Assembly: GCA_022843465.1 (NCBI GenBank) | Contig: JALHNO010000013.1 | Span: forward strand, 98,138-162,137 | DNA: 64,000 nucleotides | Direction: 5' to 3' | Origin: Pseudomonadota bacterium | GTDB taxonomy: Bacteria; Pseudomonadota; Gammaproteobacteria; Xanthomonadales; Ahniellaceae | Part shown: in pieces, positions 1 to 64,000 of the stretch | How positions within the stretch are numbered: position 1 is the stretch's first letter | How the letters are laid out: the number at the start of each line of letters is the position of its first letter | Notes under the pieces: generated by a model | Database searches by the model: none | Seen by the model: only the letters and a program-made list of their open reading frames with translations | Told to the model about the DNA's origin: nothing | Position numbers and translations under genes: made by a program

Positions 1-170
1 CGCATCGTCTGGCCGTTGTTGCAGCGAACCGTACCGCTGCCCTTGGCGGTCTTGTAGAACGCCGACCAGCCCTTCAGCTGGAAGCTCATCTTGCAGTCGG
101 CCTCGGCCGATTGCGCCTCAGGCGCAGCTGCCAGCAGGAGAAGGGAGCAGGACAGGATGATCGATCGCAT
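1..170 (-). CDS. Secreted hypothetical protein, N-terminal part (cut by window edge)
   Basis: Reading the minus strand from ATG at 170 gives an open frame that runs off the left edge after 56 codons. It begins with a signal peptide (MRSIILSCSLLLLAAAPEAQS) followed by a mature start containing two cysteines (ADCKMSF... and ...VRCNNGQ). A GGAG ribosome binding site sits 7 bases before the ATG. The protein is therefore probably exported to the periplasm. The visible part resembles small secreted proteins of unknown function in Proteobacteria, but I do not recognise a family with confidence. The gene is divergent from nfuA. Confidence 0.6.
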   Translation of the reverse strand, partial: MRSIILSCSLLLLAAAPEAQSAEADCKMSFQLKGWSAFYKTAKGSGTVRCNNGQTM

Positions 171-356
171 GGTGAGCTCCAGAAAGGTGAGGCGGTGCTG
201 GTCAGCCCGGTATCGCCTGATCGCGGACCGCACGTCCGTTGCAGACCGTAATTCTGCCCGTCGCGCCGCACAATGACCAGCGCGCAGCGCTCAGGACGTG
301 CGCCGTGTCGCAGGCCGCTGGCGCTACAATGGTGGCGATCAACTGTACGGCTCAAT

Positions 357-941
357 ATGCTTACCATCAGCAGCAACGCGCAATCGCATTTCCGTCGCAT
401 TCTTGAGCAGCAGGGCATCGCTGATCTCGGGATACGTCTGTCTGCCGTGCATCCCGGCACGCTCAAGGCTGACTGCCGACTGGAGTTCTGCGAGCCCGAT
501 GACCTCAATGGCGATGAGTGGATGCTCGAGTGCGAGGGGTTCTCGCTCTACGTCGCCGCCGACAGTACCGCCTGGCTGGACGCGGCCGAACTCGACTTTG
601 TTGGTCAGGCCGGCGCCGCCCAGCTCACCATCAAGGCTCCGAATCTGAAGGGCAAGGTGCCCGGTGCCGACGCCAGTGTGGTCGATCGTGTCCGTCATGT
701 GCTGGACTCGGAGATTGCGCCCATGCTGGCTGCGCACGGCGGCAAGGTCGCGCTGCAGGAGGTCGATGCCGATGGTGTGGTCACGCTGCGCTTTGGTGGC
801 GGCTGCCATGGCTGTGGGATGGTTGATGTCACCCTCAGGGACGGTATCGAAAAGACCTTGCGTGAGCGGGTTCCTGAAGTCAGCGCGGTGCGTGACGCCA
901 CCGACCACGCCAGTGGCAGTGCGCCCTACATCAAGCGCTGA
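357..941 (+). CDS. nfuA: NfuA-type Fe-S biogenesis protein
   Basis: This 194-residue protein has the NfuA layout: an N-terminal degenerate A-type (HesB-like) domain without the cluster-binding cysteines (about 1-95) and a C-terminal NifU domain (about 105-190). The NifU domain carries the CxxC pair in [14 protein letters not shown] that holds a [4Fe-4S] cluster between two subunits. In the family the protein carries Fe-S clusters to client enzymes and matters under oxidative stress or iron limitation. An open frame continues upstream to 273, but family alignment places the start at [14 protein letters not shown]. The sensor kinase gene follows 6 bases later and may be co-transcribed. Confidence 0.93.
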
Positions 942-947
942 ACCGGC

Positions 948-2411
948 ATGCCTGCCGCAGACGATTCCGCTGTGGCACAGGGGTTCGCCGGTTGGTTGCA
1001 ACGCCATGGTCTGCTGCTTCGTCTTGCCGGCTTCTATCTGCTGATCTCATTGCCAACCCTGCTGATCGTCGAGGCGATCGTGCTGACCATGGAGTTCCGC
1101 GAGTTTTCGCGTTCCGCAGACCAGGGCAGCCTGTTGCGCAGTCTCGATGCGGAAGTCATGCGCCTGCAGGATCTGCGCGCGCACGGGCTGAAGTCGAGCG
1201 GCCAGGTGCTGGCGCGTGAACTGGACTCCTGGATTCTTGGTATGGAGCGTCCACGGCCGGGCGGCGAGTCGCAGACCTACGTGGTTCTTGAGCTGAGCGA
1301 TCAGCCCTTCGCCGCCATCGTGCAGGGGCTTGATGGCCGGATCCTGGCGCACAATCGCAATGCCGAGCATTGGCGCATAGATGCGGCTGTCGCTGACGAG
1401 ATGACCGGCGCAATTGAACGCGCGCGCGAAATTGCCCGGGCCAGTAGTCCGCAATGGATGCGCCGCTACGCCGCGCCGCTGCGCACCCCGTCCGGCGCAC
1501 TCGATGGCTGGCTGGTGCTGGAAGTACGTCTGCCGCAGCCCTGGCGCAAGCTGCTGTTCAAGGTCAGCTATGAATGGCCCCTGTTGATCGCCTACCTGCT
1601 GGTGTTCTCGATCGGTACCTTCCTGTTTTTCAATCGCTGGGTCAGTGGGCGACTCAATCGCATTGCCGCGGCCGCCGATGCCTGGCGCCATGGCGATTTC
1701 ACGGTCTCGATCGCTGACAAGGCGGCTGATGAGCTGGGACTGCTTTCGCACCGGCTGGATCGCATGGCGAACGATCTGCGCGAACTGGTCCACGCCCGTG
1801 CCGAGGTCGCGATGTTGAACGAGCGCGCGCGACTGGCGCGCGATCTGCACGACACGGTCAAGCAGAAGGCCTTCGCGCTCAGTCTGCAGATCGCGACAGC
1901 GCGGGCGAGAATGCCCGCGCAGGCCGGCGACGCACTGCCGGCGCTTGAGGAGAGCAGCAAACTTGCCGAGGAAATCCAGCGCGAACTGCTGGTGATCCTG
2001 GATGAACTGCGCGAAGAGGAGATGTCGGTCCGCTTCCGTGAGGAGCTGAATATCCGCATCCTGGCCTGGTCCCGGCGTAGCAACGTGGCTGTGGAGGTAA
2101 ACCTTGAAGCGGCCGAACGGGTAGCACTGAGTCAGCGCGCCAGCCTGGTGCGCCTGCTCGACGAGGCGCTTGCCAATGTGCTGCGACACAGCGGCGCCAC
2201 CCAGGCACGGGTCCTGCTGGAGGCGTGCGCGGATCGCATCTTCCTCGACATCGCCGACAACGGTCGTGGACTGCCCCAGGGACGCCGCGAAGGAATGGGG
2301 CTCGGCAATATGCGCAGCCGCGCCGCCGAATTTCCCGACGGTCAGTTCTCGGTTGATGGCCGCGATGGGGTGCGGATCGTGGTGAGCTGGCGCGAAGCGG
2401 GCGGCGACTGA
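948..2411 (+). CDS. NarL/DegS-type sensor histidine kinase
   Basis: This 487-residue inner-membrane sensor kinase has a membrane helix at about 23-46, a periplasmic sensor region to about 205, and a second helix at about 210-228. A HAMP linker follows, then a HisKA_3 dimerisation box with the phospho-acceptor His at about 301 in RLARDLHDTVKQKA. The ATPase domain shows the N box (EALANVLRHSGA), IADNGRGL and GMGLGNMRSRA. This class phosphorylates NarL/FixJ response regulators, and one is encoded 406 bases downstream at 2818. The stimulus cannot be read from the periplasmic part. Confidence 0.92.
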   Translation: MPAADDSAVAQGFAGWLQRHGLLLRLAGFYLLISLPTLLIVEAIVLTMEFREFSRSADQGSLLRSLDAEVMRLQDLRAHGLKSSGQVLARELDSWILGMERPRPGGESQTYVVLELSDQPFAAIVQGLDGRILAHNRNAEHWRIDAAVADEMTGAIERAREIARASSPQWMRRYAAPLRTPSGALDGWLVLEVRLPQPWRKLLFKVSYEWPLLIAYLLVFSIGTFLFFNRWVSGRLNRIAAAADAWRHGDFTVSIADKAADELGLLSHRLDRMANDLRELVHARAEVAMLNERARLARDLHDTVKQKAFALSLQIATARARMPAQAGDALPALEESSKLAEEIQRELLVILDELREEEMSVRFREELNIRILAWSRRSNVAVEVNLEAAERVALSQRASLVRLLDEALANVLRHSGATQARVLLEACADRIFLDIADNGRGLPQGRREGMGLGNMRSRAAEFPDGQFSVDGRDGVRIVVSWREAGGD

Positions 2412-2817
2412 TTCGGCAGCGACGTGGATGCAAGGTCGGCGTGGGGATTTGTCTCCGAGACTGTTGGCTTGTGATTCTGTCCCCTGAAGGGGATTGACCA
2501 GCTCCGCTGTTGAGAGCCATAGAGCGTGGCTTGCCGCGCTGCCGTTGATTCTTCCCAAAAGGAAGCAAGATCAAATGCAGCGGGGCAAGCCCGCGCCCTA
2601 CAGGATCAAGAGCGAGGGCGGCGGGGCAAGTGGTGCTCCGCAAAGTCCTCGCGAGCAGGGGAGACCGGAGAGACCACGAGCAGTGGGACGAGCGTCGCTC
2701 TACAATTGCGACAGCAAATCCATCAGCAGAGGACCGAGCCGCGCTCGTCGCTATCCCCTCGGCTACGGTGGCAGTGGCGAAACAAGGCCCGTAACGCCAA
2801 TGGGTAGAAGGAATTCC
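2412..2817. other. 406-base gap between kinase and regulator, with repeat-like sequence
   Basis: No convincing gene lies here. A small hairpin (CTTCC, loop, GGAAG at 2551-2565) is followed by CGGGGCAAGCCCGCGCCCTA (2581-2600). The latter is GC-rich sequence of the kind scattered between genes in Xanthomonadales genomes, and GGGGCAAG recurs at 2623. Open frames that continue upstream of the regulator ATG lack domain content. A TACAAT near 2700 could be a -10 element, so the regulator may also have its own promoter. That is weak evidence. Confidence 0.4.
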
Positions 2818-3468
2818 ATGCAGGCTTCATCGAAAATCAGAGTGGTGGTGGCGGATGACCATGATCTGGTCCGCCAGGGGATACGGGCTTTTCTGCAGAC
2901 CCAGCCGGACATCGATATCGTCGGTGAGGCTGGCGATGCCGAGGCCGCTGCTGCTGTCTGCGCCCAGGTGCTGCCGGATGTGGCCTTGCTCGACATGGTC
3001 ATGCCGGCTGGTGGCGGCGTCGAAGCGGCGCGCCAGATTGCGCTGCGCTCACCAGGCACGCGCATGGTGATACTGACTTCATTCGATCGCGAGCAGGAGA
3101 TCCGTGCCGCGCTCGAGGTCGGCGTGCTCTCCTACGTGCTGAAGGACGTAGCCGCCGCTGAACTCGCGGAGACGATCCGCAAGGCGCAGCGCAATGAAGC
3201 GGTGCTGCATCCGCGGGCGGCTTCGGTGTTGATGCAGTCGCTGCGCCTGCGCAGCAGCGAAGGCGCCGGCATCCACGCGCTCAGTCAGCGTGAGCGCGAG
3301 GTGCTGGAGCTGGTTGCCGAGGGTCTGAGCAATGCGCAGATTGCCGAGCGCCTCGGCATCGGCGACAAAACGGTCAAGTCGCACGTCAGCAGCATGCTGG
3401 CCAAGCTCGATCTGAGTGATCGCACCCAGGCCGCCGTGATGGCGTGGAAGCGCGGCTGGGTGGGCTGA
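2818..3468 (+). CDS. NarL/FixJ family response regulator
   Basis: This 216-residue two-domain regulator has a receiver domain (about 6-120) with acidic pocket ADDHD, phospho-acceptor Asp near 59 (VALLDMVMP) and conserved Lys in YVLKDV. A LuxR-type helix-turn-helix follows (about 148-210, LSQREREVLELVAEGLSNAQ). It is the expected DNA-binding partner of the upstream kinase. I chose the ATG at 2818 because an AGAAGG ribosome binding site precedes it and the receiver starts immediately. The longer open frame begins in the repeat-like gap. The target genes are not evident; the adjacent cytochrome and efflux genes are candidates by proximity only. Confidence 0.9.
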   Translation: MQASSKIRVVVADDHDLVRQGIRAFLQTQPDIDIVGEAGDAEAAAAVCAQVLPDVALLDMVMPAGGGVEAARQIALRSPGTRMVILTSFDREQEIRAALEVGVLSYVLKDVAAAELAETIRKAQRNEAVLHPRAASVLMQSLRLRSSEGAGIHALSQREREVLELVAEGLSNAQIAERLGIGDKTVKSHVSSMLAKLDLSDRTQAAVMAWKRGWVG

Positions 3469-3478
3469 GTCGCTGATC

Positions 3479-3504
3479 GGATGCTGGCCTCAATGCCAGC
3501 GTCC
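3479..3504. terminator. Hairpin between convergent genes
   Basis: A 10-base stem with one G-U pair (GGATGCTGGC ... GCCAGCGTCC) and a 6-base loop lies between the regulator and the convergent cytochrome gene. There is no T-run, so a terminator role is tentative. Confidence 0.4.
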
Positions 3505-3509
3505 GGGCC

Positions 3510-3848
3510 CTACTTGAACTCGCGCAGATCCTTCAGGTCGCTGCTCTTGGATGCGTACCAGGCTGCGATATTGCGGATCTCCTCGTCCTTGAGATTGGCG
3601 GCCTGCGCCTGCATCACCACGTTGGCGCGGGCGCCCGAACGATAGTCTTGCAGCACCTTGACGGTGTAGTCGGCGTACTGACCCGCGAGCTTGGGATAGC
3701 TGCCATCGAGGGTCTTGTTGCCATCAGCCCCATGACAGGTCGCGCAGACCGCCGGCGGCTCCTTGCCAGCCGGGGACTCACCGGCGGCAGTGGCTACTTC
3801 GGCGCCGAGCAGACCAGCCAGCAGAACAACAATAAATACAGGACGCAT
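3510..3848 (-). CDS. Small class I cytochrome c (second of pair)
   Basis: This 112-residue periplasmic monoheme cytochrome c has a signal peptide (MRPVFIVVLLAGLLGAEVATA). One CxxCH haem site (AVCATCHG) follows, and a conserved methionine-bearing stretch (VVMQAQAANL) could supply the sixth ligand. The size and the YPKLAGQ motif match cytochrome c4/c5-like electron carriers. The ATG at 3848 has AAGGAA upstream; the longer open frame into 4070 overlaps the neighbouring cytochrome and is not credible. It lies 17 bases downstream of a second cytochrome gene, so the two form an operon. Likely partners are terminal oxidases or other periplasmic redox proteins. Confidence 0.9.
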   Translation of the reverse strand: MRPVFIVVLLAGLLGAEVATAAGESPAGKEPPAVCATCHGADGNKTLDGSYPKLAGQYADYTVKVLQDYRSGARANVVMQAQAANLKDEEIRNIAAWYASKSSDLKDLREFK

Positions 3849-3865
3849 GGGACGGATTCCTTGGT

Positions 3866-4183
3866 TCACTTGGCGGCGGCGAGGAATGCCGAGATATCGG
3901 CAATATCCTGATCGGTGAGGCTTTGCGCCTGTGCACGCATGGTTGGATGCTTGCGCTCGCCGGTCTTGTAGGCGTTCAGCGAGGCCACCAGATAGGCCTC
4001 GTTTTGACCGCCCACCTTGGGCACGGAATAGTTCGGGTAGGCGTTTTTGTAGCCCGCAATGCCATGGCATCCGGTGCAGGTATAGAACTTTTTCTTGCCC
4101 TGCTCGGCATCGCCGGCAGCCGAACTGGGGCCGGAGGCGACGGCGAGGCCGATCGCCAGCAGTGGGATGAACACACTACGCAT
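3866..4183 (-). CDS. Small class I cytochrome c (first of pair)
   Basis: This 105-residue exported monoheme cytochrome c has a signal peptide (MRSVFIPLLAIGLAVASGPSSA), haem site CTGCHG, the PKVGGQNEAYL segment, and a candidate distal Met in PTMRAQAQSL. It resembles the c4-type half-domain family. ATG at 4183 is preceded by AAGGAA, and a longer reading frame to 4588 would consume the intergenic region. It heads a two-gene operon with the cytochrome at 3510 and is divergent from the efflux operon at 4465. The intervening 281 bases hold a strong palindrome (4407-4432) that could regulate either direction. Confidence 0.9.
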   Translation of the reverse strand: MRSVFIPLLAIGLAVASGPSSAAGDAEQGKKKFYTCTGCHGIAGYKNAYPNYSVPKVGGQNEAYLVASLNAYKTGERKHPTMRAQAQSLTDQDIADISAFLAAAK

Positions 4184-4406
4184 GAGGCTGATTTCCTTGA
4201 GATGAGAACGGCAAGAGGTCGTACAGGTCAGTCCCGAAGTATAGCCAGCCAGGTTTGGAGTGGATAGCCGTTGCAACCGGCGCCGCACTCGCTGCATCTG
4301 CATGAGCGTCCGCGATCGCCGCAGGGAGGCGCCGCCGCGCCGCGCAAGCGGGTGGGCGCGCACGCGATCTTGCCGCTGCCCCGACTTCTGGCCTATGTGT
4401 CTGGTT

Positions 4407-4432
4407 TGGTGTTGTATTAAGGTACAACACCA
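4407..4432. promoter_or_regulatory. Perfect 10-bp-arm palindrome, candidate TetR-type operator
   Basis: TGGTGTTGTA, a 6-base spacer, then TACAACACCA form a perfect inverted repeat. It lies 33 bases before the efflux adaptor start and 224 bases before the divergent cytochrome start. The size and placement are typical of TetR/AcrR repressor operators ahead of RND pump genes. No tetR-like gene lies in the window. The spacer also holds a TATTAA-like -10 candidate, so binding would be expected to occlude polymerase. The function is inferred. Confidence 0.6.
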
Positions 4433-4464
4433 TCTCCGCTCATTCCCGTTTGAATCCACCCGAT

Positions 4465-5658
4465 ATGAAGAAAACCATGAGACGACTCTCCCGCAATACC
4501 GTGCTGCTCGTCCTTGCACTGGCGCTGGCAGCCTGTGGCCGACCGGGTGACCGGTCCGGGCAGAAGGAAGCCGACGATGCGCCCGCAACGCCGGTCGAAG
4601 TGGCTACCGCTGCGCGCAAGCCGATTGCGGCGAGTTACAGCGGCACCGCAGCGCTGGAGCCGGAGAATCAGGCCCAGGTGGTGGCGAAGGCGACCGGCGT
4701 GCTGCTCGAGCTTCTGGTCGAGGAAGGCGATGAGGTGACGACCGGCCAACTGCTGGCTCGGCTCGACCCCGAGAAGCCGCGTCTGGAACTGGCGCGTGCC
4801 CAGGCCAATCTGAAGCGACTCGAGAACGAATACAGCCGGGCCAATGATCTCTACGCGCGCAAGCTGATCAGCTCGGAAGCCCATGATCGTGCCCGTTTTG
4901 ATCTGGAGACGCAGAAGGCGGCGTTCGATCTGACCCGACTGGACCTCGAGTACACACGAATCGTTGCGCCGATTTCCGGCGTGATCAGCGAACGCATGGT
5001 CAAGGCGGGCAATCTGATCCAGTTGCAGCAGCCGCTGTTTCGCATTGATGATTTCGAGCCGCTGCTGGCAGTGCTGAACGTGCCCGAGCGCGAGTTGGCC
5101 ACCATCCGCGCCGGCCTGCCGGTCTCGATGCACGTGGATGCCATGCCCGGCCGCAGCTTCGAAGGAACAGTTGCGCGCGTCAGTCCCGTGGTCGAAGCGG
5201 GTACCGGTACGTTCCGCGCGACTACCGAGTTCCATGACCCGGCCAATCTGCTCAAATCCGGGATGTTCGGTCGCGTCAATATCATTTACGACCAACGCGC
5301 CGATGCCCTGGTGATTCCGCGCGAAGCGCTGCTCGAGTCGGAAACCGAGGCAGCGGTCTATCTGCTCGATCGCGAGCCGCCCGCAACCGAGACCAGCGAC
5401 AAGCCTGCTGAAAAGCCCGAGGAAAAGGGCTGGCTTGCGCGACTGCTTGCGGGCAAGAAGGACGCGCCCGTGGTTGCCAAGAGCAAGCCCGGCGAGGCCT
5501 GGTATGCGCGTCGCGTGGCAGTCAAGCTGGGTTATCTCTCGGGTCCCGATGCCGAGATCCTGGAGGGGCTCAAGGAAGGTGATCAGGTGGTCACCATCGG
5601 CAAGAATGCCCTGCGTGAAGGCGCCCTGTTGCAGATCGTCGGAGCCAACACGCCATGA
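4465..5658 (+). CDS. RND efflux membrane fusion (adaptor) lipoprotein
   Basis: This 397-residue periplasmic adaptor has a lipoprotein signal (VLALALAACG) and then the HlyD/AcrA fold. The fold comprises a biotinyl-lipoyl half-motif near 70-100 (VVAKATGVLLELLVEEGDEV), a helical hairpin (about 105-170), the second lipoyl half (YTRIVAPISGVISER) and a beta-barrel/membrane-proximal region. A Lys/Glu/Pro-rich insertion (about 300-345, KPAEKPEEKGW, LLAGKKDAPV) interrupts the membrane-proximal domain and is unusual. A TTG at 4450 and an ATG at 4477 are alternative starts. The stop codon overlaps the start of the first permease, indicating translational coupling. Confidence 0.88.
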   Translation: MKKTMRRLSRNTVLLVLALALAACGRPGDRSGQKEADDAPATPVEVATAARKPIAASYSGTAALEPENQAQVVAKATGVLLELLVEEGDEVTTGQLLARLDPEKPRLELARAQANLKRLENEYSRANDLYARKLISSEAHDRARFDLETQKAAFDLTRLDLEYTRIVAPISGVISERMVKAGNLIQLQQPLFRIDDFEPLLAVLNVPERELATIRAGLPVSMHVDAMPGRSFEGTVARVSPVVEAGTGTFRATTEFHDPANLLKSGMFGRVNIIYDQRADALVIPREALLESETEAAVYLLDREPPATETSDKPAEKPEEKGWLARLLAGKKDAPVVAKSKPGEAWYARRVAVKLGYLSGPDAEILEGLKEGDQVVTIGKNALREGALLQIVGANTP

Positions 5659-8600
5659 GCATGATCGAAGTCTCCACCCGTCGCCGCGTGACCATCGGCA
5701 TGGCGACGGTGACCGTTCTGTTGTTCGGTGCCATCGGCCTCAGTGATCTGAAGGTCAATCTGTTGCCCGACCTTTCCTACCCGACGCTTACCGTGCGCAC
5801 CGAGTACGTCGGCGCAGCACCGGCGGAGATCGAGAACCTGGTCAGCGAGCCGGTCGAGGAAGCGCTCGGGGTTGTGAAGAATGTGCGACGGGTGAAGTCG
5901 GTTTCGCGCGCCGGTCAGTCCGACGTGACCCTGGAATTTGTCTGGGGTACCAATATGGACATGGCAGGGCTTGAAGTCCGCGAAAAACTGGAGGTGCTTA
6001 ACCTGCCATTGGAGGTTTCGCGGCCGCAGCTGCTGCGCTTCGATCCCTCGACCCAACCGATCCTGCGTCTGGCGCTGATGGGATCGAGTGATGGCGCGGT
6101 GCTCAATGAGGCCGAACTCAAGCAGTTGCGCCGCTTCGCGGATGAGGAGATCAAGCGCCGCGTTGAGCCGGTGGCGGGCGTTGCCGCTGTCAAGGTCGGC
6201 GGCGGTCTGCAGGACGAGGTCCAGGTCGAGATCGACCAGCAGAAGCTCAAGCAGCTCAATATCAGTGTCGGCACGGTGATCGATCGCTTGCGCAGCGAGA
6301 ACGTGAATGTATCCGGTGGTCGCCTTGATGAAGGCGCCGAGCGCTATCTCGTGCGCACGATCAACCAGTTCGCCACCGTGGAAGAGATCGGCAACATGCT
6401 GCTGCGGCCGAGCGGCGATGTGACCCTGCGCCTGCGCGATGTGGCGGTGGTGCGTCAGGGCTACAAGGAGCGCGAATCGATCATCCGTGTCGATGGTCGC
6501 GAAGCCGTCGAGATCGCGATCTACAAGGAGGGCGATGCCAACACCGTCAAGGTCGCCGAAGAGGCGCGCGCGGTGCTCAGCGCGCTGGAAGAATCGAAGA
6601 TGCTGCCGGCCGGGGCCAAGCTGCCGATCATCGATGACCAGAGCAAGTTCATCCGCGGTGCCCTTGATGAGGTGAAGAGTGCCGCCCTGTTCGGTGGCTT
6701 GCTCGCGATTCTGGCGGTGTATCTGTTCCTGGCGGATGCGCGCTCGACCTTTGTCATCGGGCTTTCCCTGCCCGTGTCGATCATCGCCACGTTCTTCTTC
6801 ATGGACCAGCTCGGACTCAGTCTCAACATCATGTCCCTGGGCGGGCTGGCACTGGCAACCGGCATGGTGGTCGATGCCGCCATCGTGGTGCTCGACAATA
6901 TTGCCAAGACGCGTGCCGAGGGCATGCCCCTGGTCGAATCGGTGATCAAGGGCACCCAGGGTGTGGCCATGGCAGTCACGGCGTCGGTGCTGACCTCGGT
7001 CGCCGTATTCTTCCCCCTGGTATTCGTCGAAGGTGTTGCCGGACAGCTGTTCCGTGATCAGGCACTGACGGTGACGATTGCCCTGCTGGTATCCCTGCTG
7101 GTGTCGCTGACGATGATTCCGATGCTGTCATCGATCGAGTGGACCGGATTTGGTCGTCAGCAGGAACCATTCCACGACAAGCCGTTGCTGCCGACGCGAC
7201 GGTTGCGCGATTGGCTGTTGCTGCCACTGCGCACCCTCGGTTGGGTATTGCGCTGGATCGCTTTCTACCTGGTACGCGTGATTGCGCGCTTCATCGGCCT
7301 GCTGGCCCTGGTGCTGGGCAAGTTTCTGCGGCCTGCTGCGCTCTGGGTCGGTCGCCGCCAGGATGCGCTGGAGACCCGCTATGCCAACCTGATTCCGTGG
7401 ATTCTCCAGCATCCCGCCAAGGTCCTCTCGGTCGCCTTGCTGGCATTCGCCGGCAGTCTGCTGGTGTTGCCCAGCCTGGGGCTGGATCTGGTACCCCAGC
7501 TCGCGCAGGGCCAGTTCGAAGCCACCATCAAACTGCCGCCGGGAACGCCGCTGGCGCGCACCGATGCCATTGCGCGCGCCCTGCAGGACCGTCATCGCGA
7601 CGACCAGTACATCGAGTCGATCTTTGGTGTCAGTGGCGCCGGTACCCGTCTGGACGCCAACCCCACCGAATCCGGTGAGAACATTGCGCGGCTTCTGGTA
7701 TCGCTGAAGTCCGGCACCGATCGCGATGCCGAGGCCGAGACGATGACGGCGATCCGCAAGACCGCCGCCGAATTGGGCGTGGCCGATTCGACTTTCTCGC
7801 GTCCGGCCCTGCTCAATTATGCGACGCCGCTGGAAATCGAAATCAGTGGCTACGAACTCGATCGCCTGCAGCAGGCCGGTCGCGTGGTCACCGAGGCGCT
7901 GCGCGGCTCGGATCGCTTCGCCGACGTCAAGTCGACGGTGGAGAGCGGCCAGCCCGAGATCCAGATCCGCTTTGATCAGGAACGCGCGGCTGCGCTCGGT
8001 CTGAGCACCCGTCAGATCGCCGATCAGGTGGTCCGCAAGGTACGCGGCGAAGTGGCCACGCGCTACAGCTTCCGCGATCGCAAGATCGACGTGCTGGTGC
8101 GTGCGCTCGAACAGGATCGCGCTTCCGTCGAGGACATCCGCAATCTGATCGTCAATCCCGAGAGCGACAAGCCGGTCACGCTCGCTGCGGTTGCCGATAT
8201 TCTGGCGACCGAAGGACCTGGCGAAATCCGCCGTTCCGATCAGGAGCGGGTCGCGGTGATTTCGGCCAATCTGCGCTATGGCGATCTGGGCAGCGCAGTG
8301 ACGGTCGTGGAAGGCATGCTCGCCAAGGCAGACCTGCCGGCAGGCGTTGGTGTTCGCGTCAGCGGCCAGAGCGAGGAACTTGATGCCTCGGTGGACTCGC
8401 TGGTGTTTGCCCTGCTGCTGGCCGTATTTCTGGTCTACCTGGTGATGGCATCGCAGTTCGAATCCCTGTTGCACCCCTTCGTGATCCTGTTCTCGATTCC
8501 GCTGGCGATTGTCGGATCGGTGATGGGGCTCAAGCTGCTCGGCATGCCGTTGAGTGTGATCGCCGGCATCGGCATCATCATGCTGGCCGGCATCGTGGTG

Positions 8601-8930
8601 AACAATGCCATTGTGCTGATCGACCGGATCAACCAGTTGCGGGCTGAGGGTGTGGAGAAATCCCAGGCCATCGTTCAGGCGGGGCGCTCGCGACTGCGAC
8701 CAATTCTGATGACGACGATCACCACCCTGGTCGGCTTTCTGCCGCTCGCCCTGGGTCTCGGCGATGGCGCCGAAATCCGCCAGCCGATGGCGGTGACCGT
8801 GCTCGCCGGCCTGAGCATCAGTACCCTGCTTACCTTGCTGGTGATTCCGGTGATGTATGCCCTGATGGATCGCAAGCCTGATCAGCACTACGTCGAGATG
8901 GCGCGACGTGCGGCGCTGGCCAGTGAGTGA
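5655..8930 (+). CDS. RND efflux permease (HAE1-type), first subunit
   Basis: This 1091-residue resistance-nodulation-division pump of the AcrB/MdtB class is an inner-membrane proton antiporter that exports drugs or lipophilic compounds. Hallmarks are the N-terminal helix followed by NLLPDLSYPTLTVRTEY, the TM4 proton-relay stretch GMVVDAAIVVLDNI, and the TM10-11 region GIVVNNAIVLIDRINQLR with RLRPILMTT. Between TM6 and TM7 (about residues 495-580) it carries a long insertion with extra hydrophobic stretches. This makes it longer than the usual 1020-1050 residues. It overlaps the adaptor gene by 4 bases and precedes the second permease by 9 bases. Confidence 0.93.
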   Translation: MSMIEVSTRRRVTIGMATVTVLLFGAIGLSDLKVNLLPDLSYPTLTVRTEYVGAAPAEIENLVSEPVEEALGVVKNVRRVKSVSRAGQSDVTLEFVWGTNMDMAGLEVREKLEVLNLPLEVSRPQLLRFDPSTQPILRLALMGSSDGAVLNEAELKQLRRFADEEIKRRVEPVAGVAAVKVGGGLQDEVQVEIDQQKLKQLNISVGTVIDRLRSENVNVSGGRLDEGAERYLVRTINQFATVEEIGNMLLRPSGDVTLRLRDVAVVRQGYKERESIIRVDGREAVEIAIYKEGDANTVKVAEEARAVLSALEESKMLPAGAKLPIIDDQSKFIRGALDEVKSAALFGGLLAILAVYLFLADARSTFVIGLSLPVSIIATFFFMDQLGLSLNIMSLGGLALATGMVVDAAIVVLDNIAKTRAEGMPLVESVIKGTQGVAMAVTASVLTSVAVFFPLVFVEGVAGQLFRDQALTVTIALLVSLLVSLTMIPMLSSIEWTGFGRQQEPFHDKPLLPTRRLRDWLLLPLRTLGWVLRWIAFYLVRVIARFIGLLALVLGKFLRPAALWVGRRQDALETRYANLIPWILQHPAKVLSVALLAFAGSLLVLPSLGLDLVPQLAQGQFEATIKLPPGTPLARTDAIARALQDRHRDDQYIESIFGVSGAGTRLDANPTESGENIARLLVSLKSGTDRDAEAETMTAIRKTAAELGVADSTFSRPALLNYATPLEIEISGYELDRLQQAGRVVTEALRGSDRFADVKSTVESGQPEIQIRFDQERAAALGLSTRQIADQVVRKVRGEVATRYSFRDRKIDVLVRALEQDRASVEDIRNLIVNPESDKPVTLAAVADILATEGPGEIRRSDQERVAVISANLRYGDLGSAVTVVEGMLAKADLPAGVGVRVSGQSEELDASVDSLVFALLLAVFLVYLVMASQFESLLHPFVILFSIPLAIVGSVMGLKLLGMPLSVIAGIGIIMLAGIVVNNAIVLIDRINQLRAEGVEKSQAIVQAGRSRLRPILMTTITTLVGFLPLALGLGDGAEIRQPMAVTVLAGLSISTLLTLLVIPVMYALMDRKPDQHYVEMARRAALASE

Positions 8931-8939
8931 GGCAGAATC

Positions 8940-11900
8940 ATGAGCCTGGTCGAGCTGAGTCTCAAGCGCCCCGTCACCACGGTGATGGTGTTCGTTTCCC
9001 TGGTCGTCGTCGGCCTGCTGGCGGCCATCCGGCTGCCGCTGGAATTTCTGCCGGAGTTCGATGCGCCGTTTCTGTTCGTGTCGATTCCCTATGCGGGATC
9101 GACGCCAGAAGAAGTCGAGCGCACCATCACCCGACCTGCTGAAGAGGCCCTGGCGACACTGCCCGGGCTCAAGCAGATCAACTCCAACTCGCGCGCCGAT
9201 GCAGCCGAGATCTTCATCGAGTTCGACTGGAGCACCCAGGTCGGCTTGGCGGCCATCGAGGCGCGCGAACGGGTCGAGGCGATCCGCAAGGATCTGCCGA
9301 GCGATCTGCAGCGCATCTTCGTCTTCAAGTTCTCCAGTGCTGACCAGGCGGTTCTGAGTCTGCGCATTTCCTCGGGTCGCGATCTGACCAACTCCTACGA
9401 CCTGCTGGAGCGCAAGCTGAAGCGGGCGCTCGAACGGCTGCCGGGCGTTGCCCGGGTCGAACTCGATGGCGTTGAAAAGCCCGAGGTCCAGATCGAATTG
9501 CTGGCCGACCGGGTCACCGCCCACGGTGTCGACCTTGCCGAGTTGAACCAGCGTCTGCGTGATTCCACGTTTTCGGCGTCGGCCGGGCTGGTCAACGAGG
9601 GCGAGGCCAGGTTTCGCGTGCAGCCGATCGGCGAATTGCAAAGCCTGGAGCAGATTCGCGCGCTTGTCGTCAACGACAGCGGCCTGCGCCTGGGCGACAT
9701 CGCCAATGTCCAACTGCGGCCGGCACGGATGGATTACGCCCGTCATCTGGACATGCGGCCGGCGATCGCGGTCGAGATTTTCAAGGAGCGCGGTGCCAAT
9801 CTCGTCGCGGTCGGGCGCGCAGCGCTGGCCGAGGTCCAGCGTATTGGCAAGGATCCCGAGATGGAGGGGATCGAGATCTTCTTCATGGGGGATCAGGCCG
9901 AAGGTGTGACCAGTTCCCTGCTCGAACTCGCCGAGGCCGGTCTGATCGGGCTGGTGCTGTCGGTGATCGTGCTGTTCGCGTTTCTGCGTCATTGGGCATC
10001 GACCTTCCTGGTGTCGTTGGCGATTCCGATCTGCTTCGCAATGACCCTGGGTGCGATGTATTTCTTCGGGCTGTCGCTCAACATCCTTTCGATGATGGGC
10101 TTGTTGCTCGGCGTCGGCATGGTGGTCGACAACGCGGTAGTGGCGGTCGAAAGCATCTATCAGCAGCGCGAGAAATGGCCGGACAATCCCGCCAAGTGCG
10201 CGGTGGTGGGTGTGCGCAACGTGACGCTCGCCATCAGTGCCGGCACACTCTGTCACTGCGTGGTGTTCCTGCCAAATATCTTTGGCGAGAAGAACTTCAT
10301 AAGCCTCAATCTGATGCATATCGCCATCACCATCAGCATGTCGCTGCTGGCTTCCTGGCTGGTCGCGGTCAGTCTGGTTCCGATGGTCTCGGCGCGCATG
10401 AAGGCGCCTGAGATGGGCGTCCACCAGGACTGGATCATGCGCCTGCGCGTGCGCTACGCCGCTATGATCGACTGGACGTTGCGCCATCGCGTCAAGACCA
10501 TGCTGATGATGTTCGGCTTGATGGGCGTCAGCATCATTCCGATCACGATGACCAAGATGGACATGTTTCCTGCCGGCGAGTCACGCGATCTGGATCTGCA
10601 GTACGAACTCAACGGCGTCTATCAACTCGAGGAGATGGAGAAGGCTGTCAATCAGGTCGAGTCCTTCCTGCTGGCCAACCGCGAGAAGTTCGAGATCACG
10701 ATGGTCTACAGCTACTTCAATGAGCGCGGCAACGCGTTCACGCGCATGGTGCTGACCGACGCAGATGACGCCAGGCAATCCAGTGAAGTCATCATGGAAG
10801 AAGTACGCAAGGGATTGCCCAAGCTGGCGGTTGGGGACGTCAATTTTGGTCAGGGTCGCCGAGGCAATACCAGCGAAGGCCTTACGGTATCGATCATTGG
10901 GGAGTCCAACACCTTGCTCAACGAGTTGGCGCCCAGCGTGCAGGAGGTGCTGTCGCGGGTTGAGGGGGTGCGCGATGTCAAGGCGGCGCAGGCGCGTGGT
11001 GATCGCGAAATCCAGGTCCGTGTCGATCGTGAGCGCGCGCTTTCCTATGGGTTCAGCGCTTCCCAGGTTGCCCAGTTCATCTCGGTGGCCATGCGCGGCG
11101 CGCCCCTGCGCGAGTACCGTCACAATGGCCAGGAGATTCCGGTGTGGCTGCGGTTCGAGGGTTCCGAGTCGCAGGGTGTGGCCGATCTGCAGGGGCTGCG
11201 CATTCAATCGCCCAGTGGTGAGTTGATCCCGCTGATGTCCCTGGTCGAGGTCAGCGTTGGCGAAACCCCGACCGGAATCCGTCGGACCAATCGCCAGACC
11301 GGCCTCGAATTGAGTCTCAATCTTGGCAAGGATGTCACCACCGAAGACGTCCGCAAGCGGATCGAGGCGGCGATGAATGCGCTGAGCTTTCCTGCCGGGT
11401 ATCGCTGGAGTTTTGGCCGCGGCTTCGATCAGGACAACGAGGCGATCGGGCAGATGCTGTTCAATACCTTCATCGCCCTGCTGCTGATCTATATCGTGAT
11501 GGCCGCAGTGTTCGAGTCCCTGCTTTACCCGCTGGCGATCCTGACCTCGATCATCTTCTCGGTGTTCGGGATCTACTGGCTGTTTGCGATCACCGGTACC
11601 TATTTCTCACTGATGGCCTGGATCGGGGTACTGATCCTGATGGGAGTGGTGGTCAACAACGGCATCGTGATGGTGGAGCACATCAACCAGCTGCGGCAGG
11701 AAGGGCTCAGTCGTCACGACGCGCTCGTGCAGGGCAGTCGCGATCGCCTGCGTCCGGTGCTGATGACGATGGCCACCACGATCTTTGGCATGCTGCCGCT
11801 GTGCATGGGCAATACCCAGATCGGCGGCGACGGTCCGCCGTATTTCCCGATGGCACGGGCGATTGTCGGTGGACTGATTTTCTCGACCATCATCACCCTG

Positions 11901-12017
11901 GCAGTGCTGCCTGCCTTCTATGCGATCTTCGACGACTGGCGCAGCGCCAGTGCACGCTTCATCGCACGCGCCATCGGACGCGGCAGGCGCGCGGAGCTAC
12001 CGTTGCCGACGCCGTAA
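8940..12017 (+). CDS. RND efflux permease (HAE1-type), second subunit
   Basis: This 1025-residue RND permease has a standard length and layout. It begins MSLVELSLKRPVTTVMVFVS, has the TM4 motif GVGMVVDNAVVAVESI, and ends with the GVVVNNGIVMVEHINQLR region and DRLRPVLMTMATT. Two adjacent but distinct permeases behind one adaptor resemble the MdtB/MdtC arrangement, where the two form a mixed trimer. Whether that holds here is inference. No TolC-like outer-membrane factor is encoded in the window, so the pump must borrow one from elsewhere. The gene is convergent with the M23 peptidase gene; the 87-base gap contains short GAGC/GGGG-rich tandem repeats. Confidence 0.93.
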   Translation: MSLVELSLKRPVTTVMVFVSLVVVGLLAAIRLPLEFLPEFDAPFLFVSIPYAGSTPEEVERTITRPAEEALATLPGLKQINSNSRADAAEIFIEFDWSTQVGLAAIEARERVEAIRKDLPSDLQRIFVFKFSSADQAVLSLRISSGRDLTNSYDLLERKLKRALERLPGVARVELDGVEKPEVQIELLADRVTAHGVDLAELNQRLRDSTFSASAGLVNEGEARFRVQPIGELQSLEQIRALVVNDSGLRLGDIANVQLRPARMDYARHLDMRPAIAVEIFKERGANLVAVGRAALAEVQRIGKDPEMEGIEIFFMGDQAEGVTSSLLELAEAGLIGLVLSVIVLFAFLRHWASTFLVSLAIPICFAMTLGAMYFFGLSLNILSMMGLLLGVGMVVDNAVVAVESIYQQREKWPDNPAKCAVVGVRNVTLAISAGTLCHCVVFLPNIFGEKNFISLNLMHIAITISMSLLASWLVAVSLVPMVSARMKAPEMGVHQDWIMRLRVRYAAMIDWTLRHRVKTMLMMFGLMGVSIIPITMTKMDMFPAGESRDLDLQYELNGVYQLEEMEKAVNQVESFLLANREKFEITMVYSYFNERGNAFTRMVLTDADDARQSSEVIMEEVRKGLPKLAVGDVNFGQGRRGNTSEGLTVSIIGESNTLLNELAPSVQEVLSRVEGVRDVKAAQARGDREIQVRVDRERALSYGFSASQVAQFISVAMRGAPLREYRHNGQEIPVWLRFEGSESQGVADLQGLRIQSPSGELIPLMSLVEVSVGETPTGIRRTNRQTGLELSLNLGKDVTTEDVRKRIEAAMNALSFPAGYRWSFGRGFDQDNEAIGQMLFNTFIALLLIYIVMAAVFESLLYPLAILTSIIFSVFGIYWLFAITGTYFSLMAWIGVLILMGVVVNNGIVMVEHINQLRQEGLSRHDALVQGSRDRLRPVLMTMATTIFGMLPLCMGNTQIGGDGPPYFPMARAIVGGLIFSTIITLAVLPAFYAIFDDWRSASARFIARAIGRGRRAELPLPTP

Positions 12018-12104
12018 CAAGCGGGGCCGGGCGGAGCGGGGCAGAGCAGAGCAGAGCGGGGCGCGTCCGGGCGCTCCGTCCGCCATGCCAGGGCTGCTGT
12101 GGGC

Positions 12105-12941
12105 TCAGTTCGGCATCGGGCCTGCAAGCAGCTGTGGATCGAGCCTGACGTCGAACCAGTTGATGCCCCAGTGCAGATGCGGTCCGGTGGCGCGGCCGGT
12201 GGCGCCGACCAGGCCGAGCACCTCGCCCTGCTCGATGCGCCTGCCGACCTCCACATCGACACGACTCAGGTGGACGAAGACACTGGACAACCCGTGGCCG
12301 TGGTCCAGCAGCACGGTGCCGCCGGTCAGGTAAAGGTCCGGTTTGGCAAAGCTGACGATGCCGCCTGCGGGTGCACGGATCGGCGTGCCGGTAGCGGCCG
12401 CCACATCGACGCCGTAATGCGGATTCTTCGGGGTGCCATTGAGAATGCGCTGACTGCCGTAGACGCCGCTGATGCGCCCATGTGCGGGCCAGATGAAGCC
12501 GAAACGGTAGTCCTGGCGCGGATCGTCGCGCTCGCGCGCCCGTGCGACCTCGGCCTGTTCCCGGCGGATGCGCTCGGCGATCGCAGTCGGTGGGTTGACG
12601 GTTGACTCCGGCACGCCGTCAACGCGCTCGATGGCGAACTGGCGCTCGACGATCCTGACCTCGGCGGTGCTGTAGGTGCCGTCCCTGGCTGTCACCGAGA
12701 CCTTGACGTTGCCGCGCTCATCGCGACCGACGCCGAACAGGAAGCTGCCATCGCCAGCCACACGAAGCCTGCGTTGACCCAGCAGCACGCTGCTGCCCGG
12801 AGCCACGCGACCGAGCACGAGGGCGCCCTGGGGTACCTCCTTGGGCAGGTCCGGAGCGATGTTGCCGGAGGCGGACAGCGATGTTGCCGCTGCCGCGAGC
12901 ATCAGGGCCAGATGAAACCGGAAGCGCGGTCGCAGGTTCAT
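12105..12941 (-). CDS. M23 family zinc metallopeptidase, exported
   Basis: This 278-residue exported protein has a C-terminal peptidase M23 (LytM/lysostaphin) domain. Zinc ligands are visible in HYGVDVAA (H-x3-D) and in the HLHWG motif. The core also shows APAGGIVSF and LLDHGHGLSSVFVHL. The N-terminal signal is MNLRPRFRFHLALMLAAAATSLSA, followed by a beta-rich region (about 28-110). M23 enzymes cut peptidoglycan cross-bridges or activate amidases in the periplasm. The start overlaps the stop of dihydroorotase by 4 bases (ATGA), so the two are co-transcribed with yidD. Confidence 0.9.
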   Translation of the reverse strand: MNLRPRFRFHLALMLAAAATSLSASGNIAPDLPKEVPQGALVLGRVAPGSSVLLGQRRLRVAGDGSFLFGVGRDERGNVKVSVTARDGTYSTAEVRIVERQFAIERVDGVPESTVNPPTAIAERIRREQAEVARARERDDPRQDYRFGFIWPAHGRISGVYGSQRILNGTPKNPHYGVDVAAATGTPIRAPAGGIVSFAKPDLYLTGGTVLLDHGHGLSSVFVHLSRVDVEVGRRIEQGEVLGLVGATGRATGPHLHWGINWFDVRLDPQLLAGPMPN

Positions 12942-14281
12942 GGGCGGCGATCGAAGCCCAGGCGCATGCCGGACTCCACCTGATCGAATCCACCGTCATG
13001 CCAGGCGCGCACGCCATTGACGAAGGTACTGGCGATGCTGGCGCGAAAGGTTTCGCCTTCGAACGGTGACCAGGCGCAGCGTGCCAGCACGCCGGCACGG
13101 GTGATCTGCTGCGGGCGTGCCGGATCGACCAGCACGAGATCGGCCCAGTAGCCTTCGCGCAGAAATCCACGGTCCTGTATGCCGAACAGGCGTGCCGGGC
13201 CATGCGCACAACGATCGACCAGGCACTCGAGGCTGATCTGCTCGTCGAATACGCGTTCGAGTGCGCACTGCAACGCGTGCTGAACCAGCGGCAGGCCGCC
13301 GGGTGCGTCAAGATAGGGCTGGGTCTTTTCCTGCAGCGTATGCGGTGCGTGATCAGTCGCCAGGATGTCGAGACGGCCTTCGCGCAGCGCCGCGATCAAG
13401 GCCAGACGATCGGCGGACTGCTTGATGGCCGGATTGCACTTGATGAAGTTGCCCAGTCGCGGATAGTCGTCGGCATCGAAATGCAGGTAGTGCACGCAGG
13501 TTTCGGCAGTGATGCGCTTGCCCTCGATCGGTCCCGGCGCGAACAGTTCGGCTTCCTCAGCCGTAGTGATGTGCAGCACGTGCAGGCGCGTGCCATGACG
13601 ACGGGCCAGCTCGAGCGCGAGTCGGGTCGATTTGATGCAGGCCTCGCGACTGCGGATCAATGGATGATGGATCGCGGTGACCTCGTCTCCGAACTCCTGC
13701 TTGAACAGCCGCTGATTGGCGTCGATGGTCGGCGTATCCTCGCAATGGGTGACGACGATGCCGGGCGCATCGCGAAAAATGGCATCCAGGGTCTGCGGAT
13801 TGTCGACCAGCATATTTCCGGTCGAGGCGCCCATGAATATCTTGATTCCACAGGCGCGGCTGGGGTCGAAACGACGGATTTCCTCAAGATTGTCGTTGCT
13901 GGCACCCAGATAAAACGAGTAGTTGGCGGCGCTGGTCTGGGCTGCAATGGCGAATTTTGACTCGAGCGACTCGATGCTGAGGGCCGGCGGTCGGGTATTG
14001 GGCATTTCCATGAAACTGGTAATGCCACCGGCAATGGCCGCCCGCGACTCGCTGCCGATATCGCCCTTGTGGGTGAGGCCCGGTTCGCGGAAGTGGACCT
14101 GGTCATCGATCATGCCGGGGAGCAGCCAACGCCCGCGGGCTTCGATCACGTGCTCGTCGGGCCGTGCATTCAATCCGGCGCCAATCAGGTCGATGCGCCC
14201 CGCACGAATCCTAAGATCGCCCTCGAACCTGCGTCCTTCGTTGACCATGAGCGCGTTTTGTATCAACCAGTTGCGGGACAT
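12938..14281 (-). CDS. pyrC: Dihydroorotase (class I-like)
   Basis: This 447-residue amidohydrolase makes dihydroorotate from carbamoyl-aspartate, the third step of UMP synthesis. Metal-site motifs are DQVHFREPGLTHKG (H-x-H replaced by QVHFR with the conserved Arg/Asp pattern of the family), the bridging lysine in CGIKIFMGASTGNM, histidines in VTHCED and VLHITTAEE, and ATDHAPH. The ATDHAPH motif places it near the PyrC/AllB class. Allantoinase is the main alternative, but FREPGLTHKGD and the standard household context favour dihydroorotase. The gene lies between yidD (3 bases upstream) and the M23 peptidase gene. Confidence 0.85.
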   Translation of the reverse strand: MSRNWLIQNALMVNEGRRFEGDLRIRAGRIDLIGAGLNARPDEHVIEARGRWLLPGMIDDQVHFREPGLTHKGDIGSESRAAIAGGITSFMEMPNTRPPALSIESLESKFAIAAQTSAANYSFYLGASNDNLEEIRRFDPSRACGIKIFMGASTGNMLVDNPQTLDAIFRDAPGIVVTHCEDTPTIDANQRLFKQEFGDEVTAIHHPLIRSREACIKSTRLALELARRHGTRLHVLHITTAEEAELFAPGPIEGKRITAETCVHYLHFDADDYPRLGNFIKCNPAIKQSADRLALIAALREGRLDILATDHAPHTLQEKTQPYLDAPGGLPLVQHALQCALERVFDEQISLECLVDRCAHGPARLFGIQDRGFLREGYWADLVLVDPARPQQITRAGVLARCAWSPFEGETFRASIASTFVNGVRAWHDGGFDQVESGMRLGFDRRP

Positions 14282-14284
14282 TCT

Positions 14285-14608
14285 TCAGTCTCTCCTGTTA
14301 CAGATCTGGCCTGGATCCGGCTCTGGATCAACCAAGGGAGCGGTCGCGATCGGCGGTTCGCGAACAGGATTGCGTCGCCAGAAGGCGGCCGGGAACTGTT
14401 CGGGAACGGCATCGAAGCCACCGGCGACAAAGGGATGGCAGCGCAAGACACGCGCAGCGCCCATCAGGGCGCCGCGGGTTGCACCAAAACGGCCGATCGC
14501 CTCGGCGCAGTAGCGCGAGCAGGTCGGGTGGTAGCGGCAACGGGTTCCCAGCAGCGGACTCAACCAGCGCTGGTATATCCGGATCAAACCCAGTAAAAAC
14601 CTACTCAT
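14285..14608 (-). CDS. yidD: YidD membrane protein insertion efficiency factor
   Basis: This 107-residue protein has the family signature IRIYQRWLSPLLGTRCRYHPTC split across its first 32 residues. SRYCAEAI and RCHPFVAGGFD follow, including the three conserved cysteines. YidD assists YidC-dependent insertion of inner-membrane proteins and sits on the cytoplasmic face. In most bacteria it lies in the rpmH-rnpA-yidC cluster; here it heads an operon with dihydroorotase and an M23 peptidase. The C-terminus is about 20 residues longer than the E. coli protein. Confidence 0.93.
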   Translation of the reverse strand: MSRFLLGLIRIYQRWLSPLLGTRCRYHPTCSRYCAEAIGRFGATRGALMGAARVLRCHPFVAGGFDAVPEQFPAAFWRRNPVREPPIATAPLVDPEPDPGQICNRRD

Positions 14609-14768
14609 TCAATGCACGCAGACGCCTGACAGGTTATTGTGTCATTGTCGCAGAAGTCGCTGCCAGCCCGGTTCCTGCTGGGGTGATTCCGAGCTCATGC
14701 TGCCCCGGCAGCGGCTGACTGTGGCGCCTGGGAAGTGACGCAAACTCCGAACCCCCGGCGCCTGCAAC

Positions 14769-14797
14769 TTGCCGCATTGGGGGGCATACGCTATAAC
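14769..14797 (+). promoter_or_regulatory. Candidate sigma-70 promoter for the DksA-like gene
   Basis: TTGCCG (14769-14774) and TATAAC (14792-14797) are separated by exactly 17 bases, upstream of the ATG at 14864. This predicts a leader of about 60 bases. Confidence 0.5.
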
Positions 14798-14863
14798 ACG
14801 CGCCCTTTGAGTGTTGCCGACTGGGTCGGAAGCACTCGGTACCCGAAGTCACGAGGTAAGTGC

Positions 14864-15820
14864 ATGGCCAAGCCCATCAAGAAATCTGCTGCTGCGGCCA
14901 AGAAGCCCGGCAAGCCCGCCGCAAAGGCCAAGCCGGCCGCGAAAAAAGCGCCTGCCAAGCCCGTCGCAAAGAAGACAGGCGTGGTTGGCAAGCTGGTGCG
15001 TGCTGTGATCGGTGCCGGAAAGAAGGCGGTCGGTGCCAGCAAGCCGGCGGCGAAGGCGGCTTCCAAATCTGCCAGCAAGCCTGCTGCAAAGCCCGCGAAG
15101 AAAGCGGCGGCGAAAGCTGCTGCCAAGCCGGTTGCCAAACGTCCGGTCAAGTCCGAGCCCAAGGCGTCGGCCAAGCCGGTCGCCAAGCCGGTAGCCAAGT
15201 CACCGGCGAGCAAGCCGGCGGCGACTGCAGGCCAGAAGCCTGCAACCCCCATCACCAAGTCAGCGGAGCCCAAGGCTGCGCCAGTCGCCAAAACCACCCC
15301 GGTTGCCAAGGCAACCGCAACGGCAGTGGCCAAAGCGGTTGCGTTGCCACCCAAGGCCAGCAAGAAGCCGGCCCTGGTTCCGATGCGCAAGAAGGAGCCT
15401 ATCTCAGTGCGGGTTGATCTTCCCAAAGGTTACAAGCCATCGGCCAAAGAGCCGTACATGAATTCCCGTCAGCTGGCGTACTTCCGCCAGAAGCTCAGCG
15501 ACTGGCGCAATGAGCTGGTCGAGGAATCCAAGCAGACCATCGACAATCTGCGCGATGAAGTACGTGATGTCGGCGATGAGGCCGAACGTGCAACGCGCGA
15601 GACCGAGAATTCGCTTGAACTGCGTACTCGTGATCGCTATCGCAAACTGATCTCGAAGATCGACGAGTCATTGCGTCGCATTGACGACAGCAGTTACGGC
15701 TACTGCATCGATACTGGCGATGAAATCGGCCTCGACCGTCTCGAAGCCCGCCCCACCGCCGAACGCACCGTCGACGCCCAGGAACGCTGGGAACACCGAC
15801 AAAAACAGATGGGTGAGTGA
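14864..15820 (+). CDS. DksA/TraR-family RNA polymerase-binding protein with histone H1-like N-terminal tail
   Basis: This is a 318-residue protein in two parts. Residues 1 to about 185 are an Ala/Lys/Pro-rich, H1-like repetitive tail (AKP, KKA, KPA units; very basic). Residues about 200-318 are the DksA coiled coil and zinc-finger region (MNSRQLAYFRQKL, LELRTRDRYRKLISKID, SSYGYC, EARPTAER). Only one of the four zinc cysteines survives (YGYCIDTGDEIGL), as in the low-cysteine DksA proteins of Alphaproteobacteria and xanthomonads. It should bind the RNA polymerase secondary channel and modulate the stringent response; the tail may bind nucleic acid. The start was chosen by a GAGG site and the onset of the tail. 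Confidence 0.88.
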   Translation: MAKPIKKSAAAAKKPGKPAAKAKPAAKKAPAKPVAKKTGVVGKLVRAVIGAGKKAVGASKPAAKAASKSASKPAAKPAKKAAAKAAAKPVAKRPVKSEPKASAKPVAKPVAKSPASKPAATAGQKPATPITKSAEPKAAPVAKTTPVAKATATAVAKAVALPPKASKKPALVPMRKKEPISVRVDLPKGYKPSAKEPYMNSRQLAYFRQKLSDWRNELVEESKQTIDNLRDEVRDVGDEAERATRETENSLELRTRDRYRKLISKIDESLRRIDDSSYGYCIDTGDEIGLDRLEARPTAERTVDAQERWEHRQKQMGE

Positions 15821-15830
15821 GCCGCTTTGA

Positions 15831-16435
15831 CGATGCCCCCAGGCATCGTCAGGCGAACGAACGCCCGGCATGGATGCCGGGCCGGGCAGGTCCACCAGGG
15901 ACGGTTCCCCGTTGCCTCTCCGTGCGTGATGCCGGCGGCATCGTCAGGCGAACGAACGCCCGGCATGGCGAGGGCATGGATGCCCGAGGTAGAGCAATGC
16001 AGGAGCAATTGCCGGATGCCGGGCCGGGCAGGTCCACCAGGGACGGTTCCCCGTTGCCTCTCCGTGCGTGATGCCGGCGGCATCGTCAGGCGGTAGCGCA
16101 GTCTAGTCCACCACCCTCATCCGGCCTTCGGCCACCTTCTCCCGCATAGCGGGAGAAGGGAAGAGCGCTTGGCCGCGGGTGATGCGGTAAGCATCGTCAG
16201 GCGAACGAACGCCCGGCATGGCGAGGGCATGGATGCCCGAGGTAGAGGTCGCTCTTGCGCCTCCTGCGCCCGCGACACTTGCACATCCATGTGCTGCGCA
16301 ATGCAGGAGCAATTGCCGGGTGCCGGGCCGGGCAGGTCCACCAGTGACGGTTCCCCGTTGCCTCTCCGTGCGTGATGCCGGCGGCATCGTCAGGCGGTCG
16401 CGCAGTCCAGTCCACCACCCTCATCCGGCTTTCGG
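15831..16435. repeat. Composite palindromic repeat cluster (REP/BIME-like)
   Basis: Five hairpins built on GATGCC/GGCATC lie at 15831-15848, 15928-15942, 16070-16084, 16181-16195 and 16374-16388. Each is directly followed by GTCAGGCG. Three of them (first, second, fourth) continue into AACGAACGCCCGGCATGG. The other two continue into GCGCAGTC, then CCACCCTCATCCGGC. Between hairpins sits a shared block (GGGCCGGGCAGGTCCACCAG, then GACGGTTCCCCGTTGCCTC), present three times (about 15880, 16020, 16325). The second and third units also share GCGAGGGCATGGATGCCCGA and GCAATGCAGGAGCAATTGCC. No gene fits here; the open frames on both strands are repeat translations. The 169 bases from 16436 to the sufE stop hold a decayed copy of the tail and nothing else I can name. 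Confidence 0.8.
16135..16159. repeat. 11-bp-stem hairpin inside the repeat cluster
   Basis: CCTTCTCCCGC, loop ATA, GCGGGAGAAGG form a perfect stem following CCTCATCCGGCCTTCGGCCA. Hairpins of this type are widespread between genes in proteobacterial genomes. It could act as a bidirectional transcription stop between the DksA-like gene and sufE. Confidence 0.6.
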
Positions 16436-16604
16436 TCTGTCGCCCGCTGTGCGGGAGAACGGAAAGTCCTGGGCATGCCTCGGGCGTCGGTGGGAGCGCC
16501 GAAGCGGCGCGACCGTGCAGCCCAACAGGAGCGCGGTCAGCCCGCCTGGGACTCCACCACGCATGCGACCACGCAGTGAATCAATCAACCGACCGGCCCA
16601 TCAA

Positions 16605-17045
16605 TCAACCGGGCGCAACCAGGCGCTGCTGCGCTTCCGAACGGATCCGTGCATGCAGGGCCGCCAGGCCATTGCTGCGGGTGATGGACAGATGCGATTT
16701 CAATCCGATGGCAGCGATGAAGCTGGGTTCGGTGGCCAGGATTTCGGCTGCACTTCGTCCCGAGTAAACGCGCAGCATCAGGGCGACCAGCCCGGAAACG
16801 ATCGCCGAATCGCTCGCTGCGTGAAAGTGCAGGGCATTGGCATCGCCTTCGGCGACGACCCAGACCAGGGACTGGCAGCCCTGCAGCAGGTTCTGCTGCG
16901 TCTTCCATTCTTCGGGAAACGCCGGGAGTTTGCGGCCGAGGTCGATCAGGTACTGATAGCGTTCGCTCCAGTCGCCGAAGAAACCGAATTCCTCGGCGAT
17001 CGCCGCTTGTGCTTCCTCGCTGGTTTCTACCGGTGCATCGTTCAT
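16605..17045 (-). CDS. sufE: SufE-family sulfur acceptor
   Basis: This 146-residue SufE-fold protein has the acceptor cysteine in [12 protein letters not shown], at the position that receives persulfide from a SufS-type cysteine desulfurase. Other family segments are [21 protein letters not shown] and [13 protein letters not shown] near the end. It feeds sulfur to Fe-S assembly. No sufBCD or sufS genes lie nearby, so it may be a CsdE/SufE paralogue. It overlaps the end of cysS by 4 bases (ATGA), which couples it to cysteinyl-tRNA synthetase, also a cysteine-using gene. Confidence 0.9.
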
Positions 17046-18427
17046 GAGCGGATGTTCCAGCGCGGACCGCTGGGCGTGTCCTCGATCTCGACGCCGACAT
17101 CGGCAAGCTCCTTGCGAATGGCATCGGCGCGATCGAAGGCGCGCGCCCTCTTCGCGCTCTGGCGCTCGGCCACCAGGGCTTCGATCTGCTCACTGCTGAG
17201 CGCGCAACGGCTGGCGGCGCGATTGAACCAGGCTTCGGGTGGCAGTTGCAGCAGGCCGATCAGACCGGCAGCGCCAAGCAGCTCTGCCTTGCGCATGCGG
17301 CGCTCGTCGGCCGACTCCGCGCGGCGCGCATCAGCTGCCAGCTGCGCCAGAATGGCCAGTGCCTGTGGCGTATTGAGGTCATCGCAAAGCGCAGCCTCGA
17401 AGGCTTCGGGGACCACGACGGCGCTCGCGTCAAGTTCGACGTCGGCGAGCTCGCGCAAGGTACCGTAGAGCCGGTCGAGCGTGCGCACGCTCTGTTCGAT
17501 CAGGCCATCTGACCAGTCCAGCGGTTGGCTGTAGTGCGCCGAGAGCAGGGCGTAGCGCAGCGCCTCGGGTGGATGTTCGGCAATCAGGTCGTGGACGCGG
17601 AACACATTGCCGAGCGACTTCGACATCTTGCGCCCGTCCATGTTCAGCATGCCATTGTGCAGCCAGAAGCGCGCGAAGATCCTGCCGCCATGGGCACAGG
17701 TGCTCTGCGCCATTTCGTTCTCGTGGTGCGGAAATTGCAGATCGACGCCGCCCGCATGAATGTCGATGGTCTCGCCGAAGTGGGCCTCGCACATCGCCGA
17801 GCACTCGATGTGCCAGCCCGGCCGGCCACGACCCCAGGGCGAATCCCAGCCGGGCAGCTCCGGTGTCGACGGCTTCCACAGCACGAAATCGCCGGGCTGG
17901 CGCTTGTAGGGGGCGACCTCGACCCGGGCGCCGGCGATCATCTCGTCGGTACTGCGGCGCGAGAGCTTGCCATAGTCGGCATAGGAATCCACCGCGAACA
18001 GCACATGGCCCTCGGCGGCATAGGCGTGGCCACTGGCAATCAGACGTTCGCACATGCTGACGATATCGGCGATGTGGTGGGTCGCGTGCGGCACCAGATC
18101 CGGCGGATTGGCACCCAGCGCCGCCATGTCGCTGGCATAGGCCGCGCTGAACTTGTCGGTGATGACGTGGATGGGCACGCCTTGCTCGATCGCGGCCGCA
18201 TTGATCTTGTCGTCGACATCGGTGATGTTGCGGGCATAAATGACCCGTCCAAACAGCCGCCGCAGCAAACGGGACAGGACGCCAAAGACCACGGGCGGAC
18301 GGGCATTGCCGATGTGCACGTAGTTGTAGACGGTCGGACCACAGACGTACATCGTCACGCGCCCGGGGTCGGCGGGCTGGAAGACTTCGATCTGGCGGGT
18401 CAGATTGTTGTAGAGCTTGAGTTGCAT
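17042..18427 (-). CDS. cysS: Cysteinyl-tRNA synthetase
   Basis: This 461-residue class I aminoacyl-tRNA synthetase charges tRNA-Cys. Visible hallmarks are the HIGH-type motif in [11 protein letters not shown], the KMSKS loop in [11 protein letters not shown], and the zinc ligands Cys in [10 protein letters not shown], Cys in WHIECSAMC and the histidines in [11 protein letters not shown]. The DALR anticodon domain and a C-terminal tail ([20 protein letters not shown]) complete a standard-length enzyme. It is an essential cytoplasmic protein. The downstream sufE overlaps it by 4 bases. A TAGAAT box on the minus strand at 18452-18457 is a possible -10. Confidence 0.97.
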
Positions 18428-18628
18428 GGTCAGGTTCCAGTTCAGCCTGTGATTCTACCCGGCCTGATCTGCGGGCAGGACCTGTTGTCCCGGCTGCATC
18501 TGCCGATTGCTCATATCGCCCGGCGTGGGCCAGCCCATGAGGGGGCGCCCGGCGGGTGTTTTCCACAGACTCTGTTCATTGCCCGCATGGTGTAATGCTG
18601 CCATTGCATACCCGATGGGAGTAATCAC

Positions 18629-19174
18629 ATGATCCGTACTGTCCTGCTGGCGGCTCTGACCCTTCCCTGCGCCGTCCTCGCCCAGGGCGAGTATCCGCGC
18701 GACGCGCCACTGGAGAATGTTTCCTATGGCTACGCCGATGTCCTCCGGGTTGATCCGATCTACCAGACCACGATCGTGCGCGAGCCACGCGAAGAGTGTT
18801 TCGAGGAGCCGACCACCTATCGTGAGCGCTCCGGCGGCGACGCTACCGGCGGCACCGTGCTGGGTGCGATCATCGGTGGCGTGATCGGCAACAAGGTCGG
18901 CCGCGGCGACGGGCGTCGCGCCGCAACCGCTGCTGGCGCGGTCATCGGTGGCGCGATCGGCCATGACATCGACAAGAACAATGGCTCGCAGCCTGGTCGC
19001 GAGTATCGGGGCACCCGCCAGGAATGCCGCGTCGTCGAGGTCGAGCGCCAGGTGCGTGAGGTTGCCGGCTATGACGTCGAGTATCGCTACCGGGGCGAAG
19101 TGTTCATGTCGCGATTGAACTACGATCCCGGTCAGCGCCTGCGCATCCGGGTATCGGTTGCTCCTGTCGAATAG
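18629..19174 (+). CDS. Glycine-zipper 2TM outer-membrane protein, SlyB/17-kDa antigen-like
   Basis: This 181-residue exported protein has a signal peptide (MIRTVLLAALTLPCAVLA) and a Rick_17kDa glycine-zipper pair at about 75-115 (TGGTVLGAIIGGVIGNKVG and AAGAVIGGAIGHDI). The flanking regions are Arg/Glu-rich. Proteins of this family insert in or attach to the outer membrane and help envelope integrity. There is no lipobox cysteine at the signal cleavage point, so it is probably not lipidated. Two further cysteines (REECFEE, RQECRVVE) flank the zipper and could form a disulfide. The gene stands alone, divergent from cysS. Confidence 0.8.
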   Translation: MIRTVLLAALTLPCAVLAQGEYPRDAPLENVSYGYADVLRVDPIYQTTIVREPREECFEEPTTYRERSGGDATGGTVLGAIIGGVIGNKVGRGDGRRAATAAGAVIGGAIGHDIDKNNGSQPGREYRGTRQECRVVEVERQVREVAGYDVEYRYRGEVFMSRLNYDPGQRLRIRVSVAPVE

Positions 19175-19271
19175 GAACTGCGCCGCCGATCAATTGCGGG
19201 ATGGTCCGGATCGGCGGTATTTGAGGCCCGGACAGGGCTGGCTAGACTGTTGTTTTCAGGGGCCCATCACG

Positions 19272-19724
19272 ATGCTGCGGCTGATCTTCCGCCACCTCAG
19301 CGGTTCGAGGCGCGGGACTATTGAGGTCTATCCGGCCTCGCGATTCCAGAGCTTGACGATCGGACGCGATCCGGGATCGGACTTGCGCTTTCATCCCGAG
19401 ATCGATTCGGTGGTCAGTCGCCATCACGCCCTGATCGAATGGCGCCCGAGCGATGAGGCGATGACTCGCTTCGTGCTGATTGATCTGCTCTCCAGCAATG
19501 GCACCTTGCTCAACAGCGTACCGCTGGCAAGCGAGGGACAGGAGCTCAAGACCGGTGACCGCATCCAGTTCGGCCGAGGTGGTCCGGACGTGCTGCTGGA
19601 AATCGATGAGCTGCCCGACCTGCAGGATCTGCCCGACGCCGGGAAACCCCGCGTTTCACAGACGCAGGAGATGCCCGCCGTCACCGTCCTCAGTGGCCGC
19701 AGCGTCCGCCAGCGAGAAAGCTAG
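19272..19724 (+). CDS. FHA-domain protein
   Basis: This 150-residue cytoplasmic protein consists mainly of one forkhead-associated domain (about 10-110). The phosphothreonine-binding features are intact: LTIGRDPGSDLRFHPEI, VSRHHALIEW and LLSSNGTLLNSVPL. It should read Ser/Thr phosphorylation or act as an adaptor, for example for type VI secretion or a kinase pathway. No kinase or phosphatase gene is adjacent. The acidic tail (EIDELPDLQDLPDAG) is followed by a Thr/Ser-rich end with a TQE motif that might itself be phosphorylated. The start at 19272 follows an AGGGG-like site. Confidence 0.85.
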   Translation: MLRLIFRHLSGSRRGTIEVYPASRFQSLTIGRDPGSDLRFHPEIDSVVSRHHALIEWRPSDEAMTRFVLIDLLSSNGTLLNSVPLASEGQELKTGDRIQFGRGGPDVLLEIDELPDLQDLPDAGKPRVSQTQEMPAVTVLSGRSVRQRES

Positions 19725-19791
19725 CGCGGATATTTCATGGTGCGCTTTGAAAGGCGGTGCCGCTTCGGCTTTGCCGGCCGACTGTGCCTGT

Positions 19792-21159
19792 TCAATTGTC
19801 GCTGAGGCGATTGCGATCAAGCAGCCGGGCGCTGAACTCGCCATCGGCCAGGCGCACGCGTATCTGCGCCCCTGCCGACAGGCCATGACTCGAGCGCAGA
19901 ACCGCGCCCTCGGCGTCAAAGACGATCGCATAGCCGCGTTCGAGCGTCGCCATCGGGTTGAGTGCATTGAGTGTGCGCGCCAGGGTACGCAGACGTTCGG
20001 CGCGCCGCTGCAAAGTCAGCGCCATGCTTGCGTGCATCCGATCACGCGCGCGTTCGTGCTGGCCACGCAGCGGCAGCAGGCGCAGGCGTGGATGCTGATG
20101 CTGAAGTCGGGTTGCGCCGAGTCGAAGATCCGAGCGGCGGGCAGTCAGCCTGATCGTGACTGCCGCGTTCAGCCGGGTGCGCAGATTGCGCAGTCGTTCG
20201 GCCATCTGTGCCAGTCGGCTCAGTGGGTGCCAGGCGCGCAGGCGGGCATGCGCCGAGTCCAGACGCTGCGCGTGGCGATCCATCAAGCGGCTGTGTGATA
20301 CCTCGATGGCGCGTGCGGCTTCGGCCAGTCGCCGCTCGAGTTGGCGGGCCTCGGGAACGATCAGTTCGGCGGCTGCCGAAGGTGTGGCCGCGCGCAGATC
20401 GGCGACAAAGTCGGCGATGGTGAAATCCACCTCATGGCCGACCGCGGAAACCACCGGTGTTCGGCAGTCATGGATCATCCGGGCCAGCGCTTCGTCATTG
20501 AAGGCCCAGAGATCCTCGATCGATCCGCCGCCGCGCGTCAGCAGGATGACGTCGTAGCAGGCCGCGCGCTCGGCCGCTGCGAGCGTCCGGCGCAGACCGG
20601 CAGGAGCTTCATTGCCCTGCACGAGGCTTGGAAACAGATCGACCTCGACCAGGGGAAAGCGACGCCGCAATACGGCGAGCACGTCGCGGATCGCAGCGCC
20701 CGTTGCCGAGGTGATCACGGCCAGTCGGCGTGGAAGAAGCGGCAGCGACTGCTTGTGATCGGCAGCGAACAGCCCTTCGTTCTCGAGTTTGAGTCGGAGT
20801 TCATCGAACTGCCGTTGCAGGACGCCCAGCCCGGCTTCCTCCATATGTTCGATCTGCAGCTGAAACTCGCCGCGCGGCTCGTACAGAGTTACCCGCGCAC
20901 GCACCAGCACCTGCTGGCCATCGGCAGGTGAAAATCGCAGGTGCATGGCGCGCTGCCGGAACATGGCACAGCGCACCTGGGCGCCGGTGTCTTTCAGGGT
21001 GAAGTACAGGTGCCCCGATTTGGCGCGCATGAAATTGGAGACTTCCGCCTCCAGCCACAGCAAAGGGAGGCCGCGCTCGAGCAGGTCGCGCGCGGCTGCT
21101 ACCAGGGCGGTTGGGGACAGCACCTGGCGTTGCGAGAGAGTGGGCTCGTTCGGAATCAT
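19792..21159 (-). CDS. xseA: Exodeoxyribonuclease VII large subunit
   Basis: This 455-residue protein has the length of XseA, which together with the small subunit XseB degrades single-stranded DNA in both directions. An N-terminal OB-fold (about 20-115, LPLLWLEAEVSNFMRAKSGH) precedes the nuclease core (RRLAVITSATGAAIRDVL, LTRGGGSIEDLWAFNDE, VSAVGHEVDFTIADF, DLRAATPSAAAEL). A long coiled-coil domain and a C-terminal segment (ATLERGYAIVFDAEG) complete it. I chose the ATG at 21159 by family length; the open frame extends to 21372. It is convergent with the FHA gene and divergent from the double-receiver gene. Confidence 0.95.
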   Translation of the reverse strand: MIPNEPTLSQRQVLSPTALVAAARDLLERGLPLLWLEAEVSNFMRAKSGHLYFTLKDTGAQVRCAMFRQRAMHLRFSPADGQQVLVRARVTLYEPRGEFQLQIEHMEEAGLGVLQRQFDELRLKLENEGLFAADHKQSLPLLPRRLAVITSATGAAIRDVLAVLRRRFPLVEVDLFPSLVQGNEAPAGLRRTLAAAERAACYDVILLTRGGGSIEDLWAFNDEALARMIHDCRTPVVSAVGHEVDFTIADFVADLRAATPSAAAELIVPEARQLERRLAEAARAIEVSHSRLMDRHAQRLDSAHARLRAWHPLSRLAQMAERLRNLRTRLNAAVTIRLTARRSDLRLGATRLQHQHPRLRLLPLRGQHERARDRMHASMALTLQRRAERLRTLARTLNALNPMATLERGYAIVFDAEGAVLRSSHGLSAGAQIRVRLADGEFSARLLDRNRLSDN

Positions 21160-21295
21160 CGTGGGGTACGGAACGGGCCGCTCAAGATAGCGCAGGCTTG
21201 CCTTGCCGTCATGAGCCTGATCATGTTGCCCATCGTCACGGCATCCATGCAACAAACCGCTTGACCTTGGCGCGACATCGCGCTGCACTTGTGGC

Positions 21296-23707
21296 ATGCC
21301 CCCTCCTGCCCCCACCGCGGCCGAAGTCGCCGCCCGCGCGGCCGACATTGCTGCCCGCGCACTGCGCGCCATCCCGACCTGGTCGGTGCTGACGATGGCG
21401 CAGATCTACGAGGAGATCGACGGACTGGCCAGCATGGCCGATCGTGTTGGCGATCAGTCGATTTCGGATGCAGCCATCGAGCTCACGGTTTACCTCAGTT
21501 CCCTGGTCGAAGCTGGCAGTCAGGCCACCCCGGCGCAGCGGGAACAGGCGATCGAACTGGCGCAGATGCTCGCCAGCAGCAGCGGCAGCAGCGCGGGTAC
21601 GCCGGAATCGCCAGCGAGTCCGCCCTTGGCCCGCGCCGAGCGCAAGCACCGGGTCATACTGTATCTGTTTCCGGAGGGCCACGAACTGCCCGGACTGGCT
21701 CAGCAGCTTGGGCACGAGCGCTACGCCGTGCGCAGCATCAGCGAGGCCAATCGGGCCCTGGCCGAGGTCAAGACCACACCACCGGATGCCTTGATTCTCG
21801 ATATCTCGATGGTGAGCCTGCTCGGCAATCTGCTGGATGTTGCCGAACGTGCAACGGGATCCGAGCGGCGCCGACCGCTGTCGATCGTGCTCAACAACGA
21901 AGGCGATGTTCGTCAGCGCCTGTTTGCGCAGCGCGCCGGTGCGGATGCCGTGCTTGAAGGCAGCGATGCCGAGCGTGTCGTGCAGCGGTTGACCGAACTG
22001 TTCGTTGCCCAGCGTCGCGAGGACGCGCGTATCCTCATCGTCGATGACGATCGCGACATGGCGATGTTCTGCGAGACCGTGCTCGGCTACAAGGGCATGA
22101 CGACCAAGGTCACCCACAATGCGCGTGCAGCGCTCGATGCCCTGCAGGAGTTCAAGCCGGATCTGGTGCTGCTGGATCTCTACATGCCGGACATGAATGG
22201 CATCGAGGTGGCGCAGCTGATCCGCGAGCGCCCCGATATGGCCCTGGTGCCAATCATCTTCATGTCGGGCGAGGAAAGTCTGGACAAGCGTTTCGACGCC
22301 ATCCGCATGGGCGGCGATGACTTTCTCGAGAAGCCGGTCAAGCCCCGGCATCTGATCGCGTCGGTAAGCTCGCGGGTCAGTCGGGCGCGGCTGATGGCGT
22401 CGGGCCAGACCGCCGCCGCGGGACGTACGCCGACGCGCTCCGGCAGAATGGATCGCGCCACCCTGGTGCACGAAGTGGAGCGTTCGCGTCGCGGCGAGCT
22501 CGGCGATTGTGTGGGACTGCTGCTGCTGGCGGTCGACGATCAGCCTTCACTCGCGCGCCGGCTCGGATTTGTGCGTACCGGTGACCTGGCCCAGCAGATC
22601 ATGTCGGTGCTGGCGCTGGAGCCTGCGTTCAAGGCCGGCATCTGCCCGATTGGCGAGTTCTCGTTCCTGGCCTTGCTCCCGGTAACCTCGGCAGGGGCTC
22701 TGCGGGTAGCGGCAGAGAACGTGCGTGCGCGCCTGCAGGGGCGTGGCTGGTTGTCGGCCGAGGCACCGGTTCGAGTCAGTTTCACGGTCACCCTGGCCCG
22801 AATCGACGAAGGAACCAATTCGATTGACGAGGTCGTGACCCAGCTCGCTGCAGTCTTGCATTCGCTGCAGGAGCAGGGCGGTGCGCGACTACAGCAGCTG
22901 GACTTCGAATTGGCTGAGCGGCGCCAGGAGTCGGTCGAGGAGAAGATCTCGCGCGCCATTCTGAAGCGGCCACTGATGCCGGAAACAGCGCGACTCTCCT
23001 ATCGCAGCCTGGTGCCGATGCGGGGTCAGCATTCCAACCAGTTCCTGATCCGATTGACACTGGTGGCGCCGCGCTCTGGCAGCGAAACGCTGATCGAGGC
23101 AGATCACTTCATTGCAGTGGCACGCGAACTGAATGTGCTGAAGAGCCTCGACCGCTGGGTGCTGCACAGCGCCGGCCAGGCCGCCGCCCAGCACGGCGCT
23201 CGTCATGGCGATACCCGCGTGCTGATGCCATTGTCGCTGGACAGTCTGGCCGAGCCGGCATTCTGCGACTGGTTGATGGCGGAAATGAACAGCCTGCAGA
23301 TCGACGCGGACTCGATTGCCATCGTGCTGAATGCCGAGGCCATGTCTGGGGAAGTCGCCCGCTACAGCCGGCTGATCGATCAACTGCAATCGACCGGGGC
23401 CCGCATCTGTATCGGCGGATTCACCGAGGCCGGCAACGACCAGCTGCGCCTGTGCCGGCTGCCGAGCACCTATGCCAATATCATTTCGATGAAGGCGCCA
23501 TCAGCGGCTGCTGCTGAAGGTTGGCCAGAGTTGCGCCGCAAGCTGGTACATGAGTCGCTGCGGCACGGCAAGATCGTCGTGGTCGATCATGTTGATGAAG
23601 CTGCGGCCCTCGGCGAGTTGTTCAAGGACAATGTCCATTACGTGCTCGGCGATGCCGTCGGCAGCTGGGCTCGGGAAATGGTCGCCAGCGAGATTCGTCT
23701 GGGCTAG
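21296..23707 (+). CDS. Double-receiver protein with degenerate GGDEF- and EAL-like domains
   Basis: This 803-residue cytoplasmic signalling protein has a helical N-terminus (about 25-95) and a receiver-like domain (about 118-235) with an Asp near 169 but a weak acidic pocket. A canonical receiver (about 245-365) follows with IVDDD, phospho-acceptor Asp near 294 in VLLDLYMPDMNG, and Lys near 346 in LEKPVKP. Then comes a GGDEF-like domain (about 405-535) whose signature is replaced by PIGEFSF. Last is an EAL-like domain (about 565-790) in which the EALLR stretch reads FLIRLTL and catalytic acidic residues are missing. By analogy with FimX and similar proteins it is probably a c-di-GMP-binding or protein-interaction output, not an enzyme. 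Confidence 0.8.
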   Translation: MPPPAPTAAEVAARAADIAARALRAIPTWSVLTMAQIYEEIDGLASMADRVGDQSISDAAIELTVYLSSLVEAGSQATPAQREQAIELAQMLASSSGSSAGTPESPASPPLARAERKHRVILYLFPEGHELPGLAQQLGHERYAVRSISEANRALAEVKTTPPDALILDISMVSLLGNLLDVAERATGSERRRPLSIVLNNEGDVRQRLFAQRAGADAVLEGSDAERVVQRLTELFVAQRREDARILIVDDDRDMAMFCETVLGYKGMTTKVTHNARAALDALQEFKPDLVLLDLYMPDMNGIEVAQLIRERPDMALVPIIFMSGEESLDKRFDAIRMGGDDFLEKPVKPRHLIASVSSRVSRARLMASGQTAAAGRTPTRSGRMDRATLVHEVERSRRGELGDCVGLLLLAVDDQPSLARRLGFVRTGDLAQQIMSVLALEPAFKAGICPIGEFSFLALLPVTSAGALRVAAENVRARLQGRGWLSAEAPVRVSFTVTLARIDEGTNSIDEVVTQLAAVLHSLQEQGGARLQQLDFELAERRQESVEEKISRAILKRPLMPETARLSYRSLVPMRGQHSNQFLIRLTLVAPRSGSETLIEADHFIAVARELNVLKSLDRWVLHSAGQAAAQHGARHGDTRVLMPLSLDSLAEPAFCDWLMAEMNSLQIDADSIAIVLNAEAMSGEVARYSRLIDQLQSTGARICIGGFTEAGNDQLRLCRLPSTYANIISMKAPSAAAAEGWPELRRKLVHESLRHGKIVVVDHVDEAAALGELFKDNVHYVLGDAVGSWAREMVASEIRLG

Positions 23708-23743
23708 CGAACACCTGAGTTCAGTTGCCGCTCTGTGGCGAAT

Positions 23744-24589
23744 TCAGTGCTGGCAGGCCTGATGATGATGACGCAGATGATCCTCGATGAAGCTCTGGAT
23801 GAACCAGTAACTGTGATCATAACCGGCGTGCCGGCGCAGCTTCAGCCGCTGCCCTGAACGGGCGCAGGCGGCCTCGAAGCGCTCCGGTTGCAGTTGCAGT
23901 TCGAGAAAGCGATCAGCCAGACCCTGATCGATCAGTATCTCTCCCGAAAACGCCTGCTCCGCAACCAGGCGGCTGGCGTCGTATGCCGCCCAGTGCGCAA
24001 CATCCGGACCCAGGTAACGGGTAAATGCCTTGATACCCCAAGGAACCTCGGAGGGCGCGACGATGGGTGCAAATGCCGACACCGAGCGGTATCTCTGTGG
24101 ATTGCGCAGCGCGATCATCAGCGCGCCATGCCCGCCCATGGAATGTCCGCAGATGCCGGTGCGCGCCTCATCGATTGCAAACCCCTGGGCGACCAGGGTA
24201 GGCAATTCATTGACGACGTAGTCGTACATGCGGAAGCGCTCGGCATAGGGCGCCTCGGTGGCATCGAGATAGAAGCCGGCGCCCTCGCCAAACTCCCAGT
24301 CGCCGGTCGCCTCGGCAATGCCGGTCACGCGCGGGCTGGTGTCCGTTGCCACCAGGGCCATGCCAAGGTTCGCCGCGATGCGTTGCGCGCCTGCCTTGAT
24401 CATGAAGGTTTCTTCGTTGCAGGTAAGGCCGGCAAGAAAGTACAGGGCCGGCACGTTGGCAGTCGCCGCCTGCGGCGGCATGAAGACACTGAACTGCATG
24501 GAACCACAGTTCGGGGACTGGTGCCGATAGACCCCCTGGATGCCGCCGAAGCAGCGCTGCTCCGAAAGCACTTCGATATCCATGGCCAT
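23744..24589 (-). CDS. fghA: S-formylglutathione hydrolase
   Basis: This 281-residue alpha/beta hydrolase of the esterase D family has the nucleophile motif CGHSMGGHGALMIA. The oxyanion/entrance segment is YFLAGLTCNEETFMIKAG, the acid region is LIDQGLADRFL, and the catalytic His lies in AGYDHSYWFI. It cleaves S-formylglutathione to formate and glutathione, the second step of formaldehyde detoxification. Its ATG shares a base with the stop of the upstream class III alcohol dehydrogenase (TGATG), which performs the first step. A TTG three bases earlier is an alternative start. Confidence 0.95.
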   Translation of the reverse strand: MAMDIEVLSEQRCFGGIQGVYRHQSPNCGSMQFSVFMPPQAATANVPALYFLAGLTCNEETFMIKAGAQRIAANLGMALVATDTSPRVTGIAEATGDWEFGEGAGFYLDATEAPYAERFRMYDYVVNELPTLVAQGFAIDEARTGICGHSMGGHGALMIALRNPQRYRSVSAFAPIVAPSEVPWGIKAFTRYLGPDVAHWAAYDASRLVAEQAFSGEILIDQGLADRFLELQLQPERFEAACARSGQRLKLRRHAGYDHSYWFIQSFIEDHLRHHHQACQH

Positions 24590-25698
24590 CAATACACGAC
24601 GACCGAGCGGATCGATTCGCCGCGGTGCATCAGATCGAAGCCCTCATTGATCCGTTCCAGCGGCAAGGTGTGGGTGATCAGATCATCGATATTGATACGG
24701 CCCTCCATGTACCAGTCGACGATCTTGGGAACGTCGGTGCGACCGCGCGCTCCGCCGAATGCGCTGCCGCGCCAGTTGCGGCCGGTCACCAGCTGGAACG
24801 GCCGGGTGCTGATCTCCTGGCCGGCGCCGGCCACGCCAATGATGATGCTGGTGCCCCAACCCTTGTGGCAGCACTCCAGTGCCTGGCGCATCAGCCTTGT
24901 GTTGCCGACGCACTCGAACGAGTAGTCGGCGCCGCCGCGTGTCAGCGCAACCAGATAGGGCACGAGATCGTCCTCGACTTCCTTCGGGTTGACGAAGTGG
25001 GTCATGCCGAATTTTTCTGCCAGCGCACGCTTGCCGGGATTGAGGTCGACGCCGACGATCATCCCGGCCCCGGCCATGCGCGCACCCTGGATCACGTTCA
25101 GGCCGATGCCGCCGAGACCAAACACGACGACACTGCTGCCGGGTTCGACCTTGGCGGTATAGATCACCGCGCCGATACCGGTGGTGACGCCGCAGCCGAT
25201 GTAGCAGACCTTGTCGAAAGGCGCGTCCTCGCGAATTTTCGCCAGGGCGATTTCCGGAAGCACGGTGAACTGTGCGAACGTCGATGTCCCCATGTAGTGG
25301 TGCAGTTTTTCACCGCCGAGTGAGAACCGGCTGCTGCCATCCGGCATCAGACCCTGGCCCTGGGTCGATCGGATCGCCTGACAGAGATTGGTCTTGGGAT
25401 TCAGGCAGTAGTCGCACTCGCGACACTCCGGTGTGTAGAGCGGGATGACGTGATCGCCCTTGCGCAGGGATTTCACACCTGGACCGACCTCGACCACAAC
25501 GCCGGCGCCTTCGTGTCCCAGAATGGCGGGGAACAGGCCTTCGGGATCGTCGCCCGACAGCGTATAGGCATCGGTATGGCAGATGCCGGTGGCCTTGAGT
25601 TCCACCATCACTTCGCCTTGACGCGGGCCCTCCAGGTCAACGGTCTCGATGCTCAACGGAGCGCCTGCGCGATGGGCAACGGCAGCGCGAACTTTCAT
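24589..25698 (-). CDS. adhC: S-(hydroxymethyl)glutathione dehydrogenase / class III alcohol dehydrogenase
   Basis: This 369-residue zinc-dependent dehydrogenase oxidises S-hydroxymethylglutathione with NAD, the first step of glutathione-dependent formaldehyde removal. Catalytic zinc ligands lie in TGICHTDAYTLSG, ILGHEGAGVV and YIGCGVTTGIGA. The structural zinc cysteines lie in ECRECDYCLNPKTNLC, and the nucleotide fold is FGLGGIGLNVIQGA. The class III arginine/acid environment and the FRGSAFGG-like region (NWRGSAFGGARGR) agree. The start at 25698 has GGAGCCCATC upstream. The two-gene operon with fghA is the classical arrangement; no frmR repressor gene lies nearby. Confidence 0.96.
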   Translation of the reverse strand: MKVRAAVAHRAGAPLSIETVDLEGPRQGEVMVELKATGICHTDAYTLSGDDPEGLFPAILGHEGAGVVVEVGPGVKSLRKGDHVIPLYTPECRECDYCLNPKTNLCQAIRSTQGQGLMPDGSSRFSLGGEKLHHYMGTSTFAQFTVLPEIALAKIREDAPFDKVCYIGCGVTTGIGAVIYTAKVEPGSSVVVFGLGGIGLNVIQGARMAGAGMIVGVDLNPGKRALAEKFGMTHFVNPKEVEDDLVPYLVALTRGGADYSFECVGNTRLMRQALECCHKGWGTSIIIGVAGAGQEISTRPFQLVTGRNWRGSAFGGARGRTDVPKIVDWYMEGRINIDDLITHTLPLERINEGFDLMHRGESIRSVVVY

Positions 25699-25804
25699 GA
25701 TGGGCTCCTTGATATTCCGGTGCGGGCAAGCCTGCAGTCTGCACAGCCTGCGGAAGATTGGCAACAATGCCATCATCGCCGCTTGTGCAATGGACGCCTG
25801 CGCG

Positions 25805-26974
25805 ATGACGCTCAGAATCGAATGGCTGGATGCAATTGCGGCGGTCTCCGCCGAGCGCTGGAATCGATTGCTGCCCGAGGCCAATCCATTCGTGCGCCAT
25901 GAATTCCTGCATGCCCTGGAGCAGTCCGGCAGCCTGCGCCGCGATCTGGGTTGGCGTGCCCAGCATCTGTTGCTGTGGCAGGGCGAGTCCCTGATCGGTG
26001 CGGCGCCATGCTATCTGAAGGCGAATTCACATGGCGAGTTCGTTTTTGACTGGAACTGGGCGGAGGCCTACGAGCGAGCCGGTGGTCGCTACTATCCGAA
26101 GCTGCTGTGCGCGGTGCCTTACTCACCGGTCAGCGGGCCGCGGCTGCTGGTGGGCACGGGTGTCGATCGTTGCCTGATCCAGCGGCAACTGCTTGACGCG
26201 ATCCGTGGCCATTGCGACGCGCACGCCTGGTCGAGCGCGCATCTGAACTTCTGCCTTACCGACGAGGCCGAATGCGCGAGCAGTCTGGACAGTGGCTGGC
26301 TGTCACGTTTCGACTGGCAATACCATTGGCACAATCAGGGCTATGCCGATTTCGACGGATTTCTGTCCGCGCTGAGTTCGAAGAAGCGCAAGAACATACG
26401 TCAGGAGCGCGCGCGATTTCGTGGCGATGGCTGGCAGATCAAGCGTCACGCCGGCAACGACATCGATGCCGGATTGCTGGAGGATATCTATCGCTTCTAC
26501 GCCGCCACCTTCATGGCCAAGGGCAATGTGCCGGCGCTGACCCGCGACTTCTTCGGCATGCTGCTGTCCACCATGCCCGAGTCGGTGCTGGCTGTCGTCG
26601 CCAGTCGAGACGGTGAGCGCATTGCGGCGGCGTTCTGTCTGCAGGGCGAGCGGACCCTGTATGGGCGCTATTGGGGTTGCAGTGAAGAAGTCGCCGGGCT
26701 GCATTTCGAGTGCTGCTACTACCAGGGCGTCGAACACTGCATCGGCCAGGGATTGCAGGTATTCGAGCCCGGTGCCCAGGGCGAACACAAGATCGCCCGC
26801 GGCTTTCTGCCGGTTCGCGTGTACTCGCGTCACTATGTCCGCGATGCCGGCTTTCGCGCTGCGCTGGCGCAGCATCTCGAGATCGAGGCCCGCCATCAGG
26901 AACACTACCGCGATCTGTTGATGCAGCACTCACCGTTTCGCAGTGATGTGAATCCGCTGTCGCCAGGGCAATAG
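25805..26974 (+). CDS. FemAB/GNAT-like protein (COG3146, DUF482 family)
   Basis: This 389-residue protein matches the conserved 'peptidogalycan biosynthesis' family of GNAT-fold proteins. Typical segments are NPFVRHEFLHALEQSGS near the start, AYERAGGRYYPKLLCAVPYSPVSGPR in the middle, LSSKKRKNIRQERAR, and FEPGAQGEHKIARGFLP towards the end. The family has two tandem GNAT-like halves like FemAB peptidyl transferases, but its substrate is not established. An ATG at 25790 is an alternative start. The gene is divergent from adhC and convergent with the MFS gene. Confidence 0.85.
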   Translation: MTLRIEWLDAIAAVSAERWNRLLPEANPFVRHEFLHALEQSGSLRRDLGWRAQHLLLWQGESLIGAAPCYLKANSHGEFVFDWNWAEAYERAGGRYYPKLLCAVPYSPVSGPRLLVGTGVDRCLIQRQLLDAIRGHCDAHAWSSAHLNFCLTDEAECASSLDSGWLSRFDWQYHWHNQGYADFDGFLSALSSKKRKNIRQERARFRGDGWQIKRHAGNDIDAGLLEDIYRFYAATFMAKGNVPALTRDFFGMLLSTMPESVLAVVASRDGERIAAAFCLQGERTLYGRYWGCSEEVAGLHFECCYYQGVEHCIGQGLQVFEPGAQGEHKIARGFLPVRVYSRHYVRDAGFRAALAQHLEIEARHQEHYRDLLMQHSPFRSDVNPLSPGQ

Positions 26975-26985
26975 CAGGCGCGCGC

Positions 26986-28155
26986 TCAGCTGGCGGCAGG
27001 CGGTGACACGGCAACGGACAGTGGCGTCTGCCTGCGCATCGCATAGATCAGCCAGGCCAGTGCTGCGACCATAGCACTGGACAGAAAGGCAGCGCGGCCG
27101 CCGCCGAGGTCCCACATCGCTGCCGACAGCAGGGCGCCGATCACACCGCCTACTCCGGACGAGAATCCGTACAACAGGCTCTGTCCTGCGGCGGCGCGTC
27201 GGCCCGGAAAGAACTCGGTCATCTGACGCATGCAGCAGGCGTGGAATACGGCAAATCCGAAGGCATGCAGCAATTGCGCCAGCGCCATCACCGCCAGCGA
27301 ATCGGCGAGTATTGCTGTCAGGAGCCAGCGCAATACGGTGAGCGCGATGCACACGGAGATCAGGCGAGGTGCACCATAGCGGGCAATCAGTTGCGGTACC
27401 TGCCAGAACATCGCGATCTCGATCGCGACCCCCAGACCCCAGAGCATGCCGATCGCGGCGCCGGAGTGGCCACGTGTCTGCAGATGCAGAGTGTAGAAGA
27501 CATAGAAGGCGCCGAAGCCGACCTGCATCAGCAGGGCCACCAGCAGGAACCGGCGCACGCCCGGGCGCCGCCAGAGGTGGCCGGCGTCGCCGAGTTCTTC
27601 TACGTGATGTGCCGGTTGATCGCCGCGATGCGGCCAGGCGGCGAGCACCATCAACAGAAACAGCGGCAGGCTGATCAGCGGAAACGAGGTGCTGCCAAGC
27701 CGATCCAGCAACCAGCCATAGCTGGATGCCACGATCAGAAAGCCGACCGAACCCCAGAGTCTGATGCGGCCGTACTGTTCGCTGCGCGGTCCCAGTGCCG
27801 ACAGGGTCATGGCCTCGAACTGTGGCATCACCGCGTTGTAGAACAGGCCGAAAATCGCCATCACGATCAGCAGGGCAATTGCGCTCTCAGTCAGCAGGAA
27901 CAGGGCGAAGCAGGCCGCCGTGAGTACCGATCCGAGCACGAACCAGTTTCCCGGCCGGTGGCTGTTGCCGACCAGATGCGCCCATGCCGGGGGGCCGAGC
28001 ACGCGACTGCCGTACCAGAGCCCCAGCATCGCGCCGACCACATAGCCGCTGTGGCCAAGCGCATCGACCCAGCGCCCGATATAGGGCGTGTAGGCGCCGA
28101 GGGCAGCGTAGTAGCAGAAATAGAATACGGCGTAGCGATGAAGCGAGCTGTCCAT
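26986..28155 (-). CDS. MFS transporter, PPP/HcaT-like family
   Basis: This 389-residue inner-membrane carrier has twelve predicted helices. The start MDSSLHRYAVFYFCYYAALGAY is typical of the MFS_1-like / phenylpropionic-acid-permease group, as are GLFYNAVMPQFEAMTL and YGRIRLWGSVGFL. The family includes HcaT and nucleoside/proton symporters; the substrate here cannot be told. The open frame continues to 28194, but the ATG at 28155 fits the family start. It is convergent with the FemAB-like gene and divergent from the DUF885 gene. Confidence 0.85.
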   Translation of the reverse strand: MDSSLHRYAVFYFCYYAALGAYTPYIGRWVDALGHSGYVVGAMLGLWYGSRVLGPPAWAHLVGNSHRPGNWFVLGSVLTAACFALFLLTESAIALLIVMAIFGLFYNAVMPQFEAMTLSALGPRSEQYGRIRLWGSVGFLIVASSYGWLLDRLGSTSFPLISLPLFLLMVLAAWPHRGDQPAHHVEELGDAGHLWRRPGVRRFLLVALLMQVGFGAFYVFYTLHLQTRGHSGAAIGMLWGLGVAIEIAMFWQVPQLIARYGAPRLISVCIALTVLRWLLTAILADSLAVMALAQLLHAFGFAVFHACCMRQMTEFFPGRRAAAGQSLLYGFSSGVGGVIGALLSAAMWDLGGGRAAFLSSAMVAALAWLIYAMRRQTPLSVAVSPPAAS

Positions 28156-28353
28156 CCCAGTCCTTGTGGCCGGATAACGAGGGCGCGGGGGCATGGCGTG
28201 GATGCCCGCTTGATCCCGTGCCTGGCGGCTGTCCCGGCAGCTGTCGCCGCAGGCTGATCAAGACCGCCGGCCCCGCGCATTCTAGGGCGGCGGCGCTGCC
28301 AGTGGGGCGCGGTTGGCGATGCTACCCTCGGTACTTTGACCACGGAGGCGCTC

Positions 28354-30144
28354 ATGTTTCGATGGTTGCTGTCACTCTGCCTGACCCTGGGTGCAGTCGA
28401 ACAGGTGGACTCGGCCGCCGTGCCGGTCACGCCGTCGGAAGCGGATCGCCCGTTCATCGAACTCTACGAGCGCGAATGGCAATGGCGCCTGCGCGAGTAC
28501 CCGCAGTTGGCAACGGCGGTGGGCGTGCATGATTACGATGACCGCCTCGGCAGTTTCGATCTGCGCAGCCAGCGCGCACGATTGCGCCAACTCGTCAAAT
28601 TCAGGAAGGAGCTTGGGCAGCTGGACGTGGCTGGGCTCAGTCCACCACAGCGCATCAACCACGCCGTCTTTGCGGCCCAGCTCGACAACGCCATTGCTGC
28701 GCTGGAACTCGACGCCCATCTGATGCCGATGACATCGGACTCCAGTTTCTATGCCGACCTGGCGATGCTTCCCGATGTCCATCCCCGCAACAACGAGCGT
28801 GACTATCGCAATTATCTTGCCCGCTTGCGCGCGGTTCCGCGCTACCTGGACGAGCATACCGATCTGCTCAGGCAGGGGCTGGCGCGCGGCATGACCTTGC
28901 CCGCTGTGGTTCTGCAGGGACGCGAGGCGCCGATACGCGCCGTCGCCGAGGCGACCGACATCGAGTCGCTGGCGTTCTACACACCGTTTCAATCGATGCC
29001 TTCCACTATTCCGGAAACGCGCGCCAACGAATTGCGTGCCGAGGCGCGCGAGCTGATTCGCAACAAGCTTGTTCCTGCCTACGGCCGCCTGCTTCGGTAT
29101 TTTGTTTCGACCTACCAGCCAGGCGCGCGCAGGACCATCGCCGCGTACGACCTGCCTGGTGGTGCAGCGTATTATCGCCAGCAGATTCGCGAGTACACCA
29201 CGCTCGATCTGGATCCCGAGGCCATTCACCAGATCGGTCTGGGAGAGGTCGCGCGCATTCGTGCCGAGATGGACCAGGTCATCCACGATGCCGGCTTCGA
29301 GGGCGACTTCGCTGCCTTCCTCGACTTCCTGCGCAACGATCCACAGTTCTATGCGCGTACGCCGCGCGAACTGCTGATGCACGCCAGCTACTGGGCCAAG
29401 CGCATCGACGGGCTGTTGCCGAAGTATTTTTCGCAGTTGCCGCGTCAGCCCTATGGGGTCGCGCCGGTTCCGGCCGCGATTGCGCCGTATTACACAACGG
29501 GTCGTTACAACCCGGCGCCCGAGGGTGGCAACGGTGCGGGCTTTTACTGGGTGAACACGTGGAAGCTAGAAGCGCGGCCCCTGTACGCGCTCGCCGCACT
29601 GACCCTGCATGAGGCGGTGCCGGGCCATCACCTGCAGACTGCGCTGGCCAGCGAACAGGCCGCGCAGCCGGCGTTTCGGCGCTATGGCTACATCTCGGCA
29701 TTTGGTGAAGGCTGGGCGCTGTACGCCGAGCATCTTGGCGTCGAGATGGGGGTGTACGAAACGCCCTATGACCAGTTCGGAAGACTCACCTATGAAATGT
29801 GGCGTGCCGCCCGCCTGGTGGTGGATACCGGCATGCATGCCAAGGGCTGGACCCGTGAGGAGGCGCTCAGCTTGCTCCGCGAGAACACCGCCCTCAGCGA
29901 GCACGAGATCGCTACCGAGGTTGATCGCTACATCAGCTGGCCGGGCCAGGCGCTGAGCTACAAGCTCGGCGAACTGAAAATTCGTTCGTTGCGACAGTTG
30001 GCCGAAACCCGTCTGGGTGATCGATTCGACCTGCGACGCTTCCACGATGCGGTGCTGGCGCTGGGTTCGGTACCCCTGCCGGTGCTGGAGGCGCAGATTG
30101 CGCGCCATATCGACTCGGAACTGGCAGCCGCAGCCCGGCCCTGA
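28354..30144 (+). CDS. DUF885 family secreted metallohydrolase
   Basis: This 596-residue protein has a signal peptide (MFRWLLSLCLTLGAVEQVDSA) and the DUF885 fold. The zinc-binding motif HEAVPGHHLQTALA and the downstream EGWALYAEHLG give the HExxGHH-type arrangement with a distal Glu, as in M2/M32-related gluzincin peptidases. HEAVPGH (H-E-x3-G-H) is the family variant of HExxH. These exported proteins are predicted carboxypeptidases, with substrates mostly unknown. A GGAGG ribosome site precedes the ATG at 28354. The gene is monocistronic. Confidence 0.88.
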   Translation: MFRWLLSLCLTLGAVEQVDSAAVPVTPSEADRPFIELYEREWQWRLREYPQLATAVGVHDYDDRLGSFDLRSQRARLRQLVKFRKELGQLDVAGLSPPQRINHAVFAAQLDNAIAALELDAHLMPMTSDSSFYADLAMLPDVHPRNNERDYRNYLARLRAVPRYLDEHTDLLRQGLARGMTLPAVVLQGREAPIRAVAEATDIESLAFYTPFQSMPSTIPETRANELRAEARELIRNKLVPAYGRLLRYFVSTYQPGARRTIAAYDLPGGAAYYRQQIREYTTLDLDPEAIHQIGLGEVARIRAEMDQVIHDAGFEGDFAAFLDFLRNDPQFYARTPRELLMHASYWAKRIDGLLPKYFSQLPRQPYGVAPVPAAIAPYYTTGRYNPAPEGGNGAGFYWVNTWKLEARPLYALAALTLHEAVPGHHLQTALASEQAAQPAFRRYGYISAFGEGWALYAEHLGVEMGVYETPYDQFGRLTYEMWRAARLVVDTGMHAKGWTREEALSLLRENTALSEHEIATEVDRYISWPGQALSYKLGELKIRSLRQLAETRLGDRFDLRRFHDAVLALGSVPLPVLEAQIARHIDSELAAAARP

Positions 30145-30366
30145 TCCGATTCGCGGCCCTGATCCGAGCCCGTGCGACTGGCCCGGAATGGGTCTTGATC
30201 CAGGGTCCCGCGCTGTCGGTCACTCTGGTATGCGTATCGAGGAAAGTTGTTCAATACATTGATTATCAAGTGTTAATTGCGGGTCTTTCCCTTGTGATCC
30301 GGTTCGATGTCGCTGAGCCGGCTGCCTTCATGACGGCCCCTTACCAATGGCCTATGGCGATTCGTG

Positions 30367-30396
30367 GTTAGTGTTGTACATTACCAGCACACTAAC
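30367..30396. promoter_or_regulatory. 8-bp-arm palindrome upstream of the 70-residue ORF
   Basis: GTTAGTGT, 14 bases, ACACTAAC. It ends 15 bases before the ATG at 30412, so a bound protein would block transcription or translation start. Its left half shares GTGTTGTA with the palindrome at 4407-4432. An AT-rich stretch with the 11-bp palindrome TTGATTATCAA lies at 30259-30269 and may hold promoter elements. Confidence 0.5.
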
Positions 30397-30411
30397 TCAC
30401 GGAGCGCGATC

Positions 30412-30624
30412 ATGATCATCATCCAGAACACGGCCAACCTGATGTCGAACCCGGCACCGGCGGCTTCCGACGGTGGCGTGCTTGAAGTGCCGACGCAAAA
30501 GCTGGCCTTCGGTGATCGCTATCGGCCGCGCGAGGCAGGTACCGGTTACGGCGCCAGTAGTGGCTATGCCAGCAGCCGTCGCTATGCCGACAGCAGTGCT
30601 CCGCGCTACTTCAGCTGTGGGTGA
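30412..30624 (+). CDS. 70-residue hypothetical protein, Gly/Ser/Tyr-rich C-terminus ending in Cys-Gly
   Basis: This small protein starts at an ATG with a GGAGC site. The N-terminal half (MIIIQNTANLMSNP ... LEVPTQKLAFGDRYRPRE) is ordinary in composition. The C-terminal half is low complexity (GYGASSGYASSRRYADSSAP) and ends RYFSCG. There is no signal peptide or membrane helix. The layout, a leader-like half plus a Ser/Tyr/Gly/Cys tail, is compatible with a modified-peptide precursor or a disordered binding protein. No maturation enzyme is adjacent. I do not recognise a family. The RBS and the palindrome directly upstream support a real gene. The 78 bases to the next (convergent) gene hold a possible hairpin (GGTGG/CCACC). 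Confidence 0.6.
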   Translation: MIIIQNTANLMSNPAPAASDGGVLEVPTQKLAFGDRYRPREAGTGYGASSGYASSRRYADSSAPRYFSCG

Positions 30625-30702
30625 GTTGTGCGATCAGTCGCGCACCAGGATCGGTGGTGCCCCACCTGGAAGACGCCAGCGGATCTCGGGTTGCGGCTGG
30701 AC

Positions 30703-31113
30703 TCAGCGCTCAACCACGCTGGCTTCGGCACGAAAGTTCGCTGCGGCCTGTTCGTAGGCCGCTGCAGAAAATCCGCGGACGAGCCGATCCCCGGTCACCA
30801 GCACCGGTAGGGCGGGTTCGTCGAGTTGATCGAAGATGCGCTTGGCCTCGTCAGACTGGTCGATGACCAGTTCCTTGTAGGGCAACTGCTTCGACTGCAG
30901 CCACTCCCTGGCTTGCTTGCAGTACGGGCAGGTGGACAGACTGAACAGCAGGATGTCGGCATCGGCCTGGGCGAGCAGGGCGCGATGATCGGCCTTGAGC
31001 ACGGGCTGGGGCGCATTCAGATGCGCCACCAGCATGCTGCCGCCATAGCCGGCAAACGCACCTGCTGCAAAAAGGCCGATCAGCGCCAGCAGTACCAGCA
31101 GAATTCTACGCAT
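30703..31113 (-). CDS. Membrane-anchored glutaredoxin/thioredoxin-fold protein (CPYC)
   Basis: This 136-residue protein has an N-terminal membrane anchor (RRILLVLLALIGLFAAGAFAGYGG). A glutaredoxin-type domain (about 52-125) follows with redox motif STCPYCKQAREWL and the cis-Pro region in ALPVLVTGDRLVRGF. The orientation predicts the redox domain on the periplasmic side, where it would exchange disulfides. GGGAGAGAG lies before the ATG at 31113. The gene is 56 bases downstream of the six-cysteine peptide gene on the same strand, which suggests the pair act together. Confidence 0.82.
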   Translation of the reverse strand: MRRILLVLLALIGLFAAGAFAGYGGSMLVAHLNAPQPVLKADHRALLAQADADILLFSLSTCPYCKQAREWLQSKQLPYKELVIDQSDEAKRIFDQLDEPALPVLVTGDRLVRGFSAAAYEQAAANFRAEASVVER

Positions 31114-31169
31114 GGACTCTCTCCCGATGGGCGAGCGGGACCCGGCACGGTCCCGCTCACCGGATTGGC

Positions 31170-31385
31170 TCAACCGCAGGCGCGCAGGCAGGCGCTGAAA
31201 TACGAACGGCAACGATGGAAGCCGGGGAAGCTGCCTTCTGCAAGGCATGCCTGAAACTCGGCCGCACAGGCTCGGGTGCAGGCGTTGTTGGCGGCCGCTG
31301 CATTGCCGGCGTAACCCATGCCAACGCCCAGTCCAAGCACGACGGCGATGACCAGTGGGGTGACGAGCGTTCTGATTGACTGCAT
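31170..31385 (-). CDS. Small exported six-cysteine peptide
   Basis: This 71-residue product starts at an ATG with a strong site (GAGGAGAACACC). A signal peptide/anchor (MQSIRTLVTPLVIAVVLGLG to about residue 33) precedes a mature part of roughly 40 residues. The mature part holds six cysteines in a mirror-symmetric pattern: C-x3-C-x6-C-x11-C-x6-C-x3-C (NACTRAC, FQAC, HRC, FSAC, LRACG). Spacing of 3 and 6-7 on each side of a central turn suggests two helices stapled by disulfides, like twin-Cx3C hairpins. I know no named family for it. It precedes the membrane CPYC protein. Confidence 0.72.
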   Translation of the reverse strand: MQSIRTLVTPLVIAVVLGLGVGMGYAGNAAAANNACTRACAAEFQACLAEGSFPGFHRCRSYFSACLRACG

Positions 31386-31500
31386 GGTGTTCTCCTCGCT
31401 GAGTCCGGCGCGAAGTGCGCGGACACTACAGAGGCGTGTTGTCGTGCGGAAATGCGACATCCAGCGTCTGGCTTGTCAGCCGAGCAGACGCCCGCAGGGC

Positions 31501-32577
31501 TCAGGGACGCAGGATCAACTTGCCCACACTCAAGCCCGATTCGATCAGACGCTGTGCCTCGGCCGCCTGCTCAAGTGGGAAGGCGCGAATTGGCGGTGCC
31601 TGCAAGTTGCCTGCCTCGAACTGCTGCAGCAACCAGGTCATGCCACGGATCAGCCGCGGCTGCTGTGCCGACAGAAAACTCAGATTGCAGCCGATCACGA
31701 TGCGGTTGTGCCGCGTCATGTCCAGCGGATTGAACCGCGGCGTGCGCAGCCAATCCCAGGCCAGCTTGGGCCAGTTGGGTACGCCACGGCCGCGGCTCAA
31801 CATCGAGGCGAACCCGTATACGCAGAGCCGACCACTGGCGGCGAGATGGCGATAGCTCGCGCCCAGGGTGCTGACGCCATTGGCGTCGAAAATCGCATCA
31901 AAGCCGGCGGGCGCGATCTGCTCTGCGCGCTGCCAGAGATTTTCGGATTGCCGGTCAATCACCTGATTGCAGCCCATCTCCAGTGCTGTCGGTATCTTGT
32001 CGGGATTGCCGACCACACCGGTCACCTGACAACCGGCCAGTCGTCCAAGCTGGGCAAGCGCCGAGCCGACACCGCCCGCTGCCGAATGCACCAGCCAGCG
32101 CTCGCCAGCACGTGCCTGAGCGAGTTCGTGGACCATGAACCAGGCGGTCAGAAACACCGTGGGAATGGCTGCGCCCTGTTCTGCGCTCAGACCACTGGGC
32201 CGCGCGAAGACACGGTCGGCAGCGATCACCAGGTGGCTGCTGTAGCCGTCGAACAGGGTCAGGCCGATCACGGCGTCGCCCTCGCCAAAGCGGGTGACAC
32301 CAGCGCCGACGCGCAGGACACGCCCGCTGACTTCAAATCCCGGCGTGATCGGATAGCCGTGCAGCACGCGCGCGGATTCGTAGAGACCCATCCGGATGAT
32401 GCCGTCGGCATAGTTCACGCCGATCGCCTGCACCTCGATCAGGACTTGTCCGTCCCCGGGTTCGCCGGGATCAAAGCCTTCGAGTTTCAGCGCCGGATAG
32501 TCGCCCGGCCTGTGGATGCGGATTCTGCGGGCGTCGCGCAGTTCCGGCACTGGCAATTCAGCCGGCGCGGAATGCAT
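31501..32577 (-). CDS. Zinc-independent MDR oxidoreductase (quinone oxidoreductase/VAT1-like)
   Basis: This 358-residue medium-chain dehydrogenase/reductase lacks the catalytic zinc cysteines. It shows the QOR-type substrate loop (AIGVNYADGIIRMGLY), PGFEVSGRVLRVGAGV and the NADPH fold HSAAGGVGSALAQLGRLAG. The C-terminal region (SRGRGVPNWPKL) resembles VAT-1 homologues and synthesis-associated enoyl reductases. It likely reduces a quinone or enone with NADPH in the cytoplasm. Its start lies 20 bases inside the upstream SnoaL-like gene, indicating coupling. Confidence 0.88.
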   Translation of the reverse strand: MHSAPAELPVPELRDARRIRIHRPGDYPALKLEGFDPGEPGDGQVLIEVQAIGVNYADGIIRMGLYESARVLHGYPITPGFEVSGRVLRVGAGVTRFGEGDAVIGLTLFDGYSSHLVIAADRVFARPSGLSAEQGAAIPTVFLTAWFMVHELAQARAGERWLVHSAAGGVGSALAQLGRLAGCQVTGVVGNPDKIPTALEMGCNQVIDRQSENLWQRAEQIAPAGFDAIFDANGVSTLGASYRHLAASGRLCVYGFASMLSRGRGVPNWPKLAWDWLRTPRFNPLDMTRHNRIVIGCNLSFLSAQQPRLIRGMTWLLQQFEAGNLQAPPIRAFPLEQAAEAQRLIESGLSVGKLILRP

Positions 32578-33022
32578 CCAGCCCCTTGCGCGCCTGCGCC
32601 CGCACCTTGGTGCGCAGCAGCGGCGTCCATCCCAGAATCACCCCGACGGGCCCCAGGGCCTGGCGGCTCCAGCGCCAGAAGTCGAAGCGGTCGCGGTGGC
32701 GATAGATCCGGCCATCCTTGAACTCGAACTCGGCATCGATGATGTTGTGCACCTTGCGACCGGTGGTGGAAAACGTATACCAGGCCTCCCAATGCGCCCG
32801 GCCGCGACCGGCGTCGGCCTGCAGGTTGCGATACTCGACGCGCAGATCCTTGGCGCGCGCGCAGAGCATGCGCCACATGTCGCCGGGTTCACTGCCGCGC
32901 AGTTCGAACACCTCATCGCGGAACTCGGCCTCGGGGTGATAGCAGGCGGCCATGGCGTCGCCATCGCGCCGCTGGAACGCCTGGTAGAACGATTCCAGCA
33001 CGGCGTGATCAGACTCGGTCAT
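32558..33022 (-). CDS. NTF2/SnoaL-like protein
   Basis: This 154-residue protein has the NTF2-like cone fold pattern: ALESFYQAFQRRDGDAMA-type opening helices, CYHPEAEFRDEVFELRG, and the strand RIYRHRDRFDFWRWSRQALG near the end. Family members are small polyketide cyclases, isomerases or stress proteins, and the residues do not fix a reaction. The ATG at 33022 with AGGA upstream fits the family start better than the longer frame to 33094. It overlaps the oxidoreductase gene by 20 bases and is preceded by the decaheme gene 68 bases upstream on the same strand. Confidence 0.8.
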   Translation of the reverse strand: MTESDHAVLESFYQAFQRRDGDAMAACYHPEAEFRDEVFELRGSEPGDMWRMLCARAKDLRVEYRNLQADAGRGRAHWEAWYTFSTTGRKVHNIIDAEFEFKDGRIYRHRDRFDFWRWSRQALGPVGVILGWTPLLRTKVRAQARKGLDAFRAG

Positions 33023-33090
33023 GGCGTCATCCTGTCGAGGGGCGTTGCGCTGCAGGCTGCCGCGCAGGGCAGCGCAGCGCGGAGTGGGGC

Positions 33091-36000
33091 TCAATCCTGC
33101 GGCGCGATCCGGTTTGCCTTGTAGGGCAGTACCGGCGTCGTGATCCCCCGCGAACCATCGACATGATCATCGACGAACCACGGCTTGCCGTCCTTGTCGA
33201 GGTACAGCCGGCGCATCTCGGACTCGTTCATCGGGCGCGATCCGAGCCGACCGAGCACGGCGATCTGGCCACCAGTTTCGTCGACGGCACGGTCGCGTTC
33301 GAGTGCCCGCGACAGCGCGAGCGCCGGCTTGCGGGTCGGATAGCTGGCGATCAGTTCCGGCTTCGGGTCCGGGCTGTAGCCATAGAACTTCGGCTGTGAA
33401 TCCGGCGAAGTCAGTTGCAGCACCTTGAGTCCATTGGCGCCGTCGGCGACATAGGCAAACAGCGAGGCATTGGTCGAGGCCAGCATGATGTCGCGCGCAT
33501 CATCGAGGGTTCCGCCGGCATTGAATCGCTGATACAGGCTCGGTGCTTCCGGATTGGTGATGTCGATGATCACGATTCCTTCTGCACCGGCGGCGACATA
33601 GGCATAGGTACGGGCGACGTGGAGCTTGTAGGCCGTGGCAATCGGAATCAGCGCATCGGCGACCATGCGCGGGGCGTTGCGATCGGTGACATCGATGACC
33701 TCAAGTCCCCTGGCAGTGGTGACGAAGGCGTAGCGGAACTGCACCTGCACAGCGCGCGGATCATCGAGTGCCAGCTTGGCAACCAGGCGCGGTTTGAGCG
33801 CTTCGCTCATGTCCAGCACCACGACCGCTTGCGGCGTACTCGCATAGAAGGTGTTGCCGGCGATGGCGAGATGGCGGACTCCGTCGAGGACCCCGTTCTC
33901 GTTCCAGGTCAGCGCGCGCTCCAGGTGATTGTTGCGCGGGTCGCCGTCGGACAGTGTGTTCACATCAACCAGAATCAGTCCCTCTTCGGCATCGGTGATG
34001 AAGGCGTAGTTGTAGATGCTGGCGAATGGCTGCTCCTGATTGATGTCGCGGATCAGCTCACCCTGGTTGCGATCCGGATGGATTGGCTGGGTGGTTGGCA
34101 GCACCACGCAGGTCGCATTCTTCGATTCGATGTGGGTGTCCTGGCCGAGTTCAGAGGCGGGTCCGCTGATGATGCGTTGGCCGAAGCCCTTGTTGGCGAT
34201 CGAGGCGATGTCATAGACGCGCATGCCTTTGGCGCCCTCGGCGGTATAGAGGTATTCGCCGCGATGCTGCAGGCATTCCGTGGTGCCACTGCGATGTGCA
34301 TAGCCCTCTGCCAGGCGGCGCTCGGCATCGACATGCTTCTTGTAGCGGTCCGGGTAGGCGTAGCGCTGCAGATAGCTGCCGATCACCGACTGTGGTTCGT
34401 CCCACTCGGTAACGACCACGCCGCTTATTTCGCCATCGCCGCCTATCCAGGCATTGAAGCCGAGGAAATCCGCGTAGCGCGTGCCCTGCAACAGCAACTG
34501 CGCCATGATGGCGTTGTTGTCCTTGCTCTTGGCGAGGTGGCAGTCGGTGCAGGTCTTGGTCTCGCCGCGGCGTTCGGTGTGCGGGTAGTGGGGGGCAAAT
34601 GCCTGCGAGCTGAAGCCGGCCGCCGAGATCGGCGGTTGCTGGATGTAGATGCGCTCCCGGCTGCTGTTGGTCGATGACAGCACCAGGGCCGAACTCGAGC
34701 GAACCGGCGCGTACTTGTTGCCCTTGATCTCACCGTGTATGCCGAGCTGGAACATGTCGTCGCGCGCGACCTGCGGATTGTAGGTCGCAAAGTTGCGCGT
34801 TTCGCCACCCTCATAGTGGTTGCGCTCGGTCTTCCAGTTGGCCTGGATGGGCAGATGGCAACCGCCGCAGCTCGTGGTCCACGAGGTGTGGCAGGTGTAG
34901 CAGGTCATGGTGTCCTCACCGTGCGCCAGCTGGTCCCTGGCGATACCACTGCCGAACTCCAGGGTCTCGGTGTTGCGACTCATCGTGTGCGCGCGTGTCG
35001 CCTTGGCGTTGTAGGCAGGCGCGACGGGGTTGGCGACGTCCTTGAGCAGGGAGAGCTTCCACTCGAGCCCCGGCGTGCCCACCGAACGCTGGATCAGATC
35101 GCCGCCCATCCATTCAAAGCGCTTCTTGCCATCGGGATTGCGCAGCAAGGCCAGTTGCTTGCCCTTGGTCGAGGCAGCCGGTCCACTGGTCGAAAGGGTC
35201 GGGTACTCGCTGGCGGTGCCATGACAGTCCTGGCATTGGATTTCAACGCCTGCCATCACCTCGCCGACGATGTGGCCGTTGCCATGCGCGTCCTGCGCGA
35301 AATGGCAGTCGACGCACTGCATGCCAAGGTCGACATGGATCGAGCTGAGATGCACGGCCTTCTCGAATTTCTTCGGATCTTCATCGGAAACCTGGGCGCC
35401 CTCGGCGTCCAGCAGATTGCCCTTGCGGTCGCGCTTGAACACGGCGCGGAAATTCCAGCCATGACCGTGGTAGTCGGCAAACTGGGTGTCCTTGATGTCC
35501 TCGTTGAGCAGGGCGACATCCTTCAGGAACTTGCGGTCGCCCCAGTTGCCGCGGATCGCGGCCTCTTCCGGATTGTGCTTGTTGATGCGGTGGATTTCCG
35601 AGTCGCTGGGATATTTCTGCTGCTCGGGCCACATCTGCGGCGCCGCGGTTTCGTAGTCCCACATCGTGTAGCCCAGCATCGTATTGATGAACATGTTGGG
35701 TTGATGCATATGGCAGACCATGCACTGGCTGGTCGGGATAGCGCGGGTGAACTCGTGCTTGAGCGGATGCCCGGGTTCGCCCCTGGGGATGGTCGGGTCG
35801 GACTGCTGCGACGTGCCCGTATTGCCGAAGGCGGCATAGCCAGCCGAATGGCGCGGATCGCGGTCATTGGCATAGACGACATGGCAGGAGGTGCATCCCG
35901 AGGAGCGGTAGTCGCCGGGATTGTCATTGGTGCCGAGGAACCAGAGGTGCGGATCGTTCAGCCGCGTCTTGTGAATATTGAGCGCCGGGATGGCGACGCG

Positions 36001-36936
36001 CTGTCCGGTGCCGGGACCACGATTGGACTGCTTGAGGTCGGGGCGGCCGGGCTCTTCGAGGCGCTGGATCAGGCCCAGGGAATTGGGCAACCCGGTTTCC
36101 GGGAAGCTGCTGTTGATATTGCGGCCACCGCGTTCAAACACGCGGAACACATCGGCCGGCGGGATGGTTTCCCATGCAGGTAGCGGGAACAGCTCGGGCA
36201 GGATGCCGTACTTCTGCATTTCCGGTGTCACCGCGATCAGCGCCTTGACCGCATTCGGCTCGGATTCGCGAGTGTAGCTTTCACCGAGGTTGTAGCGCTT
36301 GTAGGGCAGGATACCGTTGTTGTAACTGGCACCGCCCCAGAGCATGGCGCTGGTCGCCATCAGGCTGCGTTCGCTGGCCTGGATGATCTCAAGATGGCAG
36401 CTGCCGCAAGACTCGCGGGCAATCCTGAGATCGCCGGGATTGATGAAGCGTACGAATTCCGGCGCTTCCTTGTTCAGATCGGCAAAGCTGCCCTCGGGAT
36501 TGCGGCTCTGCGGATAATTCCAGTTGGTCGGATAGCGCGGCAGCACGTGGGCCTGCTCCATCGCCGAGAAAATCGGATCAGCAGCATGCCCATCGTGGTC
36601 CTCACCGTGGTGCTCCTCACCATGCGCATCACTGGCGTATTGGACCGCAGTGCGGGCGTGGACCTTTGCACCCCCAGGGCGCATCACGCTGGCATTGCCG
36701 CCATGGCAGTCGGTGCAGCCCAATACCACCGCGCGCGAGGCGTGCATGGTGTGGTTGTCGGTCGGCGTGTGGCAACTGATGCAGCCGCTGCTCTTGGCAT
36801 CGGCCTCGGCCTGCGATTGCGATGCCGGCGCCGGCGGCGCGGTGGTGTAGGTGCGCGCGACGGGTTTTGCTTCTTCGCCCGCCAGGCTGAGCGGAAGACT
36901 GCACAGCACCAGCAGCAACAGGGTCGATCGAATCAT
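33091..36936 (-). CDS. Decaheme cytochrome c fused to an LVIVD beta-propeller
   Basis: This is a 1281-residue exported protein with signal MIRSTLLLLVLCSLPLSLAG. Ten CxxCH haem motifs occupy residues about 52-800 (first CISCH at 52, then CTDCH 74, CGSCH 177, CTSCH 348, CMVCH 405, CVDCH 541, CQDCH 568, CYTCH 679, CGGCH 690, CTDCH 796). Residues about 930-1200 hold six LVIVD-type blades (for example GMRVYDIAS, GLILVDVNTL, GLEVIDVTDRNAP, GIVIIDITNPEAP, GLKVLQLTS). The first part would store or carry electrons in the periplasm or on the cell surface; propellers usually bind partners. The frame runs on upstream to 37059, but ATG 36936 has a good site (CTGGAG). It is the third gene of the 40868-33091 cluster. 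Confidence 0.9.
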   Translation of the reverse strand: MIRSTLLLLVLCSLPLSLAGEEAKPVARTYTTAPPAPASQSQAEADAKSSGCISCHTPTDNHTMHASRAVVLGCTDCHGGNASVMRPGGAKVHARTAVQYASDAHGEEHHGEDHDGHAADPIFSAMEQAHVLPRYPTNWNYPQSRNPEGSFADLNKEAPEFVRFINPGDLRIARESCGSCHLEIIQASERSLMATSAMLWGGASYNNGILPYKRYNLGESYTRESEPNAVKALIAVTPEMQKYGILPELFPLPAWETIPPADVFRVFERGGRNINSSFPETGLPNSLGLIQRLEEPGRPDLKQSNRGPGTGQRVAIPALNIHKTRLNDPHLWFLGTNDNPGDYRSSGCTSCHVVYANDRDPRHSAGYAAFGNTGTSQQSDPTIPRGEPGHPLKHEFTRAIPTSQCMVCHMHQPNMFINTMLGYTMWDYETAAPQMWPEQQKYPSDSEIHRINKHNPEEAAIRGNWGDRKFLKDVALLNEDIKDTQFADYHGHGWNFRAVFKRDRKGNLLDAEGAQVSDEDPKKFEKAVHLSSIHVDLGMQCVDCHFAQDAHGNGHIVGEVMAGVEIQCQDCHGTASEYPTLSTSGPAASTKGKQLALLRNPDGKKRFEWMGGDLIQRSVGTPGLEWKLSLLKDVANPVAPAYNAKATRAHTMSRNTETLEFGSGIARDQLAHGEDTMTCYTCHTSWTTSCGGCHLPIQANWKTERNHYEGGETRNFATYNPQVARDDMFQLGIHGEIKGNKYAPVRSSSALVLSSTNSSRERIYIQQPPISAAGFSSQAFAPHYPHTERRGETKTCTDCHLAKSKDNNAIMAQLLLQGTRYADFLGFNAWIGGDGEISGVVVTEWDEPQSVIGSYLQRYAYPDRYKKHVDAERRLAEGYAHRSGTTECLQHRGEYLYTAEGAKGMRVYDIASIANKGFGQRIISGPASELGQDTHIESKNATCVVLPTTQPIHPDRNQGELIRDINQEQPFASIYNYAFITDAEEGLILVDVNTLSDGDPRNNHLERALTWNENGVLDGVRHLAIAGNTFYASTPQAVVVLDMSEALKPRLVAKLALDDPRAVQVQFRYAFVTTARGLEVIDVTDRNAPRMVADALIPIATAYKLHVARTYAYVAAGAEGIVIIDITNPEAPSLYQRFNAGGTLDDARDIMLASTNASLFAYVADGANGLKVLQLTSPDSQPKFYGYSPDPKPELIASYPTRKPALALSRALERDRAVDETGGQIAVLGRLGSRPMNESEMRRLYLDKDGKPWFVDDHVDGSRGITTPVLPYKANRIAPQD

Positions 36937-37058
36937 CGCAACACTCCAGGAAGCACGAGCGGGCCAGCACGATCCATTCCGGATCGAATCGGGCTGGGCT
37001 GAGCCCATACCCGCAACACAATCAACCGGTTCGGCACCAGGCCGGCCGCGGTCAGCCA

Positions 37059-38861
37059 TCAGTAGGTGAAAATGAAATTACCGAGCACGCTGTAGTAGTT
37101 GTCGTCATCGCCGTAGAGATTCTTCATGCCTTCCCCGGGAAGCAGTACCGCGCCAGACAGGCGCAGCACCGCATTCTGGGTTGCGAACGGGCGCCAGATC
37201 CAGGCAACCGAGGCATCGGTGCCGATATGGCGATCGATCCGGCCCTGGTTGCGGGCGACTTCCAGCACCTCGGTCTGATCGAACCAGAGCTCGTTGATAT
37301 TGGCCGAGATGCGCGACTCCGGCGTGATGTCGAAGTCGGCACCGATGCCGATCAGGCGCAGACCGGGGTTCTCGAAATTGGATTGGCCGAGTTCACGCGA
37401 AGAACGCAGCGACGGCAGCATCGAGTTGCGGCCCGCCAGGGCAACGCCGCCACCGCCGATCAGCGGGACATTCTGGCGAATCCAGTAGCTGGTATCGGCA
37501 CCGGCAAAGATCGGGTTCTCGAAGATGGCGTCGTAGCCCTGCGACTTGTCATCGAACGGATCCTTGTCGCCACTGGCATAGGCAACCGACAGTCGCGTGC
37601 GCACCCAGTCGAAATCGATCGAGCCCTCGGCGGCGACGAAGCCGGCGGAGAGGTCGGAGTCTTCGCCGGTAAAGGTGCCGGTGTTGTTGCCGAACAGATA
37701 GTAGGCGCTGGCGGTGAGGTTGAAACGACCGAAGTGACCGTCGCCGTTGTAGCCGACATAGGTGGCATCGTACTCGCGCGGTGACTCGGTGCCGAGCGAG
37801 GCCGGGCGCGCGATGAAGCCGTTTTCGTCAAAGAAGAAATCGGTGTCGCGGTTGCGGTTGTGGACGATGGTGGCCTGCGAAGTAAACCCGAGGCGTGGCC
37901 AGTCCTGGCGATAGAGGTTGGCGATGATGACATCGTCATCGCGCAGCCCGGCGCCGACATCGTTGAGTCCGGAGTTGGTGTCCTTTTCCAGCCGGCGGAA
38001 CCAGGCGAGATTGTATTGCCAGCGGTTGTTGTCGCGATTGCCGAACAGGCGCACGCCCAGCTGCAGGTCCTGGAACAGGAAGCCACGGAAATCGCTGGAA
38101 AACGGCTGGATGCCGAAACGGATCGCGTCGAAGTCGTAGCGGTCGCCGATATTGCGCAGATGGCGGTCGTAGAACAGTTCCTGCACCGCGACGAAGCCAT
38201 CGTCACGGGTATTGCCCAGCCGCGGGTCGATCTGCAGGATGCGGACATCATCGACATCGACGCGGTTGTAGTTGAAGGCCAGGGTCAGCCGGTACTCGTG
38301 GTCGGGTGGTCGGAAGGTGGTATCGCCCTTGGTGTAGATCAGGCCAGCCAGAAAGGTCTGCGCGAAGATCGTCTGATCGATGCCGGAAAAGATGTCGTTC
38401 TGGTTGGGATCTTCGCTTGAGGTGATGCCGGTCGGCGCCGGGATCGAGCGCGGTTCGGTCACCGTATCGGAGATGCCGACCAGACTGAGAAACCAGTCCT
38501 CGCCATGGATGGGCTTGTCGCCCTTGAAGACGTTCTGGTTGTACGGGTCGTACCAGGGATACTTGAATCCCAGGGTTTCCATGATGCGCCAGCGATCCGG
38601 CACCGGAACAAATTCGCCGATCACATCCGCCGGGGCGGGTTCGATGGCGCCGGGATTGCGATCGGGAAAGTCCGGCCTTGTCGGAGCCGGATGGCCGGGA
38701 CGGCGGCGCGGAATGGCCGATTCCCAGGGATCGTAATTGCCGCCGTACAGCAGGCTGGGCAGGTTCTGCCAGCCGGCAAGTTCGGCATCAATCGGCGTGG
38801 CGCCAGCGCTGCCTGCGAGCAGGCCACTGATGCTGAGTGCAAGCAGGAGACGGCGCGCCAT
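37059..38861 (-). CDS. Outer-membrane beta-barrel protein of unknown function
   Basis: This 600-residue protein has a signal peptide (MARRLLLALSISGLLAGSAGA) and alternating aromatic/polar strands rich in Asn and Asp loops (YRLTLAFNYNRVDVDDV, QYNLAWFRRLEKDTNSG, FNLTASAYYLFGNNTG). It ends in an aromatic residue (LGNFIFTY), the BAM insertion signal. No Cys or haem motif is present. Next to a multihaem cytochrome it could be the porin of a porin-cytochrome conduit like MtrB, or a partner that anchors it. I see no clear MtrB signature (no N-terminal CxxC). Its ATG follows the lipoprotein stop codon directly. Confidence 0.82.
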   Translation of the reverse strand: MARRLLLALSISGLLAGSAGATPIDAELAGWQNLPSLLYGGNYDPWESAIPRRRPGHPAPTRPDFPDRNPGAIEPAPADVIGEFVPVPDRWRIMETLGFKYPWYDPYNQNVFKGDKPIHGEDWFLSLVGISDTVTEPRSIPAPTGITSSEDPNQNDIFSGIDQTIFAQTFLAGLIYTKGDTTFRPPDHEYRLTLAFNYNRVDVDDVRILQIDPRLGNTRDDGFVAVQELFYDRHLRNIGDRYDFDAIRFGIQPFSSDFRGFLFQDLQLGVRLFGNRDNNRWQYNLAWFRRLEKDTNSGLNDVGAGLRDDDVIIANLYRQDWPRLGFTSQATIVHNRNRDTDFFFDENGFIARPASLGTESPREYDATYVGYNGDGHFGRFNLTASAYYLFGNNTGTFTGEDSDLSAGFVAAEGSIDFDWVRTRLSVAYASGDKDPFDDKSQGYDAIFENPIFAGADTSYWIRQNVPLIGGGGVALAGRNSMLPSLRSSRELGQSNFENPGLRLIGIGADFDITPESRISANINELWFDQTEVLEVARNQGRIDRHIGTDASVAWIWRPFATQNAVLRLSGAVLLPGEGMKNLYGDDDNYYSVLGNFIFTY

Positions 38862-40868
38862 TCACTTACCCTCGCAGACGTTCTGTTCGTTCGAATCGAT
38901 GAACGGCGCCTGCGGGCACTGGACATAGCGCAGGCGGGAATTCAGTGGCACCAGTTGATCGGCGCGGATACCAGTGGGCGCATGCCCGAAGCCGGTGTTG
39001 AGCGCAGCGCCGGCGTTGTACAGGCCCAGGAACGCGATCATGTCATCCTGATCGACACCATCCCCGGAGACGCCAACGGCACCGATCAAGGTATTGCCGC
39101 GATAGATCGGAGCGGCACCGGGAAAGATCTGCAAGCCATTGCGCAAACGCGGATTGCGCGTGCAGCCCAGATTGCCGCCCTCGGGACGCAGGGCGAGAAT
39201 GGGCGCTGCATCCGCGCTCAGGTAGGCAACCAGAATCTCCGCGATCTGGTTGAAGGCCAGATCCAGCTGCGCACCATCGCTGAAGGGACTCCACTGCGCG
39301 AAGGGTTTGCTCAATGGCCCATTCGCTGAACCGACAATCCCGTCCGGAAAATACGGACGTGCGATCAGACCAATCGCGCGCGGGGTAAAGGCGGTTGCGC
39401 CGCTCAAGGTGTTCGCGCCGAGGAATCCGGTAGTCGCATTGACATAGTTGCCAAAGTCGATTTCGACACCCGAAGCGGTGCCGTTGCTTGCAAGGTAGCG
39501 TGCATTGGGCAAGGCCGAGAGCTCGGCCGCCGCAAAGCTGCCACTGAAGAAGCTGGCGCTGCGCGCCTTCTGCAGGGATACATCGCTGCCAAAGATGGGC
39601 GCATCACGTGTGCGCGCCAGGGCCAGTACCACTCCATTGCTGTCGACTACGCTGACCGTCACCCGCGCCTGCGATCCGGTCGGCCGTCTGATCTGGGCAC
39701 GGGCGCGGTTGGCTACCGCCAATCCTTCCTGGACGATGCGGCGTGCCTCGGTGGCGCTGAGTGCAGCCAGGCCATCGGTGCCGGCGCGCGGTGCAAATCG
39801 CGGCGCGTTGGCTGCGTCCACCAGAACGAACGCGTCGCTGCCCGGATAGTCACCAGCATCGGCGCGGATCCCCGAGGCAGGTGTGGTGAACGCTGTCCCT
39901 GCCTGCACGGTGCCATTGCTGAACGCAAACAGGCTCAGCAATTGGCCGGTGCTCGCCGGCAGGGTGGCGAAGCCAGGTGCCGATGCTGGCGCCCGCGTCA
40001 GTTCGGCAAAATCCACGTCCGAGAAACGGAATGTCTTGCCATCGGCGGTGATGCGATCGCCACGGCGATCCAGTGGTGCCGCGAAGCCGAAGCTGCCCGC
40101 CATCGCGATCATTTCGTCGGCATTGCGATCGCGATCGCTGATCACCGGATCCAGCCCATAGAGCGGATCGGCGGCAATGCCAATGCCGCCGACGACGGTA
40201 CCGGCCTTGTAGAGCGGAAAGCCACCGGGATCAGCTGACAGGCCCAGTGGCGATGCCTTCGGTCCAACCGTAGTGGCGCTGCCCGCTGGCAGTACGCTGG
40301 CGAGTACCGGCGCTGGCAGCTGGATCAGGTCCGAGCACAGCAACTGTGAAAACTGCACACCGAACAGCGGGCCGCTGGGCGCATTGAACTCGCCCGGATT
40401 GAAATGCTCCTGCACGATCTGACTGGCCGTGCGGGTGGAGAAGGCATTGCCTTCCGAAGACAGGAAGGTGCCGGTGACCGCTTTGGAAATGGCCGCCAGT
40501 TCGCTCGGTACGATCGCGAGTCCCTCGAGGCCACCGGTGACGCCGCGCTCGGATGAGATCGTGACGCTGGTACGCGCGCCAGTCATCCGGTAGACCGCGA
40601 GTACGTTGCCGACATGATCGACAACCGCAATGGTTGCCGGCTGATTCAGGCCGGCCGCTTCGTTCACGGCCTGGGCGATGATCTGCCGCACATCGTCTGC
40701 GCTGAGCAGGGTACTGGCATTGGCGCACTGCCCGCTGCAACCGCTATCGCCAGAACTCGCCGGAGGCGGAGCGGTGCCGGTGGGATCACCCGAATTGCCG
40801 CTGCCGCTGCAGCCAGCCAGCGCGATGCACATTGCCAGCCCCGAAACTGCAACACGGAGGAACACCAT
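38862..40868 (-). CDS. Lipoprotein with two HbpS/GlcG-like (haem-degrading fold) domains
   Basis: This 668-residue protein has a lipobox (AMCIALAGC) and a Gly/Ser/Pro linker. Two HbpS/GlcG repeats follow (about 65-290 and 370-640). In each, an opening helix (DVRQIIAQAVNEAAGLN; EARRIVQEGLAVANRAR) leads to a VVD strand (ATIAVVDHVGNVLAVYRM; TVSVVDSNGVVLALARTRD). Late segments match too (GTVVGGIGIAADP; NTLIGAVGVSGDGVDQDDM). Homologues bind haem or cobalamin outside the cytoplasm. A GGGGAGAAAGGG site precedes the ATG. It leads the operon with the barrel and the decaheme protein, so haem sensing, delivery or assembly is a fair inference. Confidence 0.82.
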   Translation of the reverse strand: MVFLRVAVSGLAMCIALAGCSGSGNSGDPTGTAPPPASSGDSGCSGQCANASTLLSADDVRQIIAQAVNEAAGLNQPATIAVVDHVGNVLAVYRMTGARTSVTISSERGVTGGLEGLAIVPSELAAISKAVTGTFLSSEGNAFSTRTASQIVQEHFNPGEFNAPSGPLFGVQFSQLLCSDLIQLPAPVLASVLPAGSATTVGPKASPLGLSADPGGFPLYKAGTVVGGIGIAADPLYGLDPVISDRDRNADEMIAMAGSFGFAAPLDRRGDRITADGKTFRFSDVDFAELTRAPASAPGFATLPASTGQLLSLFAFSNGTVQAGTAFTTPASGIRADAGDYPGSDAFVLVDAANAPRFAPRAGTDGLAALSATEARRIVQEGLAVANRARAQIRRPTGSQARVTVSVVDSNGVVLALARTRDAPIFGSDVSLQKARSASFFSGSFAAAELSALPNARYLASNGTASGVEIDFGNYVNATTGFLGANTLSGATAFTPRAIGLIARPYFPDGIVGSANGPLSKPFAQWSPFSDGAQLDLAFNQIAEILVAYLSADAAPILALRPEGGNLGCTRNPRLRNGLQIFPGAAPIYRGNTLIGAVGVSGDGVDQDDMIAFLGLYNAGAALNTGFGHAPTGIRADQLVPLNSRLRYVQCPQAPFIDSNEQNVCEGK

Positions 40869-41242
40869 CCCTTTCTCCCCAGACAATCTCGCTTGGAAAA
40901 ATCCCGACAATTCGCCGCCACGTCCCCGCTACCCCGCTCGGGGGCTGCCAGTCACAATAAGTCAGAGTTCTCTCGCTTCCGGACCGGGGCGGCTGGCACC
41001 GCTCCAGACTTGTTCAAAGCATATCTTGGTAGCGGAGTTTATCTCATGGCTGCGCAAGAGGGTGCAGGTAATCTCCGGCAATATTGCCAGGACCCAGGAC
41101 TGAACAAGTCATTGGGGGGGCTCGGCCGCCGGCTTCATTGCAGGCCCGACCTCGCTTTGCCAGTGCGGAACTGATCCAAACCTGCGGTTTGCCCCTGCTG
41201 ACTGAGCAGGCTTTCGCGGTCGCCTACCTACTTCGGGGCTTG
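40869..41242. other. 374-base intergenic region, no gene seen
   Basis: The region lies upstream of the lipoprotein operon (minus strand) and downstream of the zinc-ribbon gene. It must hold the operon promoter, but I cannot identify -10/-35 boxes with confidence. A CCCCG/CGGGG stem occurs near 40927-40946, and a G-tract of eight bases lies near 41114. Confidence 0.4.
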
Positions 41243-41797
41243 CTAAATGCCCTCGGTCTGTGACAGATAAAGATAGGCGACCAGTTCCTTGCCCTTGGGA
41301 TGCAGGGCGAGCCAGGTCCGTAGTTCACGGGCCCGTTCGTAGTCCTCCCCCAGCACGCTCGACCAGCGTTCCTCGGCGCGACGGCGGGCCTGTTCCTCGC
41401 GCAATCGCTTCTGCCAGCCATCGTCAAAGACCTTGGCAAGCTGACCCCGGCGCGCGAGATGCTCGACCAGACTCCACTCGCCGCTGTCGAGCCATACCAC
41501 GTCACACTCATCGCAGAGGTCGATCTGGTTCCGGGCGTCCGCGGAGAATCGGAACTTGGCCATGAAGCCCTTGCAGTGCGGGCAGCGCAGCAGCCTTGTG
41601 CTGTCTGCGACGCTGCTGGCTTCACCGACGTCGATGCGCGACTGGCTGGGTGCCTCCCGGGTCGCGCGCCAGTCGCGGTAGGCGATCAGCGAGAGCAAGG
41701 TTCCGCGGCAGTCAGTGCACTGCAGTGCTGGCAGCTGATCCTGCAGGTCGATGGGCAGCAACTCGCTCTTGGCGCATGTGGGGCAGGGCGTGCTCAT
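41243..41797 (-). CDS. Zinc-ribbon (zf-TFIIB-like) protein
   Basis: This 184-residue cytoplasmic protein has two zinc-ribbon knuckle pairs. CPTC and CTDC lie near 5-30; CPHC and the LCDECDVVWLDSGEW signature of zf-TFIIB proteins lie near 72-108. The charged C-terminal helix (RLREEQARRRAEERW) follows. Family members are small proteins of unknown role, often near membrane or rhomboid-type proteins. There is a gap of more than 300 bases on both sides, so it is probably transcribed alone. Confidence 0.82.
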   Translation of the reverse strand: MSTPCPTCAKSELLPIDLQDQLPALQCTDCRGTLLSLIAYRDWRATREAPSQSRIDVGEASSVADSTRLLRCPHCKGFMAKFRFSADARNQIDLCDECDVVWLDSGEWSLVEHLARRGQLAKVFDDGWQKRLREEQARRRAEERWSSVLGEDYERARELRTWLALHPKGKELVAYLYLSQTEGI

Positions 41798-42128
41798 GGT
41801 CCGACTCCGTCATTCCGGGTTGGCATCGTTGCCGGCTAAATATCGCAGGCTTTGAAGCGGGATGCGATCCGCGGTCTACCATTCCGGGCAGCGCGCCGGC
41901 CCTTGGCTTGCCGGCTCGGGCCGACAGGTCGGCGCCGCGGCAGTGGCTACCGAGGGCGGTGGGACTTTCGTTGAACCAGCCAGCGGCCGCGCCGACCGGG
42001 TTCAGTGAGCTGGCAGGCAGTTCTGACCGATGGCGGATGCGCGGGTGCGCAGCATCGTGGTACATCAGCCGTTTGGTCTTGCCGGGTTGCCTGCGCGACG
42101 ACCGATTTCGCTGACTTCGGAGACTGCG
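41798..42128. other. 331-base divergent intergenic region, no gene seen
   Basis: The region lies between the zinc-ribbon gene (minus) and the metalloprotease gene (plus). I see GC-rich, partly palindromic sequence (GATGCGCGGGTGCGCAGCATC near 42035) but no recognisable promoter, RNA or open frame with domain content. Confidence 0.4.
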
Positions 42129-44921
42129 ATGACCCTGACCCCCACACTGTCACGCGCAGGAATTGCCTTGTTGCTGGGGCTGTCCAGCCCAGTGCTGCTG
42201 GCGTCCGCCAGCGCTCCAGCGCACGATGATCGCTTCTGGACCGCGGCAGATGCGCGATCCGAAAGTGGCCATCCCGATACGGCGAGTCCGGCGCGCCTGC
42301 GCCTGGACCAGCCCGCCTTGCGCCAGTACCTTGAGGCACTGCCGGCAGCGGACAGCGCCGGTAGTCTGCTCTTGAACCTGCCCGATGCCGAGGGCAGATT
42401 GCGTCCGTTCGAGGTGACGCGCAGCCTGGTCATGTCGCCCGGCCTGGCGGCGCGATTTCCACTGCTGCAGACCTTTCAGGGTGTCGCGCGCGACGGCAGC
42501 GCTGCCCGCGTCCGCTTTGAACTGAGCGAGCGCGGCTTCGCCGCCATGATGTTCGATCGCGCCGGGGTCAGCCTGATCGAACCGGCTGCCGCGGACGATG
42601 AGTACCTCAGCTATCGACGCGGTACCGCAGCAAGCGGCGAGCCCTTCCAGTGCGGCGTGATCGACGCCGGCGAACCCCTCGGCATCGAGGATTTTGCAGC
42701 CGGTCTGGCCACGCCGGAACCGCTGGCGACCGGTCCCACTCTGCGCACCTACCGCACCGCGATTGCGGCTACCGGAGAGTACACGGCGACCTTTGGCGGC
42801 ACGGTCGCGCTCGGTATGGGCGGCATCGTGTCGGCAGTGAATCGTGTCAATCAGGTCTATGAAACCGAGTTGGCGATCCGGCTGGTGCTGGTCCCCAACA
42901 ATCACCTGATTGTCTACACCGATGCCAACAGCGACCCCTATACCAACAGCAATGGCTCGACGATGCTCGGTCAGAACCAGACCAACCTGAACGCGGTCAT
43001 CGGCAGCGCGAACTACGATTTCGGCCATGTCTTCTCGACCGGTGGTGGCGGAGTCGCCTCGCTCAACTCGGTGTGCAATTCCGGCTCCAAGGCACGTGGC
43101 GTGACCGGCCGCGGTGCGCCGGTGAATGACCCGTTCTGGATCGATTATGTGGCGCATGAGATGGGGCACCAGCTCAATGCGCCACATACTTTCAATGGCA
43201 CCACGGGCAGTTGCAGTGGCAACCGGTCGGCCAGCGCCGCCTACGAAGTGGGAAGCGGTTCCACCATCATGGCCTATGCCGGAATCTGCGGCGCCGAGAA
43301 TCTGCAGCCGAACTCCGATCCGTACTTCCATGTCGCCAGCCTCAACACGATCCACAATTACACCCAGTCGGGTACCGGCTCGACCTGTGGCACGACCGCA
43401 GCTACCGGCAACAACGCGCCGGTACTCGCCGCCCACGTGGCCCGCACGATACCTGCGATGACCCCGTTCGCACTGACTGCGAGCGCCAGCGACCCCAACG
43501 GCGATGCGGTCACCTATCTGTGGGAACAGTTCAATCTCGATCCGACCGGTTCGACCTCGGTCACGGTGAATCAGGACAATGGATTGCGTCCACTGTTCCG
43601 TTCGTTCGAGGCCACGACTTCGCCGACCCGCGTGTTTCCACGGTTGCAGAACATCCTGTCCAACACCCAGACGATTGGCGAAGTGATGCCGACCAGCAAT
43701 CGCAACCTGACGTTCCGGGTAACCGCGCGCGACAATCGCAGCGGCGGCGGTGGCGTCGACTGGAATTCAATCGCCTTGACCGTAGTGAATACCGGTATGG
43801 GCTTCGCCATTACCGCGCCGAACACCGCGGAATCATGGCCCGCGGGCAGTACCCAAACTGTCGCCTGGGAGGTTGCCGGCACCACGGCCAATGGCATCAA
43901 CTGTGCCAGTGTGGACATCCACTGGTCCGGCGATGGTGGCCGCAGTTTCCCGATCATGCTCAGCAGCGCGACGGCCAATGACGGCAGCGAAACGATCACA
44001 GTGCCGGCGCAGGCCACAGCGGCCGGACGGCTGCGCCTGCGCTGCAGCGACAACGTCTTCTTCGATATCAACAATGCCGATCTTGCGGTGACCGGCGGTA
44101 ATGTGGCGCCCGCCATCAGCTTGCCTGGCGGTGCGGTGAGCTACACCAGCAATGGTCCAGCCGTCATCGTCGATGCCACCGCAACCGCGGTGGACCCGGA
44201 CTCCGGCGATCTTGCCGGCGGTGTCCTGAGTCTCACGCTAGTCAACAACGGCGAGGACAATGACCGGCTGGACGTTCGTCACCAGGGCATGGCGCCTGGC
44301 CAGGTCGGCGTGTCCGGCGCAGCCGTGAGCTTCGGTGGCACCGCTGTCGGCAGCCTCGGTGGCGGCCAGGGCGTTGATCCGCTGGTGGTGAGCTTCAATG
44401 CCAATGCGACAGCTGCCGCGGCCCAGGCGGTGCTGAGGAATGTCCGCTACCGCAATGCCGGTGTCGTGGTCGGCACCTTGCCGCGCACGCTCGAGGCGCA
44501 GCTCGCTGATGGCGATGGCGGCTGGTCGACTGTCGCCAGCAAGACGATCAACATCGTCTTGAATGCACCGCCAGCCCTGGTGTCGTTCGACGATGGCGAT
44601 GCCGATGACCTGGTCGAGGCGGGCTTGCCGATGAGCTATACCGTGGTCTTCACCGAAGATATCGATGCGGCCTCGGTCTCGGCGGCCGATTTCGACAATG
44701 CCGGAAGCGCAGCGGTGACGATCGGCGCGATCAGCGAACCGAGCCCCGGCGTGCTGGTGGTGGCCGTTACCCCGACCAGCGCGGGCAACCTGCGCCTACG
44801 CATACCCAGTGGCGCCAGTATCCTTGACCTGTCCGGACTGGCGCTCGCGGTTCCGGTTCAGGACGATACCCTGGTCACGGTGACAGCAACCGCCCCGATA
44901 TTTGCCGATTCCTTCGAATAG
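42129..44921 (+). CDS. Secreted reprolysin-type (M12B-like) zinc metalloprotease
   Basis: This 930-residue secreted protease has a signal (GIALLLGLSSPVLLASASA) and a propeptide-like region to about 190. The metzincin domain (about 200-440) has zinc motif HEMGHQLNAPH (HExxHxxxxxH) and the Met-turn in GSGSTIMAYAGICG. Ig/cadherin-like and Calx-beta-like beta-sandwich repeats occupy the remaining half (SASDPNGDAVTYLWEQ, VDATATAVDPDSGDL, FTEDIDAASVSAADFDN). It ends with TAPIFADSFE, a short tail of a kind found on secreted proteins in this order. The start follows CGGAGACTGCG. It is probably exported by type II secretion and degrades external protein. Confidence 0.88.
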   Translation: MTLTPTLSRAGIALLLGLSSPVLLASASAPAHDDRFWTAADARSESGHPDTASPARLRLDQPALRQYLEALPAADSAGSLLLNLPDAEGRLRPFEVTRSLVMSPGLAARFPLLQTFQGVARDGSAARVRFELSERGFAAMMFDRAGVSLIEPAAADDEYLSYRRGTAASGEPFQCGVIDAGEPLGIEDFAAGLATPEPLATGPTLRTYRTAIAATGEYTATFGGTVALGMGGIVSAVNRVNQVYETELAIRLVLVPNNHLIVYTDANSDPYTNSNGSTMLGQNQTNLNAVIGSANYDFGHVFSTGGGGVASLNSVCNSGSKARGVTGRGAPVNDPFWIDYVAHEMGHQLNAPHTFNGTTGSCSGNRSASAAYEVGSGSTIMAYAGICGAENLQPNSDPYFHVASLNTIHNYTQSGTGSTCGTTAATGNNAPVLAAHVARTIPAMTPFALTASASDPNGDAVTYLWEQFNLDPTGSTSVTVNQDNGLRPLFRSFEATTSPTRVFPRLQNILSNTQTIGEVMPTSNRNLTFRVTARDNRSGGGGVDWNSIALTVVNTGMGFAITAPNTAESWPAGSTQTVAWEVAGTTANGINCASVDIHWSGDGGRSFPIMLSSATANDGSETITVPAQATAAGRLRLRCSDNVFFDINNADLAVTGGNVAPAISLPGGAVSYTSNGPAVIVDATATAVDPDSGDLAGGVLSLTLVNNGEDNDRLDVRHQGMAPGQVGVSGAAVSFGGTAVGSLGGGQGVDPLVVSFNANATAAAAQAVLRNVRYRNAGVVVGTLPRTLEAQLADGDGGWSTVASKTINIVLNAPPALVSFDDGDADDLVEAGLPMSYTVVFTEDIDAASVSAADFDNAGSAAVTIGAISEPSPGVLVVAVTPTSAGNLRLRIPSGASILDLSGLALAVPVQDDTLVTVTATAPIFADSFE

Positions 44922-45055
44922 GCGCACTACGGGCGTGCCCTGGCGGCGGCGCGCTGCGCGTCGGAACGAGGCGCTCGCAGGGTGACGATGAGATAAGATG
45001 CGCGCCCTGCGCTGACCGCTCCGCGCGCTCTGCTGGCCTTCGTTGGATTCCTGCT

Positions 45056-46051
45056 ATGCATATCGTTCTGCCGCGCCTGCCCGAAGGCGTGAACCTGCGG
45101 CCAGTGCCGCGTCTGAGTGTCGTGGTGCCGGTATTCAATGAAGAGGCCGTGCTCGCCGAAACCCATCGCCGGCTTGTGGCGGCCTGCCGCGACGTGGTCG
45201 CGGACAGCTTTGAAATCGTCTATGTCGACGATGGATCGCGCGACCGCACCTGGTCGATGCTGCAGCAGATCAGTGCCCAGGATCCGCGGGTCGTGGCGGT
45301 CGCGCTGTCACGCAATTTCGGTCATCAGCTCGCGCTCAGTGCCGGCCTAGAGCTCTGCCGCGGCGAGCGCATCCTGATGATCGATGCCGACCTGCAGGAC
45401 CCGCCGGAACTGCTGGGCGAGATGATGGCGCGCATCGATGCCGGCGCCGATCTGGTCTACGGACAGCGCACCGAACGCCTGGGTGAGACCGCGTTCAAGC
45501 GCGGCACCGCCGCCGCGTTCTACCGGGTCCTCGATCGCCTGACCGATGTCGATATCCCGCAGGATACCGGCGACTTCCGCCTGGTGACACGGCCCGTGCT
45601 GGACGCTTTGCGCCAGCTTCCGGAGAGTCATCGCTTCGTCCGCGGTCTGTTTGCCTGGCTCGGCTTCCGTCAGGTGGCTCTGCCGTATGTGCGTCAGGAG
45701 CGATTTGCTGGCGAGACCAAGTATCCGCTCAAGCGCATGCTGCGGCTGGCGATCGATGCCATCACGGGATTCTCGACCGTGCCCTTGCGCGCTGCCCTGT
45801 GGCTGTCGATCGCCGGATTCCTGCTGGCAATGGTGGTGGGTGCCTATGCAGTCGGCTCCTGGCTGCTGCACGACACCGTGCGCGGCTGGGCGAGTATCGT
45901 CGGCGTCACCGCCCTGTTCGCTTCGGCACAGTTGCTCTGCCTGGGAATCCTCGGCGAGTACATCGGTCGCATGTTCATGCAGGCCAAGGACCGACCGCTG
46001 GCGATCGTGCGTGAGGTCGTGGTCGCCGCGCCTGCGGACCCGGGCCCATGA
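45056..46051 (+). CDS. GT2 polyprenyl-phosphate glycosyltransferase (GtrB/ArnC/DPM-like)
   Basis: This 331-residue enzyme has a GT-A catalytic domain (about 18-230; VVVPVFNEEAVLAET, VYVDDGSRDRTW, metal site MIDADLQDPPELL, TGDFRLVTRPVLDAL) and two C-terminal membrane helices. It should transfer a sugar from a nucleotide donor to undecaprenyl phosphate on the cytoplasmic face of the inner membrane. The following three genes overlap by 4 bases each and supply a flippase-like protein and a membrane glycosyltransferase. This matches the three-step GtrA/GtrB or ArnC-ArnE/F-ArnT logic. The sugar is unknown. Confidence 0.9.
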   Translation: MHIVLPRLPEGVNLRPVPRLSVVVPVFNEEAVLAETHRRLVAACRDVVADSFEIVYVDDGSRDRTWSMLQQISAQDPRVVAVALSRNFGHQLALSAGLELCRGERILMIDADLQDPPELLGEMMARIDAGADLVYGQRTERLGETAFKRGTAAAFYRVLDRLTDVDIPQDTGDFRLVTRPVLDALRQLPESHRFVRGLFAWLGFRQVALPYVRQERFAGETKYPLKRMLRLAIDAITGFSTVPLRAALWLSIAGFLLAMVVGAYAVGSWLLHDTVRGWASIVGVTALFASAQLLCLGILGEYIGRMFMQAKDRPLAIVREVVVAAPADPGP

Positions 46052-46386
46052 AAGTGCTGCATGCCCTGCTGGTCTGCGCCAGCCTCAGTGCCGCCGGCGG
46101 GCAAATGCTGTTGAAGGCGGGCGCCGAGGGCCGCCAGCATTGGCAGGAGTTCGTCAACTGGCAAGTGATCGCAGGACTGACCGGCTATGGTCTGAGTACC
46201 CTGCTCTGGCTGTACTGTCTGTCCAAACTGCCCCTGCGCGTGGTGTATCCGTACACCGCGCTGACCTTCGTTCTGGTGCTGCTGGGAGCGGTCTTGATCT
46301 TCGGCGAGCGCGCTGGCTGGCGCGCCGGTGTCGGTACCGCCCTGGTATTCGGCGGGCTGTTGCTGATCATGGCGGACGGCAGTTGA
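46048..46386 (+). CDS. Small four-helix EamA/SMR-type protein, probable lipid-linked sugar flippase
   Basis: This 112-residue membrane protein has four predicted helices, the size of ArnE/ArnF and SMR proteins. The segments MLLKAGAEG, STLLWLYCLSKLPLRVVYPYTALTF (split by loops) and GAVLIFGERAG resemble the ArnE/EamA family. The conserved Pro-Tyr run (VVYPYTAL) is as in ArnE. Between a polyprenyl-phosphate GT and a GT-C enzyme, its likely job is to flip the lipid-linked sugar to the periplasmic face. It overlaps both neighbours. Confidence 0.82.
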   Translation: MKVLHALLVCASLSAAGGQMLLKAGAEGRQHWQEFVNWQVIAGLTGYGLSTLLWLYCLSKLPLRVVYPYTALTFVLVLLGAVLIFGERAGWRAGVGTALVFGGLLLIMADGS

Positions 46387-47537
46387 ACGAGCCCGCTGCT
46401 TCTGCCCCGGTCGCCGCTGTCGGCGCATTCCGCACGCCCTGGCTGAAGATCATCGCGGTGGTGCTGGCCTCGCGCCTGCTGCTTTTTTTCGTTGGCCTGT
46501 TCACGCTCTACAGCCACGGCGTCGAGGCGCATCTGGACTGGGCGACCTGGACGGATCTGAGTTGTCGCTGGGACTGCGGCTGGTATAGCGGCATTGTCGA
46601 GAACGGCTATGGCGTCGCCTCGACGGAACAACCGGGCGCTACCAATTGGGCGTTCTATCCCTTGATGCCTCTGCTCGTCGCCGGCCTCAAGGCGGTATTC
46701 GTCGGTGCTGACCTGCGCCTGCTCGCCAGTGGCCTGTCGACCGGGTTGCTGGTGCTGGCCCTTGCGATGATCCACCGTTATGCCCGCGAACTGGGCAACA
46801 GCGAGCGCGTTGCCGCGACCAGCGTGCTGATCGTTGCCTTTCTTCCGCATGGCATCGTGTTCTCGTCGCTGTATACCGAGAGTCTGTTCCTGTTCCTGCT
46901 TGTCGGCACCATGCTGTCGCTGCGGCTGCAGCACTATTTGCTGGCGGGGCTCTGTGCCGCCCTGCTGTCAGCAACGCGTTCCAACGGCATCTTCATCATC
47001 GTGTTCATCCTGATCCAGCTCTGGCTGCAGTTGGGAAGCGCAGCGTTCCTCAGGCCCTGGCGCAATCCGTATCCCTTTGTTGCCCTGCTGATGGCGCCCC
47101 TGGGTGCGTTTGCCTACTGGACCTACGCGTATTACCAAACCGGCGATGCGTTTGCGATGGCGACCACCGTCCGTCATGGCTGGGGCTGGAGCTGGGAGTG
47201 GCCGCTGGGCAATTTCTCATTGTTCTGGAAAACCGGCACCGATGCGCGGTTCTGGTTGCTCGGCAGCATGTTCACCGGCCTGTGCAGCCTGCTCATGCTG
47301 CGCTATCGCTGGTACGCCGAATTTGCCTTCTGCCTGGTGGTCTTCTTCCTGATCTGGGGCGGCACGGTGCCCAATTCGCTGTGGCGCTACAGCATGGTGT
47401 TGTTCCCCGCCTGGATCGCGCTGGCGCGACTGCTGGAATCGCGCGAGTCGATGCGGATGGCGCTGTTCGCGGCCATCGGTCTGGTCGGCGGCTTCGTCAT
47501 GCATGCCTGGGCGCTGCAGTTGAAGGTCACCATATGA
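46383..47537 (+). CDS. PIG-V/GT-C-type membrane glycosyltransferase
   Basis: This 384-residue multi-spanning protein begins at TTG 46383, whose last two bases fall in the stop of the previous gene (TTGA). The first lumenal loop has DWATWTDLSCRWDCGWY, which resembles the PIG-V mannosyltransferase family loop (acidic residue and W-D-x-x-W/Y). Further features are SSLYTESLFLFLLVGTML and LLSATRSNGIFI. Around ten helices follow. It should move a sugar from the polyprenyl carrier onto an external acceptor (lipid A, O-antigen or protein). An open frame reaching to 45651 is a shadow of the GT2 gene. Confidence 0.82.
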   Translation: MNEPAASAPVAAVGAFRTPWLKIIAVVLASRLLLFFVGLFTLYSHGVEAHLDWATWTDLSCRWDCGWYSGIVENGYGVASTEQPGATNWAFYPLMPLLVAGLKAVFVGADLRLLASGLSTGLLVLALAMIHRYARELGNSERVAATSVLIVAFLPHGIVFSSLYTESLFLFLLVGTMLSLRLQHYLLAGLCAALLSATRSNGIFIIVFILIQLWLQLGSAAFLRPWRNPYPFVALLMAPLGAFAYWTYAYYQTGDAFAMATTVRHGWGWSWEWPLGNFSLFWKTGTDARFWLLGSMFTGLCSLLMLRYRWYAEFAFCLVVFFLIWGGTVPNSLWRYSMVLFPAWIALARLLESRESMRMALFAAIGLVGGFVMHAWALQLKVTI

Positions 47538-48160
47538 GCGCTGCCGCGCTGCGCCGCTGGGCACTGTTTGTGCTGCTGATGATCTGGGGTCTTGGCTACA
47601 TCGCCTGGTTTGCGCATCTGGTCGCGGACAGCCGGGATTTCGTCGCGGCAGCGCGCATGCAGGAACTCTGTTCCGCTGAGCGGGACGATGCGCGCTCAGC
47701 AGACTTCATCAGTTTCAGTCAGTCTGGCGTCGATCGCAACATGCTGCTCGCCGGCTGGGGCGCTCCCGAGGACTGGGGCGTCTGGACCATAGCGCGGCGT
47801 GCCCGGCTCGCTCTGCCGGCGCCACCTGCGACCGATGAGGATCTCTGGCTGGTGCTCGATCTGCTGGCGCCGGTCAATCACAAGTTCCCGGAGATGCATC
47901 TGCGGCTCGGGCTGGTTGGTGCCGAGCCAGTGGACTGGGTCGTTGGCTTGCAGCGCCAGGATGCGCGCCATTACCTGGCAGTTCCTGCGTCCCTGGTGCG
48001 CGGGCGCTCCTGTGTGGAACTGCAGATCGATGTCGCCAATGCCTATCGTCCGATTCAGAACCGTCTGGGCCGGGACGGTCGATTGCTCGGCATCGGCCTG
48101 CGCCGCGCCGGCTGGATTCCGGCATCAGCGGTCGGTCCTGTCCAGACCGATCAGCGCTGA
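47534..48160 (+). CDS. Membrane-anchored hypothetical protein of the glycosylation operon
   Basis: This 208-residue protein has one N-terminal membrane helix (RWALFVLLMIWGLGYIAWF) and a soluble, probably periplasmic, domain. The domain has a beta-rich composition (LWLVLDLLAPVNHKFPEM; SCVELQIDVANAYRP) and two cysteines (ELCSAE, RSCVEL). I recognise no family. Translational coupling (ATGA) to the GT-C gene places it in the same pathway, perhaps as an accessory subunit of the transferase. The operon ends here; the next gene is convergent. Confidence 0.65.
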   Translation: MSAAALRRWALFVLLMIWGLGYIAWFAHLVADSRDFVAAARMQELCSAERDDARSADFISFSQSGVDRNMLLAGWGAPEDWGVWTIARRARLALPAPPATDEDLWLVLDLLAPVNHKFPEMHLRLGLVGAEPVDWVVGLQRQDARHYLAVPASLVRGRSCVELQIDVANAYRPIQNRLGRDGRLLGIGLRRAGWIPASAVGPVQTDQR

Positions 48161-48188
48161 GCCACCCGCTGCGCCGCACGCGGCGCGC

Positions 48189-49841
48189 TCAGCGGGCGTC
48201 GCCGGTGTGGAAGCCATGACAGGAAATGCAGGTGCTCGGCACCTTGCCCCTGGCGTGCTCGCCGCCATGGCATTCCCGGCAGTTGTCGATGTCCGGCAGC
48301 AGCAGGTCACTGCTGTCGCTTGAAGTTTCGGCCTGGTGGCAGCTGGCGCAGTTCATGGTGTCGTGTTTGCGATGGCTGAAATCGGAGCGCGGGAACCAGC
48401 TGCCGGCGACTCGAACCGGCTTGACGTTCCAGGCACCGGCTTCATCGCGGAAGCTGGTGTGGCACTCGCTGCAGGCGCGGCCATCGAACAGCCGGTCCAG
48501 AGCTGTTGTCGCCTGGTCGCGTGCCCAGGTCAGCGCTTCGGCGCGCTCCTGCGGCGTGATCGACTGACCCGGCCGACGCCGCGCGCGCACGATGGTCGGC
48601 GCATCGACCTGATCGAATCCGCCCTCCAGTGCCTCGCGCGCGAAGAACTCCTGCACGGCAAAACCGATTTCGGCGACCTTGCCGTGCTGGACCTGGCGAT
48701 CAGCACCGCGTACCGAGAACGTCAGCTGGTGGCAGCGTTGGCAATCGCTTTCGAACTGGATTGGCTGCAGGCGCGCACCGCCTGCTTCCGGGCGGTGACA
48801 GGAAGCGCAGACCAGAGTCTCGTCGCCATCCGGACCTCGGATGCCGGTTGCAGCCAGGTGGGTGTCGTGCGGAAATTTCAGGCCCGAGCCTTCCCTGATG
48901 CCGGGGGTCGACAGTGCGGCGCGTACCGGCGCATACGCACCGCTGCTGTTCCATGCTGGCAGGGTGACCACGAAGCCGGGATGATCCTTGCCGAAATCGG
49001 ACACATCGAGCTGTGCCGGTATGCCATCGCCACGACTGGAAAGGTTCTGATGACAGTCGCTGCATAGCTCCTGATCGGCGCGTACCAGAGCATCGACGCC
49101 GTTGTGATCGCGATGGCAGAAGGCACAGCGACCATCACCGAGCAGGGCAAGGTCGAACTTCGCCGGGTCGGCATGCCCGGGGGTGTTCTGATGACAGCTG
49201 CGGCAACTGGCATCCTGCACCGAAACAAAGCCGCCCAGGTGACAGCTGGTGCATTCCTTGCCGAAGAAATGGTGCGAGGCAGCCAGGCTGCCGGTCTCCC
49301 ATTGCATGCGCGAAGCGATCGGCAGATTGTCGGTCAGTGGGCGCGCGCTCGGCACATAGTGTGCGGCCAGGGGTACGCCGAGCGCCAGCACGAGCACCAG
49401 GATGAACAGTGACCATGATGCCGCACGCTTGCGCAGACCGGCTTCGGTCAGGGTCAGCGTCGGCGCCCGCGCGCGGTCCTGGGCATCGATTTCTGCCTTG
49501 TCGATCTGACTGACTTCGACCGCGGCCTCGAAGTCACGCGGCGGCTCGAGCAGTTGCACGCGGGTGGTGCCGATATCGATCTGGCTGCCCGGCCCGGCCG
49601 TGGTGCTGCTGACTATGCTGCCATTGACGCGGACGCCGGCGGTGATCAGGGATTCGATCCGGTACTGGCCTGGGCCGAGCGCGGTCACCCGTGCATGCGC
49701 CAGCGCGGCGCGCAGATCGGGCAGGAAGATGGCCTGGTCGGCACCACGTCCCAGCGTCAGTACATCGCCGTAGTGGATATCCTCGTCGAACGCGGCGCCA
49801 GAGCGGGCCTGTCGGGTGATTTTGCGGATCAGCCAGCGCAT
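48189..49841 (-). CDS. FHA-like domain, membrane helix and decaheme cytochrome c in one chain
   Basis: This 550-residue protein has an N-terminal FHA-like domain (about 20-100: DVLTLGRGADQAIFL, AHARVTAL, VRVNGSIV). The usual Ser-Arg of SRxH and the Asn of SxNG are missing. One membrane helix (about 142-163) is followed by a periplasmic domain with ten CxxCH motifs (CTSCH, CRSCH, CAFCH, CSDCH, CASCH, CQRCH, CSECH, CASCH, CRECH, CISCH). Cytochrome c3-like spacing suggests a NapC/NrfH-class or small multihaem electron wire. The GGGGAG site precedes ATG 49841. It is the last gene of the 53178-48189 operon, 13 bases after the cytochrome b gene. Confidence 0.87.
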   Translation of the reverse strand: MRWLIRKITRQARSGAAFDEDIHYGDVLTLGRGADQAIFLPDLRAALAHARVTALGPGQYRIESLITAGVRVNGSIVSSTTAGPGSQIDIGTTRVQLLEPPRDFEAAVEVSQIDKAEIDAQDRARAPTLTLTEAGLRKRAASWSLFILVLVLALGVPLAAHYVPSARPLTDNLPIASRMQWETGSLAASHHFFGKECTSCHLGGFVSVQDASCRSCHQNTPGHADPAKFDLALLGDGRCAFCHRDHNGVDALVRADQELCSDCHQNLSSRGDGIPAQLDVSDFGKDHPGFVVTLPAWNSSGAYAPVRAALSTPGIREGSGLKFPHDTHLAATGIRGPDGDETLVCASCHRPEAGGARLQPIQFESDCQRCHQLTFSVRGADRQVQHGKVAEIGFAVQEFFAREALEGGFDQVDAPTIVRARRRPGQSITPQERAEALTWARDQATTALDRLFDGRACSECHTSFRDEAGAWNVKPVRVAGSWFPRSDFSHRKHDTMNCASCHQAETSSDSSDLLLPDIDNCRECHGGEHARGKVPSTCISCHGFHTGDAR

Positions 49842-49854
49842 CGGAACTCCCCGC

Positions 49855-50766
49855 CTACCAGTAGAAGAACACGGAGAAGACGTGCGCGATCAGCGCCGCC
49901 AGCAGCGCGAATGACAGCGGTACATGAAGGTACAGCCAGATTTCCATCAAGGCCTGCAATTGCAGGTCACGACTGAGTCGTCCACTGAGTGACTTCTTGC
50001 GTGCCAGCAGATCCATCAGCTTGCGCAGGTGTTCGTTCTTGTTGTCGGCGCCGGCACTTGCTGCCAGAAAATCGACCATCGCAAACATGGTCGGCATCTC
50101 GCGGGTTGCCTGGCCGCCGCGGCGTTCGGCATCGCGCTTGTCGAGGTAGGCGCGCACCTGGTCCAGCGCTGAATCGGAGTCGTCGCGTGGAAACAGCAGG
50201 GCGCGCACGCCGCCGCCCAGACGGGTGCGCTCGATCGAGCGCAGGATGGTGGCGTGGATCTTGGGATCCACCGCATCGGCGAACTGCAGACTGTTCTGGT
50301 CGATCTCGTGGATCTCGTCGATGATCGCCTGCCGCGAAGCGCTGTCGCGATTGCGTGTCATCAGGCTCGGATAACGCACATAGGCGTAGACCCCGAAAAA
50401 TCCGCTGAAGATCACCACGAACATCAGCACCAGAGTCAGCGTATGGATATTCCAGCCGAGCTGGAATCCGCTGTGCAGCAGGGCGATCAGCAGCAGGGAA
50501 GTTCCGAGATACACATGCGCTGACAGCCAGCCGCGCAGCGTGCCCATGCGGCTGGAATAGCGCCGCTTGCGTATGCCCAGCAGCATCAGCCAGAGAATCA
50601 GGGCGGCGGCGATGCTGCCGAGCGTATAGCCCAGCCAGGTGCCGCCATTGGCGACGCCGATCGGGTCGTGCCAGACATAGGCGGCCACCGAGAGCGCAAT
50701 CAGTAGCAGAGAGATCCAAAGGTAGCGCTGGCGACCGTGGCTGAAAATGGTTTCGTGCATCGACAT
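49855..50766 (-). CDS. Dihaem b-type membrane cytochrome, probable electron carrier across the inner membrane
   Basis: This 303-residue membrane protein has about six helices. Two pairs of histidines with 13 intervening residues, H84/H98 (AHVYLG ... ALLHSGF) and H281/H295 (YLHVPL ... IAHVFS), lie in opposite halves. That is the signature of two bis-His haems b stacked across the membrane. A soluble loop of about 140 residues (NRDSASRQAIIDEIHEID and onwards) separates the pairs and is charged. The gene lies 3 bases after the FAD/FeS gene and 13 bases before the decaheme gene. It would pass electrons between a cytoplasmic FAD/FeS subunit and the periplasmic decaheme subunit. It could also accept from quinol. 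Confidence 0.82.
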   Translation of the reverse strand: MSMHETIFSHGRQRYLWISLLLIALSVAAYVWHDPIGVANGGTWLGYTLGSIAAALILWLMLLGIRKRRYSSRMGTLRGWLSAHVYLGTSLLLIALLHSGFQLGWNIHTLTLVLMFVVIFSGFFGVYAYVRYPSLMTRNRDSASRQAIIDEIHEIDQNSLQFADAVDPKIHATILRSIERTRLGGGVRALLFPRDDSDSALDQVRAYLDKRDAERRGGQATREMPTMFAMVDFLAASAGADNKNEHLRKLMDLLARKKSLSGRLSRDLQLQALMEIWLYLHVPLSFALLAALIAHVFSVFFYW

Positions 50767-50769
50767 GGC

Positions 50770-53178
50770 TCAGCTCCGTGCCTTGGCGTAGGACGGAAAT
50801 TCCTCGGGACCGATTCGGATCGCGGCACCGGTCGGGCAGGAGCGCACGCACGCAGGGCCGCCACTGAGGTCCTTGCACATATCGCACTTCACTGCCTTTT
50901 TCGCTTCGCTGGACTTGGGCTTGCCCGGGTCCTTGGGGGCCTCGCCTGGACCACTGCCGGCGCCGAGCAGAAGCCAGGACAGCAGTCCCGGCTTCTTTGG
51001 CGGCTTGGCGGCCATATGGATGACGCCATACGGACAGTTGCGCTCGCAATTGCCGCAGCCAATGCAGTTGTCGGCGATGAAGACTTCGCCGTTTGGCGCG
51101 CGGTGAATCGCATCGGGCGGACAATCCTTCATGCAGTGCGGATGCTCGCAATGCCGGCACGAAGTCGGCACGTGCACGTTGGCAAAGGTTGGCCCCGCCT
51201 CGCGATCGAGCCGCGAGGTGCCGCCGTGGGTTTCGGCGCAGGCCTTTTCGCAATTGTCGCAACGGACGCACAGGGACTCGTCGATCAACAGAATGTCAGT
51301 GGCCTCGCCGGCACCCTGCGAGATCAGGAACGAAATGATGTCGCCACCGGCCTGCATCTGCTGCATGGACAGATTGGCGGCGGTGCGCTGCGAATATTCC
51401 GATTGCAGACGCAGGCGCAGCATCGGATCGCGCTTGATCAACTGCTTGAACGCCGTGCCATCCAGCCGAATGGTTTCGGTGGCGATCGCTGCGCGCGCGG
51501 TAGCCGAGCGCCGGCTGTCGCCGAGCAGGGCCATCTCGCCCACGTAGTTTCCGGCTGCGACATAGGACAGCACGACTTCCTTGCCGCCGATATTGCGCGA
51601 GATGGTCAGCGAGCCGCGCCGGATCATGTGCAGGCAATCCCCGATCTCTCCTTCGTTGAACACCACATCGCCGGCCTTGAAACGCTCGACGCGCGCGCTG
51701 TCGACCACATCGCGCAGCTTTTCCATGCCCGATTCAGGAGTGAATCGCGACTGGATCGCACGCGCGATGAAGACCTTGTCGATCTCGCGCTTGACCGCCT
51801 CGACCGACTGGATCAGTCGGTTCATCGAGCGCCGTGGCGTCTCGATCAGTACGCAGCCGGGGCCAGCGATCACCGTGGCGGATCGGCGGCGTCCCGATAT
51901 CAACCCCATCTCGCCGAAAAATTCGCCGCGGCCGAGACCGATCTGCTTGTTGGCGGCCTCATCGACGATGACGCGTACTTCACCGTCGACGATGGAGAAG
52001 AAGGTGTTGGTGTAGTCGTTGCGGGCGAATATCGTTTCGCCATTGCGTGGCGTCAGGATCTCGGAATCGAGCAGAAATTCGCGCAACTGCAGCGGCGTGA
52101 TCTGGGCGAGCAGGGGTACCTGTTGCTGCACGCGGGCAATGGCTTCATTGACATTGCGAAATCCCGGCATCGACTGGAATTTCTTTCGCAGCAGGGGTTC
52201 GTCCGCAGGTTCGACATTGCGGCCGAGGATGTACTCGACTACTTCGAAACCCTGGTTCATCGCCTGCTTGATCAGCGGGTAGCCGGCGAGTGCGCCGACG
52301 ATGTAGAGACCGGGTACGTTGGATTCGTAGCGTGGCGAGATCGCCGGGACCGCGGCCGGGTCCTTGTTCGGGAAGGTGACGCCGCAGGCTTCGACGAAGC
52401 CGCGCGGGGCGCTGGCGCCGAGTCGGGCGATCACCCGATCGCAGAGGATCTGGGCGCGTCCGCTCGGCGTCTGCAGATTGATGCGGCCGCGCTTGCGGCC
52501 GACGGACAGCGTCTCGATGCTCTCGGGGCCGGTGTTGTAGTAACACTCGATCTGCTCATCCTCGATCGCCTTGAGGATGTTGCGCAGGTTGCCTTCCTTG
52601 GCGCGGGCAAACTCGTCGCGCCGGTTGACGATGATGACCTGGTTCTGGCGCGCCAGCGCGATGGCATTTTCGATTGCGGCGTCGCCGGCGCCGATTACCA
52701 CAATGGTTTCGCCGGAATAGGCATCGGGATCGTCGAGCTGGTATTGCACGAACGGGAGATCCTCGCCGGGCACGCCGACCTTGCGCAGATTGCCCTGCAG
52801 GCCGATGGCGAGCACCACGCTGTCCGCCTCGAAGCGCGCACCGTTGCTGCAGTCCAGGCTGAAATGGTCGCCGTGTTTCTGGATCCGGGTGACCTCGTGG
52901 CGAAACTTGATCTGGGTGCCAAGCCGGCTGATGCCTGCGTTCCAGGCATCGAGGATGGCTTCACGGGTGCCGGCCTTGAAGGGCAGGGGCGAGCGCAGCG
53001 GCAGGATGCCGGGCTCGTCCATCACATGCTTGCCCTTTTGATACCGGTAAATGGTGTTGGACAGCTGCGCCTCGGCCTCCAGCAGCACGTGCGGGATGCT
53101 CAATTCCGCCGCATGCGCGGCAGCGCTCTTTCCGGCCGGGCCTGAGCCCACGATGGCAATCCTGACGCGTTCCGTCAC
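50770..53178 (-). CDS. FAD/NAD(P) oxidoreductase with two cyclic-nucleotide-binding domains and four-cluster ferredoxin region
   Basis: This 802-residue cytoplasmic protein has in order: an FAD fold (IVGSGPAGKS near 10-17) and NAD(P) fold (VVIGAGDAAIENAI near 160-172) of the thioredoxin-reductase class; CNB domain 1 (about 345-460, GEFFGEMGLISGRRRSATV); CNB domain 2 (about 485-600, VGEMALLGDSRRSATA). A ferredoxin region has sixteen cysteines in four groups (637/640/643/647, 674/677/682/686, 705/708/711/715, 765/768/777/781), as in NrfC/DmsB subunits. It would move electrons from NAD(P)H via FAD to [4Fe-4S] clusters, gated by cNMP or c-di-GMP-like ligands. GTG at 53178 has GGGAG upstream; a TTG at 53220 is the longer alternative. 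Confidence 0.88.
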   Translation of the reverse strand: MTERVRIAIVGSGPAGKSAAAHAAELSIPHVLLEAEAQLSNTIYRYQKGKHVMDEPGILPLRSPLPFKAGTREAILDAWNAGISRLGTQIKFRHEVTRIQKHGDHFSLDCSNGARFEADSVVLAIGLQGNLRKVGVPGEDLPFVQYQLDDPDAYSGETIVVIGAGDAAIENAIALARQNQVIIVNRRDEFARAKEGNLRNILKAIEDEQIECYYNTGPESIETLSVGRKRGRINLQTPSGRAQILCDRVIARLGASAPRGFVEACGVTFPNKDPAAVPAISPRYESNVPGLYIVGALAGYPLIKQAMNQGFEVVEYILGRNVEPADEPLLRKKFQSMPGFRNVNEAIARVQQQVPLLAQITPLQLREFLLDSEILTPRNGETIFARNDYTNTFFSIVDGEVRVIVDEAANKQIGLGRGEFFGEMGLISGRRRSATVIAGPGCVLIETPRRSMNRLIQSVEAVKREIDKVFIARAIQSRFTPESGMEKLRDVVDSARVERFKAGDVVFNEGEIGDCLHMIRRGSLTISRNIGGKEVVLSYVAAGNYVGEMALLGDSRRSATARAAIATETIRLDGTAFKQLIKRDPMLRLRLQSEYSQRTAANLSMQQMQAGGDIISFLISQGAGEATDILLIDESLCVRCDNCEKACAETHGGTSRLDREAGPTFANVHVPTSCRHCEHPHCMKDCPPDAIHRAPNGEVFIADNCIGCGNCERNCPYGVIHMAAKPPKKPGLLSWLLLGAGSGPGEAPKDPGKPKSSEAKKAVKCDMCKDLSGGPACVRSCPTGAAIRIGPEEFPSYAKARS

Positions 53179-53245
53179 GCATTGACTCCCGTTTGAGGCT
53201 GCGATGATAGCCCCGATCAAGGCCCAGCAAGCGTTTTCACCACAG

Positions 53246-53261
53246 CTTGACCAATGTCAAG
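53246..53261. promoter_or_regulatory. FNR/CRP-type inverted repeat upstream of the redox operon
   Basis: CTTGAC-CAAT-GTCAAG is a perfect 6-base-arm palindrome with 4-base spacer, close to the FNR/Anr consensus TTGAT-N4-ATCAA. It lies 68-83 bases upstream of the minus-strand GTG at 53178 and 105-120 bases upstream of the plus-strand ATG at 53366. A TATCAT hexamer on the minus strand (53204-53209) could be its -10. This suggests control by an oxygen- or NO-sensing CRP-family activator. Confidence 0.62.
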
Positions 53262-53365
53262 GAATGCGACGCAAGTCGCTGAACCGGCATGTTTTTTAAC
53301 AAGCTGCCCGTGGGAATTGTAGCGCCGTCGGCTTACACTAACCGCCTGTAGGGACGGGGTGGCGC

Positions 53366-55069
53366 ATGAGTTCGGTCTATCAGAGACTCGCCGAGGGCTT
53401 TCCGGAACGTCACGCGCCGGCGCGTGGCTCGATCCATTCCGAACCCAAGGGCCTGATCGACTGGGTGCAGGGACTGCCCCTCGCCAATGGCCTGTCCGCG
53501 GCGCGCATGTTGCTGCAGGCGGTCCGCGAAATGAACGCGGTCAAGATTGACGGTCAGCAGCGACTGGCCGGACTGGAAGCACTGCGTTCACCGGTGGCCC
53601 AGATGGTCGCGCAGGCGGATCGGCAGGTGGTGGGTTCGAGTTTTCCGCTGCCGCAATCGAAACAGCAGCTCGGCATCCAGTCGCGGGATTTTCATGAGGC
53701 GATGGCGCTCGGCTACCGCATGGCGGCATTCGAGCTCTGCCTGCCTGAGGGCAGGATTCCGTTTCTGAAAGGCAAGCAGGTCGCCACCGCGCTGCAGCGC
53801 GCCATCAGCCATCATGGCGAGCAGTTGTTGCGGGGATACCTGCTCTATGCCGCACCGCAGCCTGGTGTCTGGCAACACTTGCACGATCTCTACCGCTTTG
53901 CCGATATGGTCGGTGTCCACGAGAAATCGATCGACGAGCCCTTGCTGGGCAAGCTGGCATTCTCGCCGAAAGAGGCCTACGCCCATGTTGTACTGTTCGC
54001 ACTGAGCAATCCCTACCGGCTGTCGCAGCGCGAGATGATCGATGGTTTTGAACTCACCCGGATCTGGTCACCGATGTTCAAGGTCGGCAACGAGGCCAGC
54101 GGCGCCGATATCGGGATCTCGCTCGAGCAGGACCAGGGTCCTGGCTACGTACCTGAGGAACGTGATGCTGGAATTCCGCCCACGCTCAGCTTTGATACCA
54201 ATGATGTACTGCGTTCGATTGAGCGTGACCTCGCGGTCACCGGGCCGGCGCAGGGAAACATCAGCTTCCGACTGAAGGGCGGCAATCCGGTCAATGTCAG
54301 CCCCGACTTCGTGCTGCGGCTGTCGACGAGCTGGAAACCTTCCCCGGACCGCAACCATGCGCGCCTGCCTGCCGGTCACTATCTCGATACCCTGATCGGG
54401 CTGCATGGCATCCACTATCATCTGGCCGGCGGCACCGACTTCGAGCAGTTTGTCCGCGATGTGCGTGGGCCCGGTATCAGCATGACCGAGCGTGACAAGA
54501 GCGCCTCGTGGATGAACACGACCCTGGTTGATGCGGTAAAGCCGGCCGCGCTGCGTTCGCTGGTTCTCGACCAGAGTCTGGGCGGCTATCGTCTGGAATG
54601 GGGTCTGGAAAGCGGTGCCAAGGCCCGGATCGGTGAGCTGGTTGGTCTGGCCGCGGTGGGTGATGACCAGGACGACGAGCGTGAATGGATGATCGGGGTC
54701 ATCCGCTGGCTGCGCTTCAACAATGACGGAAGGGTACAGGCGGGTATCGAATTATTGGCGCGCGAGGCTTATGCTGCCGCCGTGCGCGCTGCGGATACCG
54801 GCGGGCACTTTCGTGCCCCGGTGCGGGCGATCGAGTTGCAGCCCATGCGTAACAACAGTTCCAGCCAGTTGAGCATCCTGACCCCAAGTGTGGTCGATCG
54901 CGGCATGTCGCAGATCGAAGTCTCGCGCGCCGCCGACATGTGGAGTGCCAGTCGCGATGCCAGCGTCCGTGTGCTCAGCGATCTTGATGTCATCGAGAAC
55001 ACCGGCGCCTATATCCGTCTGGTCGCCAAGCCAGGCTATGACGCCGATTTCGCGGCGGCGGCAGCATGA
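53366..55069 (+). CDS. Large protein with PilZ-like C-terminal segment, unknown
   Basis: This 567-residue soluble protein has no signal or membrane helix. A C-terminal segment (about 395-475) is beta-rich and contains [13 protein letters not shown], which fits the D-x-S-x-x-G half of the PilZ c-di-GMP motif, and later [16 protein letters not shown] cannot see a convincing R-x3-R partner. The N-terminal part (about 30-230) is helical. Large PilZ-domain effectors such as FimW in Pseudomonas have comparable size, but the relation is only a suggestion. The gene overlaps ispG by 4 bases and so is transcribed with it. Confidence 0.6.
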
Positions 55070-56352
55070 CCACCATCGCCGTGTTGCCGGCGCCGCTGCG
55101 GCGGCGCGCAGTGCCCGTGCGCGTCGACAAGGTCGTGCTGGGTGGCGACGCGCCGGTTGTGGTGCAGTCGATGACCAATACCGACACCGCGGACATCGCC
55201 GCCACCGTCAAGCAGGTGGCCCAGCTGTGGCGGGCCGGATCGGAACTGGTGCGCATTACCGTGAACAACGCCGAGTCGGCGGCCGCGGTGCCGCGGATTG
55301 TCGAGAAACTGCAGCGGATGAACGCCAATGTGCCCCTGGTCGGCGACTTCCACTACAACGGACACCAGTTGCTCGAGCAGGAACCTGCCTGTGCCGAGGC
55401 ACTGGCCAAGTACCGTATCAATCCCGGCAATGTCGGCTTCGGTCGCAAGCGTGACAGCCAGTTCTCGGCGATCGTCGAGATGGCCGCGCGCTATGCCAAG
55501 CCGGTCCGTATCGGGGTGAACTGGGGCAGTCTCGATCAGGCCGTGCTGGCGCAGATGATGGATGAGAATCACGCCCGCGCCGAGCCCTGGGACGCAGCGA
55601 CCGTGATGCGCGAAGCGCTGATCCGTTCGGCGCTGGACTCTGCGCGCCGGGCTGAGGAAATCGGTCTCGCGCGCGATCGCATCGTGCTCTCGTGCAAGGT
55701 CAGCGGCGTACAGGATCTGATCAGTGTCTACCGGAATCTGGCCGCGCGCTGCGATTATGCCCTGCATCTGGGGCTTACCGAGGCCGGAATGGGCAGCAAG
55801 GGCATCGTGGCGTCGACGGCGGCGCTGTCCGTGCTGCTGCAGGAAGGGATCGGCGACACTATCCGGATTTCGCTGACGCCCGAACCCAATGAGTCGCGGA
55901 CACGCGAGGTGATCGTCGCCCAGGAGCTGCTGCAGACCATGGGCCTGCGCGCGTTCACCCCGCTGGTGACCGCGTGTCCGGGTTGCGGCCGCACCACCAG
56001 CACCTTTTTCCAGGAACTGGCGCAGTCGGTGCAGAACCACGTGCGCGAACGCATGCCGGAATGGCGGCTCAGTCACGATGGCGTCGAGAATCTCAGCCTC
56101 GCCGTGATGGGCTGCATCGTCAACGGGCCAGGCGAAAGCAAGCAGGCCAACATCGGCATCTCGCTGCCCGGCACCGGCGAGACGCCGGCGGCGCCAGTCT
56201 TTATCGATGGCGTCAAGGCGATGACCCTGCGCGGCGAGGGCATCGCCGCTGAATTCATCGCCATCATTGATGACTATGTCGAGCGCAACTACGCGCGCCG
56301 TCGCTCTGTTTCCGCGGAAGAGCCGAGGTCGGAAGCGCTTGCCAGCGAATGA
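55066..56352 (+). CDS. ispG: 4-hydroxy-3-methylbut-2-enyl diphosphate synthase (IspG/GcpE)
   Basis: This 428-residue [4Fe-4S] enzyme performs the penultimate step of the MEP isoprenoid pathway. The TIM-barrel half shows [28 protein letters not shown] and [13 protein letters not shown]. The cluster cysteines lie in [10 protein letters not shown] and [19 protein letters not shown]. The N-terminus is slightly extended relative to short forms. The ATGA overlap with the upstream PilZ-like gene is unusual for ispG and points to co-expression. Confidence 0.97.
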
Positions 56353-56373
56353 CCGGGCCGCGCGGTCGCCGGA

Positions 56374-57309
56374 TCAGGTGTCCTTCTGCGCGGCTGCAAT
56401 TTCCGGATCGGTGATGGCGCGGCGTGCCAGCTGGATTTCGCGACGGGCGATGTAGATGTTGGAAGCCAGGATGATCAGCGAGCCGATGATCGTCCAGCGC
56501 GTCAAAGCCTCATCGAACAGCAGATAGGCCGCAATCGACACCACCGGCAACTGGGCGAAGCTGATCGGCGTGATCGCCGAGGCATCGCCGAGTTCGAGCG
56601 CACGCGTCCACAGCATGTGCGCGGCCGTGCCGAAGAATCCGGCCGCGACGATCCACAGCCAGGTAATGCCCACCGGGTTCTGCCAGACCCAGAGCGCCGG
56701 CAGCAGACTGAGCGGCACCCAGATCAAGGTCGTGTAGAACACGATGGTGTCCGGACGTTCGCTGCGGGTCAGGAACTTGATGGTGATGGCGACCGTACCA
56801 CTCAGCGCTGCCGCCAGCAGGGCGATCAGGCTGCCAGCGCTGAAGGTGTCGGCACCTGGTTGCAGAACCACGAGGACTCCCAGGAAGCCGAGCGCGACGG
56901 CGGTCCAGCGACGTCGACGCACGACCTCACCCAGCACCAGCACGGCGCCGATGGTGACGAACAGGGGTGTCGAATACGAGATCGCCACCGCCTGCGCCAG
57001 CGGCAGATTGACCAGAGCCCAGAAGCCGGCGAGCATCGAGACCATCCCGATCGTGCAGCGGATCAGATAGAAACCGATGCGGTCGGTACGCAGGATGGAA
57101 CGGCCGTGGCGCAACAGGATGGGTAGCGCGAACATCAGTCCGAACAGATTGCGGAAGAATGCGATCTCGAAAGGGTGCAACTGGCTGGAGGCGAGTCGGA
57201 TGGTCACTGCCATGAAACCGAACAGCACCGCACTGGCGGTCATCAGCAGGGCCGCACGCAACAGGGAAGATGAAGCTGTGCGGGAATTGCGGGGTGGAAT
57301 GCTGGTCAT
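56374..57309 (-). CDS. EamA/DMT-family transporter
   Basis: This 311-residue inner-membrane protein has ten predicted helices in two EamA repeats (about 25-150 and 165-295). Typical segments are FRNLFGLMFALPILL, FWALVNLPLAQAVAISYSTPLF, VLVVLQPG and MLWTRALELGDASAITPIS. The substrate is unknown; family members export metabolites or amino acids. ATG 57309 was chosen because it begins the first helix region. The open frame upstream to 57771 overlaps the divergent lipoprotein gene. It is convergent with ispG. Confidence 0.85.
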   Translation of the reverse strand: MTSIPPRNSRTASSSLLRAALLMTASAVLFGFMAVTIRLASSQLHPFEIAFFRNLFGLMFALPILLRHGRSILRTDRIGFYLIRCTIGMVSMLAGFWALVNLPLAQAVAISYSTPLFVTIGAVLVLGEVVRRRRWTAVALGFLGVLVVLQPGADTFSAGSLIALLAAALSGTVAITIKFLTRSERPDTIVFYTTLIWVPLSLLPALWVWQNPVGITWLWIVAAGFFGTAAHMLWTRALELGDASAITPISFAQLPVVSIAAYLLFDEALTRWTIIGSLIILASNIYIARREIQLARRAITDPEIAAAQKDT

Positions 57310-57534
57310 TGAGGTGCTGGATTCTAGGGCTGGCCGGTGCAACCTGGCTGCGCTTTCAGGGGCAATATGCTGATTGCCGATGGCTCGGTGCGGGTTCAGG
57401 CCGCTGGCGCCGGCAGTGCGGGTGCATCCGTAGCCAGGCTGCGGGATCGCGACCACGGATCGATCGCACAGAAGGCGTGGCAATCCAGGAACCAGATAGA
57501 GTTGCCCGCTGAGACTCCCATGAGGATGCAAGAC

Positions 57535-57966
57535 ATGACGATAATGCGCAGCGGGTTCCTGCTTGTCCTGATCTGCCTGCTCGCATTGGGCGGCTGCAGC
57601 GCCGAACCGGATGAGGCTGCGCTGCGGCGGGTGCTGTCCGAAATGGAGGAGGCGATCGAATCCGGCAACAGTGGTGACTTCATCGATCGGCTCAGCAGCG
57701 ATTTCGCGGGCCAGGACGGGATGGATAGCCGCCAGTTGCGCACGACCCTGCTCGCCTTGAGCATGCGCCATGAAAAGCTCGGCGTGACCCTGGGGCCGGT
57801 CGCGGTCAAGCTGTTCGGTGATCGCGCGACGGTGGCGGTCGAAGTTCTTGCCACCGGCGGCAGCTGGATGCCGCAGACCGGGCAGATGTTCGATATCGAG
57901 AGTTCCTGGAAGCGGGTCGATGGCGAATGGGTATGCTTCGCTGCAAGCTGGAAGGCACGCTGGTAG
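57535..57966 (+). CDS. Small lipoprotein with NTF2-like domain
   Basis: This 143-residue lipoprotein has signal and lipobox (GFLLVLICLLALGGC), then a single domain. The pattern (EAALRRVLSEMEEAIESGN ... FIDRLSSDF ... VAVEVLATGGSW ... ESSWKRVDGEWVCFAASWK) resembles NTF2/SnoaL-like folds. The function is unknown, probably in the outer membrane or periplasmic leaflet. Several in-frame ATGs (57520, 57526, 57535, 57544) compete; AGGATGCAAGAC favours 57535. The cupin gene follows 33 bases later on the same strand. Confidence 0.75.
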   Translation: MTIMRSGFLLVLICLLALGGCSAEPDEAALRRVLSEMEEAIESGNSGDFIDRLSSDFAGQDGMDSRQLRTTLLALSMRHEKLGVTLGPVAVKLFGDRATVAVEVLATGGSWMPQTGQMFDIESSWKRVDGEWVCFAASWKARW

Positions 57967-57999
57967 CCGCGCGCCCTCGCGAATTCTTCAGGAGTAGTC

Positions 58000-58365
58000 A
58001 TGTTGCCGGCCATCATTCTGTTCAAGGATCAGCACAGCGAGCCCGAGTTCGACACGCCGCGCCCGGAGCGCAGAATTCGCGGCATTCCCCAGCGCACCAC
58101 CTGGAGTCACTACAGCAACGACAGCGGCGAAGTGTATTCCGGCGTCTGGGCCTGCGAGCCGGGCAGTTGGCGGGTCGAGATGGGGGCGCGCGAGGACGAG
58201 TTCTTCTTCGTTATCGAGGGGCGTTGCCGATTGCTGGCGGATGACGGCCGCGCTTGGGAATGCGCGGCCGGCGAATCGCTGGTGATTCCCGCCGGATTCA
58301 GCGGCACATTCGAGGTCATCGAGCCTATGCGCAAGCACTACATGATCGTGGATCGAAAAGCCTGA
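58000..58365 (+). CDS. Cupin-domain protein (DUF861/cupin_3)
   Basis: This 121-residue single-domain cytoplasmic protein has a cupin barrel: YSGVWACEPGSWRVEMGAREDEFFFVIEGRCRLL, split over two strands, and AGESLVIPAGFSGTFEVIEP. It matches the small cupin_3 group. The usual metal ligands are partly replaced (DEFFFVIEG, no HxH), so it may be a non-catalytic binding or isomerase-type cupin. An AGGAGTAGTC ribosome site precedes the start. Confidence 0.82.
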   Translation: MLPAIILFKDQHSEPEFDTPRPERRIRGIPQRTTWSHYSNDSGEVYSGVWACEPGSWRVEMGAREDEFFFVIEGRCRLLADDGRAWECAAGESLVIPAGFSGTFEVIEPMRKHYMIVDRKA

Positions 58366-58469
58366 TCGGCACCCGGCCGTGAACGGTGAAGTCGAGTCTC
58401 ACAAGCCCTTCATCGCCTGCTGATGTTGTCTGCGCGATCCTGCCAGTCCCGTTCTCTGGTGTCGCGCCC

Positions 58470-60224
58470 ATGATCCGTCGCCTGCTTGCTCTCCTGCTGG
58501 CATTCAGCGCTGTCCAGCCGGCGACAGCGTCTACCGCGCCGGGGTTGAACTGGCTGCGCTCGGATCATCTGGCGATGACCGAGGCGCGGTCGCAGCAGCG
58601 CCCGGTGATTCTCTATCTGGAGGCCGTCTGGTGCCACTGGTGCCACGTGATGGATGCATCGACCTACGGTGACCCCGAGGTACGCGCGCTGATCGAGCAG
58701 CACTTCATTGCGCTGCGCATCGACCAGGATCTGCGGCCCGATCTGGCCAACCGCTATCGTGACTACGGCTGGCCGGCGACGATCATCCTGGGTGCCGATG
58801 GCAGCGAGCTGCGCAAGCGTCAGGGCTATGTCCCGCGGGATGAGTTTCTCGCACTGCTGAGTGGCGTGCTTGCCGATCCCACGCCCGAACCGGCCGGCGC
58901 GCGGCCGGCGCCTGCGGTCAAAACGGCTGCCGAACTGAGCGAGGCGACCCGGCAACGCCTGCAACGACGCCATCGCGAGACCTACGATCCCGCGCAAGGC
59001 GCCTTGCGGTCGGCGCAGAAATACCTGGATCGCGACCAGATCGAATACGCCCTGTACCTGGCCGAAGGCGGCGATGCCGACGAGGAGGCGCGTGCGCGCA
59101 AGACCCTGGATGCGGCGCGCGCCTTGCTCGATCCGGTCTGGGGCGGCGTCTACCAGTACTCGACCCATGGCGACTGGAAGCACCCACATTTCGAAAAGCT
59201 GACGCGATTGCAGGCGGAGTACATCCGGGTCTATGCGCTGGCCTGCCTGCAATTGAAGGCACCGGGATATTGCGCCCATGCGCAATCGATCGAACGCTAT
59301 ACGCAGCTTTTTCTGCTGGACCCGGCGCGGGGTTACATGACCAGCCAGGATGCCGACCTTGAGCCCGGCAAGCACAGCGCCGGCTATTTTGCGCTGGATG
59401 ATGCCGGCCGCCGTCGCCTCGGTATCCCTCGGGTTGATCGCAGCGTCTACGCTGCCGAGAATGGCCTGATGATCGAGGCACTGGTCGCCCTGTACGAGGC
59501 GACTTCGGAGCCGGCGTACCTTGTTCGCGCACGCCGCACCGGCGAGCAGATGCTGCAGACGCGCGGCCTGCCCGCTGGCGGCTTCCGTCATGGGCCGGAG
59601 GATGTTGCCGGGCCGTTCCTGGCCGATTCGATGGCGATGGGACGCGGCATGCTGGCCTTGTACCGCGCGACCGGAGAGCGTGACTGGCTGCATCGTGCCG
59701 CAGCCGCCGGCAGCTTTATCGTCAGCAATTTCCGCTCGCAGCCGGGCTTCCGCAGTGCGCTGCGCGGCTCTTCGTCGATTGTCAGCGATTCGGGTATTGA
59801 CGAGGTGCTGGCGGTCGCGCGATTCCTCAATGTCCTGGCCCGCTACAGCGGTGACGAAGCCCATCTTGCGGCCGCCCGGCACGGCCTGCAGTGGCTGTCG
59901 GCCGATGCCTTGGCGCTATCGCGCAGTACCGAATCCGGCATCCTGCTGCTCGCTGCCGAGACAGCGTCCGAGCCACTGCACCTGACCGTCCTCGGCGCCA
60001 AGGCCGATCCGCTGGCGCAGTCTCTGCATCAGGCAGCGCTGAGGATCCCCGCCGGCTTCCGCCGCGTCGAGTGGTGGGACAGTGCCGAAGGTCCGCTGCT
60101 CAACCATAACATCGAATATCCACAGTTGCGCCGCGCCGCCGCCTTCGTCTGCACCGCGCGTACCTGCTCCACGCCGATTCACCAACCCGGACAGATTGCC
60201 GAATTTCTCGACGCAGTGCGGTGA
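58470..60224 (+). CDS. DUF255 thioredoxin-fold protein with glycan-hydrolase-like C-terminal region
   Basis: This 584-residue protein has an export signal (MIRRLLALLLAFSAVQPATAS), then a DUF255 domain with the redox motif VWCHWCHVMDASTY. It continues into a six-hairpin (alpha/alpha)6-like region (about 190-540: WGGVYQYSTHGDWKHPHFEKL, AENGLMIEALVALYEAT, GPEDVAGPFLADSMAMGRG) as in YyaL/spermatogenesis-associated-20 proteins. Such proteins are thought to act on thiols and have an uncharacterised enzymatic domain. This copy is exported, unlike cytoplasmic YyaL. The ATG at 58470 is the best start for the signal; an open frame extends to 58386. Confidence 0.85.
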   Translation: MIRRLLALLLAFSAVQPATASTAPGLNWLRSDHLAMTEARSQQRPVILYLEAVWCHWCHVMDASTYGDPEVRALIEQHFIALRIDQDLRPDLANRYRDYGWPATIILGADGSELRKRQGYVPRDEFLALLSGVLADPTPEPAGARPAPAVKTAAELSEATRQRLQRRHRETYDPAQGALRSAQKYLDRDQIEYALYLAEGGDADEEARARKTLDAARALLDPVWGGVYQYSTHGDWKHPHFEKLTRLQAEYIRVYALACLQLKAPGYCAHAQSIERYTQLFLLDPARGYMTSQDADLEPGKHSAGYFALDDAGRRRLGIPRVDRSVYAAENGLMIEALVALYEATSEPAYLVRARRTGEQMLQTRGLPAGGFRHGPEDVAGPFLADSMAMGRGMLALYRATGERDWLHRAAAAGSFIVSNFRSQPGFRSALRGSSSIVSDSGIDEVLAVARFLNVLARYSGDEAHLAAARHGLQWLSADALALSRSTESGILLLAAETASEPLHLTVLGAKADPLAQSLHQAALRIPAGFRRVEWWDSAEGPLLNHNIEYPQLRRAAAFVCTARTCSTPIHQPGQIAEFLDAVR

Positions 60225-60355
60225 CGCTGACACTGCTGCCCGCAACTGCGCCGCTGCTGCCCGCAGTTCGGCCGCGATTGGCCAGCGTTCGGGCGCAGCC
60301 GGCGGCCACAGTGCAGTCGCCGGAATGATCCGGCCTGCAATTCTCCGAGGCTGCC

Positions 60356-60652
60356 GTGAAACGTTCGATGCTGTTGTTGATTCTGTCTGCTGCTGCAGGT
60401 CTGCTGGCCACGCCGGTTGAGGCTGCCCGCAAGCCCTGCGAAGAACTGCGCGAAGAGATTGCCACCCGCATCGACGCCAAGGGCGTCACTTCCTATTCGC
60501 TGCAGATCGTCGCCCCCGAAGACGTCGCCAGCGGTCGTGTGGTCGGATCCTGCGATGGCGGTACCCGCCGCATCGTCTATGCCCGTGGCGCGGTCGCCAG
60601 AGCCGACAGCGCGCCGCTGGTGGCCAAGGCCGATCAGGGCTCGGCGCTGTAG
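60356..60652 (+). CDS. DUF1161 family periplasmic protein
   Basis: This 98-residue exported protein has a signal (MLLLILSAAAGLLATPVEA) and then the DUF1161 pattern: CEELREEIATRIDAKGV, SLQIVAPEDVASGRVVGSCDGGTRRIVYARG. The two cysteines are conserved and likely form a disulfide. The role is unknown. It begins at GTG with GAGG upstream; an ATG four codons later is an alternative. It ends just before the bidirectional hairpin at 60666. Confidence 0.85.
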   Translation: MKRSMLLLILSAAAGLLATPVEAARKPCEELREEIATRIDAKGVTSYSLQIVAPEDVASGRVVGSCDGGTRRIVYARGAVARADSAPLVAKADQGSAL

Positions 60653-60665
60653 GCGCCCCGCAAAA

Positions 60666-60694
60666 GCAAAGGCCGGGACTTGCCCGGCCTTTGC
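60666..60694. terminator. Bidirectional rho-independent terminator
   Basis: GCAAAGGCCGGG, loop ACTTG, CCCGGCCTTTGC form a perfect 12-base stem between convergent genes. On the minus strand the stem is followed by TTTTG, giving a U-run for the hydrolase transcript. For the plus strand the stop is weaker. Confidence 0.85.
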
Positions 60695-60713
60695 GTCCAG
60701 CGGGTGAGACTGA

Positions 60714-62651
60714 TCAGCGTGCGGCGTTGCTGTTCATCGTCGAATTGCGGCTGCTGTCGGTGGTCTGGGCCGGATCGCGCATGCCGCTGGTGTGGCACCA
60801 GCCGGTCTTGTGGCCGCGGTTCACACCGCTCGGCAACTGACCATAGGTCTGTTCGGTGGTGCCATCCTCGGGATCGCTTAGCAGGACATCGGTGACGACA
60901 TTGCAGTAGTCCCAGACCCAGGCACGATCGGTGAACGAGGTGGTGTAGAAGTTGGCCTTGGCGCGGGATGCGGTCGAGATGCCGGCCAGCCACGAGGACG
61001 CGCCGCTGTAGGTCATGTTGGAATTGGTACCGCAGCCGACACCGAATACGTTGCCGAGCGCCGCTGCGTTGCCGGCGAGTGCGGTGCCGCGATAGGGCGT
61101 ACCGACCGACTGGATCAGACGGCTGCCGGTCGCATTGTCGAGACCGCTCCAGTAGTAGTTGTACAGATGCAGGGATGCAGCGCCGCCCTGACTGTGGGCG
61201 ACGATGCCGTACGAGTTCCAGGTGTTGCCATAGCTCTGGATCAGGCGGGCAAAGGCATCATGTGAGCGGTTCTGGTTCAGATCCTGGAAGATCGAAGCCG
61301 AGCTGAACTGGCCGGCCACACCACCCCAGACATTGCCGGAACAATAGCCGTGCACCAGCAGCAGACGTGATCCCACGCCCTTCGCCTGTGCCGAAGCCGG
61401 TCGCGGCCCCATGCGCATCTCATCGTTCACTTCGCGCACTGGCGTACGCGCGGACTTGGGCAAGGCCGGCAGCGCCAGCGCCATCTTGTCGGCGCGTGCC
61501 ACGGTGATGAAATGATCGGGATCTTCGATGCGGACATTGCGCAGTTCGAAGGGACCGACGGCGCCTGACTTGGCGATCCAGCGGGTGTCCAGTCCGAGTT
61601 CCAGACCACCCTGATCGAGTTCGGTCATGCCGCCGATCCAGGCCACCGGTATCCTGGTCTTGGCATCACGGCTGGAAGTACCCCAGACCTCGGCGTAGCT
61701 GCGGTAGTGACCGCTCGCCTTCGAGGCGGTGACGCCCAGACGCAGGCCCACGCGGTTGCTGCTGATCAGCTTCGCCATTGCTGCCTGGCTGTGCAGGCTG
61801 AGCTGGTCGGAGATCACCGGGATCAGGTGTTCGCTGGTGCGGATGAACTCCAGACCCTTGCTGTTGCTGCCACGCACGAAGACCTGGGCATTGAAATCAC
61901 CGGCCTGATCGGCAAGAAAGTCGGCTCCGAACACGCCGTCTGCGGCCTTGCCATCCTGATGCAGGCCATCATCGAACATCGGCTGACTGCTGACCGAACC
62001 GTCGGGTCGGGTGAGCTTGAGTGAAACCTGGCGCAGCGCGCCGGCGCTCAGCAACTCGGTGCCCTTGTCCAGATCGTAGACGCTGGCGAGCATGCCGATG
62101 CGCTGTCCAACCTGCTGGTTCAATGCCACCTGCTGCGACATCAGGCGCTCATTGCCTTCACCCTCGACGAGCACGAAGCCGCGACCGGCGGTGCGCGATT
62201 CCACCGCGAGCTTCCAGGTACCGTGCGGAAGGTTTTCGAAGCTGTAGGCATCTGCGGGCACGCCCTGATCAGAGAGGCCGAAGTTGCCGCGCTGTTTCGA
62301 AAGCGCCAGCTGCTCAATCGGCTGCACCCGCTTGGAAACCGGGTCCTGCAGGCTGAGGTTCCAGGACTGGTCGCCGCTGAATGCCAGGAAGCGCAGCTTG
62401 GCGCCTTCGACCGGCAGATCGGTCTGCCAGCGGTAATGGCCGCCAGCTGATTTCTGCAGATCGACCGCGAGCAGGGCGCTCTTGGAATGCGTGGCTGCCT
62501 GGATCGGATCGACCGCAGCCATTGCGGCGAACTCTTCCGGTCCGCCCGCCAGTTGCTTGGCCGCAATGTTGGCTGACTGTGCGCTGCAGATCATCGGCGC
62601 GGACAGCAGCAGGGCGGGCGCCCATTTGAAGGAACGGTGGTACTTGCTCAC
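60714..62651 (-). CDS. Secreted lipase/alpha-beta hydrolase with large N-terminal domain
   Basis: This 645-residue secreted protein begins at GTG 62651 (GGGGAG site). A signal (ALLLSAPMICS) precedes an N-terminal beta-rich domain (about 40-390) and a C-terminal alpha/beta hydrolase fold. The fold has nucleophile AHSQGGAAS, oxyanion HGYCSGNVWGG, and GTPYRGTALAGNAAALG, as in family I lipases and PGAP1-like esterases. The Asp/His residues could be in DRAWVWDYCN and NRGHKTGWCHTSG. The substrate is unknown; a secreted lipase or esterase is likely. A bidirectional terminator lies beyond the stop. Confidence 0.82.
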   Translation of the reverse strand: MSKYHRSFKWAPALLLSAPMICSAQSANIAAKQLAGGPEEFAAMAAVDPIQAATHSKSALLAVDLQKSAGGHYRWQTDLPVEGAKLRFLAFSGDQSWNLSLQDPVSKRVQPIEQLALSKQRGNFGLSDQGVPADAYSFENLPHGTWKLAVESRTAGRGFVLVEGEGNERLMSQQVALNQQVGQRIGMLASVYDLDKGTELLSAGALRQVSLKLTRPDGSVSSQPMFDDGLHQDGKAADGVFGADFLADQAGDFNAQVFVRGSNSKGLEFIRTSEHLIPVISDQLSLHSQAAMAKLISSNRVGLRLGVTASKASGHYRSYAEVWGTSSRDAKTRIPVAWIGGMTELDQGGLELGLDTRWIAKSGAVGPFELRNVRIEDPDHFITVARADKMALALPALPKSARTPVREVNDEMRMGPRPASAQAKGVGSRLLLVHGYCSGNVWGGVAGQFSSASIFQDLNQNRSHDAFARLIQSYGNTWNSYGIVAHSQGGAASLHLYNYYWSGLDNATGSRLIQSVGTPYRGTALAGNAAALGNVFGVGCGTNSNMTYSGASSWLAGISTASRAKANFYTTSFTDRAWVWDYCNVVTDVLLSDPEDGTTEQTYGQLPSGVNRGHKTGWCHTSGMRDPAQTTDSSRNSTMNSNAAR

Positions 62652-62841
62652 GGTGACTCCCCATTGGTTGCTATCGGACCCCAGGTTGCTCACGCGACTG
62701 GGTGTTGGTCCTGCACAACGGCGCTGTTGCGCCCCCTCCCAGGGGAACCGTTGCGGCGCGGAGTGTGCGTACGGTGCCGTATGTTGGCAAGCTGCATGCG
62801 CCCTTGCAAATTTCCCGGAAATCAGATAGCGCAGCTTCCTG

Positions 62842-63387
62842 TCAACGGCGACCGCGCAGCAGGACGATCACCGCACCACTGCCCCCGTCGTTGTAGCGCG
62901 CCGAGCGAAATGCCAGCACATCGATGCGCTGGCGCAGGATGCGATCGGTCAATCCCTTCAGCACCGGGCCGCGGGCGTCCGAGCGCATGCCCTTGCCGGT
63001 GATGATCTTGACGCAGAGCCGATCATGGTCGAGGCATTCATTGAGAAAGTCGTGAATGGCACGCTTGGCGACTTCCGCGGTCATCTGATGCAGATCGAAC
63101 TCGTCGCGCACGCTGAACTGGCCGCGCCCGAGCTTCTGCAGCAGGCGCGGGTCGAGCCCGTCCTTCAGATAGCGCAGCGGCTCGGCGGCATCCGGGTCAA
63201 GCGAGTCGGGCAGGGGGTGCATCAATTCCTCGGTCACCCGCTCGTTGTCGCGCCGTGTCTGTGCCGGATCCGGGCGTGGCGGTTTCCGGCGCACGTCCGC
63301 CAGATCGGACTCGATGCGGCGCACCTCGCCGATGGCGTCATGAAACAGGCTGCGGTCGCTGTCGGAGATTCGGGGGGCTCGTGCCAT
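62842..63387 (-). CDS. Smr-domain protein (SmrA/SmrB-like)
   Basis: This 181-residue cytoplasmic protein has a charged N-terminal region and a C-terminal Smr domain (about 95-175). The domain shows [38 protein letters not shown] and GAVIVLLRG. The DLH and TGKG signatures are those of SmrA/SmrB, nucleases linked to ribosome-collision mRNA cleavage (SmrB) or of unknown role (SmrA). It is divergent from surE, which lies 147 bases away. Confidence 0.9.
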
Positions 63388-63534
63388 GACTGCAATGTAC
63401 CAGCGCCTCGCAGCTTCGCTGAATCGCCGTTGACGCGTAGTCGAGGATGGCCAGGATCGAATGGATTTCGGCTGAGTTCGGCTGCAGTTGCGCGGTGCAG
63501 TCCGCTAGAATCCCGGTTTTGGGAATCCGTCTTC

Positions 63535-64000
63535 ATGCATCTACTGGTCTCCAACGATGATGGCGTCGACGCGCCCGGGATTGCTGCACTCGCTGCGGCG
63601 CTTGCCGAACTCGGCCAGGTCACCGTGGTGGCGCCTGATCGTGACCGCAGCGGTGCCAGCAATTCCCTGACGCTCGATCAGCCGATCCGGGTTCTGCCGC
63701 TGGGCGATGGTCGCTATCGGGTTGCCGGTACGCCGACCGACTGTGTGCATATCGCCTTGCTCGGCTTGCTCGACAGCGATCCCGATATCGTGGTTTCCGG
63801 CATCAACAATTCGTCCAATCTCGGCGACGACGTCATGTACTCCGGCACGGTGGCTGCAGCGATGGAGGGCCGCTATCTCGGGCATCCTGCGGTGGCTGTC
63901 TCGCTGGCCAGTCAGGACCACAATCCGCTGAACTATGCGACCGCTGCCCGCGCCGCGGTGGCGATCGTGCGTCGGCTGGTCAGCGATCCGCTGCCGGCGG
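63535..64000 (+). CDS. surE: 5'/3'-nucleotidase SurE (partial, cut by window edge)
   Basis: The first 155 codons of SurE are present, and the 3' end lies outside the window. The catalytic motif [19 protein letters not shown] is at the start. It is followed by [51 protein letters not shown] and [17 protein letters not shown], matching the whole N-terminal half of the family. The enzyme dephosphorylates nucleoside monophosphates and is stress-related. In this group it is usually followed by pcm and a stationary-phase gene; that cannot be seen here. Confidence 0.95.

Follow-up and report, generated by a model that had tools for sequence, protein, structure and literature searches.

A divergent PCC4-related gene set combining a reductase with tandem cyclic-nucleotide-binding domains, a dihaem cytochrome b and multihaem cytochromes

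Introduction

The gene clusters named PCC3 and PCC4 by He et al. in 2017 (PMC5566968) remain, together with their kin, named yet uncharacterised. In the parts of that paper drawn on here, PCC4 (subgroups I and II) encodes an inner-membrane protein (IMP) of about 300 residues with an SGxxG motif and two WX3HX13H motifs, as does the core described below, and, again as here, a decahaem cytochrome, a tetrahaem cytochrome and a porin. A pfam13247 Fe-S gene precedes the IMP gene in subgroup II, the arrangement also seen for RED and CYB below, and PCC3 shares the IMP with the same motifs. For both clusters He et al. modelled a quinone-linked conduit. The terms "cyclic nucleotide", "FAD" and "FHA" are absent from the main text of the paper. 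A further point of comparison is the Geobacter ExtH-S cluster which, in the sections of PMC5877670 used here, likewise joins a porin, multihaem cytochromes and a cytochrome b, but differs in having another type of cytochrome b, a Rieske protein and no CNB reductase.

Here we analyse a window of 64,000 nucleotides from a gammaproteobacterial contig, in which three adjoining genes, a reductase (RED), a cytochrome b (CYB) and a decahaem cytochrome (DEC), had been singled out from the sequence.

Methods

The loci compared include the best 80 of at least 542 matching stretches, picked by likeness to RED, and many loci run into the end of a contig. The set contains one contig twice (L054 and L100), and L056 and L057 come from one genome. 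Because they look like PCC3, loci L071-L080 were excluded from the 102-locus counts. For ten labels of the tree, genome-level matches were entered manually, and neighbour genes were called with a simple longest-ORF script.

Results

Table 1. Features of the core and the outer module, in window coordinates.
Feature	Position	Strand	Basis or remark
RED: 802-aa reductase with a YpdA-like FAD domain, two CNB domains in tandem and four [4Fe-4S]	50770..53178	-	ORF reading, Pfam, structure-library match, 98-sequence alignment
RED FAD/NAD(P) part	52285..53172	-	Match to bacillithiol disulfide reductase Bdr/YpdA chain 7a7b, residues 3-298; without CXXC
RED CNB1	51805..52044	-	Phosphate-binding Glu423 + Arg432 in 98/98 sequences
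RED CNB2	51427..51687	-	Glu548 + Arg557 both in 95/98 sequences
RED cluster part: 16 cysteines for four [4Fe-4S]	50836..51270	-	All kept in 98/98; match to HycB3 (7qv7)
CYB: dihaem cytochrome b, 303 aa	49855..50766	-	Two WX3HX13H + SGxxG, the PCC3/PCC4 IMP signature (PMC5566968, in part)
DEC: 550-aa protein with ten c haems, an FHA-like domain and one TM segment	48189..49841	-	Pfam, motif scan, alignment
Predicted cytoplasmic FHA-like domain of DEC, with a degenerate phosphothreonine site	49569..49757	-	Pfam + 81-sequence alignment
DEC ten CXXCH, predicted periplasmic	48216..49253	-	Motif scan
HBP: lipoprotein (signal ...IALAGC), HbpS-like stretches (PF03928), first gene of second half	38862..40868	-	ORF opens at TTG, 40910
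POR: signal peptide, ~18-stranded beta barrel, AlgE/OprD-like fold	37059..38861	-	Model + fold search
LVI: ten-CXXCH protein with a signal peptide and LVIVD repeats at the C terminus, remotely related to ExtM	33091..36936	-	Profile searches, motif scan

RED is read from a GTG codon at 53178, in a frame that opens upstream at TTG (53220). Its Pyr_redox family, two cNMP_binding stretches and 4Fe-4S families all scored above the Pfam cut-offs (PF13247 at 41.4 bits against 26.2), and the cluster cysteines fall into four groups of four. The YpdA model of NCBIfam reached 111.2 bits, below its cut-off of 339.9, and the fold family is common to RED and YpdA/Bdr. Identity as a plain thioredoxin reductase was rejected, as the CXXC is absent at the expected place in the 98 RED sequences. 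Because Arg186 and Arg192, kept in 97 and 94 of the 98 sequences, match the HRRxxxR site of thioredoxin reductase, NADPH is more likely than NADH to be the donor.

For CYB, the sole family match in Pfam was cytochrome b561 (PF01292), sub-threshold at 23.2 versus 30.1 bits; among rows up to an E-value of 0.1 this was joined by one chance-level row, and the ferric reductase/NOX FRD domain (PF01794) was not found. Its matches among solved structures were chance-like coiled coils alone. The protein carries W80-H84-H98, SGFFG and W277-H281-H295, with 13 residues between the histidines of each pair, and all four histidines are invariant in 22 aligned sequences. Both WX3HX13H motifs are present in all 81 CYB sequences, and the glycine motif is strictly SGxxG in 79 and [ST]GxxG in all 81. 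He et al. proposed that relatives of CYB act on quinone; the same could hold for CYB itself, which would tell against a pathway fed by NAD(P)H.

The two motifs, together with distant core homologues in PCC4-type loci, place the RED-CYB-DEC core near PCC4, and on sequence grounds we regard it as a divergent relative of the clusters described in PMC5566968. The initial annotation knew of no named system with this combination of parts; that statement no longer holds for the inner core, whose kinship with PCC4 also rules out an unknown, unnamed system.

DEC matched the FHA family above the cut-off (23.4 versus 20.7 bits) and contains a single hydrophobic segment, residues 138-166, directly after an RKR. 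From the positive-inside rule, taken with the periplasmic attachment of c haems, we infer that the FHA-like domain lies inside and the haems outside. Ten haem motifs are present in 78 of the 81 DEC sequences, nine in two and seven in one, and the DEC of L051 is without the FHA-like region. CcmF, of c-haem maturation, is encoded in the window genome. The electron path first read from the window, running from NAD(P)H to FAD, four [4Fe-4S] clusters, two b haems and ten c haems, is thus complete in its domains, 16 cysteines, histidine pairs and ten CXXCH motifs, as judged from sequence.

The three genes had also been described as one operon, and we confirmed that they share the minus strand with gaps of 3 and 13 bases. 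Comparison across genomes, a check that had been proposed, bears this out: counting loci that show both members of a pair, CYB is no more than 600 bp downstream of RED in 80/84 loci and DEC no more than 600 bp from CYB in 80/81, in a set of loci that is not a random sample. CYB is present in every one of the 14 genomes whose extracted locus either showed RED without it or broke off at DEC. Solitary homologues were considered for L107 and L116, which show RED alone locally, and rejected, since both genomes have CYB elsewhere. In two genomes of one genus (L064, L065) RED and CYB form one ORF of 1,118-1,123 residues, a fusion that ties them to one complex and upholds this part of the single complex first suggested; RED, CYB and DEC together would form such a complex.

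The same linkage bears on the quinone-linked conduit. There an extracellular donor, for instance Fe(II), would supply electrons that pass through the outer module and DEC to CYB, which would reduce quinone, with RED as a side branch. This reading draws on the likeness of the CYB motif to quinone-active cytochromes b pointed out by He et al. (PMC5566968, in part), yet we think it improbable, given the RED-CYB fusion, the co-occurrence of the two genes in the 14 genomes and an NAD(P)H-type flavoprotein gene in both PCC4-type loci examined as well. Inward flow to NADP+ would also, on general bioenergetic grounds, oppose both redox and membrane potential.

Two built-in sensor types had been proposed, and they fared differently. 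The CNB domains of RED match in tandem the regulatory parts of PKA and PKG, and both phosphate-binding motifs are intact in 95/98 sequences (that of CNB1 in 98/98). In 6 of 22 genomes the core has a cyclase gene no more than 10 kb away, by distances read by eye against core coordinates, versus 0.62 expected, with a P value that ignores shared ancestry; the remaining 16 have none within that distance. In the window no cyclase gene adjoins the cluster (two lie elsewhere), and phosphodiesterase-like genes occur in 4/102 loci. The intact sites and the cyclase neighbours make the role of the CNB domains as predicted cyclic-nucleotide sensors well supported.

The FHA-like domain did not stand up as a sensor in the same way. 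At the residues that form the phosphothreonine-binding site of FHA domains (Arg, Ser and the Asn of NG), the Arg is present in 76/81 DEC sequences, the Ser in 4/81, and the Asn position is occupied by Ala, Ser or Gly in 61/81. A canonical phospho-sensor was rejected on the Ser, and since the site is mostly lost, docking appears likelier than sensing. It would be surprising if the domain were a real phospho-switch by which a Ser/Thr kinase controls DEC: although in L058 genes for a PP2C phosphatase and for a Ser/Thr kinase come after DEC on the same strand, and the cyclase adjoining DEC in L052 ends in a stretch that looks FHA-like by eye, such a switch has to contend with the degenerate site, with PP2C in 1/102 loci and a kinase in 4/102, and with 37 kinase matches in the window genome, which make chance neighbours easy.

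RED, CYB and DEC make up half of the system, which is bigger than at first described, modular and widespread. About 7.3 kb beyond DEC the window holds the HBP-POR-LVI trio, and DEC is followed by an HBP lipoprotein, an AlgE-like barrel and an LVIVD decahaem in 58/76 loci with room to show them. The extent first given, 48189-53178, is thus right for the core and incomplete for the system, whose second half, with the outer-membrane module, lies at 33091-40868. That half had been missed, as had a tetrahaem cytochrome (TET), unlinked on another contig of the window genome. Alpha- and gammaproteobacterial loci repeatedly show the order RED-CYB-DEC-HBP-POR-LVI; betaproteobacterial loci have DEC-HBP-POR-LVI-TET-RED. 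In some genomes LVI is not linked to the other genes or was not seen. A search for repeats between the two halves in the window gave no sign of a mobile element.

The model of POR matched AlgE and OprD porins (Z 23-29), and MtrB was not among the 50 matches listed in the fold searches, though it may lie further down. MtrB has 26 strands. An MtrB-like sleeve around a decahaem cytochrome, as in MtrAB-type conduits, was provisionally set aside for POR on the matches listed. An 18-stranded pore looks unlike a sleeve for a cytochrome wire, which sits poorly with the pathway favoured below. For LVI, the best NCBIfam model was ExtM, at 58.6 bits (80.7 in L123) against a cut-off of 800; the protein has no lipobox, its repeat region is weakly similar to choice-of-anchor proteins, and it had no match among the solved structures searched. 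Its AlphaFold model has a mean pLDDT of 46, being confident in the repeat part alone and poor in the haem part.

These properties bear on where electrons would leave. True extracellular transfer, with POR holding cytochromes through the outer membrane and an external LVI reducing minerals or an electrode, seems unlikely: the porin does stand next to multihaem cytochromes, and LVI combines a signal peptide with its anchor-like repeats, but the AlgE/OprD-like barrel of about 18 strands and the missing lipobox both speak against it. A periplasmic reductase, for which a soluble substrate (oxyanion, metal chelate or small organic molecule) would enter through POR as supposed for the Geobacter Ext cluster, is a serious possibility that we put somewhat short of even. 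POR looks, in its model, like a diffusion porin and fits this reading at least as well as it fits electron export; its resemblance is to substrate-specific porins, ExtM is the nearest model to LVI, albeit far under the cut-off, and Geobacter without the porin ExtI is impaired in selenite and tellurite reduction (PMC5877670, in part).

Discussion

Taken together, the gene set probably carries electrons from cytoplasmic NADPH through the inner membrane to outer-envelope haem proteins, and the reading we favour, with some reserve, is a PCC4-like trans-envelope electron pathway encoded by two operons, to which the product of an unlinked tetrahaem gene is added. On the cytoplasmic side, RED would transfer hydride from NAD(P)H onto FAD and pass single electrons along its four clusters to CYB, whose two stacked b haems would conduct them outward through the inner membrane, much as in NADPH oxidases and ferric reductases. 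From its anchor in that membrane, DEC would dock the reductase through its cytoplasmic FHA-like domain, collect the electrons on its ten periplasmic haems and hand them to an exchangeable outer module, here composed of the AlgE-like pore POR, the lipoprotein HBP, TET and LVI, with the last of these, either periplasmic or on the cell surface, as terminal reductase. This NADPH drain would be switched on or off when cAMP or cGMP binds the CNB domains of RED.

We tentatively propose, as an idea that may well prove wrong, a general scheme in which cAMP or cGMP acting on RED gates the flow of electrons from the NADPH pool into swappable outer-envelope multihaem reductases, so that one allosteric inner core would serve exchangeable terminal modules. 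Our literature searches found no paper joining cyclic-nucleotide control with trans-envelope electron flow, and to our knowledge direct control of such flow by a cyclic-nucleotide ligand is unreported. The lineage is more widespread than one would guess from the named genomes, with at least 542 matching stretches, and its occurrence in cultured aerobes (Tahibacter, Dokdonella, Solimonas, Alcanivorax) brings it within reach of the bench. This makes testable whether the core serves NAD(P)H or quinone, whether cyclic nucleotides gate electron export and whether outer terminal reductases are exchangeable.

Like NADPH oxidases and ferric reductases, RED-CYB works with NAD(P)H and FAD on one side and two b haems held by HX13H pairs across the membrane, but CYB is without the Pfam FRD domain and Fe-S clusters are placed in between. 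The PCC3-like loci L071-L080 contain a distantly related FAD/FeS reductase in 8/10 cases (30-34% identity) and, unlike the window, cytochromes whose complete copies bear 18 to 77 haem motifs. Whereas PCC4 comprises a porin and cytochromes of 4, 5 and 10 haems (PMC5566968, in part), the window has 10 + 10 haems with the tetrahaem cytochrome unlinked, and the pentahaem cytochrome had no match in the window genome. Unlike the PCC4 decahaem cytochrome, DEC has an FHA-like domain, HBP and LVI are additional, and BLAST found no similarity between the porin gene of the window and the PCC4-type porin; no locus has both outer modules (0/102). The separate redox gene that PCC4 has upstream of the tetrahaem gene is absent between 48 and 53 kb, its place being taken by the YpdA-like domain fused to the CNB-FeS part of RED. 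In the PCC4-type locus L166 the pfam13247 Fe-S gene also bears CNB domains, like RED, and both L165 and L166, which are probable PCC4 loci, combine the core with a separate nearby NAD(P)H reductase gene (FAD_binding_6/NAD_binding_1/Fer2). Between these loci and the present core, the flavin module differs while the NAD(P)H input stays.

The three core genes and their conservation

The three ORFs described by the initial annotation, RED (a reductase with FAD, tandem CNB and four [4Fe-4S] parts), CYB (a dihaem cytochrome b) and DEC (an FHA-like region with a decahaem part), lie in the place and on the strand claimed for them and are separated by 3 and 13 bases, also as claimed. Above the Pfam cut-offs, RED matches an FAD fold of the pyridine-nucleotide type, 4Fe-4S families and, in two stretches, CNB; against solved structures, its profile matches YpdA/Bdr over residues 3-298, the tandem CNBs of PKA and PKG, and HycB3 over residues 632-802. 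The sole Pfam family found for CYB, b561, falls below threshold, while DEC has an FHA match above its cut-off and ten CXXCH motifs.

Scanned against one genome per species, a RED profile matched at least 542 stretches, the best 80 of which were kept as loci and searched for the other parts by tblastn. This yielded RED in 80, DEC in 67, CYB in 65, the HbpS-like lipoprotein HBP in 57, the AlgE-like barrel POR in 55, the LVIVD-repeat decahaem LVI in 53 and the tetrahaem TET in 26, with contig ends truncating many of the loci. With 22 loci from an earlier neighbourhood survey, the 102 loci hold RED 100, DEC 88, CYB 87, HBP 71, POR 67 and LVI 63. The co-occurrence search proposed with the annotation, counting next genes at most 600 bp downstream where both were found, placed CYB behind RED in 80/84 loci and DEC behind CYB in 80/81. 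Draws less biased than these locus sets were made with CYB over the class (46/274 genomes at E <= 1e-5; 15/274 at E <= 2e-58, own genome counted) and with DEC over the phylum (10/299, own genome counted).

The FAD and NAD(P) glycines, 16 cysteines and CNB1 Glu/Arg are kept in 98/98 RED sequences, and both CNB sites in 95. Both WX3HX13H motifs occur in 81/81 CYB sequences and SGxxG in 79; among 81 DEC sequences, 78 have ten haem motifs and only that of L051 is without the FHA-like region. In two genomes of a single genus, RED and CYB form one ORF (L064 and L065), and the single annotated Fe-S plus inner-membrane protein (IMP) gene of Oceanospirillum beijerinckii, split by He et al. 2017 in their figure (PMC5566968), may reflect the same genuine fusion.

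Further conserved genes behind DEC

Although the genes of the reported unit are real, they make up only half of the system, since homologue neighbourhoods hold three more conserved genes behind DEC. Of the 76 loci that extend 2.5 kb or more past DEC, 58 have HBP behind it; by the same 600-bp count, DEC-HBP adjoin in 56/69, HBP-POR in 60/63 and POR-LVI in 58/58. The window's halves are separated by 7.3 kb of unrelated genes, including a glycosyltransferase and a reprolysin-like metallopeptidase (42030-44921, plus strand) with weak PKD-like matches. Divergent from RED lies a 567-aa ORF (53366-55069, plus strand) for which Pfam gives nothing at E 0.1; L076 holds a similar ORF.

Positions of outer-module genes and fused core ORFs
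Feature	Sequence	Position	Strand
HBP	window	38862-40868	same as core
POR	window	37059-38861	same as core
LVI	window	33091-36936	same as core
Fused RED-CYB ORF	L064	3052-6423	
Fused RED-CYB ORF	L065	5350-8706	

The AlphaFold model of POR (mean pLDDT 82, about 18 strands) best matches AlgE (Z 28.9, 365 residues, 3.1 Å), followed by OprD-family porins and maltoporin. Distant LVI members share 61-67% identity; the repeat part could be modelled but the haem part could not, and the closest curated model, ExtM, scores far under its cut-off. TET occurs in 16/17 core genomes searched; in the window's genome it lies on another contig (47% identity). Five genomes have it directly adjoining LVI, at six places in all (twice in G112, once each in G009, G205, G256 and G167). 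It is treated as a seventh part of the system.

Thermodynamics and the resemblance to NADPH oxidase lead us to argue that electrons would flow outward. LVI might act outside the cell, or in the periplasm on a substrate that enters through POR; since the barrel resembles a diffusion porin, we lean slightly towards the periplasm.

Outer modules are exchanged on a common core

Six of the 102 loci (L050, L105, L110, L113, L122, L125) combine the window-type core with a pentahaem cytochrome, another barrel and TET. LVI is matched in 19/34 core genomes, once only by a fragment and once weakly (33%), and 8/34 match the pentahaem protein at >=65%; none of the 34 has both, nor does any of the 102 loci hold both modules. 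Pentahaem-like proteins at 36-37% occur in G155 and G174, both with LVI, and in G028, without an LVI match. On a RED tree of 98 rows, made by a quick method, the eight pentahaem-type rows require three changes, one example being Solimonas terrae, which is of pentahaem type but falls inside a group of Nevskiaceae that have the other module. LVI lies apart from the core in G558 (Tahibacter aquaticus), G560, G474 and G174, and at shorter range in the window. Outer modules are thus exchanged on a common core.

Six metagenome contigs (L110, L128, L136, L138, L152, L156) titled Klebsiella pneumoniae or Bordetella parapertussis group on this tree with environmental beta- and gammaproteobacterial rows, and their titles look wrong.

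Signalling genes near the core

In 6/22 genomes (G005, G028, G038, G112, G167, G519) the core has a class III cyclase domain no more than 10 kb away, against 0.62 expected from the genomes' cyclase numbers (P = 1.6e-5, uncorrected for kinship). Ten of the 102 loci have as neighbours a cyclase together with a TPR-barrel and a FecR-like protein. In L056 and L070 the cyclase joins CHASE2 to the catalytic domain, and L052:402-1382, convergent with DEC, encodes an adenylate/guanylate cyclase domain and, after it, an FHA-like stretch recognised by eye. Calcineurin-type phosphodiesterase-like genes stand behind DEC in L066, L067 and L069 and next to the cyclase in L070; that of L067 scores highest with SpdA, a cyclic-nucleotide phosphodiesterase (140 bits, below the cut-off of 400). 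Counting against a cyclic-nucleotide link, the window has no cyclase near its core, the genome's two lying elsewhere.

Glutamate dehydrogenase genes, at a guess NADP-type-like, are near in 8/102 loci. In L058 (1-3398), DEC is followed immediately, on the same strand, by genes for a Ser/Thr kinase and a PP2C phosphatase. Ser/Thr kinase domains are matched 37 times in the window's own genome, a high number for a proteobacterium.

Relation to published porin-cytochrome clusters

Ten loci (L071-L080) look like the porin-cytochrome cluster PCC3, with cytochromes of up to 77 haem motifs, and eight of them hold an FeS/FAD protein 30-34% like RED, which suggests that NAD(P)H, not quinone, may be the partner there too.

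He et al. 2017 describe a five-helix IMP bearing SGXXG and two WX3HX13H motifs, PCC4 clusters with a porin and cytochromes of 4, 5 and 10 haems, and a PCC4 subgroup II in which a pfam13247 gene precedes IMP (PMC5566968). With the pentahaem protein as bait, 2/398 genomes of the phylum match at E <= 1e-40 (loci L165 and L166). L165, with genes in opposed directions, encodes a Fer2/FAD/NAD reductase, TET, IMP and 10 haems, and no Fe-S gene. L166 carries the pentahaem protein, a barrel, a FAD/NAD/Fer2 reductase and TET, then core relatives: a CNB plus 4Fe-4S protein 26% like RED, an IMP 25% like CYB with both WX3HX13H motifs, and a multihaem protein 26% like DEC, which shows 8 motifs before the fetched stretch ends and starts with a cysteine-rich stretch, with no FHA match. 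On our reading of gene content, L165 and L166 would correspond to the two published PCC4 subgroups and so be PCC4. The window shares with L166 the core of CNB-FeS protein, cytochrome b and decahaem, whereas its flavin module, the decahaem's cytoplasmic head and the outer module are unlike, a combination that marks the window system as a probable sister form of PCC4.
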